Of a DNA stretch of 64,000 nucleotides, positions 1-64,000 are shown piece by piece. The DNA lies in the NCBI RefSeq assembly GCF_000023065.1, contig NC_012691.1, positions 2,090,501 to 2,154,500 on the forward strand, read 5' to 3'. Both the position numbers and the translations under genes were made by a program. The notes below the pieces were generated by a model, which was not told where the DNA came from, did not search any database, and saw only the letters and a list, made by a program, of their open reading frames with translations. Each line of letters opens with the position of its first letter. The first letter of the stretch is position 1. This DNA is from Tolumonas auensis DSM 9187 (GTDB lineage: Bacteria; Pseudomonadota; Gammaproteobacteria; Enterobacterales; Aeromonadaceae).

Positions 1-107
1 CGGTTTTTGGCCCTTCTATCAGCACCAAAGACCTGAAACCTGCCAACTTTCAATTCAGCCTGTTCTGACTCTATTTTCGTTTTCGCTTCGGATAACGGGT
101 TCACCAT
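1..107 (-). CDS. 5' end of a truncated gene, third member of a recombinase module
   Basis: An open frame begins with ATG at base 107 and runs without a stop to the left edge of the window (35 codons seen). Its start overlaps the stop codon of the upstream 795-aa recombinase-like gene by 7 nt, the spacing expected for translational coupling. The visible N-terminus (MVNPLSEAKTK) is charged and has no signal peptide or recognisable domain. Being third in a tightly overlapped set with a tyrosine recombinase suggests a second recombinase subunit or accessory protein of the same mobile element; this is inference from position only. Confidence 0.5.
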   Translation of the reverse strand, partial: MVNPLSEAKTKIESEQAELKVGRFQVFGADRRAKN

Positions 108-2488
108 CCCTCTATACATTCCAGCTTAATTTCTGAAAACCAATCATCCAGTACACGGGGGATAATAAAAAGCTCCTGTAAAGAAGCCGCGCTCATTGAA
201 TGAGCATATTCGTGCCCCATATTTTCATGACCCATCATCGCGTCGATCAGGACAGATGGAACTCTCTTGCAAAGAAGATGAGAGCGAACAGCATGACGGT
301 GCCAGTTGACAGGCAGAGGTAACAGATTGTCGAAGTAATGATCAAGCGATATCGGAGATATGAGTTCAATCTCATATGAAGATGACATATCAGTGATTTC
401 TGGTTCACGGAGCCAAAATAACAGCGGGCCTTCACCGGATAATGCTATCTCTGCTGCATGCGCAATGTCTGGATATTTATATTTAAAACAGTCAGCCATA
501 TAAAGCAGATGTTTTTCAAGAAACTTAAGTTGCTGCACGGCCAGATTAGTTAATGGGATCAAGCGGCCTGCCGGGACAGAACGTGCTTCTTTATCCGAGA
601 TCCGAATCAAACGAGAGAGCAAACAGTAATCATGGCGTGAACCATACATTTCTGTCACTGGACGCGCAGCGGTCGACAAATTCAGGATCAACACACAATG
701 CCGGATAAAAGCGTTATGCCAGTCTGCAAATGCCTCCGGTTTATTTCTGAGCCGCTGATTTACTTTGAGATGTGCCTGATAGGCTTGTATCAACAGTACA
801 AATTTTTCTTTTTTAGGATAAAGACGACTGCCTATCGCATCATTAGCTTCTTCAACCTTCAATGCGATACCTAGGGAAGTGACATATTCTTGCCAGATAT
901 CTAATAAAAAATCAGAGTAAATATAGCTGTAAGCAATAGGTGCGCATTGTTTTACCGATTTTCCGGACAGTACCCCGGTAATAGCTTGATCAACATGAGT
1001 TGCCTGTAACCAATAAACCAGAAAATTGCTGACTTGGGTGTGGGTAATTTTTATTCCGGTCTTTTTATAGATCTCAGCCAGTATTTTTGCTGTGTCTTTT
1101 TGAGTATTCAAGCGTAAATACTCAGGTTTCCAGCTAGGCAGGATCACGTCGGGTAATGGTAATGAAATAAAAAAATCAGTAGACGGTAATAGCTTACTGA
1201 GTTTTTTATGAACATTACTATTTGCAACTTTTACTAGACGCTGAAGGTAAATTTTATCCTTACCACGGATCAACCAGCAGGTGTCATTTTCCACGTTACT
1301 TTTACCGATCCGTCTGGATGCTACAGGCAATACGCCTAATTCAGCGGAAGACATCCCTAACAAAAGCTGGAAAAATAACTGCAACGCAGCGATATTGCCA
1401 CTGCACATCTGTTGCAGCAAAACACTAACCACTTTTTGTATCTGTCTGACACTGAACATGGATGAAGAACAGGGCAATGCTTGTGTACGTATAGATATAC
1501 TTTGTGCAACCGATTTAGCCTGAAGTCTTCGGGCTAAAAGATCCTGATGTTTAGTTCGCTTTTGTGAAACAAGATAAGTTTCTTTATTTCGTGTATTGCC
1601 TAGCTGTTCTTCCTCAGACCAGGGCATAGGGTATTTGCGCCCTTTTCCACATGAAATATCAGACAGAACATCAATCCGGGCATTATCCAGATGATATCGT
1701 GATACTATCTCCAGCTTTTTATCTTTTTCATCCTGAGCTCGCTCACCACTATGTTCTCTTTTAACCCTGTGCTCATAAAGCCTGTTCAGGATTTGATGTA
1801 AATTCGCTAGTTGAACTTTAACCGAATTATCCTGAACACATTTTTCACACTCTTCATGTATTGAAGAAATAATTTCATCAATACGGTCTCCAAATGAAAT
1901 GGCAGATACCGATGTTGCAAATGATGAACGCCGGTTATTCGTAAACAATCGAATATTTCTAATGGCTGTTTCAATGACTTTGTCTTCGGAAACATTGTTC
2001 TGATCATTTATCCTCAATATCGCTAAAACCGCCAGTATGGTGATCTTTTTTAAACATTTAAACAAATCGCCATTTAATGTGACGGAATGAGTTAGCTCAG
2101 ATAATATGCCATCAATCAGATAGTAATGCCCGATGATACGACGACCTTTTAATTCTTGTCTGAATGCTTTTGCCAACAAATGATATTCAACATCTGATTC
2201 AGGTGTGAATTGTAGTTCATTAATCCATTGTATTTCAGTATCAACTAAAGATAAGAATGAAGCATGTAGCTTGATCGTCGGGTCTGCAATCAGCTTTTTC
2301 AGATTATAAATAATCACTGCATGCCATAATTTCCAATCAATAGCGGGATCCCATAGATCGTCTGGAAAAATTAAGGACTTGATACACTGAAAGTCATCCT
2401 GATGACCAGTGTTGGAGATAGGTACTTCCGTTAAAATTGCAGGCATATCCGTCATATCATCAACTATCATGACTAAATGTTTCATCAA
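101..2488 (-). CDS. Tyrosine recombinase-like protein of a mobile element (795 aa)
   Basis: A long protein whose last ~200 residues carry a tyrosine-recombinase pattern: an Arg in LSTAARPVTEM (about R609), an H-x-x-R motif (about H732/R735), a G-H motif (about G753-H754) and a candidate nucleophile Tyr about 7 residues on (Y761). The first 600 residues are unrecognised and mostly helical. At 795 aa it is about twice the size of a phage integrase, which fits the large recombinases of multi-gene modules such as Gamma-Mobile-Trio (GmtX/Y/Z) or recombinase-trio elements. That assignment is inferred from size, coupling and location. It overlaps its upstream neighbour by 29 nt and its downstream neighbour by 7 nt, so three genes form one operon lying next to a tRNA operon, a common integration position. 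Confidence 0.6.
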   Translation of the reverse strand: MMKHLVMIVDDMTDMPAILTEVPISNTGHQDDFQCIKSLIFPDDLWDPAIDWKLWHAVIIYNLKKLIADPTIKLHASFLSLVDTEIQWINELQFTPESDVEYHLLAKAFRQELKGRRIIGHYYLIDGILSELTHSVTLNGDLFKCLKKITILAVLAILRINDQNNVSEDKVIETAIRNIRLFTNNRRSSFATSVSAISFGDRIDEIISSIHEECEKCVQDNSVKVQLANLHQILNRLYEHRVKREHSGERAQDEKDKKLEIVSRYHLDNARIDVLSDISCGKGRKYPMPWSEEEQLGNTRNKETYLVSQKRTKHQDLLARRLQAKSVAQSISIRTQALPCSSSMFSVRQIQKVVSVLLQQMCSGNIAALQLFFQLLLGMSSAELGVLPVASRRIGKSNVENDTCWLIRGKDKIYLQRLVKVANSNVHKKLSKLLPSTDFFISLPLPDVILPSWKPEYLRLNTQKDTAKILAEIYKKTGIKITHTQVSNFLVYWLQATHVDQAITGVLSGKSVKQCAPIAYSYIYSDFLLDIWQEYVTSLGIALKVEEANDAIGSRLYPKKEKFVLLIQAYQAHLKVNQRLRNKPEAFADWHNAFIRHCVLILNLSTAARPVTEMYGSRHDYCLLSRLIRISDKEARSVPAGRLIPLTNLAVQQLKFLEKHLLYMADCFKYKYPDIAHAAEIALSGEGPLLFWLREPEITDMSSSYEIELISPISLDHYFDNLLPLPVNWHRHAVRSHLLCKRVPSVLIDAMMGHENMGHEYAHSMSAASLQELFIIPRVLDDWFSEIKLECIEGW

Positions 2489-3053
2489 ATATATTGATAT
2501 TTATCGCCGATTTCGAATAACGTTTTCCTGATATCCTCTTATTTCTGAGATAAGATGCACCATGAGACATTTGTTCTCGGGTTAACCCAATCTGCTGCCC
2601 AAAAAATGTTTGCGAAAGATTTTTCTTACCGAAAAAAGAGAAACGAACTGTGGTTGAAATAGTTTGATTGATCAGACGCCGTAGGTTTTCACACATGTAG
2701 GGATCAGGTTCAGAACTAAAGCAAATCAGGCGTAATAATTCAGAAATAATGAAATATTCTACCTCGTCATCACTTAAATTTTGTTTGATGCATAAAGCTT
2801 CAGAAGGCGGTTTATCCGGACATGGCCATAAACTAACCATCAATAATGGACATGAAATTAGTCTGATTTCTTCATCTTGGTTCCTGTATGTATCAGATGA
2901 CAATGTATACAGTACAGGTGCACGATAGAGCGAAGGCTTTGCACGAACCGGAGCATTCACCTCTGCTAATAAATGCTGAAAATGAATATTGTTAAAAATA
3001 TGCAATAGAATCGGGTGCCATTGATATTTGATAGTCTTTTTCTTTTTATTCAT
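2460..3053 (-). CDS. Small protein, first gene of the recombinase module
   Basis: The frame is open from base 3221, but the ATG at 3053 (MNKKKKTIKYQW) is preferred: it is preceded by GGTAAG at suitable spacing, and the upstream extension is compositionally unlike the rest. This gives about 197 residues. No family is recognised. Residues ~150-185 (SQTFFGQQIGLTREQMSHG) resemble a helix-turn-helix, so a DNA-binding accessory or regulatory role is possible. Its 3' end overlaps the recombinase start by 29 nt, indicating coupled translation. Its position at the head of the trio is consistent with the small member of a Gamma-Mobile-Trio-like set, but the sequence alone does not prove that. Confidence 0.5.
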   Translation of the reverse strand: MNKKKKTIKYQWHPILLHIFNNIHFQHLLAEVNAPVRAKPSLYRAPVLYTLSSDTYRNQDEEIRLISCPLLMVSLWPCPDKPPSEALCIKQNLSDDEVEYFIISELLRLICFSSEPDPYMCENLRRLINQTISTTVRFSFFGKKNLSQTFFGQQIGLTREQMSHGASYLRNKRISGKRYSKSAININIFDETFSHDS

Positions 3054-3482
3054 TGACTTACCGATACCGTTACTTCGCTGTATTAAAGCTCCTGCAACTG
3101 AGGGCAACAAACAAGTCCTTTTCGAAATTTTTTTAAAAATTCGTGATAAACATCTCCTTATCTGATGAATAACCAAGAACAATTCTTGATTTTTGAGAAA
3201 AAGACTATTCCCTACTCGCAACCAGTTTTATATTTCCAAAATCGACATAGCCTAGGGTACATGCAAATAAGTCTACAAACCCAAGAAACAGTGAAATCAC
3301 CGCCTCTTTATTGTTGTTACATCCTCCCCTGTGATGGATACGCAAATTCCCTGCAGCCCTTACCCTGTCAGGCTTTAGGCCATATGAGTATTGCAGCTCA
3401 TCTTGGATATATCTTGGTTTTTGTTCGTCGAACAATGAAGTGAACATCTATATTCGGGGAAAGGTATGTAAATTCCAGGCAC
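3054..3482. other. Gene-free stretch at the island/tRNA boundary
   Basis: About 430 bases separate the recombinase module from the terminator of the tRNA operon. Short frames exist here on both strands, but they have atypical composition and no convincing ribosome site. The stretch should hold the promoter of the minus-strand recombinase operon and possibly the element end. No duplicated tRNA 3' end was found by eye. Confidence 0.4.
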
Positions 3483-3507
3483 AAAAAAACCAGCTTTCGC
3501 TGGTTTA
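3483..3507 (-). terminator. Rho-independent terminator of the tRNA operon
   Basis: Read on the minus strand, a 7-8 bp stem (AACCAGC / GCTGGTT) with a short AAA-rich loop is followed by a run of seven T. It lies 20 bases past tRNA-Leu and ends the four-tRNA transcript. Confidence 0.85.
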
Positions 3508-3527
3508 TGTTGTTCGCTTGAAGAACA

Positions 3528-3612
3528 TGGTGCGGAAGGAGAGACTCGAACTCTCACACCTTGCGGCGCCAGAACCTAAATCTGGTGCGTCTACCAATTT
3601 CGCCACTTCCGC
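3528..3612 (-). tRNA. tRNA-Leu(UAG)
   Basis: An 85-nt tRNA including an encoded CCA. The acceptor stem is GCGGAAG/CTTCCGC, there is a long variable arm as in class II tRNAs, and the anticodon loop reads TTTAGGT with anticodon TAG. It is the last gene of the tRNA operon and lies closest to the mobile element. Confidence 0.95.
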
Positions 3613-3628
3613 AGTGCTGATCTTTAAT

Positions 3629-3704
3629 TGGGGTGGCTAATGGGACTCGAACCCACGACAACCGGAATCACAATCCGGGGCTCTACCAACTGAGCTATAG
3701 CCAC
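3629..3704 (-). tRNA. tRNA-His(GUG)
   Basis: The cloverleaf has acceptor GTGGCTA/TAGCCAC, discriminator C and encoded CCA. The anticodon is GTG. The base before position 1 (3705) is a G, matching the extra 5' G(-1) characteristic of tRNA-His. Confidence 0.95.
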
Positions 3705-3755
3705 CATCGAACCGTGTTGTCATGCCACTTGTGAAGCTGAGCAACAGTGTCTTGC

Positions 3756-3832
<77 letters not shown>

Positions 3833-3844
3833 ACTGGAAGAAAA

Positions 3845-3921
<77 letters not shown>

Positions 3922-3962
3922 ACTTGTTGTTCTGTCGAAGGCGTCCAACGACGGAGGCGGAT

Positions 3963-3989
3963 ATTATAGACTCACCCCTGTAACGTCAA
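3963..3989 (-). promoter_or_regulatory. Sigma70 promoter of the tRNA operon
   Basis: On the minus strand TTGACG (3989-3984) and TATAAT (3968-3963) are separated by 15 bases and followed by a GC-rich discriminator. This is near consensus, apart from the short spacer, and lies just upstream of tRNA-Pro. Confidence 0.75.
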
Positions 3990-4118
3990 TCGCTTTTTCA
4001 TGAAAACCACCCGACCGTTCACATATTGAACGACCAGGGTAAGCATCTGTTTATGCACTAACCTTATTGTAAAAAAAATGCGACAATATGCATTAGCAAA
4101 GCAAGGTGAGTGGAAGGT

Positions 4119-4973
4119 ATGTCTGCAAAAATCATTGATGGAAAAGCGATTGCCCTGTCTGTGCGTCAGCGTGTAGCTGCCCGTGTAGCAGAACGTAAGG
4201 CAAAAGGATTACGGGCACCGGGGCTGGCGGTTGTGCTGGTTGGTGAAGATGCGGCTTCTCAGGTGTATGTCGGCAGCAAACGCCGGGCCTGTGAAGAAGT
4301 TGGTTTTATTTCTAAATCATACGATTTAGCACCAACAATCACACAAGATGAATTACTGGCTCTGATCGACCAATTAAATGCTGATCCAACCATTGATGGC
4401 GTTCTGGTTCAGCTTCCTCTCCCTGCTCATCTTGATTCAACACAGGTTATTGAGCGCATTTTACCAAACAAAGATGTGGATGGTTTCCATCCCTATAATG
4501 TTGGTCGTCTGGCGCAACGTATCCCTGCCCTGCGTCCATGTACCCCTAAAGGCATGATGACACTGCTGGAAAATACCGGGGTTAAGATTAAAGGAATGCA
4601 TGCGGTTGTTGTCGGAGCATCTAATATTGTGGGTCGCCCGATGACGCTGGAGCTATTGCTGGCCGGCTGTACTACAACGACCTGTCACCGTTTCACTAAA
4701 GGGCTGGAACAATTTGTCCGTCAGGCCGACATACTGGTCGTGGCGGTAGGTAAAGCTGAATTCATTCCGGGTGAATGGATCAAACCGGGTGCAATCGTTC
4801 TGGATGTCGGCATCAACCGTTTATCGAATGGCAAACTGGTAGGTGATGTGGAATACCCGACTGCGGCACAGCATGCGAGTTTCATCACCCCGGTACCAGG
4901 TGGTGTCGGCCCGATGACAGTCGCGACGTTAATCGAAAACACGTTGCAAGCCTGTGAGCAATACCACAGCTAA
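4119..4973 (+). CDS. folD: Bifunctional methylenetetrahydrofolate dehydrogenase/cyclohydrolase FolD
   Basis: This cytosolic enzyme interconverts 5,10-methylene-, methenyl- and 10-formyl-tetrahydrofolate. The 284-aa protein is co-linear with E. coli FolD: conserved Tyr and Lys in [14 protein letters not shown] (around residue 50), the VQLPLP motif, DVDGFHPYN, the NADP-binding [10 protein letters not shown] and the C-terminal PGGVGPMT signature. The frame can be extended to a GTG at 4110, but the ATG at 4119 matches the family N-terminus (MSAKIIDG) and follows an AAGGTGAG ribosome site. It is a single-gene unit, divergent from the tRNA operon and closed by a terminator directly after the stop. 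Nothing unusual is seen in it. Confidence 0.97.
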
Positions 4974-4980
4974 GCACACT

Positions 4981-5008
4981 AAGGGGCTGAAATTTCAGCC
5001 CTTTTTAT
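4981..5008. terminator. Bidirectional terminator between folD and the histidine kinase
   Basis: AAGGGGCTGA pairs with TCAGCCCTTT around a 4-base loop, followed by T-rich sequence for folD. On the other strand the A-tract becomes a T-tract. The stop codon of the convergent kinase gene (4995) lies inside the hairpin. Confidence 0.85.
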
Positions 5009-6071
5009 TGGCAGCAGAAAATACTATATCCACGATTAAACCATGTGGTTCATTGTGATTTTTGATCTGTAATTTGGCATGATGCAAAGCACAGATCCGG
5101 GCGACGATATTCAGCCCTAATCCGATACCACTCCCCCGCTGATCAAAACGCTGAAAGGCATCCGTTAATGCCGCAATATGGGTTTCATCAACACCATTGC
5201 CAATATCCCTGACACTCAGATGTAAGCCATCCGGCTGTTCTGCCAGTGAAATCGTCAGGCTTGTATTGCTATCTGCATAACGGCTGCTATTTTCAACCAG
5301 ATTGCGTAACAGCAAACTCAGTAATGTTTTATCCCCCACGACATAAGCGGAATCCGGCAGAAATAACTGAACCGCCAGTCCCCGCGCCTGTAACAACTCC
5401 CGGAATTCATTTTGTGCCGGTAAAATCACGTCATTGACCAGATCGACCGGTGTTTGCAGACCCATCACCATTTTCTGTTCAAGCCGTGCCATCGTGAGTA
5501 ACTGGTCTATCGTCCGTTGCATACTATCCAGACGAGCGATAAGCGGCATGATCTCTTGGGGTGACTGCTGTTCAAGCAATTCAAGATTTAAACGAATACC
5601 AGCAATGGGGGTCCGCAATTCATGAGAAACATCCGAAGTGAATTGCCGCTCGCGGGAAAAAGCCAGCTGTAATTTCTGCATCAGCAAATTTAATGCATGA
5701 GTAATAGCGGTCACTTCACGACTGCTTCCGTCATCATCGAACGGCTGCCACTGTTCAACATGACGTTGCTGCAACTGCGTCGTCAGCTTATATAGCGGAG
5801 AAATAATCCGTTTTATCGCGATCCCGCTGACAAACAAACTGAGTAAAAATGCCAGCAGTGCCGGGAAAAACAGCGCACCAACAATCTCCCAGTTAAACCA
5901 GCCCAGAGATTCAACAGGCACGTTTAATTTACTGGCACGGTGTAAATTACGGACAATAATTTCCTGCTCTTCATGCAACAACCAGAAAATAGTCGTGCCC
6001 TGCGTGACAAACAAGATCGTACCAATACTGAATAATAACCGTCGGGACAGACTATTCTGATTTGGCTTCAA
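4995..6071 (-). CDS. Sensor histidine kinase, PmrB/QseC-like
   Basis: An inner-membrane sensor kinase of 358 aa. The order is: TM helix at residues ~12-32, a short periplasmic loop of about 30 residues, TM helix ~62-86, HAMP linker, HisKA with phospho-acceptor H150 in SDVSHELRTP, and a HATPase_c domain with N-box LVENSSRYA and G-boxes DIGNGVDE and GSGIGLGL. The loop starts with HEEQE, an E-x-x-E arrangement like the iron-binding motif of PmrB; length and H position are also PmrB-like. It overlaps the response-regulator gene upstream by 20 nt, so the two are translationally coupled. The signal sensed is unknown; metal or cationic peptide would fit by analogy. Confidence 0.85.
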   Translation of the reverse strand: MKPNQNSLSRRLLFSIGTILFVTQGTTIFWLLHEEQEIIVRNLHRASKLNVPVESLGWFNWEIVGALFFPALLAFLLSLFVSGIAIKRIISPLYKLTTQLQQRHVEQWQPFDDDGSSREVTAITHALNLLMQKLQLAFSRERQFTSDVSHELRTPIAGIRLNLELLEQQSPQEIMPLIARLDSMQRTIDQLLTMARLEQKMVMGLQTPVDLVNDVILPAQNEFRELLQARGLAVQLFLPDSAYVVGDKTLLSLLLRNLVENSSRYADSNTSLTISLAEQPDGLHLSVRDIGNGVDETHIAALTDAFQRFDQRGSGIGLGLNIVARICALHHAKLQIKNHNEPHGLIVDIVFSAANKKG

Positions 6072-6714
6072 GACGATATCCCTCCCCCCGAATGGTTCTG
6101 ATACTGTCTGAACCCAGCTTGCGTCTCAGATGATGAATATAGACTTCCAGCGTATTTGAGCCAATTTCATCATTCCAGTCATACAGATCCTGCTGTAACC
6201 GTTCACGCTGTACGGTTTTTCCTGCATGTAACATCAGGCGACGCAGAATGGCATATTCCATCCGGGTCAGTGTCAGTTCCTGTTCATGCAACCAGACCTG
6301 ATTCAGATTCATATCCAGCTTTAAAGCGCCGGATTGCAGTGCATTTTCCGCTTTCTCAAAACGACGACGCATCAGCGCTCTTACTCTGGCCTGAAGCTCT
6401 GCCAGGGCAAATGGTTTAATCAGATAGTCATCAGCCCCCTGATCCAGCCCTTTTACACGATCATCCAATGAGTCGCGGGCCGTCAGGATCAATACCGGCT
6501 GGGAACAGCCTTGCTGGCGCCATTGTTTCAGTAACGTCAGTCCGTCTCCGTCCGGCAATCCCAGATCCAGAATAATCAGATCATAGTCGTCCAGTGTGTA
6601 GCGACGAGCCTCACTCAGGCTCCGTGCAATATCACAACAATATTGCTGTTGCTCCAATGCCTTCTGCAAGCCATTCAGCAATAAAGCATCATCTTCAATC
6701 AGCAGAATTTTCAT
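6052..6714 (-). CDS. OmpR-family response regulator
   Basis: A 220-aa protein with an N-terminal receiver domain (acidic pocket IEDD at residues 6-9, phospho-acceptor D50 in LILDLGLP, Thr in LTARD, Lys in LIKPF) and a C-terminal winged-helix DNA-binding domain ending in the typical IRTIRGEGYRLE. Size and architecture match PmrA/QseB/BasR. It is the first gene of a two-gene operon with the histidine kinase. It lies downstream of cysS on the same strand but is separated from it by a strong terminator. Target genes cannot be told from the window. Confidence 0.88.
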   Translation of the reverse strand: MKILLIEDDALLLNGLQKALEQQQYCCDIARSLSEARRYTLDDYDLIILDLGLPDGDGLTLLKQWRQQGCSQPVLILTARDSLDDRVKGLDQGADDYLIKPFALAELQARVRALMRRRFEKAENALQSGALKLDMNLNQVWLHEQELTLTRMEYAILRRLMLHAGKTVQRERLQQDLYDWNDEIGSNTLEVYIHHLRRKLGSDSIRTIRGEGYRLEAKSE

Positions 6715-6736
6715 GGGTCACTCCGTTGATTCAAAT

Positions 6737-6770
6737 AAAAAAGCCTGCCGGAATTTCCTGACAGGCTTTT
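6737..6770 (-). terminator. Terminator of cysS
   Basis: On the minus strand AAAAGCCTGTCAGGAA pairs imperfectly with TTCCGGCAGGCTTTT and is followed by TTATT. It lies 17 bases past the cysS stop. Confidence 0.85.
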
Positions 6771-6786
6771 AATATCCAAATACTGA

Positions 6787-8178
6787 TTAGCCTTTACGAC
6801 GCCAGGTTGTACCCTGCGGACCATCTTCCAGCACAATACCCATTTCAGTCAGCTTGTTACGCGCTTCATCGGCCAGCGCCCAGTTTTTGCTGGCACGGGC
6901 ATCGTTACGGGTTTTGATCAACAGCTCAATTTCGGCAACATCATCCGTTTCGGCTGCGGCACCGGATTGCAGGAACTGTTCCGGCTGCTGTTGCAACAGA
7001 CCCAATACACCGCCTAAACGACGCAGACAAGCGGCTAACGCAACTGCATCGGCTGGCGAATCCTGTTTAGCACGATTCAGATCGCGGGCCAGATCAAACA
7101 ACACAGAATAGGCTTCCGGTGTATTGAAGTCATCATCCATCGCTGCTTTAAAGCGCTCATCAAATGGCGCAGAGAGTGCAGCCTGCTCTTCGCCATCTTC
7201 CACACCACGCAATGCAGTATACAGACGTTCCAGAGATGCACGGGCTTGTTGCAGATTCAGATCAGAATAATTCAGCGGACTGCGGTAATGGCCGGACATC
7301 AGGAAATAACGCACGGTTTCAGCATCATACACTTTCAGCACATCACGAATGGTGAAGAAGTTGCCCAATGATTTGGACATTTTTTCCTCATCCACCATCA
7401 CCATACCGGAATGCATCCAGGTATTTACATAAGGAGTGTGGTGGGCACAGCAGCTTTGTGCAATTTCGTTTTCATGATGCGGGAATTGCAGATCAGAACC
7501 ACCGCCATGAATATCAAAATGATGACCCAGATGTTTGGAATTCATGGCAGAACATTCAATATGCCAGCCCGGACGACCAGCACCCCATGGTGAATCCCAC
7601 ATTGGTTCACCCGGTTTCGACATCTTCCACAGCACGAAATCCATCGGATTACGCTTACTTTCTTCGACGTCTACGCGTGCACCTGCCTGAAGCTGTTCGA
7701 TATTCTGACCAGACAAACGGCCATATTCCGGGAAGCTGTCAATCGAGAACAAGACATCGCCGCTATCAGCAACATATGCGTAATTTTGATCCAGCAGACT
7801 CTGCACCAGAGTGATAATTTCGCCGATATGCTGAGTAGCCCGTGGTTCGATGTCCGGACGCTGCAGTTTTAAGGCATCAAAATCAGCATGCATGTCGCCG
7901 ATAAGACGCTCAGTCAGCGCATCACAGCTCTCGGCATTTTCAGCAGCGCGTTTGATGATTTTGTCATCCACATCGGTAATGTTGCGTACGAAGGTGACGT
8001 CATAACCGAGATAACGCAGATAACGCACAACAACGTCAAAAGCGACGAAAGTGCGGCCGTGGCCGATATGGCACAGATCGTAAATGGTGACACCACAGAC
8101 ATACATGCCCACTTTGCCGGGGTGGATTGGTTTGAATTCTTCTTTCTGGCGAGTCAGGGTGTTGTAAATCTTAAGCAT
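6787..8178 (-). CDS. cysS: Cysteinyl-tRNA synthetase
   Basis: This class I aminoacyl-tRNA synthetase charges tRNA-Cys in the cytosol. At 463 aa it matches the usual length (E. coli 461). It carries the zinc/cysteine-site Cys in [10 protein letters not shown], the HIGH motif ([11 protein letters not shown]), the zinc ligands in HIECSAM and [15 protein letters not shown], and the KMSKS loop in [12 protein letters not shown]. The C-terminal anticodon-binding region is complete. It is monocistronic and divergent from ppiB with a 160-bp shared upstream region, an arrangement common in gammaproteobacteria. Confidence 0.97.
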
Positions 8179-8338
8179 AATGTCACCGTATTAATCATGA
8201 ATTCCAACATTCTAAAGAAGAGAGCCCGAGATTGCACCCCTACTTTCGGTCGGGTTTTAACAGATGTTTTACTTAGCGGCTTTTGTGTCAACGCCTCATC
8301 AGCTAGAATCAGTGCACAACTTTTAAAGAGGCAAAAGC

Positions 8339-8836
8339 ATGTCTGTTACTCTGCACACCAATTTTGGCGATATCACTCTGGAACTGTTCAACGACAAAGC
8401 ACCGGCAACTGCAGCAAACTTCCTGCAATACTGCCGTGACGGTCACTACAACGGCACCATTTTCCACCGTGTTATTGAAAATTTCATGATTCAGGGCGGT
8501 GGCTATGCACCTGGCTTTGAAGAGAAAGAAACCCGTGCTCCGGTCAAAAACGAAGCGAATAACGGTGTATCTAACAAAATAGGTACTGTCGCTATGGCAC
8601 GTACCATGGAACCGCATTCAGCTTCTGCTCAATTCTTCATTAACGTTGCTGATAACACCTTCCTGGATTTCAAATCTGAATCCATGCAGGGCTGGGGTTA
8701 CTGTGTATTCGGTCAGGTAACTGCCGGCATGGATATCGTTAACAAAATCAAAGCGGTGAAAACCGGCCGTTACGGTATGCATCAGGATGTACCGAAAGAA
8801 GACGTAGTGATCGAAAACGTCACCATCGCTGAATAA
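8339..8836 (+). CDS. ppiB: Cytoplasmic peptidyl-prolyl cis-trans isomerase B (cyclophilin)
   Basis: A 165-aa single-domain cyclophilin without a signal peptide, so it is the cytosolic isoform. Active-site elements are present: FHRVI around residues 43-47, [24 protein letters not shown], and the LDF/W-containing strand followed by [12 protein letters not shown]. The ATG follows AGAGG at good spacing. lpxH starts 48 bp downstream across a hairpin, so the two may be partly co-transcribed. Confidence 0.96.
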
Positions 8837-8843
8837 TCAGCCT

Positions 8844-8874
8844 GCCATACCGTTACCGCGGTATGGCTCTTTTA
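8844..8874 (+). terminator. Hairpin between ppiB and lpxH
   Basis: GCCATACC pairs with GGTATGGC across an 8-base loop and is followed by TCTTTT. It is probably a leaky terminator that lowers lpxH expression relative to ppiB. Confidence 0.6.
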
Positions 8875-8884
8875 ACGAAGACTC

Positions 8885-9625
8885 ATGACTAAACTCTTTA
8901 TTGCTGATCTGCACCTCAGTGAATCGCGCCCTGATCTGATCCAGGCATTTATCCATTTCTTAGAAACTGAGGCCAGAACTGCCGATGAGCTCTATATTCT
9001 CGGTGATTTGTTCGAGTTCTGGATTGGTGATGATGAACAATCGCCGTTACAGCAACAGATCACCCATGCATTAAGAACCTTAGCCAATCATGGCTGTCAG
9101 CTGTTTTATTCTCATGGTAATCGCGATTTTATGATCGGAAAACGATTTGCCCAGGAATGTGGCATGACACTGCTACCGCCGGTTTATCCCTGCGAGCTGG
9201 CAGGAGAAAAAGCCTTGTTGTTACACGGTGATCAGCTTTGCACGGATGATGAGGCCTATCAGCGTTTTCGCCGCATCACCAGCTGGCCATGGCTTCAATG
9301 GATATTTTTGCATTTGCCTTTATCCCGTCGTGTAAAAATCGCACAGCAAATCCGTCAGGGCAGTCATAAAGGTAAGCAGCAAAAAAGCCGTAGTATCATG
9401 GATGTGACACCGCAGAGCGTTATCACATGCTTTGAGCAGCATAAGGCCACACTGATGATCCACGGCCATACGCATCGGCCGCAGATCCATGACGTGACAT
9501 TAAGCAGCAATCAGCCAGCACGCAGAATTGTGCTCGGTGACTGGGATACGGATCTCTGGTATCTGAAAATTGATGATCGGGATATCAATTTGATTTCTCA
9601 GCCCATCAATACAGCTAAAAACTAA
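8885..9625 (+). CDS. lpxH: UDP-2,3-diacylglucosamine diphosphatase
   Basis: This peripheral inner-membrane enzyme of lipid A synthesis hydrolyses UDP-2,3-diacylglucosamine to lipid X and UMP. The 246-aa protein has the calcineurin-like metallophosphatase motifs in order: ADLHLSE near the N-terminus, GDLFEFWIGDD (about residues 40-50), SHGNRDFMIG, LLHGDQLCTDD and C-terminal HGHTHRPQ. E. coli LpxH is 240 aa. The gene ends in a terminator hairpin that also contains the stop codon of the convergent tyrR 3'-end copy. No anomaly is seen. Confidence 0.96.
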   Translation: MTKLFIADLHLSESRPDLIQAFIHFLETEARTADELYILGDLFEFWIGDDEQSPLQQQITHALRTLANHGCQLFYSHGNRDFMIGKRFAQECGMTLLPPVYPCELAGEKALLLHGDQLCTDDEAYQRFRRITSWPWLQWIFLHLPLSRRVKIAQQIRQGSHKGKQQKSRSIMDVTPQSVITCFEQHKATLMIHGHTHRPQIHDVTLSSNQPARRIVLGDWDTDLWYLKIDDRDINLISQPINTAKN

Positions 9626-9629
9626 TGTC

Positions 9630-9851
9630 AGAGCCAGTCAGACTGGCTCTGCTTTATTCAGACCGTATTCACGTAGTTTATTCGCCACTGCCGTGTGCGA
9701 CAGCCCCAGACGCTGCGCCAGTTGCCGGCTGGATGGATAAAGTGGATATAACCGCTCCAGCATTAACCGCTCAAAACGCTTCGTAGCCTCAGGCAAGGAG
9801 CCTTCAAACCACTGCTCCGCCGTCGATTCATGCGCATCCATTAATGGCAGC
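9630..9851. repeat. Left direct repeat: copy of the tyrR 3' end bounding the island
   Basis: These 222 bases align without gaps to 20072-20293. By eye there are 8 mismatches, all in the outer half (before about 9760) and all synonymous in the tyrR frame. The inner ~92 bases (9760-9851) are identical. The repeat includes the tyrR stop codon and its terminator stem (AGAGCCAGT/ACTGGCTCT at 9630-9638 and 9642-9650). Sequence homology ends abruptly at 9851, marking the left island junction. Confidence 0.93.
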
Positions 9852-9853
9852 AT
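9638..9853 (-). pseudogene. Displaced 3' end of tyrR
   Basis: This frame encodes 71 residues, identical in sequence to the last 70 residues of TyrR at 20080-21636, including the C-terminal helix-turn-helix (SSRQLAQRLGLSHTAVANK). The in-frame ATG at its start arises from the junction and is not a real gene start. It has no ACT, PAS or AAA+ region and no evident promoter. It is most simply the original chromosomal tyrR tail, displaced by about 10.4 kb when the island inserted. Confidence 0.9.
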
Positions 9854-9974
9854 AGGCTCAGTACACTTCCATTTCTAACACGAAAATGCCCCAAAGTAAG
9901 TTAGCCCGGAGCAGTAGAACAATAAACTTGCTAGCCCTCTACCATACAAATACTAATCCATCGCCGACCGAAAA

Positions 9975-10142
9975 CTATAACTCATTAATGGCTTCTGCCA
10001 GTTCAGCTTTGAAATCAGCAAAATCCTGCATGGTGACCATAGCTTTATCAAACAGGCCAAGAATGAGTTGAACTTGTTCAATATTGCGAAGATACGCAAT
10101 TTTGCGTTCTCTGGTGAGTAACGAGAATTTGAGTTCTTTTGG
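9975..10142 (-). pseudogene. Remnant of an unknown gene (55 codons)
   Basis: The minus-strand frame ending at the TAG at 9975-9977 reads a protein-like helical tail (TREKKIAYL-type start, then VQLILGLFDKA and ADFKAELAEAINEL), but it is preceded immediately by a stop codon and has no start. It looks like the C-terminal piece of a longer gene. An overlapping 123-codon frame (9953-10324) has poorer amino-acid composition and is less likely to be real. Family unknown. Confidence 0.3.
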
Positions 10143-10355
10143 TTAGCCTCTTTCACGCAGTGAAAGAGAAGTAGCGATACGGGTGTAATAAACGCTGTTG
10201 GGGAGCCTGAATGAGCATCACCTGCATCTTCCGATGCTTTCGTAGCATAAAAACAAGTGTAATGAAGCCACAAAATTAAGGTATTTATAACTAACAATAT
10301 TTTTATATCTGTTAGTTTTTTCAATCATATTAAACACCTACCTGTTGTGGAATAG

Positions 10356-10421
10356 TGAATTTGGCCACCAGACTGGAGGTGATAAAATTACCCCAGAACA
10401 CATAACAGGTGGCCAATTTCA
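10356..10421. repeat. Inverted repeat, possible insertion-sequence remnant
   Basis: TGAATTTGGCCACC (10356-10369) faces GGTGGCCAATTTCA (10408-10421) with one mismatch. The 38 bases between them have no coding potential. The pair lies between decayed gene fragments and may be the fused ends of a lost insertion sequence. Confidence 0.35.
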
Positions 10422-10439
10422 TACAGTAGCTGCACAACA

Positions 10440-10677
10440 CCACCAGAATTCCAGTCAAAGTGATCACTATTGAAGTGTTCACCCAGACCTGTTTTGTGAG
10501 TCTCACATTCGGGATAACAGTAGGGTATTAATGCAGGTGCTAGATACCATCAACCATAGCGGCAAGGGGAAGGTTTGGTTTGCTGGTGAAAGGATAACCA
10601 GAGCATGGTCTATGAAGCGGGAACATTTGTCACCGGCATACACGACTAACTGGCGTGAGTTGCCGGTGGTGAGGTGA
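10440..10677 (+). pseudogene. umuC-like C-terminal remnant (DNA polymerase V subunit)
   Basis: The segment 10504-10677 reads in frame to a TGA as VLMQVLDTIN, then KGKVWFAGE, WSMKREHLSPAYTT and RELPVV, matching the C-terminal tail of UmuC/RumB-type Y-family polymerases. Just upstream, in another frame, VITIEVFTQT resembles the preceding UmuC strand. The copy is therefore frameshifted or internally deleted and lacks the whole catalytic domain. umuDC-type operons are common cargo of plasmids and integrative elements, so this may be a trace of an earlier mobile element at the same site. Confidence 0.7.
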
Positions 10678-10820
10678 ATATCTTCTGATTAATACCACAC
10701 ACGACAATTTAGTGGCACGATAAGTTATAAATGAATCCAATGCATATTGCTTAACGTTCATCTGCATTGTTTGTATCGCATGAACTTAATGTTTCAGAGT
10801 GACATGCATTCTGATGGTGA

Positions 10821-10848
10821 AAAAAAGCCTCGCGACTGCGAAGCTTTG
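10821..10848 (-). terminator. Terminator of the island defence-like operon
   Basis: On the minus strand AAGCTTCGC pairs with GCGAGGCTT (one G-T) around AGT and is followed by a run of T. It lies 22 bases after the stop of the 531-aa gene and closes the two-gene operon. Confidence 0.75.
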
Positions 10849-10870
10849 GTTATTTTGTCACATCATCTGA

Positions 10871-12466
10871 TTACTTGTTATTAAACTTATCAACCAATGC
10901 TTGTAGTCGCATGGTGGAACGCTCAACCAACATACTGTCCAATTTGCTCGGTTCACATTGAAGTTGCTCATTGATGCAGTCCACATCGGTATCTGTATTG
11001 AACTGAGTCACTTTACTCTGAATTCGCGAACGAAGAATGTTCCAGAGAAGACTAACAACCTCAGGATCCGTAGTAAAATAACCTACCGGCAACGTTAAAC
11101 GACCGAGCCCGAGCTCCGGAGCAATTTGTGCGTGATATTGGATAAGACCGCACCCATTCTCACCAGGAAACACCATCATTTCCAAATGGGTATCAATTTT
11201 CCCCTCAAGATAAGACAACAGGTTACTGTCAATGCGGTATATAAATGTATTCTTTTTTTCGCAAGTCGCTTGGTAATTGAGACCACCACGTTTATCTGCT
11301 TGAAACACAAGGTTTAGACTACTGTTACGCTCTCCTTTCTGAAGTTCACAATTCATCTCTTTAACAAAGGACTGAAGACTTAGACTCGCACCGAATAATT
11401 CATGATCAGCACCTAACCATATCCCTTGATGCATCTGCTTATTCATGCTTTGCCGATGCACCCATTGTAGTATGGTCTCTCGATTGCTTGAGGTAGGCGC
11501 ATACATTGGGCCAATCATCATTCTTATTGCTTGGTTATTGTATGATGTTTTACGTAAGTATCGGTCATGCAACAATCTAGGTAGATCAAGATACTGCCGC
11601 TTAGATGTATAGTCTTGCTTGATGTAACGCTTAATCACGTCATCACACGCAAGTTCACAGTAGTCTTCAAGTGTAGAACTAGGACGTTCATTTTGTTGTT
11701 CCTTCAGCCACTCTATTGCCGTATCAACAAGTCCTGACTTTTGAACCAATGAGCAATGAGCATCCTTATAGTCCACTAGGCGGGTGTCTAGCCGGATACC
11801 TTTTAACGGGTCATGAGCGGCATGTATATTCAAGGTAATTTGCTGTGGCAGCCCAGAATGAATAACGGTAGCGCTGTTAACACGATAAAGATGCGTTTTA
11901 GGACTCTTCAATTCAGCAAAACTATCGGGTAGACATACCTTAAAACGATCGAACTGATTAGCTAGTATCTGACTATAATCTTTATTGTTGTAAGTACGAG
12001 TCATTAAAGGAAGACCTTTTTGAGGGTCCTCTTCTGAACGCGGCTGGATATGCCCAGTACACAGATCGATGTAAGTAAAGGTGCGGAAGTTCTTTACCTC
12101 TTCAATAATGATCCCATTGTCAACAGCCCCATCACGACGCTGTGCTGTTAGCTTAGCTGTTGAAGTTAGATCACCTTCGTCATTGTACTTGACTAAATCA
12201 CTTACGAGCATATCGGAAACAAGGACATCTCGTTCATGCTCGTTTAAGCCGAAGAAATTTGCTAGTTCTGTTGATGAGATAGTCTCAATATGAGCAACTA
12301 GCAGCAAAGCAGACTCTAGGATAGCTGGCAGACTTATTTTATTGGTTACATCAATATCCAGTTCGATCTTTTGTGTCGGTGCACACAAAGTAATAGTTTG
12401 TAATAATCGATCATAGTCAGCCGGCACTTCTATGCGCTGATTCTTAAGAGATAGAGTTTCACGCAT
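10871..12466 (-). CDS. Unknown 531-aa partner of the NERD-kinase-helicase
   Basis: No family is recognised. Residues ~60-105 (a segment beginning ISSTELANFFGLNEHERDVL) could form a winged helix. The middle (~320-400) contains MMIGPMYAPTSSNRETILQWV, and the C-terminal third is beta-rich before a helical tail. No signal peptide, membrane helix or HKD phospholipase-D motif is seen. Its ATG lies inside the end of the helicase gene (8-nt overlap), so the two proteins are made together, probably in fixed ratio. In type I Mokosh, the partner of the kinase-helicase is a PLD nuclease; this protein occupies the same place but lacks that motif. It may be a diverged nuclease, a sensor or a regulator. Confidence 0.75.
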   Translation of the reverse strand: MRETLSLKNQRIEVPADYDRLLQTITLCAPTQKIELDIDVTNKISLPAILESALLLVAHIETISSTELANFFGLNEHERDVLVSDMLVSDLVKYNDEGDLTSTAKLTAQRRDGAVDNGIIIEEVKNFRTFTYIDLCTGHIQPRSEEDPQKGLPLMTRTYNNKDYSQILANQFDRFKVCLPDSFAELKSPKTHLYRVNSATVIHSGLPQQITLNIHAAHDPLKGIRLDTRLVDYKDAHCSLVQKSGLVDTAIEWLKEQQNERPSSTLEDYCELACDDVIKRYIKQDYTSKRQYLDLPRLLHDRYLRKTSYNNQAIRMMIGPMYAPTSSNRETILQWVHRQSMNKQMHQGIWLGADHELFGASLSLQSFVKEMNCELQKGERNSSLNLVFQADKRGGLNYQATCEKKNTFIYRIDSNLLSYLEGKIDTHLEMMVFPGENGCGLIQYHAQIAPELGLGRLTLPVGYFTTDPEVVSLLWNILRSRIQSKVTQFNTDTDVDCINEQLQCEPSKLDSMLVERSTMRLQALVDKFNNK

Positions 12467-15400
12467 TGAATTCTTCCTCTGTCTTAGATTGACTCACATC
12501 AGCAATATCTTCAGGTTTAACAATCAAGTACTCACTATCTGTTTTACCGGTATGGCTATTGATGAAGTTAAACACTCGGCTTAATGGCGCTTCTGGATTT
12601 GTTTTGGTCCACATTGCACCAGCACCCACGATGATTAAGCGCTCTTTGGCGCGAGATAATGCCACGTTCACTCGGGCGTTATCATTCATAAAACCAGTTT
12701 TATTATTAGCGTTATGACGAACAAGGCTTAGCATGATGATGCGGTTCTCCGAGCCTTGATATGAATCAATGGTATCGATCTTTATTAGATCACGGATACC
12801 AGCAGCCCATGCAGCGTTTTCAAGGTTAAGCTCAAGAAGTTCAACTTGTTTACGGTAACCAGTGATGATCCCTATAGGTGGGGTCGAGTCGTTCTTACCC
12901 CACATTTTCAATTGTTCCACAGTACCATCAATGCTAACTAATTCATGTAATAAGCTGCTTAACAGCTCAACCTCTGCATCGTTGGAAACACCACCTTTGG
13001 CAGTATTTTTTTCTAGATAGCCATTACCAGAGGTATCGATCCAAGAAACACTCTTATTCCAAGGCTCGGGTAGCGACTTCATCCAATCAAGCGAAGCTTT
13101 CGGACCAGTCTTAAGTTCGCCGCTATAAAAGCACTGACTGATAATCTCACCAATCGCAGGCACCATTCGGTATTGTGTCGACAACATTTGACCATTATTA
13201 AGCTCGAAGGCGCGCTCAAAGTCTGTTTTGGTAACCTCATCCTTGCTCAAGTTAAGAGTGCGACATACATCTTTTATATGATCTACATCGTAGCTAGGAG
13301 CTAGTTGCTTATGGTCACCAACTAGCAAAACCCGCTTAGCCGACTGCATTGCAATCGCTAGCTCAGAGAAGGTTGCACGACCTGCCTCATCAATGATTAC
13401 CATATCGAATGAATTTTTATGAATCTGATAAGCTTCTGATCCAATACCAACAAGGGTACCAACCACCAATTGTCGAGTTCGCGCAGCAAAGGCAGCATAG
13501 CCACGTTGATCGGTCGCAAGACGTTGGAACCAAAGATGAGTCACCTTAATTACATCAGCCATGCGCTTAATGCGTTGTGGATTATGAACCTGGTGTGTTT
13601 CGGCTATTATTTCCAAAGCCGCCATTAAGGGGTTGTTGTGGCGAAGTATTTGCTCTGGGTAGTCAGTGTGTGTCTTTAGTCGTCCCTCAAGAGAAAATGC
13701 TAATTGTTCCATTCTACGTTCAGCAAGATTTAGCTTTTCTCTTACTCCGTTATCCTTTGGTTTATCCTCGGCTTCTCGTTTAGCATCGATTAACACTAAG
13801 CGAGCAAGATCAAATTGAAATAGCTCTAGGCCACAAGTGCGATATAAACCTGCCGCAGCCAACACAAATGATTTTGGCAGTTTTAGACGGGCAGAAAGAG
13901 ATAACATTCGAATCTCAAGCTCACTATGGAACTTAGTGCGCATTTGATCCTGCAAAGCAGAAGTATGCACATCAAGCATTTCCTTAGATATGCGTTCACG
14001 ATCACCAAGACGAACAATGCTGGGTATTCCAACTGAAGCATGCTCGCCCGCGATCTTCATCATCATGTCTCGGGCACGTACTACAACTTCGTCTGCAGCA
14101 ATGTGCGATTGACTGACAACGAGAATGCGGCGAACATCCCCTGATGTCATCAAGTGGTGAAGTAAAGCACTTGATAAAGTGGTTTTACCCGTACCTGGAG
14201 GCCCCATAAGTACGCTAAAAGGGTTCTCCAGTACGTATCTAAATGCCTTCTCTTTCGATTCATCTAGGTTGTAACGCTTTAACTGCTCTTCGGTAATATT
14301 AGGCAAGGAAGGAGGTTGATCACCGTCTGCCCCAGAAATGAATCGCTCAGTTAAATCTCCCATTACTGCTTCTCCGGACAGCACTCGACTCAATGCTTCC
14401 TTACGACGCGCCCAGCTTATATCACAACCTTGATTTGATAGTGTCAGTGTCACTCCTTCTTTAATGTTTTTAAGACGGAAGTGATTTGACCCAACTTTTT
14501 CCTTAAGCACCAACAAGCCATCACCTGATGCTTTAATATCCAATTGTCCAAAGAGAGTTTCAAATTGATCAGTAGACACATTGATTTCGTCATCATAATC
14601 AAACTCAAAATCATTTATGTTTTCAGCAATTTGCACATGAACTACGTTACCTTTTTCTACCGCATCTTTAGTTACAGTAACGGTAGGTAAGGTTTCTCGT
14701 TCTACATCAACTAAACGTTGCCATAGTTGTTTAACCGGTACAGAGCCATTAGCAGGCATCGGTAACTGCTGTTCAACACTAGGTTCTGTATTTAATAACT
14801 GGCGGATTACCGGAAGACTCTCTATGTACTCAATAAATTCGTTGTTATTAGTTGATGCATTAAGTTTTTTCAATTGTATCGGCTGCTCAATCGGCATCTG
14901 TCCCCGATTCTTCCTCTGCAGGAAACGAGAGTCTGTAGTCAAATCTTGACCACTCAACTTGCCGAAAAATGAGCGATTTCCATCATGAAGTTCATTTCCT
15001 TCAATGTTTAGGTTTACAGTTAATTTATGTGTAAAACCACAAAGAAACACTGTAAGACGATTCGCCTGACGGCGAGCCGAGAAGTGGTAAACGCCTGAGT
15101 CCATCTCAAACTCTTCACCATTTTCATGTATGTTTGGGTGGTAAAATAAGATTGGCTCTATAGCTACAGGTTCCGGCTCATTAGCTACCGTCATAGTTCT
15201 ACGTAGTAGCTCAAGATCACGAGGAACAGATTGCAAATCATCACCTAGTGCGTTCTTTATCTCAACACGAATCTTAGTAGCCCCCTTGTCCGCACATCCA
15301 CCAAAGATTTCATCGACTAGAAGATAAACTGCATAGCGGTCACGAGCACTAGCACTAACATCCGACTTAGGCGAGTACGTGGAGTTGCTGGGGGAAAGAC

Positions 15401-17429
15401 CATTGAGATCCATATCAAACATGTCCAAGAGAACTACATTTAGCTTGCCATCATTTTCTTGCACAAGAATATTTTCAGGCTTGAGATCGCCGTGACTTAG
15501 TTCAAGATCATGTATCTTGTTGATAGCACGAATAATATTGTCTGCAATTAAGTATCTTTTCTCGTAAGTGTTACCTTTTTTCTCCATCCACTTTTCAAGG
15601 TCAATTCCATCAACAAATTCCTGAACAACATGAGTTCCGTTCATACCATGTCCAAAATCGAGAATCTTTGGTATTGGTAAGATATTGTTACTAGCAATTT
15701 TACAGCGATTCAGGAAATGCAGTAGACGTAGTGATTGACCATGGTTGTCAGGATTAGGGCGAGCAGACATGAATATACGAACAATGCATAGCTTACCGTC
15801 AGAAGTTTTAGAACGGTAGGTAATGCGTTGACGAATCATATCTTGTTCAGGCGGGAAATTAGGATCTTGCAAGAACGACATCATGGGTATTATTTGTGAA
15901 CCGTATGATGTAAGTTCATCAAGCACTCGTTGCTTGTCTTGATTGGTGTCGATATTCTGCATGTTCACCAATTGCGCCAAGACCTCAAGCATTTGACCTG
16001 CGTTGTCGAAACGATTATTAGCCTCTGGATCCAAAGCTTTCTGAAACCAACCATGTAATCGCCCCTCAAAAGGGTCACTCTCTAAGGCTGGCTCTACCCA
16101 TTCAGTCCAACCATCTTTAGGACTAGGTAACTTTGTCCCATAAGCAACTTCATAGAGCAAAACCCCTATTTGGAATACATCGATTGCTTGACTGAGTATA
16201 TCTGTTGCGCCAAGAACATCTTCAGGCATTTCAACACGAGAACTGTTTAGCTCTTGACGCAAATCAGCAAGAGATGTGTTTCCCAAGTCAGGAAACTTAC
16301 TGCTAAGCAGACCGCTAATAAGCACTGAACCACGAGTTTTATCCCACCATAGACGAGCAGAGCTTAGATCTCGATGGTATACACCAATTGCGTGCATTGA
16401 TGCTAAGGGGGTTAATATTGAGCGGATCATTGATAGCCGATCTTCGGCATTTAGGTGTGAGGTATTTAGGTAATCATCTAGGCGTTCAACCATTGGCGGA
16501 AGGCTATATACTTCAGCCATGTCTACCGGCAACGTATCTTCATTTAGATCGTGCTTAAAATTAAGCAGATAATCATCACTTAGTTGGCGATCTATCTTAT
16601 GAATATAACGGATTGCACGTTCTTCTCGCAGTCCAAGGAGTGCACGCACAGTCATAGTGGTATCTACATTGTGTAGATTGTTAAAATTCCAGATCCGAAC
16701 TAATGCTTTATCTTCAGCATCACGAGTATGCTCCCCTATATGTTCGTTATAGACACCTTTAGGTCCTCTAAATGCTGGTTCGTTTAGCTCGGGGATAATA
16801 TAGCTTGCTTCATTGCGATAGCGCTTTTGGATGGCTTTACCGCCACGTCGCCAATCATCGAATATATTGATTTGATTGCGATTACAAGGGCGAAGATGTG
16901 GATTTTTGTCGAAAAAGTATTGAGCGTTGTCCTGAGGAATAATTTCTTTATAGATTTGTTTGTCACCTATATTTTTGAAATTATTGATATGAACAACCAA
17001 AGGTGCATCGGTTGGCGTGGTACGAAGCACTTTAGCCTCACCACACAAAACAACCATAGGCTGCACTTCGAAGAAAGTATTTCCCCATCGATTAACCAAA
17101 TCCCGTTTAAATAGCGACTTGATACGCATAGCATGTTCACGTTTAACCTCGATAGGCGACGCATGCTTAATAATGTGACCGTTGGGGGTTGTTTGATACC
17201 AAGTACGGTCATCCATCTCAATGGTGCCGGCCAAGTTTTTTAGTTCGACAAGCAGCACTCGATCATCTGTGAAGATCAACATATCGATCTCCATTGTCTT
17301 GCCTTTAGTGTCGGCCATCAGGAAGCCCGCATAGCCAACCCAATGCTCAGGGAGACTGTCTCGTAGTAGAAGAGCTGCTTCGTGCTCAGATTTCTTTAGC
17401 CCTTCAGAGCTTACAACTATGAGTTCCAT
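12459..17429 (-). CDS. NERD nuclease - pseudokinase - kinase - SF1 helicase fusion (1656 aa)
   Basis: One cytosolic polypeptide with four recognisable parts. (1) Residues ~1-130: NERD domain with D49 and the E62-L63-K64 triad of PD-(D/E)XK nucleases. (2) ~260-480: kinase-like fold with HRD near 350, but the Lys/Asn of the catalytic loop and the DFG motif are degraded, so probably a pseudokinase. (3) ~530-740: Ser/Thr kinase with HGDLKPENILV (~645) and a DMF in place of DFG. (4) ~1050-1620: UPF1/DNA2-like helicase with Walker A GPPGTGKTT (~1076), DEAG (~1345), GDHKQLAP, QYRM and SYQGSE, ending VALSRAKERLIIVG. Kinase plus SF1 helicase is known from Mokosh antiphage systems; the NERD head and second kinase are additions. 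It is first in a two-gene operon. A phage-defence role is inferred. Confidence 0.85.
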   Translation of the reverse strand: MELIVVSSEGLKKSEHEAALLLRDSLPEHWVGYAGFLMADTKGKTMEIDMLIFTDDRVLLVELKNLAGTIEMDDRTWYQTTPNGHIIKHASPIEVKREHAMRIKSLFKRDLVNRWGNTFFEVQPMVVLCGEAKVLRTTPTDAPLVVHINNFKNIGDKQIYKEIIPQDNAQYFFDKNPHLRPCNRNQINIFDDWRRGGKAIQKRYRNEASYIIPELNEPAFRGPKGVYNEHIGEHTRDAEDKALVRIWNFNNLHNVDTTMTVRALLGLREERAIRYIHKIDRQLSDDYLLNFKHDLNEDTLPVDMAEVYSLPPMVERLDDYLNTSHLNAEDRLSMIRSILTPLASMHAIGVYHRDLSSARLWWDKTRGSVLISGLLSSKFPDLGNTSLADLRQELNSSRVEMPEDVLGATDILSQAIDVFQIGVLLYEVAYGTKLPSPKDGWTEWVEPALESDPFEGRLHGWFQKALDPEANNRFDNAGQMLEVLAQLVNMQNIDTNQDKQRVLDELTSYGSQIIPMMSFLQDPNFPPEQDMIRQRITYRSKTSDGKLCIVRIFMSARPNPDNHGQSLRLLHFLNRCKIASNNILPIPKILDFGHGMNGTHVVQEFVDGIDLEKWMEKKGNTYEKRYLIADNIIRAINKIHDLELSHGDLKPENILVQENDGKLNVVLLDMFDMDLNGLSPSNSTYSPKSDVSASARDRYAVYLLVDEIFGGCADKGATKIRVEIKNALGDDLQSVPRDLELLRRTMTVANEPEPVAIEPILFYHPNIHENGEEFEMDSGVYHFSARRQANRLTVFLCGFTHKLTVNLNIEGNELHDGNRSFFGKLSGQDLTTDSRFLQRKNRGQMPIEQPIQLKKLNASTNNNEFIEYIESLPVIRQLLNTEPSVEQQLPMPANGSVPVKQLWQRLVDVERETLPTVTVTKDAVEKGNVVHVQIAENINDFEFDYDDEINVSTDQFETLFGQLDIKASGDGLLVLKEKVGSNHFRLKNIKEGVTLTLSNQGCDISWARRKEALSRVLSGEAVMGDLTERFISGADGDQPPSLPNITEEQLKRYNLDESKEKAFRYVLENPFSVLMGPPGTGKTTLSSALLHHLMTSGDVRRILVVSQSHIAADEVVVRARDMMMKIAGEHASVGIPSIVRLGDRERISKEMLDVHTSALQDQMRTKFHSELEIRMLSLSARLKLPKSFVLAAAGLYRTCGLELFQFDLARLVLIDAKREAEDKPKDNGVREKLNLAERRMEQLAFSLEGRLKTHTDYPEQILRHNNPLMAALEIIAETHQVHNPQRIKRMADVIKVTHLWFQRLATDQRGYAAFAARTRQLVVGTLVGIGSEAYQIHKNSFDMVIIDEAGRATFSELAIAMQSAKRVLLVGDHKQLAPSYDVDHIKDVCRTLNLSKDEVTKTDFERAFELNNGQMLSTQYRMVPAIGEIISQCFYSGELKTGPKASLDWMKSLPEPWNKSVSWIDTSGNGYLEKNTAKGGVSNDAEVELLSSLLHELVSIDGTVEQLKMWGKNDSTPPIGIITGYRKQVELLELNLENAAWAAGIRDLIKIDTIDSYQGSENRIIMLSLVRHNANNKTGFMNDNARVNVALSRAKERLIIVGAGAMWTKTNPEAPLSRVFNFINSHTGKTDSEYLIVKPEDIADVSQSKTEEEFNA

Positions 17430-17842
17430 ATTTATCCCTTTTATTTAATCGAATACTGACTACTTTTGATTTTGTTACTTCCTGATGTAACTTTTTACTA
17501 TCGACAAAACACCTATTGAATAGAGCTATTTCTAGATAAAGATACGCCGAGTGAACCGATGATTAATCTTGTTAACTTTTTATCAATGCATAAAACCAAA
17601 TTAGGTCTGAACTATTAGTTTAACGCCTGCCAGACAATGGATACATCTGAATATTCACTTATAGAATAAAAGGACATGAAACGCTCTTCCTGCCACTTCA
17701 CAGGTTGGTATTACATAGATTGAACTAGCTGATAAAACTACTGCTCATTCCGTGAGGATTAGTTAGATGCATCAAGTGTCCACTAAAACAAGTGGACACT
17801 TAACTCTTCTTGAACAGTGGATGTTGCGGTTTAACTGCTGAT
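17430..17842. other. Intergenic region upstream of the island operon
   Basis: About 410 AT-rich bases without a credible gene. It should contain the promoter of the helicase operon; an AAGGGAT ribosome site precedes the ATG at 17429. It also contains a perfect inverted repeat, listed separately. Confidence 0.5.
17774..17801. repeat. Perfect 11-bp inverted repeat
   Basis: AAGTGTCCACT (17774-17784) and AGTGGACACTT (17791-17801) flank a 6-base AAAACA loop. There is no T-run on either strand, so it is not a standard terminator. It could be an operator, a transposon-end trace or a transcript-end hairpin for the gene ending at 17843. Confidence 0.6.
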
Positions 17843-18241
17843 TCACGCCCAATATGCCGGATTTGTTATGCGCTCATTGGCAGCTTTAACAACATTGATT
17901 CCTGCAGCATCACTAAACAAAGATTGATGACGAGGGTCTGAAACTAAAAACTCAACAGTAAGGTCTTTTCTTCCAGCCTTCATAAGTTTTTTAAATCCTT
18001 TTTGTGTGTATCCGGATAGATCGTTGATTAGATTACGACAGTAAACATACGGTTCTTGGTTGCTTTCTCTCATACGTCTTTCAAAATCTAGAGCGATAGG
18101 TCTAAATTCTTTGATGGCCAATGTATCAGCAATAGATTTATTTACATCGTCTGCAAACGTTTTTAGAGCTTGCTCGAACGCAAATTCAGAAATAAAGTTA
18201 TTTTTGACGCTGTTAAACTCCATTTCAGTCATCTTTGGCAT
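17843..18241 (-). CDS. Hypothetical protein, 132 aa
   Basis: No family is recognised. The protein is soluble and mostly helical, beginning MPKMTEMEFNSVKNNF. It has no signal peptide or membrane segment. An alternative start is the ATG of M4 or M7. It lies on the same strand and 80 bp downstream of the 311-aa gene, so the two are probably one transcript. Found only within the tyrR island here; a role alongside the defence-like operon is possible but unproven. Confidence 0.6.
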   Translation of the reverse strand: MPKMTEMEFNSVKNNFISEFAFEQALKTFADDVNKSIADTLAIKEFRPIALDFERRMRESNQEPYVYCRNLINDLSGYTQKGFKKLMKAGRKDLTVEFLVSDPRHQSLFSDAAGINVVKAANERITNPAYWA

Positions 18242-18321
18242 GTAATAACTCCTTTAATGTATAAATCAGAGAAATAGTTGGCACTGATGTGTTTTTAATC
18301 AATGACCTTTACATCTCAAAA

Positions 18322-19257
18322 TTAACTGCAGATCTCTTTTTCCAAATGCTTCACCAGTTCAATCATGCTTTCCATAACAAATGGTAATTCTTCAGGAAGT
18401 ATCGGTGTGTTTGCATACTTGGCAAACTGCATGCACGCATACCCCGATGGCATTACCGTATCTACCGACCGCGTAGAACCAATAGGAGATTGGAAAATCA
18501 CTTTTTCATACTCAGGTTGTCCTGCGCATGAATCTCTTGTTGGAGTGACGTAATCTACAATCAAAGGAGCAAATTGGACTGGCAGTCGACCCTCATTTGC
18601 CAGTCGATTTGCAAACATCAACAGTGATGTAAACTCCGATGTATCCTTCGCTTTTGATGTCAGTTCGACAGAGCCCTTTCCTTTCTTCCGCGATGCATCA
18701 GACAAGTAAATGGCATCATAGCGATCATTGATAGGGACTATGGCATACATGTATTTCCATGAGCCAGACAGATGATGCAACATGTTTACATCGTATCCGG
18801 CGTCCTGCATATGCCCCATCCCGCTCATAAAATCACAGATGATCGCATTCTTTGCTGAGATATTGGCTGGAATGTCTTTGTCATAACGATGCTTATTGAG
18901 CTTTTTGTCTATGATTTCTGTTGCCAGTTTTGTGAGCGTTAGGATCTGTCTGTCAGTGATGTTTGTTCCCATTAATCGTTTGCAGGTGGCAGCAAACCCA
19001 GCAAAGTCATATACAGGCATCAGAACAAATGGATCTTGCTGCATGTAAACCGGAAGACTGGTTACTTGTGCATACAACTCCTCATAAGCCGTAGTGCCAG
19101 TTATCCAGAGTGAAGACACAGCATGAAGCACATGCATGTGACTTAACTCTGTCCTGTAGTTTATGGCTGCGTAATTTTCCAATGAGCGGGCCATATCCCC
19201 TATAAATAATGTAATTGCCGGCTTTGCTTTCTGGGGTAAAGGGGTGGGATTATCCAT
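18322..19257 (-). CDS. Hypothetical protein, 311 aa
   Basis: No family is recognised. The protein looks soluble, with a mixed alpha/beta pattern. Histidine and methionine are locally frequent around ELSHMHVLHAVSSLW (~40-52) and CDFMSGMGHMQDAGYDVNML (~147-166), which might be a metal or nucleotide site. No known catalytic motif is visible. It is first of a probable two-gene unit with the 132-aa gene in the tyrR island. A cargo or defence accessory role is speculative. Confidence 0.6.
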   Translation of the reverse strand: MDNPTPLPQKAKPAITLFIGDMARSLENYAAINYRTELSHMHVLHAVSSLWITGTTAYEELYAQVTSLPVYMQQDPFVLMPVYDFAGFAATCKRLMGTNITDRQILTLTKLATEIIDKKLNKHRYDKDIPANISAKNAIICDFMSGMGHMQDAGYDVNMLHHLSGSWKYMYAIVPINDRYDAIYLSDASRKKGKGSVELTSKAKDTSEFTSLLMFANRLANEGRLPVQFAPLIVDYVTPTRDSCAGQPEYEKVIFQSPIGSTRSVDTVMPSGYACMQFAKYANTPILPEELPFVMESMIELVKHLEKEICS

Positions 19258-20071
19258 AGTATTACCTTTTCATAGGCGAGTTTAATCCCGCCAAATTAAT
19301 TAACGTTGAAAAATAAAAAAGCATAGGTCACAAATAATTTGTGATGGTTTAACTATGGAGATTAAGTGTAAGTAATCATGATGCATCCTCTCATTCACTA
19401 AACATTAGAACACCCCAAAGGAGATCCGTTCTAACCCTTAATTTATAGAGAATACCGTGAACCAGAATTTGCCGAACAATGTTCGTCTTTATGGTCGCAG
19501 TAGTCTGTTGTTGCGTAATAAACGCGCACAAATAGCGTAGATTAGTTTCCAAAATTAAACAAATGGTTTTTGTGCCAAATTAGACGCATACCCTAATTGT
19601 AATAACTTCTTGTATGAGCGATGCAACTACACTTCGATGTTCGCTTAGGTTATGTCAAACCTAATACACTATCCCCTCAAAACGCAGCGATAAACAGAGA
19701 TGAGGCGGCTACTCATTTAAAACCAAAGCAGTTAGAAAAAGCACAATCCCTTGCTAATCAATACTTTCAAAAGTATCAAAAGCACTAAACTAAATAAGCA
19801 GAGCTGGAGATTTTGTCATCATCAGCTCTATTCCTTATTTAAAAATAGTCATTTTGATTTTCAAAATCATCGCTGACTCTCGGTAATTGCGCTTAACACC
19901 CATCAGAATTGACCATATTTATTTTCATGCGAACAACGGGTGTTAGCTGTTAGGGGTTAAAGCATTTTTGTCCAGAAACGAGTTACGTTCAGTATGAACT
20001 TTAATACTCAGTTGTAGCTCCATTAAAGCAATGGGATGCAGGTTAGGATGATACTTTATTACTCTCCCACA
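19258..20071. other. Gene-poor right end of the island
   Basis: About 810 bases with no complete gene. They contain a Sel1-like fragment (19621-19788) and an inverted pair TAACACCC (19894-19901) / GGGTGTTA (19938-19945), followed by GCTGTTAGG, which is faintly similar to an integron attC site. The stretch ends at the right tyrR repeat. No integrase gene is visible on either strand. Confidence 0.5.
19621..19788 (+). pseudogene. C-terminal fragment resembling a Sel1-repeat protein
   Basis: A 55-codon frame from an ATG reads to LSPQNAAINRDEAATHLKPK and QLEKAQSLANQYFQKY before TAA. The pattern N-R-D-x-x-A then P-x-Q-x-x-x-A is typical of the tail of Sel1-like repeat proteins. There is no repeat unit upstream, so this is probably a gene remnant. 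It could also be a tiny real gene. Confidence 0.35.
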
Positions 20072-20293
20072 AGAGCCAGTCAGACTGGCTCTGCTTTATT
20101 CAACCCGTATTCACGTAGTTTATTCGCCACTGCCGTATGCGACAGCCCCAGACGCTGTGCCAGTTGCCGGCTGGACGGATAAAGCGGGTATAACCGTTCC
20201 AGCATTAACCGCTCAAAACGCTTCGTAGCCTCAGGCAAGGAGCCTTCAAACCACTGCTCCGCCGTCGATTCATGCGCATCCATTAATGGCAGC
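20072..20293. repeat. Right direct repeat: tyrR 3' end completing the intact gene
   Basis: This 222-base copy pairs with 9630-9851. It contains the tyrR terminator hairpin (AGAGCCAGT/ACTGGCTCT at 20072-20080 and 20084-20092) and the last 70 codons. Because mismatches are confined to the half next to the island, that half is probably island-derived, with a crossover inside the identical ~92 bases (about 20202-20293). Confidence 0.93.
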
Positions 20294-21636
20294 CGCAGCA
20301 CATCCGGTGTCAGCTCATCCCCTTCCAGCAATGTCAGCGCCTGATACAGCGCATTTTTCAGCTGCCGGACATTCCCCGGCCAAGGGTAACTGTTCAGAAA
20401 TTCCGTCATCGAACGGGAAAAACGCGGACGTCGCCGCTGCAGTTCTTCACTGATCCGGCTGCAGAATTGTTGTGCCAGCGGCATGATATCGGCCAGACGC
20501 TGGCGCAACGTCGGCATCTCCAGCGTCAGCACATTCAGACGGAAAAACAGATCTTCGCGGAACAAGCCTTTCCGGACCTGTTCTCCCAGTGATTTGCGTG
20601 TCGTGCAATAAAGCCGCACATCCACTGTCACCTCACTTTCCTGCCCGACTCTGTGGAAACGTCCGTCCTGCAGTACACGCAGCAATTTACTCTGCAATAA
20701 CGGCGACATTTCAGCGACTTCATCCAGCAGGAATGCACCGCCACTGGCTTGTTCCAGCAACCCTTTTTTGCCCGGCCAGTCCGGCCCGAACGCACCGGGG
20801 GCAGAACCGAAAAGTTCATGCTCCGCCACATCATCTGGCAGTGCGGCGCAATTCAGCGTCAGCAGCGGGCCATTGGCTCGCAGACTCGCCCGGTGGCAGG
20901 CACGCACCAGCATCTCTTTTCCGGACCCCGTCTCGCCCATGATCAGCAACGGCTGATCCTGCATTGCAAAGCGGCGTGCCTGATGCAATAACTGCTGCAT
21001 CACCTGACTTTCAGCGGTGAATTGTTCAAAACTGCTGTCGTCATAGCTGTGCAGCAGATTGAAATGATGCCCTACCCGTCGCGCTGATTTCAGCACAACC
21101 ACGGCACCTGCGAGATGAGAAACGCCCTGCGTATCCGGAATGAATATCGGCAGAATATCGGCCAGGAACTCTTCACCGGCAAAAACCAGTTTACAGGTTT
21201 CAGGCTGTGGACTTTCAGAAGACAACCACTGCAGAAAAGCAAATCCCTTCAGAAAACTGCCCGCCTGCACGCCCTGAATATCTTTCAGCGATAAACGCAG
21301 AATATTCAGCACGGCATCGTTCGCCTGAGTCAGGCGACCTTTGATATCTAAAGCAAAAACCAGATCAGGCAAGGCTTTCATCAATGCCTGTATTTCATGA
21401 TGTTCACGTTCCGATGGCATATAGCCAACTGTTTTCACATCCATGACACCCGCGATCCGGCGCAGATCAGGCAACAATTTTTGCAGGCTGGCAAAATCAA
21501 CATCGGACAGATGCAAATAAATGATACCTGCCACGTCAATTTCGATGCCCCGCAGATCAATCCGGTTATCTTCCAGCTGCGCCAGCAACTCTCTGGTCAA
21601 CCCTAATCGATCTTCACACGTTACCTGCAACCGCAT
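20080..21636 (-). CDS. tyrR: Aromatic amino acid regulator TyrR
   Basis: A transcription factor controlling synthesis and transport of aromatic amino acids. At 518 aa it is close to E. coli TyrR (513). The order is N-terminal ACT domain (residues 1-75, MRLQVTCEDRLGLTRELL), PAS domain (~80-190), AAA+ domain (~205-430) with Walker A GETGSGKE and Walker B FLLDEVAE, and a C-terminal Fis-type helix-turn-helix. The sigma54-contact loop reads GAFGPDW instead of GAFTGA, as expected for TyrR, which works with sigma70. The last 70 codons lie in a 222-bp repeat whose other copy sits 10.4 kb away, so this C-terminus was probably supplied by the island with only synonymous changes. Confidence 0.95.
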   Translation of the reverse strand: MRLQVTCEDRLGLTRELLAQLEDNRIDLRGIEIDVAGIIYLHLSDVDFASLQKLLPDLRRIAGVMDVKTVGYMPSEREHHEIQALMKALPDLVFALDIKGRLTQANDAVLNILRLSLKDIQGVQAGSFLKGFAFLQWLSSESPQPETCKLVFAGEEFLADILPIFIPDTQGVSHLAGAVVVLKSARRVGHHFNLLHSYDDSSFEQFTAESQVMQQLLHQARRFAMQDQPLLIMGETGSGKEMLVRACHRASLRANGPLLTLNCAALPDDVAEHELFGSAPGAFGPDWPGKKGLLEQASGGAFLLDEVAEMSPLLQSKLLRVLQDGRFHRVGQESEVTVDVRLYCTTRKSLGEQVRKGLFREDLFFRLNVLTLEMPTLRQRLADIMPLAQQFCSRISEELQRRRPRFSRSMTEFLNSYPWPGNVRQLKNALYQALTLLEGDELTPDVLRLPLMDAHESTAEQWFEGSLPEATKRFERLMLERLYPLYPSSRQLAQRLGLSHTAVANKLREYGLNKAEPV

Positions 21637-21725
21637 TTATTGATTACCTTTTTACCAATCTGACCATTGATTATACGGATGAGCGGCAAAACCACCTAGC
21701 ATGAGGATTTTTTTACAAAAAAGGA

Positions 21726-21754
21726 TTGACCCAATATGCCCTTTCCCCTAGAGT
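21726..21754 (+). promoter_or_regulatory. Promoter of tRNA-Ser
   Basis: TTGACC (21726-21731) and TAGAGT (21749-21754) are separated by 17 bases. The following AGCGCCCC is a GC-rich discriminator of the kind found at stringently controlled tRNA promoters. Confidence 0.7.
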
Positions 21755-21808
21755 AGCGCCCCGTCGAAAGGGTAATACGCAAGGCGTTCCCGCTAGACAA
21801 AAAAATAT

Positions 21809-21896
21809 GGTGAGGTGTCCGAGTGGCTGAAGGAGCACGCCTGGAAAGTGTGTATACGGCAACGTATCGAGGGTTCGAATCCCTCCCTCACCGCCA
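21809..21896 (+). tRNA. tRNA-Ser(GGA)
   Basis: An 88-nt class II tRNA with acceptor GGTGAGG/CCTCACC, encoded GCCA end, long variable arm (TATACGGCAACGTAT) and anticodon GGA. An integrase stub lies 90 bases downstream, so this tRNA has served as an integration site. Confidence 0.96.
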
Positions 21897-21908
21897 TCTT
21901 CTAGCGAA

Positions 21909-21946
21909 AAGACCACTGAGAAATCAGTGGTCTTTTTGTTTTTGGA
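21909..21946 (+). terminator. Terminator of tRNA-Ser
   Basis: AAGACCACTGA pairs perfectly with TCAGTGGTCTT around GAAA, followed by TTTGTTTTT. Confidence 0.9.
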
Positions 21947-21986
21947 GCTTGTGAGTTAGCTGGTGTCACAATCAGGTGTCACATTT

Positions 21987-22137
21987 ATGGCCAGCTACCT
22001 GCTCCGGAACGGCAACGGCAACGGCAACAACTACTCCCGAGTCCCTTTCCCGCTTGAATTAAAGCAACTTGGCTTTCCCCATGAAGTCCGCATATCCCTA
22101 CTAACCAAAGATCGAGCCATAGCATCTTTTCGCAATC
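21987..22137 (+). pseudogene. N-terminal stub of a tRNA-Ser-associated tyrosine integrase
   Basis: From the ATG at 21987 the reading (MASYLLRNGNGN, then YSRVPFPLELKQLGFPHEVR and SLLTKDRAIASFRNL) matches the arm-binding N-terminal domain of phage/island integrases that sit next to tRNA genes. After ~50 codons the similarity ends and the sequence passes into an SMR-transporter fragment in another frame. The catalytic domain is absent. Direct GGTGTCACA repeats just upstream (21962-21985) resemble integrase arm sites. The stub marks a former island at this tRNA, since deleted. Confidence 0.7.
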
Positions 22138-22368
22138 TTATTGGTCGTACTAGGGTATGCGATCTCATTTTATTGCCTTTCATTAACACTAAAATCAATT
22201 CCAGTTGGTGTTGTGTATGCAGTATGGTCAGGAATGGGAATCTCTTTGATTACATTAGTTGGTTGGCAACTATTTGAAGAGAAGCTAAATATGCCGACTA
22301 TATTTGGGATTGGTTTGATATTCATTGGTGTTATGGTCATAAACACATTTTCAGCAGCAAAAATATAG
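22138..22368 (+). pseudogene. C-terminal fragment of an SMR (EmrE-like) multidrug efflux protein
   Basis: The frame reads VVLGYAISFYCLSLTLKSIP, GVVYAVWSGMGISLITLVGW and a final hydrophobic helix ending INTFSAAKI. This is colinear with transmembrane helices 2-4 of EmrE/SugE-type drug exporters. Helix 1 with the essential Glu14 region is missing, so it cannot function alone. The fragment is joined directly to the integrase stub, which suggests a deletion that removed the rest of the island and the 5' end of this gene. Confidence 0.75.
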
Positions 22369-22387
22369 CTTAAAAGTTTTTATACTG

Positions 22388-22424
22388 TGCCCTGCGGTTT
22401 ACATGAATAAAACCAGGGCATTTT
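22388..22424 (+). terminator. Terminator after the SMR fragment
   Basis: TGCCCTGCGGTTTT-type arm pairs with AAAACCAGGGCA with a small bulge and is followed by TTTT. It lies 20 bases after the SMR stop codon. Confidence 0.65.
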
Positions 22425-22467
22425 GCCAATTAGAGTAATCCCTATGCACCCCCTAATTGGCTTGTAT

Positions 22468-23616
22468 TTAAAAGGCTTTTTCTAAAATTGATGCAATGAC
22501 ATCTTTTGTATATAACTCATTAGCGCCGAAATATTTAGCATTATCAAAAACATTATCCACTAGCTCATTAATATCATCCGTGGGGATATTTAATTGTTTC
22601 AGTCTTGTTGGTGTGCCAATTTTATTGAGCCAAGCTTCAAACGCTTCGATACCTTGAAGAGCAGAGTCTTTTCCGAAGACTTCGCGCGCAAAACGTTCAA
22701 ATTGCTTCGTATTATTATTGTAATACCATTTCATCCATGCAGGCATTACAACAGATAAACCAGCGCCATGTGGTACATTATATATCGCAGATAGTGAGTG
22801 TTCGATCATATGATTTGGATATTGATATCCCATTGCCCCAGCTTTCGTTAAACCATTTAAAGCTAACGAAGAAGCCCATGCAAACTCAGCTCTTGCATCA
22901 TAGTTATCTGGCTCTGATATTAAGATTTCCGTAGTCGTCATTACTGTTTTGATAATTGACTCTACAATTCTGGAGGAAATTTCAGGTTGAAGTTTTGCAG
23001 TAAAATAAACTTCTATCGTGTGGGCGATAATATCCGATGCTGAATAAACAAGATAATCTTTACTGACACTTTGCATCAACTCTGGATTTATAATAGATAC
23101 TTTTGGAAAAGTATGTACAGATGCTATTGCCCATTTCTGTCTGGTTTTCTCATTCGTCACTACAGCGCCATTATTCATTTCGCTTCCAGTTGCAGCTAAC
23201 GTCATAATGCTGAAAATAGGCAATGCAGCGTTTATCTTTTCCTTACCACAGAAAAAATCCCAAACATCACCCTCATATTTCACACCTGCAGCAATCGCCT
23301 TTGAACTATCAAGTACTGATCCCCCACCGACGCTAAGAATAGCGTCAACTTGGTTCTCTTTTGCAAATTTAATCCCATCATATATCGTTGATAAAATTGG
23401 GTTGCTAATGATGCCACCGAATTCAACAAAAGAAATATCATGATCTTTAAGCGATGCAACAACTGTATCAAAAAGACCACTGTGTTTTATGCGATCACTG
23501 CCAAATGTAATTAACACCTTATTGATATTATTATTTTTCAGATGTTGACCTATTTGTTTTTCTTTGTCCTTACCAAAATCGATCATTGTTGGATTGTAAA
23601 ATGTAAAATTGTTCAT
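22468..23616 (-). CDS. Iron-containing (NADPH-type) alcohol dehydrogenase, YqhD/BdhA-like
   Basis: A soluble group III alcohol dehydrogenase of 382 aa. The start ATG at 23616 (MNNFTFYNPTMIDFG) follows GAGGA; an upstream in-frame ATG adds five unlikely residues. The dinucleotide-binding motif GGGSVLDSSKAIAAG is at ~95-109. Metal-ligand regions SASDIIAHTIEVYF (~190-203) and EHSLSAIYNVPHGAGL (~260-275) carry the expected Asp and His residues. E. coli YqhD (387 aa) reduces toxic aldehydes to alcohols with NADPH, a likely role here. It stands alone, next to the tRNA-Ser scar, in accessory DNA. Confidence 0.88.
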   Translation of the reverse strand: MNNFTFYNPTMIDFGKDKEKQIGQHLKNNNINKVLITFGSDRIKHSGLFDTVVASLKDHDISFVEFGGIISNPILSTIYDGIKFAKENQVDAILSVGGGSVLDSSKAIAAGVKYEGDVWDFFCGKEKINAALPIFSIMTLAATGSEMNNGAVVTNEKTRQKWAIASVHTFPKVSIINPELMQSVSKDYLVYSASDIIAHTIEVYFTAKLQPEISSRIVESIIKTVMTTTEILISEPDNYDARAEFAWASSLALNGLTKAGAMGYQYPNHMIEHSLSAIYNVPHGAGLSVVMPAWMKWYYNNNTKQFERFAREVFGKDSALQGIEAFEAWLNKIGTPTRLKQLNIPTDDINELVDNVFDNAKYFGANELYTKDVIASILEKAF

Positions 23617-23761
23617 ACAAAAGATCCTCAATAAAAGTTAAGTCTTTTGTACACCTTATTGTTCTGATTATTAATTCTTGATATACGATTTCACTATTCC
23701 ATAATATGAAATAAAAGACCGCTTTTCTATGTGATACTTTAAAATGAAATCGATAGCTGAT

Positions 23762-24262
23762 TTAGTCATTGCGGGAAATCGTCGCGCGCACGTTACCTTG
23801 TTGGTTGAGTGCCTCTATGCCGGAAATGATCTTTGCAATCTTGATGACACCAGAGGCGTCAGGACCTCTCCCACGGTAGAACGCGATATTTCCCCACGGT
23901 GCGTAATAGGCTATGTCGCCCACAGCCCCTGCATCAGTCGCCGGTGCGCCGTCTTCTGAAAGGTGCTTGGGCAAAGCGCCGCTGACTTTTTCAGCGGCGC
24001 TGAAATCCCGCAGGGTGACAGTCAACGGCAACAGCGTGGCGAAATCCCGCGCAGTCGGGTTATCTTCCAATGTCGCGACCATAATGGTTGATCCGATGGA
24101 AATACGGATATTCACACGCAGCTTTCCTTCTTGACCTTGACCGGGAGCGTTGTCGCTCCCGGCAGTACCGGCTAAGACCATACTCACAGATAGGCCACAG
24201 ATAACCAGCAAGGTGAGCAGGATGCTCTTACGTGTTTTCCGTCTATCCGTGAAATGTGCCAT
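23762..24262 (-). CDS. Exported cyclophilin-like fold protein
   Basis: A 166-aa protein with an N-terminal hydrophobic segment (residues ~13-32, ending in an AGTAG region) that is a signal peptide or anchor, so it acts outside the cytoplasm. The rest (RISIGSTIMVATLEDNPTAR, LPLTVTLRDF, PWGNIAFYRGRG) matches the small cyclophilin-like domain often annotated DUF4198/cyclophil-like and usually found beside flavodoxin, AKR or alpha/beta-hydrolase genes. It starts 10 bp after the alpha/beta hydrolase stop and is probably co-transcribed with it. No isomerase catalytic Arg is obvious, so enzymatic activity is uncertain. Confidence 0.7.
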   Translation of the reverse strand: MAHFTDRRKTRKSILLTLLVICGLSVSMVLAGTAGSDNAPGQGQEGKLRVNIRISIGSTIMVATLEDNPTARDFATLLPLTVTLRDFSAAEKVSGALPKHLSEDGAPATDAGAVGDIAYYAPWGNIAFYRGRGPDASGVIKIAKIISGIEALNQQGNVRATISRND

Positions 24263-24272
24263 GGCCTGCGCT

Positions 24273-25379
24273 CTACTTGAGGTTGGTGCTGAAAAATGCA
24301 GTCAGCTTGTCAAACGGGATCACGTTCACGCGATCATACAGATCGGTGTGGTTCGCACCAGGGATAATCATGAGTTCCTTTGGTTGCGCTGCAGCTGCAT
24401 AAGCGGTCTCGCTAAAATAGCGCGAATGAGCTTTTTCCCCGTGAATGAACAAAATCGGGCGTGGTGAGATTTCCTTAATGTAGGTCAAGATCGGCATGTT
24501 CATGAACGACAGCGGAGTTGTAAGCGTCCACGAGCCATTCGAGTTGACCGCTCTAGGGTGATAGCCACGCGGTGTTCTGTAATAGTCGTGATAGTCCACC
24601 AGGAATTGCGCTTCGCCACCTTTCAGTTCATTGGCAACAGGGCCATAAGTTGGGCCGCCATTTTCTGCATCTTTCCAACGCTGCTGGCTCAGTTGCTCCA
24701 GTCTTTGCGTGCGCTGTTCCAAGGTGACGCTGTCGTTGTAGCCCTTGGACATGACGCGCGTCATGTCATACATAGTACTGGTTGCAACAGCCTTGATGCG
24801 CTTATCTACCGCAGTAGCATTTAATGCCATTCCACCCCAGCCACAAATACCGATGATGCCGATACGCTCGCGATCAACGTTAGGTTGAAGGCCAATAAAA
24901 TCCACTGCGGCACTAAAATCTTCTGTGTTGATATCGGGTGAGGCGACATTGCGTGGCTCACCACCGCTTTCTCCTGTGTAGGATGGGTCGAAAGCCAGCG
25001 TAATAAATCCGCGCTCCGCCATAGTCTGAGCATAAAGCCCCGACGACTGTTCCTTCACCGCGCCAAACGGGCCGCCGATAACTATCGCTGCTTGTTTGCC
25101 GCTGGCATTTTTCGGCTGGTACAAGTCAGCAGCCAAAGTGATGCCATAACGATTCTTGAAAGTAACTTTTTTGTGGTCAACCTTGCTACTTTGGGCAAAG
25201 GTTTTGTCCCACTTATCGCTGAGTTGTATTTGTGACTCTGCGAAGGCTTGATTCATGGTAAATGCACCAGCAAGTAAAGTAACGATACCGATGAGACTCA
25301 TTTTAAGAAAGTTGCGGCGTTCAGCATCAGGCTTATCCTGATAAGTAATTGCGTGGCCAGATATATCGGGTTTATTCAT
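24273..25379 (-). CDS. Exported alpha/beta hydrolase (YcjY/dienelactone hydrolase-like)
   Basis: A 368-aa hydrolase with an N-terminal export signal: RRNFLKMSLIG followed by a hydrophobic stretch and MNQAFAES. The RR-x-F-L-K motif fits the Tat pathway. The nucleophile elbow reads GICGWGG, so the nucleophile is Cys rather than Ser, as in dienelactone hydrolases. The acid/base candidates are in HGEKAHSRYF and PGANHTDLYD. The start ATG follows GGAGATG. It heads a two-gene operon with the cyclophilin-like gene and lies divergent to an AraC-type regulator, its likely controller. The substrate is unknown. Confidence 0.82.
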   Translation of the reverse strand: MNKPDISGHAITYQDKPDAERRNFLKMSLIGIVTLLAGAFTMNQAFAESQIQLSDKWDKTFAQSSKVDHKKVTFKNRYGITLAADLYQPKNASGKQAAIVIGGPFGAVKEQSSGLYAQTMAERGFITLAFDPSYTGESGGEPRNVASPDINTEDFSAAVDFIGLQPNVDRERIGIIGICGWGGMALNATAVDKRIKAVATSTMYDMTRVMSKGYNDSVTLEQRTQRLEQLSQQRWKDAENGGPTYGPVANELKGGEAQFLVDYHDYYRTPRGYHPRAVNSNGSWTLTTPLSFMNMPILTYIKEISPRPILFIHGEKAHSRYFSETAYAAAAQPKELMIIPGANHTDLYDRVNVIPFDKLTAFFSTNLK

Positions 25380-25404
25380 GGTTACATCTCCAGGTTAGCC
25401 GTTT

Positions 25405-25524
25405 TCAAACGGCAATGGTTGCGTTGTCAATCACGAAACGGTATTTGACCTCGCCTTTCAGTAGCCTCTCGTAGGCACTGTTGATTTCGTCGGCACGGAC
25501 CAATTCGATGTCTGTAATGGTTCA
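25405..25524 (-). pseudogene. C-terminal fragment of a zinc alcohol dehydrogenase
   Basis: The minus-strand frame ending at TGA 25405 reads IELVRADEINSAYERLLKGE and VKYRFVIDNATIAV, the canonical tail of YahK/AdhA-type NADP-dependent alcohol dehydrogenases. Only about 40 codons remain and there is no start. It sits between the hydrolase operon and the AraC gene, showing that a dehydrogenase once in this cluster has been deleted. Confidence 0.8.
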
Positions 25525-25673
25525 AGAGGCTTATAGTTAACGAATTTCACAGGTTTTCGATATCAAGATCCTGCGTATTTCTTGCCTGATCCTCTGATTA
25601 TTCGGATTATCATGTAGCACTCAGGTGGCGTGGGAAGTACCATTGATTCATGTGAAAGCACTCGGAGATACCC

Positions 25674-26624
25674 ATGCCTGTTCGAGACCAATTTGAGCGA
25701 TGCACTGACCCGTCGCTAAATGCCATGCACGCTGGTTTAGCTGATGTGATTGGAAGATGGCTCAAGAGAGAAGGTGACAGCTCGACTTCGATCGATAATC
25801 TCCTGTTTTTTCGTCGAGAGGCGCTAACCGAGCCCTGCGCATGCATGGTCGAACCAAGCATCGTTTTTGTTGTCCAGGGCTCTAAGCAGTTGCTTATTGG
25901 CGATCAGTCTTTTGTCTATGACACCGGAAGTTTTTTGCTCAACTCACTCGATATTCCTGCCAGTTCGCAGGTTCTCGACGCGAGTGTGAACCGACCTTGT
26001 CTAGGCCTGGTGCTCAAACTTGATTTGCGACTTATGGCAGAGCTCATCACTCAAAGCGGTTTACCGACACCTTGCGATCGCGCTACGAGTGGAAGCACTG
26101 CTATTGGCACAATGACACCTGCGTTGCTCGAGCCATTTTGTCGTCTGCTAGCTTTGCTTAATGACCCTGTCGCAATCAGGGTAGTCGCACCACTTATCGA
26201 GCGGGAGATCCACTTCCACCTGCTGAGAAGCAACTTAGCTGCGCGCCTCTGGCAGATTGCATCGGTAGGCAGCCAGAGCCACCGAATCGCTAGAGCCATC
26301 AACTGGCTGAGAGCAAATTACGCTCAGCCGCTGAGCATTGACGAACTCGCGATCCATGCGCAAATGAGCACGTCCACCCTACACCATCACTTTCGCTTGC
26401 TCACCGCGATGAGTCCCTTGCAGTACCAGAAATGGTTGCGATTGAGCGAGGCAAGACGCTTAATGCTGAACGAGCGCTTCGACGCCGCGAGTGCAGCGTT
26501 CCAAGTCGGTTACGAAAGTCCATCGCAATTCAGCCGTGAATACGGTCGTCAGTTTGGCGTACCCCCCAAGCGGGATATCGCAGCCTTACGCCGCCAAACT
26601 AATAGTATTGAGGCACAGCAGTAG
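25674..26624 (+). CDS. AraC-family transcriptional regulator
   Basis: A 316-aa regulator with an N-terminal AraC_N-type sensory domain (~20-190; motifs CACMVEPSIVFVVQGSKQ and GSFLLNSLDIP) and two C-terminal helix-turn-helix motifs (~215-305; IDELAIHAQMSTSTLHHHF and AASAAFQVGYESPSQFSREY). It starts at the ATG after GGAGAT. Members of this subgroup usually lie next to and activate genes for aldehyde or short-chain reductases and hydrolases. Here it is divergent from the hydrolase operon with the dehydrogenase remnant between them, supporting control of that cluster. Confidence 0.88.
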   Translation: MPVRDQFERCTDPSLNAMHAGLADVIGRWLKREGDSSTSIDNLLFFRREALTEPCACMVEPSIVFVVQGSKQLLIGDQSFVYDTGSFLLNSLDIPASSQVLDASVNRPCLGLVLKLDLRLMAELITQSGLPTPCDRATSGSTAIGTMTPALLEPFCRLLALLNDPVAIRVVAPLIEREIHFHLLRSNLAARLWQIASVGSQSHRIARAINWLRANYAQPLSIDELAIHAQMSTSTLHHHFRLLTAMSPLQYQKWLRLSEARRLMLNERFDAASAAFQVGYESPSQFSREYGRQFGVPPKRDIAALRRQTNSIEAQQ

Positions 26625-26649
26625 CACGTTAAGAATCTGGCAGTGAGTC

Positions 26650-26781
26650 ATGGGTATTGGCGGTCAACATAAAGAGCTGGTCATTGTACCCAATGCTAAT
26701 CATGTAGATTTATACGACAACCAGGCAGGAAAAATTCCGTTTGATAAATTTGAGCAGTTTTATAAAGCAAATTTGAAATAA
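26650..26781 (+). pseudogene. C-terminal fragment of a second alpha/beta hydrolase
   Basis: A 43-codon frame (ELVIVPNANHVDLYDNQAG then KIPFDKFEQFYKANLK) is homologous to the last 35 residues of the hydrolase at 24273 (ELMIIPGANHTDLYD and IPFDKLTAFFSTNLK). It keeps the catalytic His but has no nucleophile region. It follows the AraC gene on the same strand, so the regulator is flanked by one complete and one broken hydrolase of the same family. Confidence 0.75.
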
Positions 26782-26856
26782 TGAATAAAGAGCAAAGGTA
26801 TGTTCGTGTGATGCTCTAAAGGGTGAATCAGCAATCTTCCAGCAAAAAGACCATAA

Positions 26857-26938
26857 ATGACCCAATATGTAATTATTCATGAATAAAAGACCATGATCAG
26901 CACTTAAAAGTTGATTTGTTTTATTTATGACCTAATAT
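26857..26938. promoter_or_regulatory. Candidate HipB operator repeats
   Basis: Two direct copies of ATGACCYAATAT occur 70 bp apart (26857-26868 and 26927-26938) upstream of hipB. The second also starts an inverted pair ATGAC ... GTCAT (26927-26931 and 26952-26956). They are plausible autoregulatory sites for the HipB repressor; binding is inferred. Confidence 0.4.
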
Positions 26939-26967
26939 TTATACAAATAAGTCATTGTGGGTTATTT

Positions 26968-27285
26968 ATGAGCCATAGAAATCTACTCGAGCTAAGAAAA
27001 CAGTCTGATGAACTTTTTCAGCACTTTTCTCGGTTGCTGGATAATGCAGAAAAAGAGCTCACAGAGCCCGAACTGGGTATCGCTGCCGATAATTATGATG
27101 CCATGACGTTGATGCTTAAAACTAAGCGCAAATCGCTCGGTTTAACGCTCAGCGATCTGGAATTGCAGACCGGAATATCTCAATCGACACTAAAGCGCCT
27201 TTTCTCTGATCCGGAGAATGCGCGTGTTGGCCATTTGCTTTTAGTCTGCCAGGAATTAGGTATCAAGTTATGGGCCGCAAAGTAA
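26968..27285 (+). CDS. hipB: HipB antitoxin/repressor of a HipBST module
   Basis: A 105-aa protein starting at the ATG at 26968 (MSHRNLLELRKQ); an upstream in-frame ATG would add 19 hydrophobic residues and is unlikely. The C-terminal half has a Cro/C1-type helix-turn-helix (~49-100; KSLGLTLSDLELQTGISQST then LKRLFSDPEN). In HipBST modules HipB binds DNA and assists neutralisation, while HipS is the principal antitoxin. The gene overlaps hipS by 16 nt. Upstream repeats may be its operator. Confidence 0.88.
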   Translation: MSHRNLLELRKQSDELFQHFSRLLDNAEKELTEPELGIAADNYDAMTLMLKTKRKSLGLTLSDLELQTGISQSTLKRLFSDPENARVGHLLLVCQELGIKLWAAK

Positions 27286-27581
27286 TTGTGTTTTGCTATG
27301 GCAAGCAGGCCGGTATTCTTAGTGAAAACAACGACGAATACGTATTCACCTATGATGATGAATATAGAGGCAAACCTATCTCTCTCAGCTTGCCATTATC
27401 GAAAAAAACATTCCCCAGCAAAGGATTACATCCATTTTTCAAAACCCTGGCACCTGAGGGGTGGTTGAAAAAAAGGTACTCCGAACTCCAACATATTGAT
27501 GAGCGTGATTTATTTGGCTTTTTGATCCGAAACGGCAGTGACTTGTTGGGCGCGATTACTTTTCTTGAGGTTAATGATTAA
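27270..27581 (+). CDS. hipS: HipS small antitoxin subunit
   Basis: A 103-aa protein equal to the N-terminal subdomain of HipA (HipA_N): VIVFCYGKQAGILSENN, then YRGKPISLSLPLSKK, LHPFFKTLAPEGWLKKRY and NGSDLLGAI. In classical HipA this domain is fused to the kinase; here it is a separate gene, the defining feature of the HipBST type described from enteropathogenic E. coli. There HipS inhibits the kinase. It overlaps hipB by 16 nt, and its TAA is directly followed by the hipT ATG, so all three are translated together. Confidence 0.9.
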   Translation: MGRKVIVFCYGKQAGILSENNDEYVFTYDDEYRGKPISLSLPLSKKTFPSKGLHPFFKTLAPEGWLKKRYSELQHIDERDLFGFLIRNGSDLLGAITFLEVND

Positions 27582-28610
27582 ATGGACCGTTGTCTGATCA
27601 CACTAGAGCTACTGGATAAAAAACAGCCGCAGCCGGGCTATTCTTCCCGTGGGATCAAGTATCTGACCGGAAACATAACGACATCCATGGAGCTCCCTTT
27701 TACTCGCGACGAGTTCATTACTGAATTACCTGGCTTACAACAAGGACTCAGTATTTCCGGTTATCAGCCTAAATTGTCATTAGCCATTCAGAATAAGCAA
27801 TTTCATGTGGTTGATCAGATGGGAAGCTACATACTAAAACCATCACCAGAAGCTTATCCCTATTTAGCTGAAAATGAACATGCCACGATGATGGTCATGA
27901 AAAAGCTTAAATTTTCAGTCCCTGAGTTTGGTTTGGTCGCGTTTAAAAAAGTAGATAACGCAGATCCTGCCGAGTTTGCATTCATCATTAAACGATTTGA
28001 TCGTGATATGAAAACTGGTGAAAAAATTCATCAAGAGCAATTGGATGGTGCCATGGCCATTGATGATAAATACGGTCATCGCGACGGAAAACAACAGATC
28101 AGCTATGAATCAGCTTGTCGTTTTCTGATTGAGCAAGTCGACAGTAGTTTACCTTTCAAGCGAGATCTGTTTTTACGTGTGATTTATGCTTATTTACTGG
28201 GTAACAATGACTTTCATCTGCGCAATTTTGGTATTCTCGAACCACAAGTCGCACCGAATTTACTGGCACCTGTTTATGATTTTGTCAGTACGGCGCCCTA
28301 CTCTTCTACGTTTAATAGCTGTTATTTGGCGTTGCCATTGCTAACTCGTGAAGAGAATGACAGAGCACTTGCTCCAGGATTTGATACGCAGTTCGGTCAG
28401 TATATTGGTTACGACTTTATAGCGTTCGGAAAAGGGATCGGCTTGAATGAACGGTATATTCTGAAGTTATTTGCTGAAATTCAAAAGCAAGCGGATGTAG
28501 TGCGAGATACTTACCAAATCAGTTTTATGCCGCCACAGCATATTGAAGCTGTACTAAAGTGCTTCAATACAAGATTAAAGCTGATAGAGGTTGTCGATCT
28601 CGACCGGTAA
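27582..28610 (+). CDS. hipT: HipT Ser/Thr kinase toxin
   Basis: A 342-aa HipA-like kinase lacking the N-terminal subdomain. The Gly-rich loop reads GLSISGYQPKLSLAI, placing Ser at 57 and 59, the autophosphorylation pair known from E. coli O127 HipT. The catalytic Asp is D210 with N215 (GNNDFHLRNFG), and the metal Asp is D233 (PVYDF). These positions coincide with the numbering I recall for E. coli HipT. That kinase phosphorylates tryptophanyl-tRNA synthetase and halts growth. Here it is the last gene of a hipB-hipS-hipT operon closed by a terminator. All catalytic residues are intact, so it should be active. Confidence 0.93.
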   Translation: MDRCLITLELLDKKQPQPGYSSRGIKYLTGNITTSMELPFTRDEFITELPGLQQGLSISGYQPKLSLAIQNKQFHVVDQMGSYILKPSPEAYPYLAENEHATMMVMKKLKFSVPEFGLVAFKKVDNADPAEFAFIIKRFDRDMKTGEKIHQEQLDGAMAIDDKYGHRDGKQQISYESACRFLIEQVDSSLPFKRDLFLRVIYAYLLGNNDFHLRNFGILEPQVAPNLLAPVYDFVSTAPYSSTFNSCYLALPLLTREENDRALAPGFDTQFGQYIGYDFIAFGKGIGLNERYILKLFAEIQKQADVVRDTYQISFMPPQHIEAVLKCFNTRLKLIEVVDLDR

Positions 28611-28632
28611 AACCAAAGCAAAACCATCTTCT

Positions 28633-28660
28633 AACCGTCGAATCTCGACGGTTTTCTTGT
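28633..28660 (+). terminator. Terminator of hipBST
   Basis: AACCGTCGA pairs with TCGACGGTT around ATC, followed by TTCTTGTT. It lies 22 bases after the hipT stop. Confidence 0.8.
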
Positions 28661-28831
28661 TCCCGGGCTTTGGAAAAATTTGCCGGCGACATTGCAGCGT
28701 ACGTTATGATTCTGGACACATGCTATTTAGGCCGCTTCCGCCACTATTTACAGACAGCGGAGTGGACGTATTTATGTTTATAACATAGACCTAAGATATA
28801 ACCTGGATCCCCCATGTGAAGCGAGAATCGT

Positions 28832-29122
28832 ATGTTTAATGACCCTGATGTTGGTGCGTTAGTAAGAACGTATGCGATTGTTGATGTCGCAACACATAAA
28901 GTGGATGTAGTGAAAGCCATCGATTCACAAAAAGCCGTGAATGAGGCCGTGCACTCCTATCCACAACACAATACAACCACGACAAATCAAGAATTAACGA
29001 ATTACTTTAGTTATGAAATCACCGATGCTGATGTCGCGCGCCTTAATCATTTAAGCAACGATACAGATCGGTTTGACTACCTTAGAAACCGCTATCCGAA
29101 ACCCCAGTCATGGCAGGTATAA
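28832..29122 (+). CDS. Hypothetical protein, 96 aa
   Basis: A small soluble protein beginning MFNDPDVGALVRTYAI. A beta-rich start (VDVATHKVDVVKAIDS) is followed by a helical acidic C-terminus (ITDADVARLNHLSNDTDRF). A weak purine-rich site (GCGAGA) precedes the ATG. No family is recognised and no neighbour is clearly linked. Codon use resembles the flanking genes, so it is probably real. Confidence 0.5.
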   Translation: MFNDPDVGALVRTYAIVDVATHKVDVVKAIDSQKAVNEAVHSYPQHNTTTTNQELTNYFSYEITDADVARLNHLSNDTDRFDYLRNRYPKPQSWQV

Positions 29123-29320
29123 CGTTGTCTGGATTAAGGTCATTTTGAGCAGTAACGATGGATTATTCCAATTTTCGCAATAGTTAATTCGAAAAACTGA
29201 GGTTTATCTACTTAGTTTGAGATCGTATTCTTAGCCCACTGAAACGTGATGCGTTTCACAAAAACAAAAAATAAACGGCATGTGCCGGTTAATGAAATAA
29301 ATCTATGTGGAGTTAAGATT

Positions 29321-29629
29321 ATGAAAAATACATTCGTACGTTTTGCTGCTGTTGCTGCGTTATCTTTGGCTGCTTTGTCTGCTCAGGCTACTGTTAATAC
29401 TTATAACGCCCACGGTTCTGTTGTTGCCGTTGATGCTGCAGCCCAGAAAATTACTGTTCAGCAAGACTCAGTATCTGAATTAGGCTGGCCTGCCCGTACT
29501 TTCACCTATACCACAGCCGGTAGTGATGTGCTGAAAGGTATTTCTGCTGGTCAGACTGTTGATGTTAAATTTACGTCATCAACCGCTTTCAATGCGAACG
29601 CTCAGTTTGTAACACCAGTTACTCAATAA
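29321..29629 (+). CDS. Periplasmic CusF-like small protein lacking Met ligands
   Basis: A 102-aa protein starting at the ATG at 29321 after GGAG. It has a clear Sec signal peptide (residues 1-23, cut after AQA), so the mature protein is about 79 residues in the periplasm. The mature part fits the five-stranded CusF fold: GSVVAVDAAAQKITVQQDS, then GWPARTFTYTTAG, ISAGQTVDVKFTS. CusF binds Cu(I)/Ag(I) through His36, Met47, Met49 and a capping Trp44. Here the Trp in GWP is kept, but the two Met are replaced by Ala-Arg-Thr-Phe and the His is not evident. Metal binding, if any, must differ. It is monocistronic, closed by a strong hairpin. Confidence 0.7.
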   Translation: MKNTFVRFAAVAALSLAALSAQATVNTYNAHGSVVAVDAAAQKITVQQDSVSELGWPARTFTYTTAGSDVLKGISAGQTVDVKFTSSTAFNANAQFVTPVTQ

Positions 29630-29635
29630 TTTTCG

Positions 29636-29667
29636 TATGGGCTGGCTCACGATGGAGCCAGCCCATA
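29636..29667. terminator. Perfect 13-bp hairpin after the CusF-like gene
   Basis: TATGGGCTGGCTC (29636-29648) pairs with GAGCCAGCCCATA (29655-29667). No long T-run follows on the plus strand; it likely acts as a transcript-end stem between convergent genes. Confidence 0.65.
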
Positions 29668-29728
29668 AATATTATGGGCTATTAACAATATAAATTAAAA
29701 ACACAGAACACATATACCATGAGGCATA

Positions 29729-30589
29729 TTAATCCTTGCGGGATACGTGTATTGCTGCAGCTTTGTTTGCCTTGGAAACAGATTCTTCGAGTGAGCATCC
29801 GTTCATCATAGAGGCACAAAACATCCCCATGAAGCAGTCACCGGCACCATGTGTACTCACGAGTTCCACTTTTTCTGCCGGCAATGAATTACATGTGCCA
29901 TTACTTTCAGAAAATGCCACACCATGTTCACCGGCTGTAACTACTACGACGGGGAATGTCTGGTTAAGTTTCAATGCGGCTTTTGACGCGGTTTCTAAAC
30001 AATCAACCGTAATGCCCGACATATCACGCGCTTCTACGCCGTTAACCACCAGCACATCAATACAGGCTTGCAGGGCTGGAGATAGTTCTTTCGCCGGAGC
30101 TGCGTTAATGCAAACCGTAATGTTTCGCTTCTTAGCTTCTTTTGCAGCATTCAGGTTTACCAGTTCCGGTACTTCGTTTTGCAACAGCAGCATACCGACA
30201 TCAGCCCAGATGTCATCATTATCGAATTGGTTCGGATTGATCCGGAGATTCGCATTTGACACTACCACCGCACCATAGTCGCCTTCGGCGTCCATCGTTG
30301 CGACGCTCATTCCGGAAGCAATGCCATCAATAACCTCGACAAACTTGGTATCAACGCTATTATTTTGTAATACCGATAATAAAAATTTGCCGCTGTCATC
30401 GGTGCCCACGGCACCTAAGAATTTAACACCAACGCCTGACTTAGCCGCGGAAACTGCCTGATTACCACCTTTACCACCGAATTTATATGAACATCCGGTG
30501 CCGATCACTGTTTCACCTTTTTCTGGCCGGTGATGAGCATCGACCATAATATCGTAATGCAGACTACCAACGACTAAGATCTTCTTCAT
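29729..30589 (-). CDS. PfkB-family (ribokinase-like) sugar kinase
   Basis: A 286-aa cytosolic kinase. The N-terminal substrate motif GGKGGNQAVSAAK (~38-50) and the C-terminal ATP/anion-hole motif STHGAGDCFMGMF (~242-254, catalytic Asp in GAGD) are both present. It is about 20 residues shorter than E. coli RbsK (309), ending just after AAAIHVSRKD, so the last strand may be missing. It is the final gene of the six-gene sugar operon and is expected to phosphorylate the imported or isomerised sugar. The upstream regulator gene stops 1 base before its start. Confidence 0.88.
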   Translation of the reverse strand: MKKILVVGSLHYDIMVDAHHRPEKGETVIGTGCSYKFGGKGGNQAVSAAKSGVGVKFLGAVGTDDSGKFLLSVLQNNSVDTKFVEVIDGIASGMSVATMDAEGDYGAVVVSNANLRINPNQFDNDDIWADVGMLLLQNEVPELVNLNAAKEAKKRNITVCINAAPAKELSPALQACIDVLVVNGVEARDMSGITVDCLETASKAALKLNQTFPVVVVTAGEHGVAFSESNGTCNSLPAEKVELVSTHGAGDCFMGMFCASMMNGCSLEESVSKANKAAAIHVSRKD

Positions 30590-30590
30590 A

Positions 30591-31448
30591 TTAATACTCT
30601 CTTAAATTCTGGACCGCTTGTTGAGTTTTATTTAAGTTTTGTTCTGCTTTTTTCAGATCTTTTTTAGCAATAGCCACGAACAGCGCATCTAATATGTTCA
30701 ATTGAGCAATTCGTGACGCTGCATTTTCCCCCAGCAAATGAGACCCCTGGGATGTTGAATTAAGCACCACGTGCGCATTCTGGACAATCGGTGATTCCGC
30801 ATAATTGGTAATGGCAATTACTTTTGCACCATTTCTTGCCGCTAATTTTATCGGCTCAATTACAGCTTTCGTCATACCCGAATGACTTATTGCAATCACA
30901 GCATCATCATCAGTTAAAAGAGCCGCCGACATCAGCATGGTGTGTGAATCATCATGCACCATGGCTCTTATTCCTATTTTCAACAGTTTATGTGATAAAT
31001 CCCGGGCGACTGTTGCAGAACCTCCGACACCATATAAGTCGATATGTTTTGCTTTAAATAAAATATCCGCCGCCCGGTTGAACTCAGAGACATCCAGAAT
31101 AGAAAGAGTTTCTTCTATTGCCTGAATGGATGTTCTGAATACTTTTTCCAACAATTGCTCCGACGAATCATTTGGTTCAATTTCAGAATGAAGATTGGCC
31201 ACTTCTGAATGATTGTAATGAATCAGACTCGTCCTGAATTCCCGGAATCCCGAGAAGTTTAATTTTTTAGCCAGTTTAACTATCATTGCTTCAGAGACAT
31301 TATTTTCAGTAGCAATCTCTTTTAATGATGTCTGTTCTGATAAATCTTCTTTGGACGTTATCGACTCAACTACTTTTCGTTCTAACGGTGTTAGTTGTGG
31401 CAATCTCATTCTGATTTGAGCACCTATGGCTCGCGGATCTAGTCTCAT
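30591..31448 (-). CDS. RpiR/MurR-family regulator of the sugar operon
   Basis: A 285-aa regulator with an N-terminal HTH_6 domain (~1-77; SLKEIATENNVSEAMIVKLA) and a C-terminal SIS sugar-phosphate-binding domain (~120-260; GVGGSATVARDLSHKL and AISHSGMTKAVIEP). It lies inside the operon between permease and kinase and shares the base of the permease stop, so it is probably autoregulated and senses a sugar phosphate made by the pathway. Confidence 0.9.
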   Translation of the reverse strand: MRLDPRAIGAQIRMRLPQLTPLERKVVESITSKEDLSEQTSLKEIATENNVSEAMIVKLAKKLNFSGFREFRTSLIHYNHSEVANLHSEIEPNDSSEQLLEKVFRTSIQAIEETLSILDVSEFNRAADILFKAKHIDLYGVGGSATVARDLSHKLLKIGIRAMVHDDSHTMLMSAALLTDDDAVIAISHSGMTKAVIEPIKLAARNGAKVIAITNYAESPIVQNAHVVLNSTSQGSHLLGENAASRIAQLNILDALFVAIAKKDLKKAEQNLNKTQQAVQNLREY

Positions 31449-32419
31449 TATTTGCCTCGTGTCGCCCGGTCTATTAACATTGCGATGATAATGATGAGGC
31501 CGGTAGCAAGCAATTGATAAAAGGCCTGGATATTCATTAGCGTTAACCCGGTGCGTAATGAACCCAGAATAATCGCTCCCATGATGGTTCCGATGATACT
31601 GCCTTTACCGCCCATCAAAGAGGTACCGCCGATGGCTGCCGCCGCAATCGCATCCAGTTCCCACAAGCTACCCATTGTCGGCTCTGCAGCCCCCAGGCGC
31701 CCTACCAGAATCAGTGATGCCAGTGATGCTAATACACCAGAGATAACGTACACGGTGACTTTTGTTCTTTTGACAGGAACACCCGCTACACGTGCCGCTT
31801 CTTCATTACCACCGACAGCCAGAATGTATTCACCCAGCGGGGTTTTATTCATTAGAATCCATGCGGCCAGCGCAATAATCATAACGATAACAATCGGGCA
31901 TGGAATACCAAATAACTCACTGGTTATGAAGTTACGAAATTCCATCGGGATACCAAAGATTGGGTTACCACCGGTATAGATCAGGGCACCCGCACGGAAC
32001 AGCGATAAACCACCCAGCGTTACGATGAACGGCTGCAGACCGGCATAGGCCACCAGCGTGCCACTGAATAAACCACACAGGGCGCCGATACCTAGCGTAG
32101 CCATGATAGCCAGCGGAACAGGTACGCCCGCCACCATCAATGTCGCACCTAACACAGCAGATAATGCCGCTGTTGGCCCGACTGAAAGGTCGATCCCGCC
32201 GGAGATAATAACCAGTGTCATACCCAGTGCAATCGCCGCATTAATGGATGATTGTTGCAGGATATTAAGTATATTCGGTACCGTCATGAATACCGGTGAA
32301 AGTACTGCGAATGTACCGACGATAATCAGTAAACCAATTAACGTTCCTGCGTCGCGCAGATTAAATTTAAATAGTGCTGAAGGATTTAATCCAGGCATAG
32401 TAGTTCCTTGAGTGTTCAT
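31448..32419 (-). CDS. Sugar ABC transporter permease (RbsC-like)
   Basis: An inner-membrane permease of 323 aa with about ten hydrophobic helices. Family signatures are ALGMTLVIISGGIDLSVG (~65-82) and the EAA-type loop AAIGGTSLMGGKGSI (~258-272), both diagnostic of the RbsC/XylH/AraH group. It partners the RbsA-like ATPase 24 bp upstream. It likely forms a homodimer importing a pentose or similar monosaccharide. Confidence 0.93.
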   Translation of the reverse strand: MNTQGTTMPGLNPSALFKFNLRDAGTLIGLLIIVGTFAVLSPVFMTVPNILNILQQSSINAAIALGMTLVIISGGIDLSVGPTAALSAVLGATLMVAGVPVPLAIMATLGIGALCGLFSGTLVAYAGLQPFIVTLGGLSLFRAGALIYTGGNPIFGIPMEFRNFITSELFGIPCPIVIVMIIALAAWILMNKTPLGEYILAVGGNEEAARVAGVPVKRTKVTVYVISGVLASLASLILVGRLGAAEPTMGSLWELDAIAAAAIGGTSLMGGKGSIIGTIMGAIILGSLRTGLTLMNIQAFYQLLATGLIIIIAMLIDRATRGK

Positions 32420-32443
32420 GTTGTCAGCCTCTTAATATTTGGA

Positions 32444-33958
32444 CTAATTACAAAATTTGTTTTTATTAACTACGTCATTGATGGCGTATTGCGCGATATT
32501 TTCTTCATTGATATCGTCACCTTTAAGTTCGGCTGCAATTTTCCCTTCGCGCATGACCAACACACGGTCAGAGATCCGAATTATTTCAGGCATCTCTGAA
32601 GATACGACCACAATCGCCTTACCTTCCTGAGCCAGTTTTTCAATCAGGTTATAGATTTCAGACTTCGCACCAATATCAATGCCACGCGTTGGCTCATCGA
32701 ACAGGAATACTTTTGCATCAGCAGCGACCCAGCGGCCAATAATTACTTTCTGCTGGTTGCCGCCACTCAATGTGCCTATATGCTTTTCAATATTAAGCGG
32801 TCGCAGATTTAAGTCTGACATAACACTCAAGGCGACTTTGTCCAATTTTGACTTTTGAATTAAACCTGTCCGGGTAAAATTCTTCATTGAAGGCAGTGCC
32901 ATATTCACGGCAACAGATCGTTCTTTAATAATGCCTTCTTTTTTACGATCTTCAGGTACCAGTCCAATGCCTGCTTTAATGGCAGAGGTCACATTCAGGT
33001 GATGAATTTGCGCCCCGTCAACAGACACTGAGCCACTGGTTTTAGAGTCAATACCAGCAATCAGTTTTAATAATTCAGTGCGGCCAGAACCGACCAGACC
33101 CGCAATACCGAGCACCTCACCGGCCTGCACGGTGAAATTCGCAGGAAGAACAGCTTTGTCCCGTCCTAAATTTTCGACTTTCAGGATTTCCTTTTCTGTC
33201 ATAAATGAATGATGCGTTACTTTTTCAAGCTTACGACCAATCATTTTGGCAACGATGGTTTCCTCGGTTTCATCTTTAATATTAACCACGCCAACTTGTT
33301 TACCATCCCGCATGATCGTGGCGCGGTCACAGACTTTAAAAATCTCATTCATCTTGTGAGAAACATAAATGACCGACACTTTCATTGCTTTCAAATCTGA
33401 AATCAATTCAGCCAGACGATCAAATTCTGTTGGCGTTAAACTCGATGTAGGTTCATCCATGGCGATGATTTTGGCTTCATCCAGCAAAGCACGGGCAATC
33501 TCGACAATTTGCTGCTGAGCCACTTTCAGGTTTTTAATTGGCTCATCCGGGTTAATCGATGGGTCTAACCGTTTAAGGATGACTTTGGCCCTTTCGTACT
33601 GTGCTTTTTTATCAACGAACACCCCTTTATATTTTGTTAAGGGGCGCCCCAGAAACATATTTTGAGCAACGGAGAGTTCAGGAACATGCTGCAACTCTTG
33701 GTGGATCATGGCAATTCCGGCCTGTCGTGCAGACAGCGGGTTCTTCATGTGGACGAGCTCGCCGTCCACTCTGATTTCACCTGCATTTGCATCTCTGACA
33801 CCAGACAGAATATTCAGTAGTGTTGATTTACCTGCGCCATTCTCACCAATTAACGCATGAACCTCGCCTTTCTCAACCGAGAAGTTCACACCTTCAATCG
33901 CAGCAATATTACCGTAAATCTTGGTAATGCCCTGCATACTCAAACGATAACCTTCCAT
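32444..33958 (-). CDS. Sugar ABC transporter ATPase (RbsA-like, duplicated domain)
   Basis: A 504-aa protein with two fused ATP-binding domains, as in RbsA/MglA. Domain 1: Walker A GENGAGKST (~38-46) and Walker B AKIIAMDEPTSSL. Domain 2: degenerate P-loop GLVGSGRTELL (~290), signature LSGGNQQKV (~395) and Walker B LFDEPTRGIDIG. Complete and of normal length. It starts 19 bp after the binding-protein gene, forming one transporter set. Confidence 0.94.
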   Translation of the reverse strand: MEGYRLSMQGITKIYGNIAAIEGVNFSVEKGEVHALIGENGAGKSTLLNILSGVRDANAGEIRVDGELVHMKNPLSARQAGIAMIHQELQHVPELSVAQNMFLGRPLTKYKGVFVDKKAQYERAKVILKRLDPSINPDEPIKNLKVAQQQIVEIARALLDEAKIIAMDEPTSSLTPTEFDRLAELISDLKAMKVSVIYVSHKMNEIFKVCDRATIMRDGKQVGVVNIKDETEETIVAKMIGRKLEKVTHHSFMTEKEILKVENLGRDKAVLPANFTVQAGEVLGIAGLVGSGRTELLKLIAGIDSKTSGSVSVDGAQIHHLNVTSAIKAGIGLVPEDRKKEGIIKERSVAVNMALPSMKNFTRTGLIQKSKLDKVALSVMSDLNLRPLNIEKHIGTLSGGNQQKVIIGRWVAADAKVFLFDEPTRGIDIGAKSEIYNLIEKLAQEGKAIVVVSSEMPEIIRISDRVLVMREGKIAAELKGDDINEENIAQYAINDVVNKNKFCN

Positions 33959-33977
33959 AAACCCTCCGGCGCTTTAA

Positions 33978-35018
33978 TTATTGCTGTTCAAGAAGTTTGC
34001 GCAGTTTCTCGTTATCTTTAATCGAGAAAGCATCCGCATTTTCTTTAGTGATCAAAGCTTGTGGAGTTGCAACCACACGTGAAATTTTCTGACCGTTAAT
34101 GAGACGTAAAATAACGTTCATGGCCACTTCACCGGTTAACACAGGGAAGCTGTCAACAGTACCAGTCAGTTCACCACGTTTAATCGATGCGTATGCGTCT
34201 GAAATACCGTCAGTACCGAACACCGCAGTCTGCTCAGACTTACCTGCCGCACGTACCGCTTCTACTACGCCCAGTGCCATGCCGTCATTGTTAGCATAGA
34301 AGCCAATCAAATCAGGATGTTGTTGCAAAATGGTAGATGCTGCGTCATAGGCTTTTTCACGACTCCAGTTAGCAGGAATACTCGCGACCACCTTCAACTT
34401 ACCATCTGCTTCGATCGTTTCCTTGAAGCCTTTAGTACGTTGACCAGCCGCATAAACGCCTGGCTGACCTTCGATCACCGCCACTTTGCCGCCTTCCGGA
34501 TGATGCTGAATAAACCACTTAGCAACACGAACACCGTTGTCTTTCTGAACGTTACCCACGTAGTAAGCCGCATTTGGCATGACTGCGTCATTCACGTTAA
34601 CTACCGCAACACCTTTGCTCTTCGCGACTTCATACGCTGGTTGTAAATTAGCGTCGGTTTGTGGTGACACCAGCAAGCCGTTAAAACCCTGAGAGATTAA
34701 TGTTTCAGCGATTGCCAGCTGACCCATCTGATCATCTTCATTTGCTGCGGCCTGATAGGCGACAGTGAAACCATACTTATCTGCGACGTTCTTGTAACCT
34801 TCACCCAGTGAACGCCAGTACTCGTTGGTCAGTGTTTTTGATACACCACCAATTTTTAATGCCGGATCGATTTTTGGCATCGGGCCATACTTTGCATCCA
34901 ACTGTGTCCAGTCAGTACGATCTGGTTCACTGTCTGATTGCAGTGGTGTTAATTCAGCCGCATATACACCAGCGCTAATTAAAGAGGATGCAAGTACAGT
35001 CAATAATAGTTTTTTCAT
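33978..35018 (-). CDS. Periplasmic sugar-binding protein (RbsB-like)
   Basis: A 346-aa protein starting at the ATG at 35018 after AAGGAT; the longer frame from 35156 has no translation signal. The Sec signal peptide is MKKLLLTVLASSLISAGVYA. A ~30-residue linker precedes the periplasmic-binding type-1 fold (KIGGVSKTLTNEYWRSLGEG, then GFNGLLVSPQTDANLQ, FYANNDGMALGVVEA and TDGISDAY). The ligand is unknown; family members bind ribose, xylose, allose, galactofuranose or polyols. A long hairpin lies just upstream of the gene and may stabilise this part of the message. Confidence 0.9.
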   Translation of the reverse strand: MKKLLLTVLASSLISAGVYAAELTPLQSDSEPDRTDWTQLDAKYGPMPKIDPALKIGGVSKTLTNEYWRSLGEGYKNVADKYGFTVAYQAAANEDDQMGQLAIAETLISQGFNGLLVSPQTDANLQPAYEVAKSKGVAVVNVNDAVMPNAAYYVGNVQKDNGVRVAKWFIQHHPEGGKVAVIEGQPGVYAAGQRTKGFKETIEADGKLKVVASIPANWSREKAYDAASTILQQHPDLIGFYANNDGMALGVVEAVRAAGKSEQTAVFGTDGISDAYASIKRGELTGTVDSFPVLTGEVAMNVILRLINGQKISRVVATPQALITKENADAFSIKDNEKLRKLLEQQ

Positions 35019-35045
35019 GTTTGATCCTTGTGTGTTGTTGTGTTT

Positions 35046-35096
35046 CCAGGACGCCTCACGGAGTATTGGCTCTATGAGGGCCCTGGCGGTGCCTGG
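35046..35096 (-). promoter_or_regulatory. Intercistronic hairpin upstream of the binding protein
   Basis: CCAGG-n-CGCC at 35046-35055 pairs with GGCG-nnn-CCTGG at 35085-35096. It lies between the isomerase stop and the binding-protein start and may act as an mRNA-processing or stability element. Confidence 0.35.
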
Positions 35097-35106
35097 GCTT
35101 TGCCTG

Positions 35107-36090
35107 CTATTTTGCAAGCATGATGTCGTTGATAATTTGCTGTGATGCAACCGCATCTTGTCGACTGATGGCTGCCATCAATTCATTGTTGTCATTGAGT
35201 TTTTCGCAGAGTTTGAGCAGTCGTTTTACTGTCGCAATATTGGTTTCTGCTTCACGAACGGGATCTAAGCCGCTCGCATCCGGGAAGGTATCGAAATAGT
35301 AAGCACCCTGATAACCGTCGCGCTGCATCTGCCACAGGAATTCGAGTGTTGCCCGCGGGTTAACTGACGCGACCATCAAACCGTCATCGCGTTTACCCCA
35401 GCCATCATTGCAGTCGAGACCCAGCAGACGTGAGCGGCGTGCCACCATTGCAGCGGCATAAGCAGGAATTTCGTTTGCGTAAAGAACGTGTGCGAAATCA
35501 AGCGTGATACCCAAGTTGTCACAACCGGCTTCATCAAGCGCCAGCAGACAGGTCGTCACGTTCGGGAAAATGCTAAATGCACGCGGTTCATTCGGTTTGT
35601 ATTCAATACTGATATCAACATCCGGTGCGTATTCAGCCACTTCACGAACTGCGCTTACCGCGTCTTCCCACACTTTTTTATAATCAGCCTGGAAACAATA
35701 ATCAAAGCCATCCTGACCCATCCAAAGTGTCATCAGCTTAGAGCCAAATTCACGGCCGGTATCAATGCCACGTTTAGTTAATTCAATGGCTTTGCGACGA
35801 ATTACCGGGTCCGGGTTTGTGAATGCACCAATTTTGAATTCCGGGGCATCCCAACGCATTTGCATGCCGTTAACAGCAAGGCCCACTTCTTCTATCTTCT
35901 GACGCATGGCCTTAATATCATCGGTAGTGATGTGTTGCGGGTAATTTAAATCCAGGTGAGTCAGACCTTTTGCGGTTGCTGCCCGCTCAATCATTTGCAT
36001 CACCGTTGGTTTGCCTTTTAGGTCTTTCCAGTAAAGGTGCGCACCTGAAGCAAATGAGTTCAGACGTGTAGCGAATTTTAGTTCAGACAT
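35107..36090 (-). CDS. TIM-barrel sugar isomerase/epimerase family protein
   Basis: A 327-aa soluble protein of the xylose-isomerase-like TIM-barrel (AP endonuclease 2) superfamily. Candidate metal ligands are Glu in SIEYKPNEPR (~162), Asp-His in ITLDFAHVLYA (~196-199), Asp in LGLDCNDGWG (~226) and Asp in YYFDTFPDASG. It is first in the six-gene operon, ahead of the Rbs-type importer, so it probably acts on the imported sugar before or after the PfkB kinase. Epimerase, isomerase or decarboxylase activities all occur in this superfamily; the substrate cannot be assigned. Confidence 0.8.
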   Translation of the reverse strand: MSELKFATRLNSFASGAHLYWKDLKGKPTVMQMIERAATAKGLTHLDLNYPQHITTDDIKAMRQKIEEVGLAVNGMQMRWDAPEFKIGAFTNPDPVIRRKAIELTKRGIDTGREFGSKLMTLWMGQDGFDYCFQADYKKVWEDAVSAVREVAEYAPDVDISIEYKPNEPRAFSIFPNVTTCLLALDEAGCDNLGITLDFAHVLYANEIPAYAAAMVARRSRLLGLDCNDGWGKRDDGLMVASVNPRATLEFLWQMQRDGYQGAYYFDTFPDASGLDPVREAETNIATVKRLLKLCEKLNDNNELMAAISRQDAVASQQIINDIMLAK

Positions 36091-36563
36091 GTGGATTCCT
36101 TTATAAACTGACCTGTAAAGTACTTTTCAACTTTACGGATTTCCGTGAAGTTGTTTAATTATTACTACCAAAATATCTTTTCTTCAAGGTCGGAAATCAT
36201 TCAATGCACCAATTTGAGATGTCATTCACGTATTTGATCTGAGTTGCTAACGCGGGATACCGGACGAAGTGAATATCCATCGCCAGAAGAGATTCAGACG
36301 AATAATTTGAGGGCTATGTGGGGGTCTGATAGTGCAGGACAAAGCACAGCGATCCGGAAGCGCCCGTGCTGTTGATGTCGGAGAAATGGTGTATCGCTTG
36401 ATGAAAGTCCACGGACTGGAGGGAGTATGAGTGACCGAGACAATTGACAATCAGCATTTCAGATAAAAGATGATGAAATTAATCATCCAGCATAAGAAAT
36501 TCTTCGATTTGATTGTTATCAGCAGTGACGGTCTGAATTAGACATTAACTGGTTGAATTTAAT
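36091..36563. other. Gene-free interval between the sugar operon and the AraC gene
   Basis: The first ~120 bases are AT-rich and likely hold the promoter of the minus-strand sugar operon. Bases ~36250-36450 are distinctly more GC-rich than both flanks and look like a foreign remnant, but no frame is protein-like and I do not recognise the element. Confidence 0.4.
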
Positions 36564-37376
36564 TTACTCAGAATTAACTGTCTTCCTGGAATAAAGCTGT
36601 TGATATGATGACGGAGTGATGCCAACCAACTTAACAAAGACTCTTCTGAAATATCCTACATCATTAAACCCTAACGTATTAGCTATATCTGTTATGTTTC
36701 TATCTCCTTCTGTCAAGGCTAGTTTTGCTGCTTTTATTTTTTGATGTTGAATACAATCAGTTAATGTTTGGTTAAACGTTTTCCTGAAAACCCGGCCGAG
36801 ATAATCAGGGTTACACTGGAGTCTTTTTGCAATTTGCGATGTTGTTATTTCCGTTTTATATGTCATTTTTATGATGGATTTTGCACTATATGCCAAACTA
36901 ACACTTTTGTTATCCTCATCATTTAGCTTTGTTTCAGAAATCTGCTTCATGATTAGCAGTAATATTAAATTCAATACGACTTTATCAGCATTACTTTCTT
37001 GCTCTGCAAGTAACATGTTAAATAAAGAAATAATTTTATTGGTGTCGCTAGATTTTGTTGTTTTTAATAATTGGACAATATTGTTATTCCTTCCCACATC
37101 ACTATAGTCATTAACATTGAAATGCACCCAATAAAACTTTAGATCTTTTGGATATTCATTAACACCTTCATGCTGTTGAAAAGGATACAACAACAATGAG
37201 TCCCCAGGAAGCAGATGATATTCGATATCATTTTCTTTCATGGATAACTCGCCACTAATAACATAAATTAACTCATATGAATTAATCACTCTTCTGGCAT
37301 GAATACCAGTTCCATTCGACACAAAAAACCCACCATTCTCTACATCAACTGAATGATTAATCAATATATCAGGCAT
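36564..37376 (-). CDS. AraC-family regulator with cupin sensor
   Basis: A 270-aa regulator with an N-terminal cupin-like domain (~1-110; SYELIYVISGELSMKEN and LLPGDSLLLYPFQQHEG) and a C-terminal double helix-turn-helix (~165-265; TSQIAKRLQCNPDYLGRVF and NITDIANTLGFNDVGYFRRV). It is divergent from the symporter/GH127 pair with a ~200-bp shared promoter region, so it most likely activates them in response to an arabinoside-derived sugar. Confidence 0.9.
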   Translation of the reverse strand: MPDILINHSVDVENGGFFVSNGTGIHARRVINSYELIYVISGELSMKENDIEYHLLPGDSLLLYPFQQHEGVNEYPKDLKFYWVHFNVNDYSDVGRNNNIVQLLKTTKSSDTNKIISLFNMLLAEQESNADKVVLNLILLLIMKQISETKLNDEDNKSVSLAYSAKSIIKMTYKTEITTSQIAKRLQCNPDYLGRVFRKTFNQTLTDCIQHQKIKAAKLALTEGDRNITDIANTLGFNDVGYFRRVFVKLVGITPSSYQQLYSRKTVNSE

Positions 37377-37574
37377 TAAAAAGTCTCATTAAGATTTTTC
37401 TAAAATAAATATATTGTAAATAGTTAATCCATAATTAGACCAAGCTCACAAATTAAAACCAGCAGTCGGAATTGTCCTTTTTATATACTAAAGCGTCATC
37501 TTGTTACTAAACGATTGACCTCTATAGTAGGTATCGCACACAACAACTTGTCTTCAAATATAATCGAGGCGCGT

Positions 37575-38975
37575 ATGAGCAACACGATAGATGAACAAAT
37601 CGAAATCAATCAGGTTACTGATTATGAAGAAAAAATAGGCAGTTGGGAGAAGTTTGGTTACGGATTAGGCGATGCCGGAGGTACCATAATCACAGGTCTA
37701 ATAGGAAATTTTTTAACTTTTTTCTATACCGATATCTTTGGTCTTACGCCTGCGATAGTCGGGATCTTATTTATGAGTCTGCGCATATTTGATGCGATAT
37801 CAGATCCGATAATGGGAGTTGTAGCAGACAAAACACGTAGTAAATATGGACGATTCCGACCATGGCAACTATGGATTGCAATACCTATTGGCATTATTGG
37901 AGCGCTAACATTCACTGTTCCAGATGTCAGCTATAACCTGAAAATTGCATATGCGTTTGTTACTTATTTATTGCTATCGCTTAGCTATACCGCTATCAAT
38001 GTTCCTTATTGTGCATTGATAAATACGATGACAACCAATCATAAAGAAGTGATTAAATGTCAAACATGGCGATTTGTGTTAACAGGTTTTGCTGGCTTAA
38101 TGGTGTCTGTTGGTTTGCCTTGGTTTGTAGGTTTTTTCAGTAAAGAAAATCAAGCTTCAGGTTACCAATACGGTGTAGGTATTTTATGTGTTATTGCTGT
38201 AGTCATGTTTTTGTGGTGTTTTTTTACTGTTAAAGAAAGAACGCCTGTCTCATCTCTGGGTAGTTTCTCATTAAGTGATCATATACGAAGCATTAAGAAA
38301 AATGATCAATTAATTCTTATGCTTGTCATGTCATTTTTGTTAATAAATGTATTTAACACTCGTGGTGGTGCTTATTTATATTTTATCTCATATGTACTAA
38401 ATGGTGATGCCAAATATACCTCTATGTTTTTTGGCATGGTTACTAGTGGGTTAATTTTAGGTCCTATATTAGCTAACTATCTAACTCGCATTATTGAACC
38501 AAAAAACCTATATTTTCACACAAATATTTTCCTTGGCATATATTCATTATTGATGTTGATTTTACCTGCATCAAGTAATGATCAAACATTATGGCTTGTT
38601 GTTATTTTCTCTTACAGTTTGATACTTGGATTCACCTTGCCACTACATTTTTCATTAATGGCCTTTGCTGATGATTATGGACAGTGGAAAACAGGAGTAA
38701 GATCGTCAGGTTTAAATTTTGCTTTTAACTTGTTCTGTATAAAACTGGCTTGGGCATCTAGTGCTGCGATAATCAGTTTAGTGTTCATTATTGTCGCGTA
38801 TGAACCAGGAATTGAACATCAAACAGCAAAATCAATCACGGGTATTACAAGTATTGAGACTATCATTCCTGCAATCATGCATTTTGCATTAGCGTTTATG
38901 ATTGCCAAAAGTAAATTAAGTTCAGAATTAATGACAACAATATCCACACAATTAAAAAACAAATTCATCAATTAA
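37575..38975 (+). CDS. GPH-family sugar:cation symporter
   Basis: A 466-aa inner-membrane protein of the glycoside-pentoside-hexuronide:cation family with about 12 TM helices. The start ATG at 37575 follows GAGG; the longer frame adds 20 residues with no ribosome site. Family motifs: [20 protein letters not shown] at the N-terminus, [20 protein letters not shown] (~75-95), and the central KERTPVSS loop. It is 10 bp upstream of the GH127 gene, so it probably imports a short L-arabinofuranosyl oligosaccharide or glycoside for intracellular cleavage. Confidence 0.9.
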
Positions 38976-38985
38976 GGGAATTATA

Positions 38986-40953
38986 ATGAAAAACCTATCA
39001 ACTGAGTCTTTATTCAAATATGTGAAAGTAACTGATGAATTCTGGAGCAAGTATCAATCATTAGTGAATGATGTTGTTATCCCTTATCAATGGAATGCGT
39101 TGAATGACAACATTGAAAATACAGAACCAAGTCATGCCATTAAAAATTTAAAAATTGCAGCTGGTGAAGCTGAGGGTGAGTTTTATGGCATGGTGTTCCA
39201 GGATAGTGATGTTACTAAATGGCTGGAAGCAGTTGCCTATTCACTTGCAAACAAACCGGATCCAGAATTAGAAAAAATCGCCGATGATGTTATTTCTCTC
39301 ATTGGCAAAGCGCAACTAGATAATGGTTATGTTAATACATATTTCACTATTAAAGAGCCTGAGAAAAAATGGACAAACCTGTGTGAATGCCATGAATTAT
39401 ATTGTGCAGGGCATCTTATCGAAGCAGGAGTCGCTTACTATCATGCAACAGGGAAAAATGCCTTATTGACTATTTCCTGCAAATTCGCAGATCACATCTA
39501 TGATGTCTTCGGTAATGAACCGGGCAAGCTGGCAGGTTACCCAGGACACCCGGAAGTAGAATTAGCGTTAATGCGTTTATATGAAGTTACGCAAAACGAA
39601 AAATATCTAAACATTTGTAAATATTTTATTGAACAACGAGGCCAGCAACCTCATTTTTATGATATCGAATTTAAGAAGCGTGGTGAAACATCATTCTGGC
39701 ATGTGCATGGACCTGCGTGGATGATCAAGGATAAACATTATAGCCAAGCTCATATTCCACTAGCAGAACAACACGAAGCTGTTGGTCATGCGGTACGATT
39801 TGTATATTTACTCGCTGGTGTCGCGCATCTTGCACGAATCAGCAAGGATCAAGAGAAACTCGGCATTTGCAAAATCCTGTGGGATAACATGGTAAATAAG
39901 CAAATGTATGTAACCGGCGGTATCGGTTCCCAAAGTTGCGGGGAATCCTTTAGCTGTGATTATGATTTACCTAATGATACGGCTTATACAGAAACATGCG
40001 CCTCTATTGGATTAATGATGTTTGCTAATCGTATGTTGCAGTTAGATACGAATAGTAAATATGGTGATGTTATGGAACGTGCACTCTATAACACAGTGCT
40101 AGCCGGAATGGCATTAGACGGCAAACATTTCTTCTATGTAAACCCGTTAGAGGTTCATCCGAAAAGCATTCAGCATAACCATATCTATGATCATGTAAAA
40201 CCAACACGACAACAGTGGTTTGGTTGTGCCTGCTGTCCCCCTAATATTGCACGAATTATTGGTTCAATTGGCAATTATATTTATTCCATCAAAGATGATG
40301 GGGTTTTAGTTAACTTATACATTGGAAATAAGACTCATATTGAATTGCCACAAGGACAACTATTACTTGAACAGAATGGTAATTATCCATGGCAGGATTC
40401 AATACAAATCGATGTTTCACCGACAATGCCATTACGAACTAAAATAGCATTACGTATTCCTGATTGGTGCCACTCTCCAATTTTATTTATTAATGATCAA
40501 CAACAAGAGTTAGAGAGCATCATATCTCAGGGCTATGCAGAGATTGACCGAATTTGGAAAGCTGGAGATCGGATCAGATTATCTCTGCCGATGGATGTTA
40601 TGGTGATCCGAGGGAACCCGCTATTACGTCATGCGGATGGGAAAATAGCTATTCAACGAGGTCCTCTCGTCTATTGCATCGAAGAACAGGATAATGGTGC
40701 TGAATTACATAATATTCGTTTAGATAGTACGACCAAATTTGAAACCTTCACTGGTAATGGATTATTTGCAGGCAAAACCTTAATAAAGGCTGATTCAGTG
40801 CGAATCGGTAGCCAAGATGCACAACTGTTACCATTGTATAGCTATAACCAACCCAAACCTGAAACTAAAAAACAGGAATTAATATTAATACCCTATTTTA
40901 CCTGGGCTAATCGTTCATTAGGTGAAATGAGAGTCTGGATAAACGAGAAGTAA
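38986..40953 (+). CDS. GH127 beta-L-arabinofuranosidase
   Basis: A 655-aa cytosolic glycoside hydrolase with no signal peptide. It is similar in length and pattern to Bifidobacterium HypBA1 (658 aa), which removes beta-1,2-linked L-arabinofuranose by a retaining mechanism with a zinc-bound cysteine nucleophile. Matching residues are E320 (HypBA1 E322, acid/base), E336 and C338 in YTETCAS (E338/C340), and the Cys pair C416-C417 in GCACCPPN (C417/C418). The catalytic set is complete. It forms an operon with the GPH symporter under a divergent AraC regulator. The expected substrates are plant hydroxyproline-rich glycoprotein arabinosides. Confidence 0.92.
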   Translation: MKNLSTESLFKYVKVTDEFWSKYQSLVNDVVIPYQWNALNDNIENTEPSHAIKNLKIAAGEAEGEFYGMVFQDSDVTKWLEAVAYSLANKPDPELEKIADDVISLIGKAQLDNGYVNTYFTIKEPEKKWTNLCECHELYCAGHLIEAGVAYYHATGKNALLTISCKFADHIYDVFGNEPGKLAGYPGHPEVELALMRLYEVTQNEKYLNICKYFIEQRGQQPHFYDIEFKKRGETSFWHVHGPAWMIKDKHYSQAHIPLAEQHEAVGHAVRFVYLLAGVAHLARISKDQEKLGICKILWDNMVNKQMYVTGGIGSQSCGESFSCDYDLPNDTAYTETCASIGLMMFANRMLQLDTNSKYGDVMERALYNTVLAGMALDGKHFFYVNPLEVHPKSIQHNHIYDHVKPTRQQWFGCACCPPNIARIIGSIGNYIYSIKDDGVLVNLYIGNKTHIELPQGQLLLEQNGNYPWQDSIQIDVSPTMPLRTKIALRIPDWCHSPILFINDQQQELESIISQGYAEIDRIWKAGDRIRLSLPMDVMVIRGNPLLRHADGKIAIQRGPLVYCIEEQDNGAELHNIRLDSTTKFETFTGNGLFAGKTLIKADSVRIGSQDAQLLPLYSYNQPKPETKKQELILIPYFTWANRSLGEMRVWINEK

Positions 40954-40972
40954 TCTACATTTTATATCACTC

Positions 40973-40996
40973 AAAAGCCCTGATTTCAGGGCTTTT
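40973..40996. terminator. Bidirectional terminator after GH127
   Basis: AAAAGCCCTGA pairs perfectly with TCAGGGCTTTT around TT. The A and T tracts serve both the plus-strand GH127 operon and the convergent minus-strand TPR gene. Confidence 0.85.
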
Positions 40997-41023
40997 AGCT
41001 AAGATTTATCGTTTAATTGCTGA

Positions 41024-41644
41024 TTACAATTCAGACAGCCTGTCCTGAATCTCCTGTTTCCGGCCTTTGTCGGCAAGCTCACGGCCGATACGTTCCGGGG
41101 CATTAAGGGCTTTCGTCAGGTAAGTTTTCGCTTCTTTTTTACGGCCTTGTTCCAGCAAGAAATCGCCATAAAAGAAATTAGGGTCAATACCATCAGGATT
41201 GATTACCAGCGCCTGTTTCAATAACTGCTCGGCTTGTTTGTTGTCACCAAAGCCGATCGGCCATCCCGGAACCTGATAATACAGTGTGCCGAGGCTGGTA
41301 TAAGCCGAACCATTTAACGATTTAGGATCACGAGCCAACGCCTGTTCAAGTTCACCTTTTGCTTCTTTCACCAAAGAGAGTGCGTCTAAGCCACCTTTTG
41401 CGCCGGCCCAACTACTTTTTACAATGGCAGACCAAATCAGTAAATCGACACGTGATTTGTTTTGCAAACTCTGTTGGCTTGCCTCTTTACTTAACGTTTC
41501 CAGACACCCTTCTTTTGCGTCCTTTTCTACCTGATACTGGCAAACACTCCACTGGTCCTGTATCTGAATTAATGCATCAGCAGCATGGACTTGCGGTGCC
41601 GCAACACTCACTAATCCCATTAAAAAAAAGTACTTTTTCATCAA
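41024..41644 (-). CDS. Exported TPR protein, last gene of the hemolysin-family operon
   Basis: A 206-aa protein with a Sec signal peptide (residues 1-21, MMKKYFFLMGLVSVAAPQVHA) and tetratricopeptide-like repeats in the second half (LNGSAYTSLGTLYYQVPGWP, then AEQLLKQALVINPDGIDPNF and EQGRKKEAKTYLTKAL). It should be periplasmic and act as a scaffold. Its start overlaps the SDR stop by 4 nt (ATGA), tying it to the five-gene operon. The mature protein has six or fewer cysteines and no catalytic motif. The partner is unknown. Confidence 0.75.
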   Translation of the reverse strand: MMKKYFFLMGLVSVAAPQVHAADALIQIQDQWSVCQYQVEKDAKEGCLETLSKEASQQSLQNKSRVDLLIWSAIVKSSWAGAKGGLDALSLVKEAKGELEQALARDPKSLNGSAYTSLGTLYYQVPGWPIGFGDNKQAEQLLKQALVINPDGIDPNFFYGDFLLEQGRKKEAKTYLTKALNAPERIGRELADKGRKQEIQDRLSEL

Positions 41645-42447
41645 TGAGTTCCTTTCTGAAAGGTAGCACGGGCGAATTTAGCAATGACAGGCAATTGTTT
41701 GATAATGGCGTTATCAACAAGCTGAGGTATGAGCCCATTTATGCGGACAAACAAGCCTTCCGGCCAGCCTAACCAGCGACGTTTTATCTCTTTTTGCAAA
41801 GCAGTCACGACTTCACGGGCAACCGACTCGGCAGTATCGCTTTTGGTGCCCAGTTCTTTGTTCATTGCATTAACAGCATCTGAATTGATCGAGGTTTGCG
41901 TCGCCCGGGGAGCAAAGTAGAGCACTTTAATTCCGCTACCGGCTAATTCTCTGTTCAGTGCTTCGCTAAAACCGCGGATAGCAAACTTGGTCGCACAGTA
42001 AACGCTGTATCCCGGATAACCAATACTGCCCAGACTTGAGCCTATATTCATGATCAGGGCCGGTTTGTTTAAATGCGGCAACATGGCTTTGGTCAGTAAA
42101 ACCGGAGCCTGCACGTTCACATGTAACTGTCGCTCAATCTGGGTTTCTGTCTGATCTTCCAGCCAGGCAAATTCATTGGTACCGGCATTGTTAATCAGTA
42201 CATCGATCCCGGCATTCAGCGCCGGATGTTGCAGCAACATAGCCCGGTCCGCAGTCTGAGTAAGATCAGCGACGATAATCTGATGACGATCCGGATAAGG
42301 TAATGACGCCTTCAGTTGTTCAAGCTGGCTTTCATTGCGACCATGCAGCACCAGAAAAGCATTTTGTTCTGCCAACGCATGGGATAATGCTTTCCCGATG
42401 CCACCACTGGCACCAGTTATCAATATTTTTGCATTTTCCAGTTTCAT
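41641..42447 (-). CDS. Short-chain dehydrogenase/reductase
   Basis: A 268-aa NAD(P)-dependent oxidoreductase. The nucleotide motif TGASGGIGKAL is at ~11-21, NNAG at ~86-89, the catalytic Ser in NIGSSLGSIG (~134-140), and the Y-x-x-x-K pair in YSVYCATKFAI (~150-157). The Arg in LHGRNES after beta-2 suggests NADP(H). It shares ATGA overlaps with both neighbours. In the operon context it may reduce or oxidise a fatty-acyl-derived carbonyl; this is inferred. Confidence 0.88.
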   Translation of the reverse strand: MKLENAKILITGASGGIGKALSHALAEQNAFLVLHGRNESQLEQLKASLPYPDRHQIIVADLTQTADRAMLLQHPALNAGIDVLINNAGTNEFAWLEDQTETQIERQLHVNVQAPVLLTKAMLPHLNKPALIMNIGSSLGSIGYPGYSVYCATKFAIRGFSEALNRELAGSGIKVLYFAPRATQTSINSDAVNAMNKELGTKSDTAESVAREVVTALQKEIKRRWLGWPEGLFVRINGLIPQLVDNAIIKQLPVIAKFARATFQKGTH

Positions 42448-43100
42448 GAGAGGTGCCCTGTTATTTCACGTAACATGTTGCCATAGAGCCGGTAGACGAC
42501 TTTTGCTGAATGTATGATCGCTTGCTGATCTTCCGGTTTTTCCACTTTGTCCATCAATGACTCAAAAAAACGCAGATGTTCCTGATCAAGTGCACCATGA
42601 GAGCTGAGATAGCTCATAGCATTGAGCGGTAAGCTAAGGCCCTTTTTCAATTGTTCAGCGACGTTGAGTGCAATAGCGACACTGGTACCTTCCAGCACCT
42701 GCACCATGCCAAAAAATCCCATGGGATTTGAACGGCTTATCTGGTCATAAAGAAATGCCACCATCAGTTCAATGGATAATCCCGGCTGACCGGTTCTGAC
42801 AGCTTCTGCATCGCCACCACATGCCCGGATATCGTTTAATATCCATTCCTGATGGCCATATTCTTCATCAATGTATTCTGCAATTGCGCCACGTACCCAC
42901 TCATAATCCTGTGGTAACTTTCCTCCGGTTGCCATCAGTAACGGAACGGTATGACGCACGTGGTAATAGGCTTGTCTCAGGAAAGCTATGTACATTTCCT
43001 TGTTAATATCGCCGGTGCGACAGGCTTCGATGATCGGTGCACTTAATAAATAATCGCGATCACGTGCAGTGCTATCCTGAAGTTGCTGGTAAAAAGTCAT
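42444..43100 (-). CDS. Heme-oxygenase-like diiron oxidase (TenA/UndA/PqqC-like)
   Basis: A 218-aa all-helical protein of the iron-containing redox/TenA-like superfamily. The likely diiron ligands are E80 and H83 (DEEYGHQEW), E137 (VLEGTSVAI), and H168, D172, H175 (SSHGALDQEHLRF). This matches the E-H / E / H-x3-D-x2-H pattern of heme-oxygenase-like diiron enzymes such as UndA and CADD, so it is probably an O2-using oxidase and not a thiaminase. ATGA-type overlaps link it to the ligase upstream and the SDR downstream. An UndA-like reaction on an activated or free fatty acid is a reasonable guess. Confidence 0.8.
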   Translation of the reverse strand: MTFYQQLQDSTARDRDYLLSAPIIEACRTGDINKEMYIAFLRQAYYHVRHTVPLLMATGGKLPQDYEWVRGAIAEYIDEEYGHQEWILNDIRACGGDAEAVRTGQPGLSIELMVAFLYDQISRSNPMGFFGMVQVLEGTSVAIALNVAEQLKKGLSLPLNAMSYLSSHGALDQEHLRFFESLMDKVEKPEDQQAIIHSAKVVYRLYGNMLREITGHLS

Positions 43101-44536
43101 ATGCGATCTCCTGCGAAAAACTGAGCAATCTGTGTCTGATAAGTGTCCAGAATCTTTTGCCGCTTCGGCCGTCCATTACTGGTTATTAATCCGGACGCAG
43201 CGGTCAGTTCAGCTTCGAAATAATGATGAATCCGTGCATAGTCGGGTAAATGGGTATTGAGATGAGCAATGTGCGCGGACAGTTGTTTTTCCTGTCCGGA
43301 GGTTGTTTGTACGATGGCAATATTGGCTGGCAAGGCATCACCGAATACGACAATGCGGGTTATTGACGGGTAAATCTGCGCCTCGGCTTCTATCCATTCC
43401 GGCGAGAAATTGCGTCCGAATGCGGTGATCTGCACATTTTTCTTGCGTCCGGTAATATGCAAAAAGCCCTGCTCGTCTATATGGCCTAAATCGCCAGTGG
43501 CTATCTGCTCATGAGAGGATGATTCGCCGAGATAGCCGAGCATAGCGGCACCATTTACCAAGACCTCACCATCTTTACTGATGACAACCTTGCAATGACG
43601 AAGCGGTAATCCCACTGCGCCGGGCAGATCATGGTCAGGCGAATTCAATGCGACTACAGATCCACATTCAGAAAGACCATAACCTTCATAAACAGGTAAG
43701 CCCGACTGACGTGCTGTATGAATTAAATCCGCCGCTACTTTCCCGCCACCCACGGCAACAAAACGTAAACTGGATGCCAGTGAATTGTCAGCACTGCACA
43801 TAGCAACCAGCATTCTGAGTAATTCGGGCACCAGCACCAGACTATGCGGCTGCCATGTCTTTAGTGCCTGAGCAAAAACCGGTGGTGAAAACTGACTGGA
43901 ACCGGTCAGCCCCACCTCGGCAAGAGAAGGGATACGGCTACTGGCGCCTGTCAGTAAAGGCACATACAGCCCGGTTATATTCTCCAGCAACGTAGATAAC
44001 GGCAGTAAGGTGAGATGCTGTCTGATCTCAGCAGAGCTGATGCGCTCTGTAATTGACTGACAAACATTCATCAGATGACTGAAACTCAGGCAAACCCCTT
44101 TGGGATGCCCGGTTGTACCTGATGTATAGGTAATTTTTGCAGTGCCTTCAGGAATGGATGGCACTTCTGCCGGCTGGCAGCGTTGCAATGGTAAAGAGGC
44201 TAATTGTGATGATAACCAGCCTGCTTTTGACGGACCAACCAGCGCATCGGCACCGCTCGTTTCCAGTAGCCAGTTTTGTTGTTCCTCACTAAAAAACAAG
44301 GGAACAGGAATAACGACGACACCGGAAAACATACAGGCGAGATCAACTAATGCCCAATCAATACCGTTATCTATCTGCAGGGCCAGGCGGGATATTTTCA
44401 GATCTTTCAGTTGATCAGATAATTGGCGGATTTCATGCTCAAGTGCGGCATAGGTGAGCGTTCGGTGGCTATCATATAAAGCCGGACGATTCGGATCTTC
44501 AGCGGCGATCCGGCTGATTTGTTCAAACAAGTTCAT
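43097..44536 (-). CDS. AMP-dependent acyl ligase (ANL family)
   Basis: A 479-aa adenylate-forming enzyme. Core motifs: P-loop ITYTSGTTGHPKGVCLSFSH (~136-155), YEGYGLSECG (~284-293), TGDLGHIDEQGFLHITGRKK (~346-365), and the C-terminal catalytic Lys in SNGRPKRQKIL (~457-467). It is shorter than typical acyl-CoA ligases (about 550), with a compact N-terminus. It probably activates a carboxylic or fatty acid for the oxidase/SDR genes that follow. Overlaps of 4 nt on both sides indicate a single coupled operon. Confidence 0.87.
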   Translation of the reverse strand: MNLFEQISRIAAEDPNRPALYDSHRTLTYAALEHEIRQLSDQLKDLKISRLALQIDNGIDWALVDLACMFSGVVVIPVPLFFSEEQQNWLLETSGADALVGPSKAGWLSSQLASLPLQRCQPAEVPSIPEGTAKITYTSGTTGHPKGVCLSFSHLMNVCQSITERISSAEIRQHLTLLPLSTLLENITGLYVPLLTGASSRIPSLAEVGLTGSSQFSPPVFAQALKTWQPHSLVLVPELLRMLVAMCSADNSLASSLRFVAVGGGKVAADLIHTARQSGLPVYEGYGLSECGSVVALNSPDHDLPGAVGLPLRHCKVVISKDGEVLVNGAAMLGYLGESSSHEQIATGDLGHIDEQGFLHITGRKKNVQITAFGRNFSPEWIEAEAQIYPSITRIVVFGDALPANIAIVQTTSGQEKQLSAHIAHLNTHLPDYARIHHYFEAELTAASGLITSNGRPKRQKILDTYQTQIAQFFAGDRI

Positions 44537-45174
44537 GCAGATGTCCTCACTGTTTCAGAAAACAAAGAAGGCATAGCGTCGAACAAGGAGAATAAAAGAC
44601 TGTTTTCACACAGTGTCTGATAACCAGCGTTCACATCACCAATCATGACAAGCGGATGATTACGGTAATATTCTCCCCAGGCATCGGCATCCTCCCCCAG
44701 CCGCTCAGGTAAAGCCGGAGACAGTTCCACCGGATTAAGATGCAGACGCTGAAAGATATTGCGGATCTTGTTCGTGCCGGTAAACGCCACATAGTCCAGA
44801 TGACTCTTTCTGAGTAACAGGCACAGTGCGGCAAACATGATCCGCGAGGCACCCGCTTCAACAGCGGCAAAATTACCGATCTCGATTATCTGAGTCCGCT
44901 CCATAACGATGCCGTGTTGATTCGCGACTACTTGCTCAACCGGTGCATCCAGATAGTGCTCTAAATAAAGATTGTTCAGATGTGCCGGATTTAATCCGCA
45001 AGCACTGACCAGCTGACCGTCAGCCCGGTAAAGTCCAAGCAAGACCGGTAAGAAATGTGGGATCGTCGCATTAAATTCGCGGAAATATTGATCCTGTATA
45101 AATTGTTGCAAGTGTGAATATTGATGACTGCTTTTAGCCAGCGATAACTGGTAAGGCGCATTGACAGGCTTCAT
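44533..45174 (-). CDS. Thermostable hemolysin family protein
   Basis: A 213-aa protein starting at the ATG at 45174 after GGAG (upstream in-frame ATG at 45192 rejected). It matches the thermostable hemolysin family (delta-VPH of Vibrio; Pfam T_hemolysin): FNATIPHFLPVLLGLYRADG, LNNLYLEHYLDAPVEQ, IIEIGNFAAVEAGASR and VAFTGTNKIRNIFQRL. Despite the name there is no signal peptide or pore-forming segment, and the fold pattern resembles acyltransferases of the GNAT/autoinducer-synthase type. It heads a five-gene overlapping operon with ligase, oxidase and SDR, which argues for an enzymatic role over a secreted lysin. Confidence 0.85.
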   Translation of the reverse strand: MKPVNAPYQLSLAKSSHQYSHLQQFIQDQYFREFNATIPHFLPVLLGLYRADGQLVSACGLNPAHLNNLYLEHYLDAPVEQVVANQHGIVMERTQIIEIGNFAAVEAGASRIMFAALCLLLRKSHLDYVAFTGTNKIRNIFQRLHLNPVELSPALPERLGEDADAWGEYYRNHPLVMIGDVNAGYQTLCENSLLFSLFDAMPSLFSETVRTSA

Positions 45175-45350
45175 AACTGCTCCGGCTAACATCTAACGTC
45201 TGATTGAATGCTAGACCTGAACACTTAATTGAATCTTAAAAAGCCAATAAAGATACATCTAAAATAGATATTAATGACGCTGGTCAATATTCCCTTTCGG
45301 AAATAACAGCCAGAAATTGCGATCATTTCATGCAATATGGCTGAGCGGTG

Positions 45351-46706
45351 TTATGGGTTTGACGTTACGGACAGTGACATTTGTTCTTTTTTGGCCTGAT
45401 ACATTGCACAGTCAGCATAATGAATCAGCTCACTTTCGTTTTCGCCATGATCCGGATAAATAGCACAGCCAATACTGGGGAAGATCTGTAATTGAGCCTT
45501 TTCCAGATTATACGGCTGAGATAATGCGGCTCTGATTTTGTTTTTGATGACGTCTACGTCACCCGTATGCTTGATATGATTGGCCAGAATGACAAATTCA
45601 TCCCCGCCGATACGCCCGACCGTATCTGATTCACGAACACAGAGAGACAGGCGGTGTGATACCGCATACAACAACTGATCCCCTGTCGCATGACCAAATG
45701 TGTCATTGACCTGCTTGAATTTATCCAGATCCAGATAAAAAACCGCCAGCATTTTTTGTTCCCGGCGGGCGATGATTAACGCGTTCTGAAGACGATCCAG
45801 AAAAAGTGTGCGGTTTGGAAGATGTGTTAACTGATCGAACTGCGCCATATATTCTAACCGGGAGAGCATGCGCTTGCGTTCGATAGCGGCAGCAACCTGG
45901 ATGGATACAAATTGCAGTAATTCCCTGTCTTGTTCTGTAAAACGCATGTTGTTATCAGAACTCATCACGAGCAGTGCACCAATCATCCCATTTGTTGATT
46001 TGATGGGTGCGATCAACCAGTTCAATGTTTTAGGACCCGCTTCAAAGACTAATGCGGGAAAAACCGCAGCGATAGTTTCAGGGGTTAATAGCAAGGATCG
46101 ACCGGTATGAATAACCTGTTTTACGATGATTTCCGGCACCCGGTTTGATGGTGATGTATCATTGTATGGATGCGCGCAATAAGGAAAGCTCAGCTCGTTT
46201 TTTTCGGCATCATAAAGCCCGACCATAAAATTAGTCGCCAGCAGCAGATCATCCACAACCGCGTGAATACGCTGAAATAAGGCGTTCAGATTACCGGGCG
46301 AATTGGCAGCTTCTGATATGGCATAAACGGCTGCCTGCATTGATTCGGAACGTTTCCGCTCGGTGACATCACGCGCGACGGCGACCCTCACCTGTTCAGA
46401 TTCAGACCAGCGGGCAGACCACATGATATGAACTATTTTGCCATCTTTACGCACATAACGATTTTCAAAATGCGGCTTATGTTCACCATTAAGAATTTCA
46501 GTGACTGCATTCAGGGTTCTATCCCGATCGCCCGGATAAACGAAATCAATCATGGGCTTGCCAATCATTTCATCCGGTTTATAGCCAAAAATCTTTTCAC
46601 TGGCAGCACTGACAAACAGAAAATAGCCGTCACGATCAACGACGCAAACCGCATCCAGCAGTAAGTCGGTGAAATTATAGGGTGGGACATGAGGAGTTGC
46701 TTTCAT
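45351..46706 (-). CDS. PAS-GAF-GGDEF diguanylate cyclase
   Basis: A 451-aa soluble signalling enzyme. The order is PAS with PAC (~10-120), GAF (~130-275; GMIGALLVMSSDN), GGDEF (~285-445). The active site is intact (VGRIGGDEFVILA), and the substrate motif HLPNRTLFLDRL and DLDKFKQVNDTFGH are present, so it should make cyclic di-GMP. An RxxD inhibitory site is visible five residues before GGDEF (RESD). There is no EAL domain and no TM helix. It is monocistronic, next to the hemolysin-family operon, but with its own intergenic region. Confidence 0.9.
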   Translation of the reverse strand: MKATPHVPPYNFTDLLLDAVCVVDRDGYFLFVSAASEKIFGYKPDEMIGKPMIDFVYPGDRDRTLNAVTEILNGEHKPHFENRYVRKDGKIVHIMWSARWSESEQVRVAVARDVTERKRSESMQAAVYAISEAANSPGNLNALFQRIHAVVDDLLLATNFMVGLYDAEKNELSFPYCAHPYNDTSPSNRVPEIIVKQVIHTGRSLLLTPETIAAVFPALVFEAGPKTLNWLIAPIKSTNGMIGALLVMSSDNNMRFTEQDRELLQFVSIQVAAAIERKRMLSRLEYMAQFDQLTHLPNRTLFLDRLQNALIIARREQKMLAVFYLDLDKFKQVNDTFGHATGDQLLYAVSHRLSLCVRESDTVGRIGGDEFVILANHIKHTGDVDVIKNKIRAALSQPYNLEKAQLQIFPSIGCAIYPDHGENESELIHYADCAMYQAKKEQMSLSVTSNP

Positions 46707-46783
46707 AGCATGACCATCGCACCTTATGCATCAGTGAAATCCGGAATTTCCTGCTGTCGTTAATTAAAGCAACCGGTGATGAT

Positions 46784-48025
46784 TTAGCCAAGCATGTTTT
46801 TGGTTTTTGGAAGATTTATGTTCGCCAGCACATGTTCCAGAGCCTGAAGTGCCAGATCAATATCGGCAACCTGAACTGACTCGGCGGGATTATGACTGAT
46901 ACCGCCCTTGCAACGCATAAAGAGCATGCCGACTTCACATAACGCCGCGATGGCAATGGCATCATGTCCGGCACCACTGGCGAGACTCATACTCCGGCCT
47001 TGCACATTTGTCACTGCATTTGTCAGTTTTTCTTGCAGGAAGCCCGAGCATGGTGTGGCATCCGAACTGTAAAAACAGTCATAACTGAGCTCTAATTGTC
47101 GTCGGGTAGCAATTTCTTTTGCTGCTTTCGTTATCTCAAAAAGAGCGACATCACGTTGCTGATTATCTGGTGCGCGGATATCCAGACTGAATGACACGTC
47201 CGACGGAATGACATTCACCGCGCCGGGGTGACACGCGATTTTCCCAACAGTGGCGACCACATCAAACTCTTTCGCAATGGATTCTGCAGCCAGAATCAGC
47301 TCACTGGTACCCACCAGCGCATCCTGCCGTAATGACATCGGTACGGTTCCGGCGTGTCCGGCCATGCCTTTAAACGAAAAATTCAGTCTTTTCGCACCAT
47401 TGATCGCGGTGACGACACCCAGCGCAAGATCCGTTGATTCAAGTAACGGGCCTTGTTCAATGTGTAATTCCAGATAACCAATGAAATCTGATGATTTTCT
47501 TTTTGCCTGATGAATTTGTTCCGGTGCCAGACCAAAATCACATAAAGCCTGAGCGAGAGAAATGCCATTGCTGTCTTGTTTATCCAGCCAGTTATCGCCC
47601 CAGCTTCCGGCCAACCCTCGGCTGCCCAACAAGGTAACACCGAACCGGACCCCTTCTTCGTCACCAAAACCGACCACTTCGATGGCGAAAGGAAACCGCT
47701 TGTTTTGCTGATGTAACCGGGATACCAGTTCAATTGCCGTAATGACGCCCAGCATGCCATCGTATTTTCCGGCATTCCGCACGGTATCCAGATGTGAACC
47801 GAGCAATAAAGCGGGGGCCTCAGGTTCCGTACCCTCATACCGCCCGCAAATATTGCCAACGGCATCCTGCCAGACATGCATTCCGGCATCGCGCATCCAC
47901 GTACCTGCAAGCTGGTTGGCTTGCTGATGTTGTGCGGAAAGATAGACACGCGTTAACGCGTCTGTATCTTCACTGAGAAGTGCCAGTTCATTGCAACGTT
48001 CAAAAATACGGATGCCTTCCTGCAT
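46784..48025 (-). CDS. allC: Allantoate amidohydrolase (M20-family ureidohydrolase)
   Basis: A cytosolic metalloenzyme converting allantoate to ureidoglycine, CO2 and ammonia. At 413 aa it has the binuclear-metal motifs of the AllC/UAH/N-carbamoylase group: LLLGSHLDTVRNAGKYDG (~70-87, His and Asp), GFGDEEGVRFG (~118-128, Glu-Glu), LELHIEQGP (~186-194), GHAGTVPM in the dimer domain and GAGHDAIA near the C-terminus. The ATG at 48025 follows GGAGG and sits 1 base after the upstream aminotransferase stop. Context (ureidoglycine aminotransferase, allantoinase) supports allantoate over other carbamoyl substrates. In Klebsiella the equivalent is HpxK. Confidence 0.85.
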   Translation of the reverse strand: MQEGIRIFERCNELALLSEDTDALTRVYLSAQHQQANQLAGTWMRDAGMHVWQDAVGNICGRYEGTEPEAPALLLGSHLDTVRNAGKYDGMLGVITAIELVSRLHQQNKRFPFAIEVVGFGDEEGVRFGVTLLGSRGLAGSWGDNWLDKQDSNGISLAQALCDFGLAPEQIHQAKRKSSDFIGYLELHIEQGPLLESTDLALGVVTAINGAKRLNFSFKGMAGHAGTVPMSLRQDALVGTSELILAAESIAKEFDVVATVGKIACHPGAVNVIPSDVSFSLDIRAPDNQQRDVALFEITKAAKEIATRRQLELSYDCFYSSDATPCSGFLQEKLTNAVTNVQGRSMSLASGAGHDAIAIAALCEVGMLFMRCKGGISHNPAESVQVADIDLALQALEHVLANINLPKTKNMLG

Positions 48026-48026
48026 A

Positions 48027-49268
48027 TCAGACCTCCGCAGAAGCATAAACATTCCATGCCGATTGCAAGGCTGCGCCCTGAACTGTTTTGAAACCGAAAC
48101 GGTTTAATACCGCTTCCAGCGCAGAAAGCGTCGTCAGTACGGTATCTTTACGCGCGTTGTAACCCATGGTGCCAATGCGCCAGATTTTGCCGTGCAACGG
48201 GCCAAACGAGGTGCCGATCTCGATACCAAAATCGTTGAGCAAGGTTTGACGGATCTGTTCGCCGTGCACATTTTCAGGAATATAAACGCCTAATACGTTA
48301 TTCATTTTGTGTTTCAGGTTGCCAAATGGTTTTAATCCCATGCCCTGAATGCCGGCCAGCAGTGCATCACCGTGCAGCTTATGACGGGCAATACAGGTAT
48401 CGATGCCTTCCTGAAGAATAATGCGGGCACATTCACGGGCACCGAATAACATACTGGTCGCTTCAGTATGATGATTCAGCCGTTCCGGCCCCCAGTAATC
48501 CATGATCATGCCGAGGTCGAAATAGTTGGAATAGATGATCTCATCATCGCCATCCTGATGATTGGCATTACGGATCCCCTGCTCGACGTGTTTGCGTTTT
48601 CTGACTACATCGGCAAAACGATCACTGAGCGTAACCGGCGAGCTGCCTGACGGGCCGCCGAGACATTTTTGTAATCCGGCAGAAACGGCATCCAGTCCCC
48701 AGGCATCTACTTCCATCGGGTTGCCACCGAAGGAAGCGGTCGCGTCGGTATAAAACAGAACGTCATGACGACGGCAGATCTCGCCGAGTTCCGCCAGCGG
48801 TTGCAGCATGGTGGTCGAGGTATCGCCCTGAACGGTGAGTAATGCCCGCGGTTTGATCGCGATGATGGCATCTTCCACCATTTGCGGATCAAACACTTCG
48901 CCCCATGGTACCGAGATGATATGCACTTCGGCGCGACAGCGACGGGCAATTTCACAGAGCAGATCACCAAAACGACCGAAGACCGGTACCAGCACCTTGT
49001 CACCGGGACGGATTGCCGATACCAGCATGGCTTCAATCCCGGCGCGTGAGGTGCCATCGATCAGGAAGGTCCATTCATTACTGGTTTTATATAACGCCCG
49101 GTACAACGCCATGGTCTGGTTCATGTATTCGGTCATAGCCGGATCATACTGACCAATCAGTTGTGACGACATAGCGCGTAAAACACGCGGATCAGCGTTG
49201 ATCGGACCGGGCCCCATCAACAGACGGGCAGGAGGATTAATTTGATCAAAAGCCTGAATATCTAACAT
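48027..49268 (-). CDS. pucG: (S)-ureidoglycine-glyoxylate aminotransferase
   Basis: A class V PLP-dependent aminotransferase of 413 aa. It transfers the amino group of ureidoglycine to glyoxylate, giving oxalurate and glycine. The start ATG (49268) follows AGAGGA. Motifs: MGPGPINADPRVLRAM at the N-terminus, TDATASFGG (~193-201, PLP Asp), SAGLQKCLGGPSGSSPV (Schiff-base Lys ~217) and the C-terminal RIGTMGYNA. Serine-pyruvate aminotransferase is the alternative. Tight coupling to the allantoate amidohydrolase gene and nearby HpxW support the ureide role (HpxJ/PucG type). Confidence 0.85.
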   Translation of the reverse strand: MLDIQAFDQINPPARLLMGPGPINADPRVLRAMSSQLIGQYDPAMTEYMNQTMALYRALYKTSNEWTFLIDGTSRAGIEAMLVSAIRPGDKVLVPVFGRFGDLLCEIARRCRAEVHIISVPWGEVFDPQMVEDAIIAIKPRALLTVQGDTSTTMLQPLAELGEICRRHDVLFYTDATASFGGNPMEVDAWGLDAVSAGLQKCLGGPSGSSPVTLSDRFADVVRKRKHVEQGIRNANHQDGDDEIIYSNYFDLGMIMDYWGPERLNHHTEATSMLFGARECARIILQEGIDTCIARHKLHGDALLAGIQGMGLKPFGNLKHKMNNVLGVYIPENVHGEQIRQTLLNDFGIEIGTSFGPLHGKIWRIGTMGYNARKDTVLTTLSALEAVLNRFGFKTVQGAALQSAWNVYASAEV

Positions 49269-49281
49269 GGTCGGATTCCTC

Positions 49282-50100
49282 TTACAGCACCGAAAACAGC
49301 ATACGGGCACCGGTAAACGCTAATGCCACCGCAAAAACTTGTTTTAAACGAACAGGGTTTAATTTCTGACCTAAACGCACACCGACAGGCGCAAACACCA
49401 CTGACATCGGCACTATGCAGGCAAAACCAAGCAGATTGACCAGACCAATCGTGCCGAATGGTGCGTCGGCGGGAGTTGTTCCTGTCACCAGCATGGTGAT
49501 GGCGCCCGGCACGGAGATAAGTAAACCGATCGCAGAGGAGGTACCGACAGCACGATGAGGCGGATAATTACAGCTGGTCAGAATAGGCACACTCAGCGTG
49601 CCGCCGCCGATACCAATCATGACGGAAACCGACCCGATCACCATGGCAATGAATGACTGTACGGCCTTGCCGGGCAGTTCTGTGGCGAAGGGTTTGGCTT
49701 TGGCGCGGAATAACATATTCAGTGAAACCAGCATGGCAAGACTACCAAACATCGCGGTCAGCCAGACCCCACCAAAGTGGGTAGCCAGTGCTGCGCCGGC
49801 CAATACCCCAATCAACAGGAATATCCCCCAGCGCTTGAGTAAATCCGTATCCACGTTACCGCGTTTCTTTTGCGAACGAATAGACATGATGGAAGTCGGG
49901 ATCATCGCCGCCAGAGAAGTACCCGTTGCCAGCAAAATGGCATGCTGCGGCGCAACCTCAAAACTCTGAAAGATAAAATAAAGTACCGGCACCATGACGA
50001 TACCACCGCCCACTCCCAGCAACCCGGCCAGAATACCGGCAACGACACCTGTCATCACCAGCGCCAACAGGATCGGGGCTACAGATTGAATAAGTTCCAC
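49282..50100 (-). CDS. TauE/SafE-family membrane transporter
   Basis: A 272-aa inner-membrane protein with about eight hydrophobic helices in two repeats. The repeats carry the family signature GxLGVGGGxxxVPVL (residues ~27-41) and GIGGGTLSVPILT (~163-175). TauE/SafE proteins export or import small organic acids and sulfonates. Located between the aminotransferase and oxamate amidohydrolase genes on the same strand, it probably moves a ureide breakdown product such as oxalurate, oxamate or oxalate. The direction is uncertain. Confidence 0.85.
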   Translation of the reverse strand: MELIQSVAPILLALVMTGVVAGILAGLLGVGGGIVMVPVLYFIFQSFEVAPQHAILLATGTSLAAMIPTSIMSIRSQKKRGNVDTDLLKRWGIFLLIGVLAGAALATHFGGVWLTAMFGSLAMLVSLNMLFRAKAKPFATELPGKAVQSFIAMVIGSVSVMIGIGGGTLSVPILTSCNYPPHRAVGTSSAIGLLISVPGAITMLVTGTTPADAPFGTIGLVNLLGFACIVPMSVVFAPVGVRLGQKLNPVRLKQVFAVALAFTGARMLFSVL

Positions 50101-50118
50101 GTAAATTCTCCGGAAAAA

Positions 50119-51738
50119 TTAATTAAAAGATTCGGTAAGCGAAGCACTAAAAAAATCGGTCAGCGCCGCGCCGTCAGAACGGGGATCTGTTGCCAGATCA
50201 ACCACGCCCTGTTCGGTTGCTGAAATCGCCCCGGCATGTCCCATCAATTCTGAGCAGGCTGGGATCGGTTGTATTTCATGTCCCCGTTGCTGCAGTGAAG
50301 TAAGAATATGTTCTGGCATATCCGCTTCGATTTTCAGGTTATGACTGTTATCACCCCAGGTCCTGCCCAGCAGCCAGCGGGGTGCAGCAACGGCGTCACG
50401 GAGTGATTGCTGCTGATAGAGATGACGCCAGATGATCGCGGCCTGAGTTTGCGGTTGTCCTTCACCGCCCATGGTGCCGTAAGCCAGAACCCGGCCATCA
50501 TTGAGATGTGCCAGTGCCGGATTGAGCGTGTGAAATGGCTGAATATTGCCCTTCAGTTCATTGGTGGCACCGCTTTCCAGACTGAAACTGACACCGCGGT
50601 TATTCCACAACAGACCCAGCTCAGGAATCACCAGACCGGAGCCGAATTCCCAGTAGATACTCTGGATAAAGCTCACCATCCGGCCATCTTTATCCCGCGC
50701 TGCCATCCAGATGGTATCGCCCGGAATGGCCGGATTTGGCCATGGTGCCGCCTGCTTCAGGTCAATCCCGGCGGCCAATTTTTGCAACGCCGGTTCCTGT
50801 AACCAGCGACCGATGTCTCTGGTCGCCACCGAGGCATCCTGTGCTTCCGCATTGCGCACACGGAAAGCCTGCTTGGTCGCTTCCACCAGCAAATGCAATT
50901 GCGTGCTGTCATCCAGTGACGGATCAAAACAGCGATCAAACAGTGCCAAAATCAGCAGTGACGCAATGCCCTGCGTCGGCAACGGCAGGTTATAAAAAGT
51001 ACCTTTACTGGTCGTGACCGATAAAGGTTCCACCTGCCGGGCGCGGTAAGCAGCAAGATCAGCAAGCGTCAGTGGCGAGCCGGTTTTCGCAAATGCCGCA
51101 GCGATGCAATCGGCGGTTTTCCCGCGATAAAAATCATCCAGACCAGCCACACTCAGATGTTGCAGCAGATCAGCCAGCGGCTCATTGCGTAATGTTTCAC
51201 CCACGTTGAGTACATCGCCGTTTGGCAGATAACGCTCACCGAACCCTTCGACCTGACTGAGTTCATGCACGGTTTTACGACTGGCAGCAGCCAGACTTTC
51301 GGTCACAGTGATGCCATTGCGAGCGAGGTGCATAGCGGAATGCAGAATGTTCTCCAGCCCGATTCCGGACTGCCATTTTGCACTGATTTCCAGCGCCAGT
51401 TGCCAGCCGCTGACGGTACCCGCCACGGTTAATGCTGCCGCACTGCCACGGGATGGGATCTGCACATAACCACGCTCCTGATACCATGCCGCAGAAGCCT
51501 GAGCCGCACTCACTCCCGCCGCATTAATGGCGACAGGCTGCTCGCCTGGTTCATGGATCAGCCAGAAACCATCGCCGCCCAGACTGTTCATATGCGGATA
51601 AGCTACAGCGATGGCAGCCGCCGCTGCCACCATTGCCTCAATCGCGGTGCCGCCATTTTGCAGGATCTGCATACCGGCTTCGGAAGCCTGAAAATGAGAG
51701 GCGGTAAAAGCGAGTTGCTTCATCTCATTTTGCTTCAT
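50119..51738 (-). CDS. hpxW: Gamma-glutamyltransferase-like oxamate amidohydrolase (HpxW-like)
   Basis: A 539-aa Ntn-hydrolase of the gamma-glutamyltranspeptidase fold. The ATG at 51738 is chosen since it follows GAGG; an in-frame ATG at 51762 lacks a ribosome site. The likely self-cleavage/nucleophile Thr is in PGDTIWMAARDKDG (about residue 340), where GGTs have GTTH. The N-terminal motif NGGTAIEAMVAAAAAIAVAYPHMNSLGGDG is typical. There is no signal peptide, so it is cytosolic, unlike periplasmic GGT. Among purine-ureide clusters this fits HpxW, which hydrolyses oxamate to oxalate and ammonia. It overlaps the amidase stop by 14 nt. Confidence 0.8.
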   Translation of the reverse strand: MKQNEMKQLAFTASHFQASEAGMQILQNGGTAIEAMVAAAAAIAVAYPHMNSLGGDGFWLIHEPGEQPVAINAAGVSAAQASAAWYQERGYVQIPSRGSAAALTVAGTVSGWQLALEISAKWQSGIGLENILHSAMHLARNGITVTESLAAASRKTVHELSQVEGFGERYLPNGDVLNVGETLRNEPLADLLQHLSVAGLDDFYRGKTADCIAAAFAKTGSPLTLADLAAYRARQVEPLSVTTSKGTFYNLPLPTQGIASLLILALFDRCFDPSLDDSTQLHLLVEATKQAFRVRNAEAQDASVATRDIGRWLQEPALQKLAAGIDLKQAAPWPNPAIPGDTIWMAARDKDGRMVSFIQSIYWEFGSGLVIPELGLLWNNRGVSFSLESGATNELKGNIQPFHTLNPALAHLNDGRVLAYGTMGGEGQPQTQAAIIWRHLYQQQSLRDAVAAPRWLLGRTWGDNSHNLKIEADMPEHILTSLQQRGHEIQPIPACSELMGHAGAISATEQGVVDLATDPRSDGAALTDFFSASLTESFN

Positions 51739-52927
51739 CTGGTTTTTCCTCACCGATGACATCGCTGAACAGCCGCACTAATGCCAGTAACTGCATGTCG
51801 CTGCCGGGTTTGCCGATAATGGAAAAACCAAAAGGAACGCCAGCGACTTTCACTAACGGCAGATGTACCTGTGGAAGTCCGGCCAGACCGGCCAGTGCCG
51901 TTAACCCCAGCAGTTTCATGCGAAAATCAGCCAGATCGGCATCGCTGGCGCTACGTAATGGCGCCAGATCAGGCGTAGTCGGAATAACCAGACAGGCGGT
52001 TTCCAGTCTTGCGATGATTTCAGCTTTCCATTGCTGACAAGTTTCCTCAGCCAACGCTTCGTCTTCTGCCGTTAACTGGCTGGCCCACTGAAAACGTTCC
52101 GCGATATCCGCCGCGAACGCATCCGGATGCTGTGATACCCACGCGGAATGCGTACGCGCGACTTCGCGCCCCTGCAGGGTGCGAAAGGTATTATTCAGTT
52201 CACTCAAGCGGGCCGGAGCAAAATCCCATTCATGCAGAGAAGCAACACACGCCGCTAACTGTTGTTTGATCGGCACAATGGCGGTGCACAGATCTTCCGG
52301 CAACAAATCAAACAGCGAAGTGGCCCAGAGCAAATCGACCCGTTCCGTTTTGACCGGCGTTGCACCGAATAACTGTGCCCCTACCCGTTCCAGCGTTGCC
52401 GCATCACGACACAGCCAGCCGGGCGTATCAAATCGCGGCGCCAGCGGCACCATATGTTCCGACGATAAACGACCGTGTGTCGGACGAATGCCAAACAGGC
52501 CGTTGTAACAGGCCGGAACGCGGATCGAGCCGCCGGTATCCGTGCCCAAGCCGACATCTGCATCGCCACGTGCCACCGCAACGGCGCTGCCACTGGAAGA
52601 ACCGCCCGGTAAACGATCCGGGGCAGCAGGATTAACCGGCGTACCGTAATGGATGTTGCAACCATTGAGGCTATACGCCAGTTCATCGGTCTGTACCCGG
52701 CCAATAATTTGCATACCGGCATTCATTAATTTGAGCAGCACCGGTGAGGTTGCAGCCGCTGGTTCATGGGTGTTCAGCCAGGTCGGATTGCCTGCCCCAG
52801 TCGGATATCCCGCCACATGATAGAGATCTTTGTAAACCAGACGCAGATCGCTCAGCGGTCCTTCCGTTGCGACTCTGAAATTATGTGGCCCATGCGGGCA
52901 GTAAACAGAAAAATCAGTCAAGTTCAT
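51725..52927 (-). CDS. Amidase-signature family hydrolase
   Basis: A 400-aa amidase starting at the ATG at 52927 (MNLTDFSVYC); the frame extends to a TTG at 52963, which is less likely. The Ser-Ser-Lys triad is present: Lys in LVYKDLYHVAG (~35), the Gly/Ser-rich loop PGGSSSGSAVAVARGDADVG (~108-127) and the nucleophile Ser in GTDTGGSIRVPA (~134). It is shorter than GatA or AtzE (about 460). In Klebsiella the HpxY/AtzE-like amidase accompanies HpxW, so oxalurate or another ureide amide is a candidate substrate. It is translationally coupled to hpxW. Confidence 0.82.
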   Translation of the reverse strand: MNLTDFSVYCPHGPHNFRVATEGPLSDLRLVYKDLYHVAGYPTGAGNPTWLNTHEPAAATSPVLLKLMNAGMQIIGRVQTDELAYSLNGCNIHYGTPVNPAAPDRLPGGSSSGSAVAVARGDADVGLGTDTGGSIRVPACYNGLFGIRPTHGRLSSEHMVPLAPRFDTPGWLCRDAATLERVGAQLFGATPVKTERVDLLWATSLFDLLPEDLCTAIVPIKQQLAACVASLHEWDFAPARLSELNNTFRTLQGREVARTHSAWVSQHPDAFAADIAERFQWASQLTAEDEALAEETCQQWKAEIIARLETACLVIPTTPDLAPLRSASDADLADFRMKLLGLTALAGLAGLPQVHLPLVKVAGVPFGFSIIGKPGSDMQLLALVRLFSDVIGEEKPDEAK

Positions 52928-53017
52928 CACTCCAATCCGAACTGCAATATAGCCATTAAACAACCATTGTTTCTTTTAGTAAATATAATGGAACTATTAT
53001 TTCTTTTTAGGGTATAA

Positions 53018-53060
53018 AAAATCTGCGTAACCAGGAAAACGACTCACGCAGAAGTTTTTA
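53018..53060. terminator. Bidirectional hairpin between the amidase and RpiR genes
   Basis: CTGCGT and ACGCAG pair across a 17-base loop, with an A-tract on one side and TTTTTATTTTT on the other. It separates the regulator transcript from the amidase/hpxW operon. Confidence 0.65.
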
Positions 53061-53080
53061 TTTTTCCGTTAATTCAGGAA

Positions 53081-53929
53081 CTACCCCCCCAGAGAGGGTT
53101 CCAGTTCGTCCATCAGATCAAACAGATCGTCAATCGCCTGCACCCGGCTGTCATCGGAGAGTTTCTGCTGACAGAGATTCGACATCAGACTGACCACCGC
53201 CATCGCACTGGCATAACTGGCAAATCCACCGGGGCTGATTTGATGACAGGTCAGTGTCCAGTCCGCATGCGTGGCATGCTCTAATCCGGATGGATCGGTG
53301 ATCAACAAACACGTCGCCGGTGATTTACCCAGCCACTGCATTATCCGTTTCACATTCACCGGTCGGCGACGCATGGCCACCATAATCACCAGATCCTGTT
53401 CGTTAAGCTGACTCAGTTCTTCCGCCAGTGTTTGCCCCGGCTGTGGCACGAGATCAACACAGGTACGCAGTTGCAGTAGCTGCTGGCGCCAGTGCAGTGC
53501 GACCGGGTAGCTATTACGAAAACCGATCACCTTGATCTGTCGGGCGGAGCACATCGTGTCTGCAATAACATCCAGTGGTAAACGCTGCAAATCCGTCAAT
53601 GTCTGCTGCCAGTTTCTCGCTTCCTGCGCCTGATGATTGGCTAATAACGTGCCGATATCGGAGGGCTGCTGATCTGCCAGCAATGGCGAACCTGACGTCT
53701 GCACCTTACGCAGATCCTGCCGGACTTCAGCGAAGCTGTCGTAACCCAGGCGTTTAAAGAAACGGCTCACCACCGGTTTGGATACTCGCGCCAGACGGGC
53801 CATATCTGCACTGGAATAAATAGCCAGTTCCGCCTCATGCGTCAGCAGAAATTCGGCGAGTTGCCGCTCTTTCGGCCCCATCTGTTCCAGCTGCAGGTAA
53901 ATCCGTTGTGCAAGTTCCGAGCGCGGCAT
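53081..53929 (-). CDS. RpiR/MurR-family regulator of the ureide cluster
   Basis: A 282-aa regulator with an N-terminal HTH_6 domain (~1-78; SSADMARLARVSKPVVSRFF) and a SIS-like domain (~120-260). In the SIS part the usual GxGxS loop is weak (IGFRNSYPVAL), suggesting a non-sugar-phosphate ligand. It lies between the GntR gene and the catabolic genes, 31 bp after the GntR stop, so the two regulators are probably co-transcribed. It may control hpxW/amidase in response to a ureide or ammonia signal; this is inferred. Confidence 0.85.
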   Translation of the reverse strand: MPRSELAQRIYLQLEQMGPKERQLAEFLLTHEAELAIYSSADMARLARVSKPVVSRFFKRLGYDSFAEVRQDLRKVQTSGSPLLADQQPSDIGTLLANHQAQEARNWQQTLTDLQRLPLDVIADTMCSARQIKVIGFRNSYPVALHWRQQLLQLRTCVDLVPQPGQTLAEELSQLNEQDLVIMVAMRRRPVNVKRIMQWLGKSPATCLLITDPSGLEHATHADWTLTCHQISPGGFASYASAMAVVSLMSNLCQQKLSDDSRVQAIDDLFDLMDELEPSLGG

Positions 53930-53960
53930 ATCGGGCTTCTCTCATCAATAATTGAAATAA

Positions 53961-54653
53961 TTATAACGGTTTGCGGATCGCCTGAAACACCGCTTCTAAA
54001 TCGGTTTCCTTAACCGGACGCTCAAAAACCAGCTCGGCTTCAATATCATTCAGATGTTCCAGCATCAGCGTCTGGGCTTCCGATTGTTGCTTGTTGGCAA
54101 TCAAATCGACTAACTGAGAATGATGGCTTTCATCACAATGATGCACTTGTTCTGACTGGTATTTTTCCAGCGTCAGCGAACTCAGTGCAATCAGTTGTCT
54201 CAGGAAATCGAGGTAAAGCTGATTACCCGCTATTTCCGCCAGCATAATATGAAATTCACCGGTCGCTCGGATTAACGCATGTCTGTCATGGGTAAGACGC
54301 GCTTCACTTTCTAACTTCAGATGGTTCCGCAGTTTCAGTAAATCCGTTTCCTTTATATTCTGACAAGCAAGTGCAACCACTTCTTTTTCAATCAGCTTAC
54401 GGGACTGAAACACTTCTCTGGCTTGTTTTTCGGTCGGTTCAGCGACTTCGGCGCCTTTATTTGGCTTGATTTCCACCAGCTTGCGCTGCGCCATTAACAG
54501 TAATGCTTGTCTGACCACAGGACGGCTGGTGCCTAACGCTGAAGCCAGTTTGGTTTCAACAAGACGAGTATTGGGCTCTAAGCGTCGTTCAAGAATAGCC
54601 TGATAGATCGCGTCACAGACCTTATCGACATCGGACTGCTCATCTTCTTGCAT
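53961..54653 (-). CDS. GntR-family regulator (FCD/FadR subgroup)
   Basis: A 230-aa regulator with an N-terminal winged helix (~10-75; LEPNTRLVETKLASALGTSR then PVVRQALLLMAQRKL) and a helical FCD ligand domain (~88-215). Candidate metal-ligand His/Asp residues are ATGEFHIMLAE and HHSQLVDLI. It is divergent from the ABC importer genes. A perfect palindrome matching the FadR-subgroup consensus lies just before the importer start, so it probably represses import and catabolism until an allantoin-pathway ligand is present. Confidence 0.88.
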   Translation of the reverse strand: MQEDEQSDVDKVCDAIYQAILERRLEPNTRLVETKLASALGTSRPVVRQALLLMAQRKLVEIKPNKGAEVAEPTEKQAREVFQSRKLIEKEVVALACQNIKETDLLKLRNHLKLESEARLTHDRHALIRATGEFHIMLAEIAGNQLYLDFLRQLIALSSLTLEKYQSEQVHHCDESHHSQLVDLIANKQQSEAQTLMLEHLNDIEAELVFERPVKETDLEAVFQAIRKPL

Positions 54654-54883
54654 TTACTACACCTCAAAACCACATATTGCTGACAATTATTGTTTAGCTT
54701 TGTTATCACGTCAATGAAGATATTGTTTGCACTACTTTGATCTCCATTTGCACTGTTTTGGCTATTTTAACGGCTTTACGGAAGATCATATTATCTAAAG
54801 TAACATGTGAATAGCCTTGTGGAACAATAGTTTCAGATAAAAAATCAAACATGGCATATCGATTGCTTACATTGATAACAAAG

Positions 54884-54895
54884 ATTGTTAACAAT
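54884..54895. promoter_or_regulatory. Candidate GntR operator
   Basis: ATTGTTAACAAT is a perfect 12-bp palindrome 12 bases before the ABC ATPase start. It contains TTGT-TA-ACAA, which fits the TNGT-N(1-3)-ACNA consensus of FadR-type regulators. A second palindrome, ACAATTATTGT, lies at 54683-54693 close to the GntR start, so both divergent promoters may be controlled. Confidence 0.6.
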
Positions 54896-54906
54896 GGAAT
54901 GAAATA

Positions 54907-55950
54907 ATGGTGGCAACTAAACCAGCAGTCGAATTAATCGCAGTGTCAAAACGCTATCCCAATGGCCAATTGGCGGTTAGCCAGATAAACCTGCGTATTC
55001 CTAAAGGAAGCTATTGTTGTTTGCTTGGACCCAGCGGTTGCGGAAAAAGCACATTACTTCGCATGATTGCCGGCCATGAGTCCGTCACCGAAGGTGATGT
55101 CTTACTTGATAACCGCAATGTGACCAATCACAGCCCTGCCGAACGTGGCACCGCGCTGATGTTTCAGAACTATGCATTGTTCCCGCACATGACCTGTCTG
55201 GATAACGTGGCTTATCCGCTCAAAGTGGCCGGCATCAACAAATCAGCACGACTCGAACAGGCGCACGAATTACTCGCCAAGGTCAATATGACCGATTACG
55301 CCAATGCTTATCCGGAGCAGCTTTCCGGCGGACAACAGCAACGCATCGCGCTGGCCCGTGCGTTGATCCGCAAGCCTGAAGTCGTTTTGCTTGATGAACC
55401 GCTGTCAGCCTTAGACCCCTTCCTGCGCATTCAGATGCGTAAAGAGTTAAAACGGATCCAGCATGAAATGGGCATTACCTTTATCCACGTCACCCATTCG
55501 CAGGATGAAGCATTTGCATTGGCCGACACTATCGTGGTGATGAGCAAGGGTGAATTGCAGCAGGTAGGCTCACCACAGGCCATTTTCAATAAACCGGCAA
55601 ATCCGTTTGTCGCCAATTTCATCGGTGGCCATAACATCATCAAGGGCACCATCGCACTGGATAAAACCTTTATCGATAACGCCCTGACTGGCACCGCAGC
55701 GGAAACGGCTTTTTCAGTCCGCTTTGATCGCATTGATATTGTTGATGAGCCTAAAAACAACACCATCCAGGCAGCAGTCATGGATGTTGAGTTTCAGGGC
55801 AATCACTCACTGGTTCATTGCCAGTTAGCTGACTCCCAGCCCATTACTGTGCTTTGCCGGGACAATGAAACGTCTTTGTCGACGCTGTATCCCGGTAAGC
55901 CGGTACATCTGCATGTAAACCCAGCCGCACTCAATCTGTTCACTCACTGA
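54907..55950 (+). CDS. PotA-like ABC transporter ATPase
   Basis: A 347-aa ATPase energising uptake by the two permeases downstream. Walker A GPSGCGKST (~39-47), Q-loop FQNYALFPHM, signature LSGGQQQRIALARAL (~138-152), Walker B VVLLDEPLSALD, and a C-terminal TOBE-type domain (~270-340) as in the spermidine/putrescine/opine group. It starts the plus-strand arm of the ureide cluster and is followed 22 bp later by its binding protein. Allantoin, allantoate or another ureide is the likely cargo by context. Confidence 0.92.
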   Translation: MVATKPAVELIAVSKRYPNGQLAVSQINLRIPKGSYCCLLGPSGCGKSTLLRMIAGHESVTEGDVLLDNRNVTNHSPAERGTALMFQNYALFPHMTCLDNVAYPLKVAGINKSARLEQAHELLAKVNMTDYANAYPEQLSGGQQQRIALARALIRKPEVVLLDEPLSALDPFLRIQMRKELKRIQHEMGITFIHVTHSQDEAFALADTIVVMSKGELQQVGSPQAIFNKPANPFVANFIGGHNIIKGTIALDKTFIDNALTGTAAETAFSVRFDRIDIVDEPKNNTIQAAVMDVEFQGNHSLVHCQLADSQPITVLCRDNETSLSTLYPGKPVHLHVNPAALNLFTH

Positions 55951-55972
55951 TCTGACCCATTGGAGGGATCCT

Positions 55973-57262
55973 ATGACTGTAGATAAAAAACCTGGTCTGA
56001 CACGCCGTCAGTTTTTGAAAAATACTGCTGTTTTATCTGTCGCAGCAGTGGCATCAGCACCATTTAGTGGTTTTCCGATGATCTGGAAACAGAACATTAA
56101 AAACGTCACCTTGCGTCAGTTCGGTACAGGGGTATCTAACCTCAATGATATCGCCCGGAAGTGCAAAGAAGATCTGGGTATCAATCTGGAAATGACAGCG
56201 CTGGACAGTGATGCGGTGACGCAGCGCGCGGTGACACAGCCTAAATCTTACGATCTGGCAGATATCGAATACTGGATCTGTAAAAAGGTTTTCCCAAGCG
56301 GTGCCTTGCAACCAATTGATGTTCGTAAACTTCGTTTCTTTGACAAGATTTCCCCGCTGTTCACCACCGGTAATCTGCCGGGAAGTCAGATGTCGGCACA
56401 AGGCACCACCCCGTTCTCAGTCGGCTTTGTGGATGGTCCCGGTGCTAAAAAGTTTGCCGGTAAACAGACTGATTTTATGACGCTGGTTCCGACCATTTAT
56501 AACGCCGATACCCTGGGCATTCGTCCTGATCTGGCTGGTCGACCGATCACCAGTTGGGCAGACATTATGGACCCGGCGTTTAAAGGCAAAACTTCCATTC
56601 TGAATATTCCGTCGATCGGCATTATGGATGCCGCGATGATTTGTGAAGCCATGGGCATCGTGAAATATGGCGACAAGGGCAACATGACCCGCGAGGAAAT
56701 CGACAAAACCATCGATTTTCTGATGCAGGCGAAGAAAGACGGTCAGTTCCGCGCTTTCTGGAAAACCTTTGATGAATCCGTGAACCTGATGTCTTCCGGT
56801 GAAGTGGTGATCCAGTCTATGTGGTCACCGGCTGTTGCCGCTGTTCGTTCCAAAGGCATTCCTTGTGTCTATCAGCCACTGAAAGAAGGTTACCGCGCCT
56901 GGGGCGGTGGCTTAGGTATCGCCAGCCACTTGTCCGGTCTGGAACTAGAAGCTGCCTATGAATATATCGACTGGTATCTCTCCGGCTGGGTCGGTGCCTA
57001 CCTGATGCGTCAGGGTTATTACACCGCCGCACCGGAAACGTCCCGCCAGCATATGAGCACAGAGGAATGGGATTTCTGGATGGAAGGTAAAGCCGCCAAG
57101 ACTGACATTCTGAGCACGCAAGGCAAAGTGATGGAGAAAGCCGGTGCAATTCGTGATGGCGGTTCCTATCAGGATCGTATGGGTAAAGTGGCCTGCTGGA
57201 ACTCGGTGATGGAAGAAAACAAATACATGGTTCGCAAGTGGAACGAGTTTATCGCTTCCTGA
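55973..57262 (+). CDS. Tat-exported PotD-like solute-binding protein
   Basis: A 429-aa periplasmic binding protein with a twin-arginine signal: TRRQFLKNTAVLSVAAVASA at residues ~10-29 (consensus S/T-R-R-x-F-L-K). The mature part is a type-2 periplasmic-binding fold of the PotD/extracellular family 1 type (YDLADIEYWICKKVFPSGAL, ITSWADIMDPAFKGKTSI, and SYQDRMGKVACWNSVMEENK at the end). The Tat route implies folding or cofactor binding before export, unusual for a PotD-like protein. A tatABC set sits at the end of the same gene run, so exporter and substrate may be co-regulated. Confidence 0.9.
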   Translation: MTVDKKPGLTRRQFLKNTAVLSVAAVASAPFSGFPMIWKQNIKNVTLRQFGTGVSNLNDIARKCKEDLGINLEMTALDSDAVTQRAVTQPKSYDLADIEYWICKKVFPSGALQPIDVRKLRFFDKISPLFTTGNLPGSQMSAQGTTPFSVGFVDGPGAKKFAGKQTDFMTLVPTIYNADTLGIRPDLAGRPITSWADIMDPAFKGKTSILNIPSIGIMDAAMICEAMGIVKYGDKGNMTREEIDKTIDFLMQAKKDGQFRAFWKTFDESVNLMSSGEVVIQSMWSPAVAAVRSKGIPCVYQPLKEGYRAWGGGLGIASHLSGLELEAAYEYIDWYLSGWVGAYLMRQGYYTAAPETSRQHMSTEEWDFWMEGKAAKTDILSTQGKVMEKAGAIRDGGSYQDRMGKVACWNSVMEENKYMVRKWNEFIAS

Positions 57263-57270
57263 TGGATCAC

Positions 57271-57298
57271 GCTCCGCAATGCAGGTTGCGGAGCTTTT
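57271..57298 (+). terminator. Intra-operon attenuating hairpin after the binding protein
   Basis: GCTCCGCAA pairs perfectly with TTGCGGAGC around TGCAG, followed by TTTTAT. It lies between the binding-protein and permease genes, so it probably keeps binding-protein mRNA in excess of permease mRNA. Confidence 0.75.
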
Positions 57299-57322
57299 AT
57301 ACCAATTTAAAGGATTGAATTT

Positions 57323-58186
57323 ATGAGTACTCCACCCGGACAGACTATAAATCCCAGTTATTGGCAGGCAAGCCCGCTTTTTCTCATCATGCTGGCTTTT
57401 CTGGTGTTTCCGGTCGGTGTGATAGTGACAGTGAGTTTCTGGGATTATGACTCTTATGAGCTTATTCCCGATTTTATCTGGGATAACTATCAGTACTTGC
57501 TGACATCAAAAGTCACCTGGCAAGCCTATGCCAAAACCCTGTTTTATGCCGTAACGACCTGGGCGACTTGTCTGGTGACTGGCTTTCTTATCGCTTATTA
57601 CCTGGCGTTTCATATCAGAAACAAGGCGATCCAGAATCTGCTGTTCCTGTTATGCACCGTACCGTTTTTTACGTCCAATATTATCCGGATGATTTCCTGG
57701 ATCCCGTTATTAGGTCGCAATGGTCTGATCAATCAGGGGCTGCTCGGCATCGGGATCATCGATACACCGATCGAAGGTCTGCTCTACAGCGATTTCTCCG
57801 TGATCCTCGCTTTCGTCCATCTCAATGTATTGTTCATGATCATCCCGATCTTTAACTCCATGAGCCGGATTGATCGCCGTTTGCTGGAAGCCAGTTATGA
57901 CAACGGCGCCTCCAGTCTGACCACCCTGTTTCAGGTTGTCGTGCCATTAAGTAAAACCGGCATCGTCATCGGTTCCGTCTTTGTACTCACACTGGTGATG
58001 GGCGATTTCATCACCGTAAAAATGATGAGTGGCGGTTTAAGTGCCTCCGTTGGTGTGCTGATCCATAACGAAATTGGCCTGCTGCAATATCCCGCCGCCG
58101 CCGCGAATGCCGTCGTATTACTGATCACCGTATTGATGATGCTGGCACTGTTGTTCCGTATGGTTGATATCAAGAAGGAGCTGTGA
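57323..58186 (+). CDS. ABC transporter permease (PotB-like)
   Basis: A 287-aa inner-membrane protein with six predicted TM helices, beginning LFLIMLAFLVFPVGVIVTVS. The EAA loop that contacts the ATPase is LLEASYDNGASSLTTLFQVV (~190-209). It forms a heterodimer with the next permease; the stop and start codons overlap (ATGA). Confidence 0.92.
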   Translation: MSTPPGQTINPSYWQASPLFLIMLAFLVFPVGVIVTVSFWDYDSYELIPDFIWDNYQYLLTSKVTWQAYAKTLFYAVTTWATCLVTGFLIAYYLAFHIRNKAIQNLLFLLCTVPFFTSNIIRMISWIPLLGRNGLINQGLLGIGIIDTPIEGLLYSDFSVILAFVHLNVLFMIIPIFNSMSRIDRRLLEASYDNGASSLTTLFQVVVPLSKTGIVIGSVFVLTLVMGDFITVKMMSGGLSASVGVLIHNEIGLLQYPAAAANAVVLLITVLMMLALLFRMVDIKKEL

Positions 58187-59022
58187 TGAAAACATCATTT
58201 TTTTCAGGCCGCCGCATCGAATTCATTACCTTAACAGCGCTGTTTGGTCTGTTCGTTCTCTTCCTGTACGGCCCCACGATTACTATCGGACTGCTGTCGT
58301 TTCAGGGGCCGAACGGCGGGTTAACCTTCCCGATGAATGGCTGGTCGCTAACCTGGTTCCGCAGTCTGCTGGAAGCGCAGGCGGTGGGTGATTTTGCCGG
58401 TGCCTTCAAGCGTTCGCTCGGTCTGGCGCTGCTGGTTACAGTGATTTCCACCGTGATCTCGATACTGGCCGGATTTGCATTCCGCCGTCTGTTCAAAGGT
58501 TCCAACTTCCTGTTTGCACTGGTTCTGATCAGCATGATCACCCCCTCCATTCTGGTGAGCCTCGGTGTCGGCCTGATGTTTGATCGTCTGGGATTGTCCC
58601 CAGAATGGTACAGCTCGGCCCTTGGTGCGCAACTGACCTGGTGTCTGCCGTTTGGTGTGCTGGTGATGTTTGTCGTCTTCAACCGCTTTAACCGGAATCT
58701 GGAAGCCGCTTCTTTCGATATGGGTGCCAGTGCCTGGCAAACCGTGCGCTGGGTGGTGCTGCCGTCTATTTTCCCGAGCGTTATCGGCATTGCAATGACC
58801 AGTTTTACGCTTTCATATGATGAGTTTGCCCGCACGCTGATGACCTCCGGCAGCCATAACACCTTGCCGCTGGAAATTTACGGCATGACCACCAATGCCA
58901 CCACGCCTGCGCTGTATGCGCTGGGTACGGTCACCACTCTTTTCTCATTCATTCTTATCAGCTTCACGATGTGCTTGTTAGTCGTGATCGCCAAACGTCG
59001 GGCCCGGAGGGAACATGCCTAA
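58183..59022 (+). CDS. ABC transporter permease (PotC-like)
   Basis: A 279-aa inner-membrane protein with six TM helices and the EAA loop LEAASFDMGASAWQTVRWVV (~172-191). It is the second permease of the heterodimer. Its stop codon overlaps the start of the racemase gene by 8 nt, linking transport directly to the catabolic enzymes. Confidence 0.92.
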   Translation: MMKTSFFSGRRIEFITLTALFGLFVLFLYGPTITIGLLSFQGPNGGLTFPMNGWSLTWFRSLLEAQAVGDFAGAFKRSLGLALLVTVISTVISILAGFAFRRLFKGSNFLFALVLISMITPSILVSLGVGLMFDRLGLSPEWYSSALGAQLTWCLPFGVLVMFVVFNRFNRNLEAASFDMGASAWQTVRWVVLPSIFPSVIGIAMTSFTLSYDEFARTLMTSGSHNTLPLEIYGMTTNATTPALYALGTVTTLFSFILISFTMCLLVVIAKRRARREHA

Positions 59023-59707
59023 GATTGCAATCATTAATCCGAATACCACGGTTTCGATGACCAACGGTTTACGGGTAACGGTGGAACGCATAGCACCACC
59101 CGGTTTCGAATTGCTGGTGACTCAGCCCAATACCGGTGTTGCCAGTATTGAGGGTTTTTCCGATGGCATTAAAGCCTCTCATGCCCTGCTTGAATTAACG
59201 GAACAGATCCAGGCCGATGGCTGGCTGGTGGCCTGTGCCGATGATACCGGCGTCGATGCGTTAAGAGAGGTTTGCTCTGGACCGGTAATGGGCATTGGTC
59301 AGGCCGCCATGCAGGCCGCCACGCTGTTAAGTGCCCGATACAGCATTCTGACTCCGATGCAGCGCTCCGTTGCCATTCTGGAAAACAATGCGCGTCGTTA
59401 TGGGCTGGACGCTTCCTTACAAGGTGTCCATGCGCTGAATCTGCCGGTACTGGCCATCGAAAAGAACTTTGACCTGATCAAACAAAGAGCACGGCAGATT
59501 CTGGAAAAAGACAACAGCGAATGTCTGGTTCTGGGTTGTGCCGGTTTCACCCGTTTCCGCAAACCGCTGGAAGATGCCTTGGGTATTCCGGTGATTGATG
59601 GTGTTCAGGTCGGTGTGCACTGGCTGGCAGGCTTGATCAATCTGGGTTTAAAAACCAGCAAACACTGTACTTATAACTACCCGGAACAGAAAACGGAGGT
59701 GCTCTGA
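59015..59707 (+). CDS. Hydantoin/allantoin racemase (Asp/Glu racemase family)
   Basis: A 230-aa cofactor-independent racemase. The N-terminal INPNTTVSMT motif is characteristic of the hydantoin racemase group. The two catalytic cysteines are C74 (VACADDTGVDA) and C175 (LGCAGFTRFR). Allantoin racemases such as HpxA use this pair to interconvert (R)- and (S)-allantoin so that a stereospecific allantoinase can use both. Position directly before puuE supports that role. It overlaps puuE by 1 nt (TGATG). Confidence 0.88.
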   Translation: MPKIAIINPNTTVSMTNGLRVTVERIAPPGFELLVTQPNTGVASIEGFSDGIKASHALLELTEQIQADGWLVACADDTGVDALREVCSGPVMGIGQAAMQAATLLSARYSILTPMQRSVAILENNARRYGLDASLQGVHALNLPVLAIEKNFDLIKQRARQILEKDNSECLVLGCAGFTRFRKPLEDALGIPVIDGVQVGVHWLAGLINLGLKTSKHCTYNYPEQKTEVL

Positions 59708-60630
59708 TGTCGTTTTATCCACGGGATATGGTGGGTTACGGTCAAAATCCACCGCATGCAAAATGGCCGGGTAATGCCCGGATCGCGTTGCAGTTTGTCA
59801 TCAATTACGAAGAGGGTGCCGAGAACAATATTCTGCATGGCGATGCGGCCTCCGAGTCGTTTCTCTCTGAGATGGTGGCGGCACAGCCATTACCCGGTGT
59901 ACGCCATATGAGCATGGAATCGCTCTATGAATATGGCAGCCGGGCCGGCTTCTGGCGCTTACACCGAATTTTTACCGAGCGTAAATTGCCTTTAACCGTC
60001 TATGCCGTCGGCATGGCGATGGAGCGAAATCCCGACGCCGTTGACGCCATGCTCAAGGCTGGCTGGGAAATTGCTAGTCATGGTTATCGCTGGATCAATT
60101 ACCAATACCATTCGGTTGAAGATGAGTGGGCAGACATGCAAAAAGCCATTGAAGTACATACGAAATTGACGGGTTCCCGGCCATTAGGCTGGTATACCGG
60201 CCGGACCAGTCCGCAGACACATTCACTCGTGGTGCGTGATGGCGGCTTTTTATATGACGCCGATTCGTATGCCGATGATTTGCCATATTGGTGCGATATC
60301 ACCGGCACACCGCAATTAATCGTGCCGTATACCCTGGATACGAACGATATGCGCTTTGCCTCACCGCAAGGCTTTAACAGCGGCTACCAGTTTTTTACCT
60401 ACCTGAAAGATGCGTTTGATGTGCTTTATCAGGAAGGTGCAACACAGCCGAAGATGCTCTCGGTCGGATTGCATTGCCGGTTAGCCGGTCGCCCGGCCCG
60501 CGCCGCTTCGCTGATGCGGTTTATCGACTATGTCACGTCGTTACCTGATGTCTGGGTGTGTACACGTGAACAGATAGCCCGGCACTGGCTGGAACATCAC
60601 CCTTATCAATTACCTGATACATCCGTATAG
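59707..60630 (+). CDS. puuE: Allantoinase PuuE (polysaccharide-deacetylase fold)
   Basis: A 307-aa cytosolic enzyme hydrolysing allantoin to allantoate, unrelated to the metal-dependent AllB/DAL1 amidohydrolases. Typical sequence: [20 protein letters not shown] at the N-terminus, [39 protein letters not shown] (~121-134) and [12 protein letters not shown] (~160-171). Length equals the PuuE family (about 300). It is the final catabolic gene of the plus-strand arm; its product feeds the allantoate amidohydrolase encoded on the other arm. Confidence 0.93.
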
Positions 60631-60664
60631 CAACAAGCCTGTTTTTAAACACAAGGAGCGCTCT

Positions 60665-60862
60665 ATGAACATTGGAATTACTGAACTGTTATTAATCGCT
60701 GTTATTGTCTTTTTATTATTCGGCACCCGTAAATTACGCGGCATCGGTGGTGATGTAGGCACGGCTATCCGTGATTTTAAATCGGCAATGCGGGACGACA
60801 AATCACCGGCAGTCGCAGGAAGCAAACCTGTTGCTGCCTCGATTGAAAACGACAAGGAGTAG
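60665..60862 (+). CDS. tatA: Twin-arginine translocase subunit TatA
   Basis: A 65-aa protein with the TatA layout: one N-terminal TM helix (residues ~4-20, [18 protein letters not shown]), the FG hinge, an amphipathic helix rich in Lys/Arg ([15 protein letters not shown]) and a short polar tail. It is small relative to E. coli TatA (89 aa). It begins 34 bp after puuE and follows AAGGAGC. It starts a compact tatABC set. Confidence 0.92.
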
Positions 60863-60864
60863 CT

Positions 60865-61107
60865 ATGTTTGAGATCGGCTTCAGTGAAATGGTGCTGGTC
60901 TGTGTCATTGCGCTGCTTGTTTTAGGTCCGGAGAAACTGCCTGGCGCGGTGCGTCAGGTAGCCCGATTTATAAAAAAGATACGCGCCATGGCTGATGCCG
61001 CCAGCAAGGAATTACAACGGGAATTGCCGATTGATGAATTGCGTCGTGATCTCAATTCAGAACTCAGTGCGATTTCGACTAAATCAGGGAGCGATAAAAA
61101 TGAATGA
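60865..61107 (+). CDS. tatB: Twin-arginine translocase subunit TatB (short form)
   Basis: An 80-aa TatB: N-terminal helix FEIGFSEMVLVCVIALLVLG with the conserved GFSE motif that distinguishes TatB from TatA, the hinge PEKLPGAVRQ and an amphipathic helix. E. coli TatB is 171 aa, so the long cytoplasmic tail is missing, pointing to a minimal or specialised translocase. It follows tatA by 2 bp and overlaps tatC by 8 nt. Confidence 0.88.
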   Translation: MFEIGFSEMVLVCVIALLVLGPEKLPGAVRQVARFIKKIRAMADAASKELQRELPIDELRRDLNSELSAISTKSGSDKNE

Positions 61108-61852
61108 AACACACTATACGCTCATTGAACACCTGACCGAGATCCGTCGTCGTCTGATACACGCCATGATCGTTTTGGGTCTGGCGTTTGGTGTGCTGTT
61201 TTATTTCGCCAATTACCTTTATCAGTTTCTGGCCGACCCGCTACTCAGTGTCTTGCCGGCCGGCAATCAGATGATCGCAACACAAGTTGCCACCCCGTTC
61301 ACAACACCACTGAAATTGACGCTATTCGTCTCATTTTTAGTCACACTACCCTATCTGCTTTACCAGATCTGGGCCTTCATTGCGCCGGCACTGTTTCGCC
61401 ATGAAAAACAACGCATACTCCCGCTGATCATTTTAAGTTGTGCGCTGTTTTATATCGGCATGGCATTCGCCTACTTTCTGGTTTTCCCGGTCATGTTCAA
61501 GTTTTTTACTGAAACGGCCCCCGTGGGAGTTCAGGTTTCTACCGATATCAGTTTCTATCTTGATTTCGTTCTGGGCATGCTCTTTTCTTTTGGCGCCTCT
61601 TTTCAGGTACCCGTGGCGGTATGGGTGTTGTGCTGGATTGGTGTCACGACCCCGGAATCACTGGCTCAGAAACGATCTTATATGGTAGTCACGGCATTCA
61701 CTGTCGGTATGATCCTCACGCCGCCGGATATTCTCTCGCAGACGTTACTTAGCATTCCGCTCTATTTACTGTTTGAGTTAGGGTTAATCATGGGGCGAAT
61801 TTATTCCAAACCAGTAAACACCGCGCTGGTTGAAGCCAGCAACGATGTTTAA
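61100..61852 (+). CDS. tatC: Twin-arginine translocase subunit TatC
   Basis: A 250-aa polytopic inner-membrane protein with six TM helices. The ATG at 61100 (MNETHYTLIEHLTEIRRRLI) matches the conserved TatC N-terminus that recognises the RR signal; the longer frame from 60995 is not credible. Further signatures: PLLSVLP, the region TPFTTPLKLTLFVSF, FAPALFRHEKQ-type loop and LTPPDILSQ (~208-216). It completes tatABC, which directly follows the ureide import/allantoinase genes and may serve their Tat-signal binding protein. Confidence 0.95.
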   Translation: MNETHYTLIEHLTEIRRRLIHAMIVLGLAFGVLFYFANYLYQFLADPLLSVLPAGNQMIATQVATPFTTPLKLTLFVSFLVTLPYLLYQIWAFIAPALFRHEKQRILPLIILSCALFYIGMAFAYFLVFPVMFKFFTETAPVGVQVSTDISFYLDFVLGMLFSFGASFQVPVAVWVLCWIGVTTPESLAQKRSYMVVTAFTVGMILTPPDILSQTLLSIPLYLLFELGLIMGRIYSKPVNTALVEASNDV

Positions 61853-62053
61853 CTTTTTTAGCTCATAACTGTAGTTTGAGTGGTAAAAAACCGCGAGTCA
61901 CATTATGAGATATGCTGATTTTAAAAAACCAACTTTGAATAAGAAAAGGATATCTCAGTAGAAATTAAACAAGATAGAGCTTTTCAATTAGTTATTTTTT
62001 CTTGCGAAGAATTTCATTAACAATAGTGAAGGCAGCTATATCTAATATAGAAT

Positions 62054-62088
62054 AATGAGATGACCGCTATTTGTTAACGATCACCTCA
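62054..62088 (-). terminator. Probable terminator of the als operon
   Basis: On the minus strand TGAGGTGATCG pairs with CGGTCATCTCA with two imperfect positions around an 11-base loop, followed by TTATTCTAT. It lies directly after the alsK stop. Confidence 0.5.
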
Positions 62089-62092
62089 ATAA

Positions 62093-63004
62093 TCATTTTA
62101 TTACAACCATACTGTTAGCCATCCGAGCGCCTCCAATAGCACCATTAAATGAAGAGGACGAGGCTTTCATGAAAGTTACTTTTTCATATGGCAATGGTTT
62201 CCGTAAATAAGTGGATGTTTTTTTAATTAGTTCTTCGAGAGGAAAATCTACCATATCAATTACCCCTCCTCCCAAAACGGCTACATCTGGATCGAATAAA
62301 TTTATACCGGTAGCAATAGCACGAGCACAGTTATCAACAAGCATCTTTATTTCTGGTTCGTCTTTAGCACAGGAAAAAAGTTGGTCTATAGAATATGGTC
62401 GTTCCTTACTTTCATACCAACGTCGCAATGCAACACCGGAACAATTGGTCTCCACACACCCCACATTGCCACAACCACATGTAACAGAACTGTCTCCATA
62501 GGGAATATGGCCTAATTCACCTGCAACGCCGTGAGCGCCGACAAAAGGAGCTCCGTTGACCCAAATTGAAAAGCCAAAACCTGTACCAAGGTAAAATCCT
62601 AGTACCAAACGATGATGTAACTGATGTTCACTTACGTCATAAAAAAGCTGCAAATTTACATCACGTTCAAAGACAACTTTACAACCAAAATGCTGTTCTA
62701 ATTTATCAGCCAAACCATTAAATTCTGTTGGCTGACACGGCAAGTTTGGGGTCGATATAACAGTTTTTCTGTCGTTAGATACAGAAGCTGGAAATCCAAC
62801 AACGATGCTACTGACATGAGCGTGTTTTTCCACTAGATGGTTGGTTATAAAGCTAATAAGCCCGCTTGATAGTCCATCTTGAACAACTATTGCCGTTTTT
62901 TCTTTAATTGTTTCAATAATGTCGCCATTAGAAGCCAATAAACATAGGCGAATATGGGTTGCGCCCATATCAACACCGACTGAAACAGCCAATTTGTTAT
63001 GCAT
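62093..63004 (-). CDS. alsK: D-allose kinase (ROK family)
   Basis: A 303-aa cytosolic kinase giving D-allose 6-phosphate. It is strongly similar in pattern to E. coli AlsK: VGVDMGATHIRLCLL, GFPASVS, STPNLP, ERDVNLQL, GTGFGFSIWVNGAPFVGAHG, the zinc motif CGCGNVGCVE and GGGVIDM. The ATG at 63004 is chosen since it fits the family N-terminus and follows GAGG; it overlaps the alsE stop by 8 nt. It is the last gene of the operon in the order alsC-alsE-alsK, as in E. coli. Confidence 0.95.
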   Translation of the reverse strand: MHNKLAVSVGVDMGATHIRLCLLASNGDIIETIKEKTAIVVQDGLSSGLISFITNHLVEKHAHVSSIVVGFPASVSNDRKTVISTPNLPCQPTEFNGLADKLEQHFGCKVVFERDVNLQLFYDVSEHQLHHRLVLGFYLGTGFGFSIWVNGAPFVGAHGVAGELGHIPYGDSSVTCGCGNVGCVETNCSGVALRRWYESKERPYSIDQLFSCAKDEPEIKMLVDNCARAIATGINLFDPDVAVLGGGVIDMVDFPLEELIKKTSTYLRKPLPYEKVTFMKASSSSFNGAIGGARMANSMVVIK

Positions 63005-63680
63005 GATGAGCCTCATTTTTGGCAACAATAATCTGATCTTTCATAATAGACCATGCATCTTCCAGAACAGGTGCATTATTGAATAGTCCTGAAGACCCAA
63101 CAATAAACACATCAGCACCAGCTTCGATTAACTGTTTATATGTGTTTTTGTTACATGAACCATCGATTTCAATTTCATAATTTAACTTATTTTCCTCACG
63201 ATATATTTTAAGCTGTTTGATCTTATCTAACATTTCTGGAACGAACGATTGGCCAGCGAAACCAGGATCAACAGTCATCACAGTTATTTTGTCTACCTTA
63301 TGAATATAATACTTAATCATTTCAATTGGTGACTCAGGGTTAAGGATCAGACCAATTTTAACACCAAGATTCTGAATTTTTTCTATCAAGCGAAATGCCT
63401 GGCCTGATAATGTTTCAGGGTGAAGAGTGATAAATCCTGCTCCAGACTGAACCAAAGGTTCAATATAATCCTGTGGATTTGTCACCATCAAATGACAATC
63501 TAATGGTTTTGTTGCTACTCGCTTCACTTGTTGAACAAAAAATGGAGACAGAGTTAGGTTTGGGACAAAATGACCATCCATAATATCGATATGAAAATAA
63601 TCGGCATGTTGGTCAATAAATTCAATTTGTTCTTTAAATTTCAGTAAATCCATGCACATTAAAGAAGGAGAAATTTTCAT
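62997..63680 (-). CDS. alsE: D-allulose-6-phosphate 3-epimerase
   Basis: A 227-aa TIM-barrel epimerase of the ribulose-phosphate 3-epimerase family, converting D-allulose 6-phosphate to fructose 6-phosphate. The N-terminus (MKISPSLMCMDLLKFKEQIE) and DYFHIDIMDGHFVPN are near identical to E. coli AlsE. Metal ligands are H34/D36 (HIDIMD), His in DCHLMV and Asp in the C-terminal EIDGSCN region; phosphate is held by GSSGLF. The ATG follows AGAGG and lies 8 bp after the permease gene. Confidence 0.94.
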   Translation of the reverse strand: MKISPSLMCMDLLKFKEQIEFIDQHADYFHIDIMDGHFVPNLTLSPFFVQQVKRVATKPLDCHLMVTNPQDYIEPLVQSGAGFITLHPETLSGQAFRLIEKIQNLGVKIGLILNPESPIEMIKYYIHKVDKITVMTVDPGFAGQSFVPEMLDKIKQLKIYREENKLNYEIEIDGSCNKNTYKQLIEAGADVFIVGSSGLFNNAPVLEDAWSIMKDQIIVAKNEAHHA

Positions 63681-63688
63681 TTTAACCT

Positions 63689-64000
63689 CTACTTGCTAAT
63701 TAATCTGTCTAATGCAACCGCAGCAATAATTAAGCCGCCCATAACAACCAACTGATAATATGTTTGAACCTGAAGAATATTGAGCCCATTGTTAATTGTT
63801 CCAATAATGAGGCCCCCGATAACAACAGAGAAAATTCGTCCTTTACCACCAAAAAAACTTGTTCCACCGATAATTGCACTAGCAATGGCATAGGTTTCAA
63901 ATCCGATACCAGCCAGAGGTTCGGCGGCTCCCAAACGAGCAGTAGAGACAACACCAGCTAAGCCAGCACAAACACCAGAAATAATGAAAACAACTAGTGT
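63689..64000 (-). CDS. alsC: D-allose ABC transporter permease, 3' part
   Basis: The frame is open from the right edge to the TAA-type stop at 63689, giving the last ~103 residues. They include the RbsC-family loop IIGGTSFFGGKGRIFSVVIG and final TM helices ending ALDRLISK. Its place directly before alsE and alsK identifies it as AlsC. The rest of the gene, and presumably alsA and alsB, lie outside the window. Confidence 0.88.
   Translation of the reverse strand, partial: TLVVFIISGVCAGLAGVVSTARLGAAEPLAGIGFETYAIASAIIGGTSFFGGKGRIFSVVIGGLIIGTINNGLNILQVQTYYQLVVMGGLIIAAVALDRLISK

Follow-up and report, generated by a model that had tools for sequence, protein, structure and literature searches.

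Which defence system, if any, is encoded by a two-gene operon on an island of the Tolumonas auensis DSM 9187 genome, and what might each of its two proteins contribute? The operon lies in a 64,000-nt stretch of contig NC_012691.1 (henceforth the window, in whose numbering all coordinates are given). A first-pass annotation made from the sequence had described two ORFs, of 1656 and 531 residues, coupled by an 8-nt overlap, and inspection of the ORF list confirmed both the ORFs and the overlap at these positions:

12459..17429, minus strand: mkoA, 1656 aa, ATG start (ORF; PADLOC PDLC03921 and Pfam)
10871..12466, minus strand: mkoB, 531 aa, ATG start (ORF; PADLOC PDLC03923)
12459..12466, minus strand: 8-nt overlap between the end of mkoA and the start of mkoB (ORF list)

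We conclude that this operon is almost certainly a Mokosh type I antiphage system, from a clade in which MkoA bears a NERD domain. The founding paper of Mokosh is that of Millman et al. in 2022. The domain make-up, the pairing of MkoA with MkoB, the patchy distribution, the carriage on an island and the absence of an HKD motif from MkoB are direct readings of the sequence; the best explanation as a whole, a NERD-clade Mokosh type I system on an island at tyrR, we regard as probable, and the division of labour proposed below as more tentative.

The product of mkoA is built from four recognizable parts:

MkoA residues about 1-170: NERD domain (Pfam NERD at 13-128, 58.9 bits)
MkoA residues about 240-480: pseudokinase (boundaries from our own HMMs)
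MkoA residues about 528-717: atypical second kinase (boundaries from our own HMMs)
MkoA residues about 1045-1610: Upf1-like SF1 helicase (Pfam AAA_11 at 1055-1378, 126 bits; AAA_12 at 1401-1603, 154 bits)

The Pfam Pkinase family matched two stretches, the better one at 544-663 with 63.4 bits, and the NERD, Pkinase, AAA_11 and AAA_12 matches all exceed the curated cut-offs. Together with the alignment of MkoA proteins described below, they bear out the NERD head, degraded kinase and UPF1-like helicase first assigned to the 1656-residue protein. Residues 1-768, modelled with AlphaFold (mean pLDDT 76.3, pTM 0.46), match solved protein kinases in a Foldseek listing where the two kinase regions are not told apart, and matches below the NCBIfam cutoffs were to MAD6, PglW and IGHMBP2-family helicases. 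By predicted domain content, MkoA of the window has both the COG1112/Upf1-like SF1 helicase and the Ser/Thr kinase domain that are traits of Mokosh type I, and MkoA is assigned to SF1_Upf1 in the available text of PMC10925250.

The PADLOC MkoA model PDLC03921 aligns with residues 5-1638 of 1656 (1137 bits, profile positions 4-1599 of 1607). This match takes in NERD, both kinase regions and the helicase, so the NERD domain and the second kinase do not set the protein apart, as had been supposed. The partner, listed at first as unrecognised, is MkoB by PADLOC model PDLC03923 (residues 21-488, 145 bits), and a separate adjacent gene matching the MkoB model is thereby present, as Mokosh type I requires. 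By the terms of the first-pass annotation, its reading would be refuted if the operon in its entirety matched a known system of like domain composition with confidence, and PADLOC Mokosh type I is such a match. The PADLOC matches to MkoA and MkoB thus support the kinship to Mokosh suggested by the first-pass annotation. They do not support its further suggestion of a new Mokosh variant or a distinct system, since existing models span both proteins and a table in PMC10952713 already gives NERD (PF08378) together with a PLD-like domain for Mokosh type I; because of that table we assign NERD to Mokosh type I as already described.

Two E. coli copies of Mokosh type I (L045 and L046) likewise consist of two coupled genes in the same order, with an MkoA of ~1650 aa reading NERD-kinase-kinase-Upf1-like helicase and an MkoB of ~515 aa, as in the window; the partners of both are recognised by MkoB models. 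MkoA of E. coli AW1.7 is 31% identical to that of the window. The 8-nt overlap of mkoA and mkoB recurs in L040, L041, L043, L044 and L055; it is 1 nt in L045 and L046, and L042 has a 14-nt gap instead. BREX type 2 PglW has an N-terminal head like that of MkoA (PglW profile at 15-428, 105 bits), but the match covers only profile positions 17-424 of 1403 and the C-terminus of the window protein is a helicase. According to the available text of PMC12839542, PglW and DndF both carry this tripartite NERD-pseudokinase-kinase head, which in PglW is followed by winged helices and an inactive STAND domain. Mokosh type II MkoC shares the Upf1-like helicase and probably the PLD-like fold, and its profile matches the helicase end of MkoA (1401-1623, 104 bits); unlike the two separate genes of the window, however, MkoC is a single fusion protein in the part of PMC11672841 that deals with Mokosh.

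We compared 34 MkoA loci (23 belonging to the NERD clade, 11 lacking NERD), which were picked by similarity search and not at random, and which include near copies (L045/L046 from E. coli, L057/L059 and L058/L062). The NERD clade includes L040, where NERD is in a separate, Pfam-confirmed ORF just upstream of mkoA, and L057, whose called ORF begins inside NERD. Two plasmids have a free-standing NERD gene immediately before mkoA: one of Pantoea (L040:2553-3251), where MkoA has no NERD of its own, and one of Pseudomonas amygdali (L043:1733-2350), where MkoA also has one. Among the 23 aligned MkoA of the clade, D49 and K64 of NERD are both kept in 21/21 rows with letters there, E47 is found in 18 rows (otherwise Asp in two and Gln in one) and E62 in 18 (otherwise Asp in three). 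The helicase Walker lysine K1082, D1347 and E1348 are invariant (23/23). Of the residues singled out by the first-pass annotation, D49 and K64 thus stood as conserved, while an Asp placed near 646 is refined to D648 and a Walker A Lys placed near 1079 to K1082. In kinase 1 the presumed beta-3 Lys position holds Arg in 22/22 rows with letters and the DFG Asp is Ser or Thr in all 23 proteins; the HRD Asp is conserved in 23/23. Judged by its residues, kinase 1 of MkoA is a pseudokinase.

The second protein is MkoB:

MkoB: N-terminal winged helix and C-terminal PLD-like domain without HKD (Foldseek on a low-confidence model)

Pfam gave no match for MkoB of the window, a sequence search found no solved structures for it, and a search of a viral structure library gave nothing at E 0.001 or better. 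In a Foldseek search of the PDB with an AlphaFold model built from nine sequences, Zucchini came first (E 4.5e-4, the only match below 0.001; TM-scores were low), and later matches included Nuc, PPK1 and Tdp1 and the winged helices of MarR, CggR and TrmBL2. PPK1 (polyphosphate kinase 1), Nuc and Tdp1 are PLD-fold enzymes. On this model MkoB probably has a PLD-like fold, an assignment that is only moderate because the mean pLDDT is 57.5. Profiles of 20 NERD-type and 10 short-type MkoB, the latter from beside NERD-less MkoA, align in their N-terminal halves (96% probability, E 2.4e-9). When the C-terminal parts are compared alone, the '-LEILLIP-' strand of NERD-type MkoB pairs with the HKD strand of the short type. 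The probability is 44% (E 2.4e-4) if three short relatives that lack HKD are kept in the profile, and 4.6% (E 0.0088) if they are taken out; PLD ancestry of the NERD-type C-terminal domain is likely, not proven.

The HKD motif itself is absent from MkoB of the window. Having located the HKD strand in NERD-type MkoB by the profile alignment, we found that the region corresponding to residues 420-485 of the window's own MkoB contains HxK(x)4D in none of the 22 NERD-clade MkoB (22 for 23 loci because L065 is cut by a contig end; MkoB of L068 extends to a contig end and that of L070 was read from the open frame with no start chosen). L060 alone has an HxK in this region, which does not form HxK(x)4D. 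Outside the region there is one such pattern, in L055 at 372 (near window 391), which we set aside as spurious; the near-match HLKSNQYE of L040 lies in the same place. Pfam PLD families were missing from the matches of the 20 NERD-clade MkoB scanned. The second protein, first described as a non-PLD partner, is thus MkoB without HKD, and its fold is probably PLD-like on the low-confidence model. Four other residues are nearly invariant in the 22 proteins: E429 (21/22), H445 (20/22), P460 (21/22) and G462 (22/22).

How do these features sort across Mokosh? Our own HMM found NERD in none of the 11 short MkoA, and HKD is present in 8/11 of the MkoB beside them. NERD-less operons such as L071, L204, L206 and L199 share with the window the kinase and Upf1-like helicase of MkoA and a homologous N-terminal half of MkoB; they differ from it in having no NERD and, for most of the NERD-less MkoB, in having HKD. 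In 4/4 scanned NERD-less pairs the best PADLOC matches were PDLC03920 (MkoA) and PDLC03922 (MkoB), and we therefore count both kinds as Mokosh. Pfam on five HKD-type MkoB found PLDc_2 in four (in L204 at 26.8 bits, just below the 27-bit cutoff) and not in L202; it found no PLDc_2 in the three MkoB that lack HKD beside a NERD-less MkoA. These three (L206-L208) belong to PP2C-bearing alphaproteobacterial plasmid operons, in which the PP2C phosphatase is the third gene (L206:7421-8146, L207:7487-8296, L208:7433-8251).

A midpoint-rooted helicase-domain tree was made from 44 rows, 10 of them other helicases. In it the NERD clade forms one group (SH-aLRT 99), as do the PP2C operons (SH-aLRT 100). 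The 11 NERD-less loci do not: L199 and L200, on long branches, stand apart from the other nine, which group together (99); near these nine branch some of the ten other helicases. NERD maps to a single change on this tree, so the association between NERD and HKD has an effective sample of one. We reject a perfect exchange of NERD for HKD, because 3/11 NERD-less operons also lack HKD and because there is only the one change. A takeover of the nuclease role by NERD, and thereby a move from MkoB to MkoA, would be expected to give this pattern, but coincidence could give it too.

The part of PMC11672841 that describes type I Mokosh does so with a PLD nuclease, and this speaks against our best explanation, since MkoB of the window has no HKD. 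We do not treat HKD as defining Mokosh type I, because the NERD-clade loci examined, the E. coli copies included, are without it. The PLD nuclease usually named as the Mokosh effector is, judging from these sequences, probably dead in the NERD-bearing clade, also in the two E. coli copies examined; mutational work there should therefore aim at the NERD of MkoA rather than the HKD of MkoB. The fresh point seems to be that MkoB has apparently lost a nuclease site present in relatives, while MkoA has another nuclease-like head.

A division of labour between the two proteins can be proposed, tentatively. The Upf1-like helicase of MkoA would survey nucleic acid, probably RNA or phage nucleic acid that has been unwound. 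MkoB would bind nucleic acid by its winged helix, and its PLD-like domain, catalytically dead, would make it an adaptor or sensor; the pseudokinase/kinase pair may be a nucleotide-dependent switch. Once infection is sensed, the PD-(D/E)xK-type NERD head would be released and would cut nucleic acid. Two systems offer analogies: the PglW head, which may serve as a backup, suicidal effector (available text of PMC12839542), and Hachiman, a sensor helicase restraining a nuclease (available text of PMC10925250). Mokosh is stated to degrade viral transcripts in the available text of PMC11291487.

MkoB of the NERD clade might instead still be the nuclease, through a derived, non-HKD site on its PLD-like fold, with NERD as an accessory or a grip on nucleic acid. 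The near-invariance of E429, H445, P460 and G462 fits such a site, as does a best Foldseek match that is itself a nuclease, Zucchini. We nevertheless think this unlikely, in view of the missing HxK(x)4D in the region aligned with the HKD strand (22/22) and the strong conservation of the NERD catalytic residues in MkoA.

Kinase 2 suggests another arrangement. In the window its HGD (646-648), N653 and D669 are all retained, and in the clade H646-G647 are found in 23/23, D648 in 22/23, N653 in 20/23 and D669 in 21/23 proteins. The presumed beta-3 Lys, which is Lys in 18/23 aligned MkoA, is Arg551 in the window, and is therefore absent from both kinases of this protein; the beta-3 positions of both were assigned by eye from the alignment and the strands of the AlphaFold model. 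Because of Arg551, kinase 2 of the window is not fully intact, contrary to the intact Ser/Thr kinase of the first-pass annotation. Arg also occupies this position in L041 and L055, Asn in L042 and Cys in L056. The two E. coli copies differ from the window in the opposite sense, having kept the Lys and lost the DFG Asp. The system might work by a kinase signal that gates degradation, as the first-pass annotation proposed: kinase 2 would phosphorylate a target in host or phage, and the nuclease-like parts would be secondary. The retention of HGD-N-D in most relatives and the PP2C phosphatase gene of three short-type operons would suit this idea. We consider it doubtful given the Arg, Asn or Cys at the beta-3 position in five of the 23 proteins and the lost DFG Asp of the E. 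coli copies; moreover, no PP2C is annotated in the 7 NERD-clade records with annotation, among which plasmid gene tables are incomplete. The NERD head as cutter, with the kinase pair as its switch, remains our preferred reading.

We next consider where the operon lies:

9630..9851, no strand: direct repeat, left copy, 222 nt; downstream palindrome and detached tyrR 3' fragment, the left island boundary
9852..20071, no strand: island carrying the operon, between lpxH and tyrR
17843..18241, minus strand: orf132, 132 aa, on the island upstream of mkoA
18322..19257, minus strand: orf311, 311 aa, on the island upstream of mkoA
20072..20293, no strand: direct repeat, right copy, 222 nt; 3' end of the complete tyrR and downstream palindrome
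20080-21636, minus strand: complete tyrR (ORF list)

The repeat copies are identical at 214/222 positions (96%) and spaced by 10,442; both are ~83% identical (184 and 183 of 222) to the tyrR end of G005, the closest of five same-genus genomes compared for it. The site is empty, with lpxH followed directly by tyrR, in 5/5 same-genus genomes fetched (of the 10 others known). An element that integrates at the 3' end of a gene and restores that end is the usual picture, and it matches the island at tyrR. The 2-kb windows between 10001 and 20000 have a GC content of 0.39-0.43, against 49.0% for the T. auensis TA4 genome in the available text of PMC3236046. These sequence features indicate that the operon arrived on a 10.4-kb island, which sits at the tyrR 3' end, and island carriage, part of the original description, is borne out by the repeat bounds and the low GC. 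A second low-GC stretch of the window (36001-40000, GC 0.34-0.36) is possibly another acquired segment.

Of the island genes upstream of mkoA, orf132 has no PADLOC, Pfam or PHROGs match, and its sole NCBIfam match falls below the cutoff (E 0.09); orf311 matches nothing in PADLOC, Pfam, NCBIfam or PHROGs, nor in plasmids. The island also holds many short ORFs; in the five ORFs submitted to Pfam, no recombinase was recognised. This and the Arg in place of Lys in kinase 2 could point to a non-working system, a decaying passenger on a defunct island. Such decay is improbable: both ORFs are uninterrupted and full length, with helicase and NERD residues intact (ORF list and alignment), and the 96% identity of the repeat copies suggests that the island arrived recently.

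MkoB is found in 2/100 relative genomes counting its own, in 0/10 other same-genus genomes and in 6/398 genomes of the phylum, its own included. The closest plasmid MkoB is from a Pantoea piersonii plasmid (53% identity), and phage records gave one match, in a Pseudomonas phage. Directly before MkoB there is a large MkoA-like ORF in 6/6 Pseudomonadota genomes fetched; such an ORF also lies just upstream in 7/7 fetched plasmid or E. coli records and in 8/9 near-full-length MkoA loci of the genome_contigs set (the ninth, L065, meets a contig end). In E. coli there is a DNA match in 68/5426 genomes, which in the 20 rows listed covers 3-6% of the query, in the helicase part only; both of the matches that were opened have the two-gene operon. 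In E. coli AW1.7 the Mokosh operon adjoins Qat antiphage genes, annotated as qatB, qatC, qatD and a P-loop NTPase (L045:9998-14736), and this neighbourhood is a defence island. Three tyrosine recombinases lie alongside the copy on a P. aeruginosa plasmid.

Searches of genome_contigs with MkoB and of viral_contigs with the MkoB alignment confirmed no relatives, and the MkoA alignment gave 26 loci in viral_contigs, none matching from the NERD end. We left out of the counts weak PDLC03923 matches in 16/369 genomes besides its own, of which 10/16 loci were read: L004 and L016 have an MkoB-like start, and the centre of L012 lacks an ORF of 250 aa. By eye, six appear to resemble HemW-type radical SAM proteins and L008 another protein. 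Also left out were the PDLC03921 search, which matches 66/75 genomes and 13/14 controls through widely matching kinase and helicase parts, and an MkoB tally of 116/299, where 8/14 controls match too; in that tally G709 and G539 match the whole MkoB profile and most other rows listed only the PLD part.

Two further operons (L167:2862-11148 and L168:7443-15820) encode a von Willebrand-like protein with DxSGSM, candidates for a phosphatase and a kinase, a GPPGTGK helicase and a protein whose N-terminus matches the MkoB models, the other roles being judged by eye. They are reminiscent of TerY-P triads, and a Mokosh relative with split genes is possible.

That the operon is instead a new antiphage system distinct from Mokosh, made of a NERD nuclease, two kinases, a helicase and an unrelated partner, might be read from the partner's lack of a Pfam match and of HKD and from the short coverage of the E. 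coli DNA matches listed, but we reject it as very improbable indeed, since PADLOC models match nearly the whole length of both proteins, MkoB models match 8/8 partners scanned (the window's own among them), the profile comparison above shows NERD-type and PLD-type MkoB to be homologous in their N-terminal halves, and NERD is in print for Mokosh type I in the table of PMC10952713.

The locus adds one Mokosh type I system, in a toluene-producing Tolumonas and on a cleanly bounded island; the comparison of clades matters more. It is possible, although we would not yet favour it, that the nuclease changed hands within Mokosh type I: NERD and the pseudokinase would have joined MkoA in one clade, the PLD nuclease of MkoB would have died and turned into a sensor or adaptor that bears a new Glu/His pair, by now nearly invariant, and the PP2C-bearing alphaproteobacterial clade would represent a second, separate loss of HKD. 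If this is true, the NERD clade would offer a natural experiment with two states, in which the effector was replaced inside one defence system.
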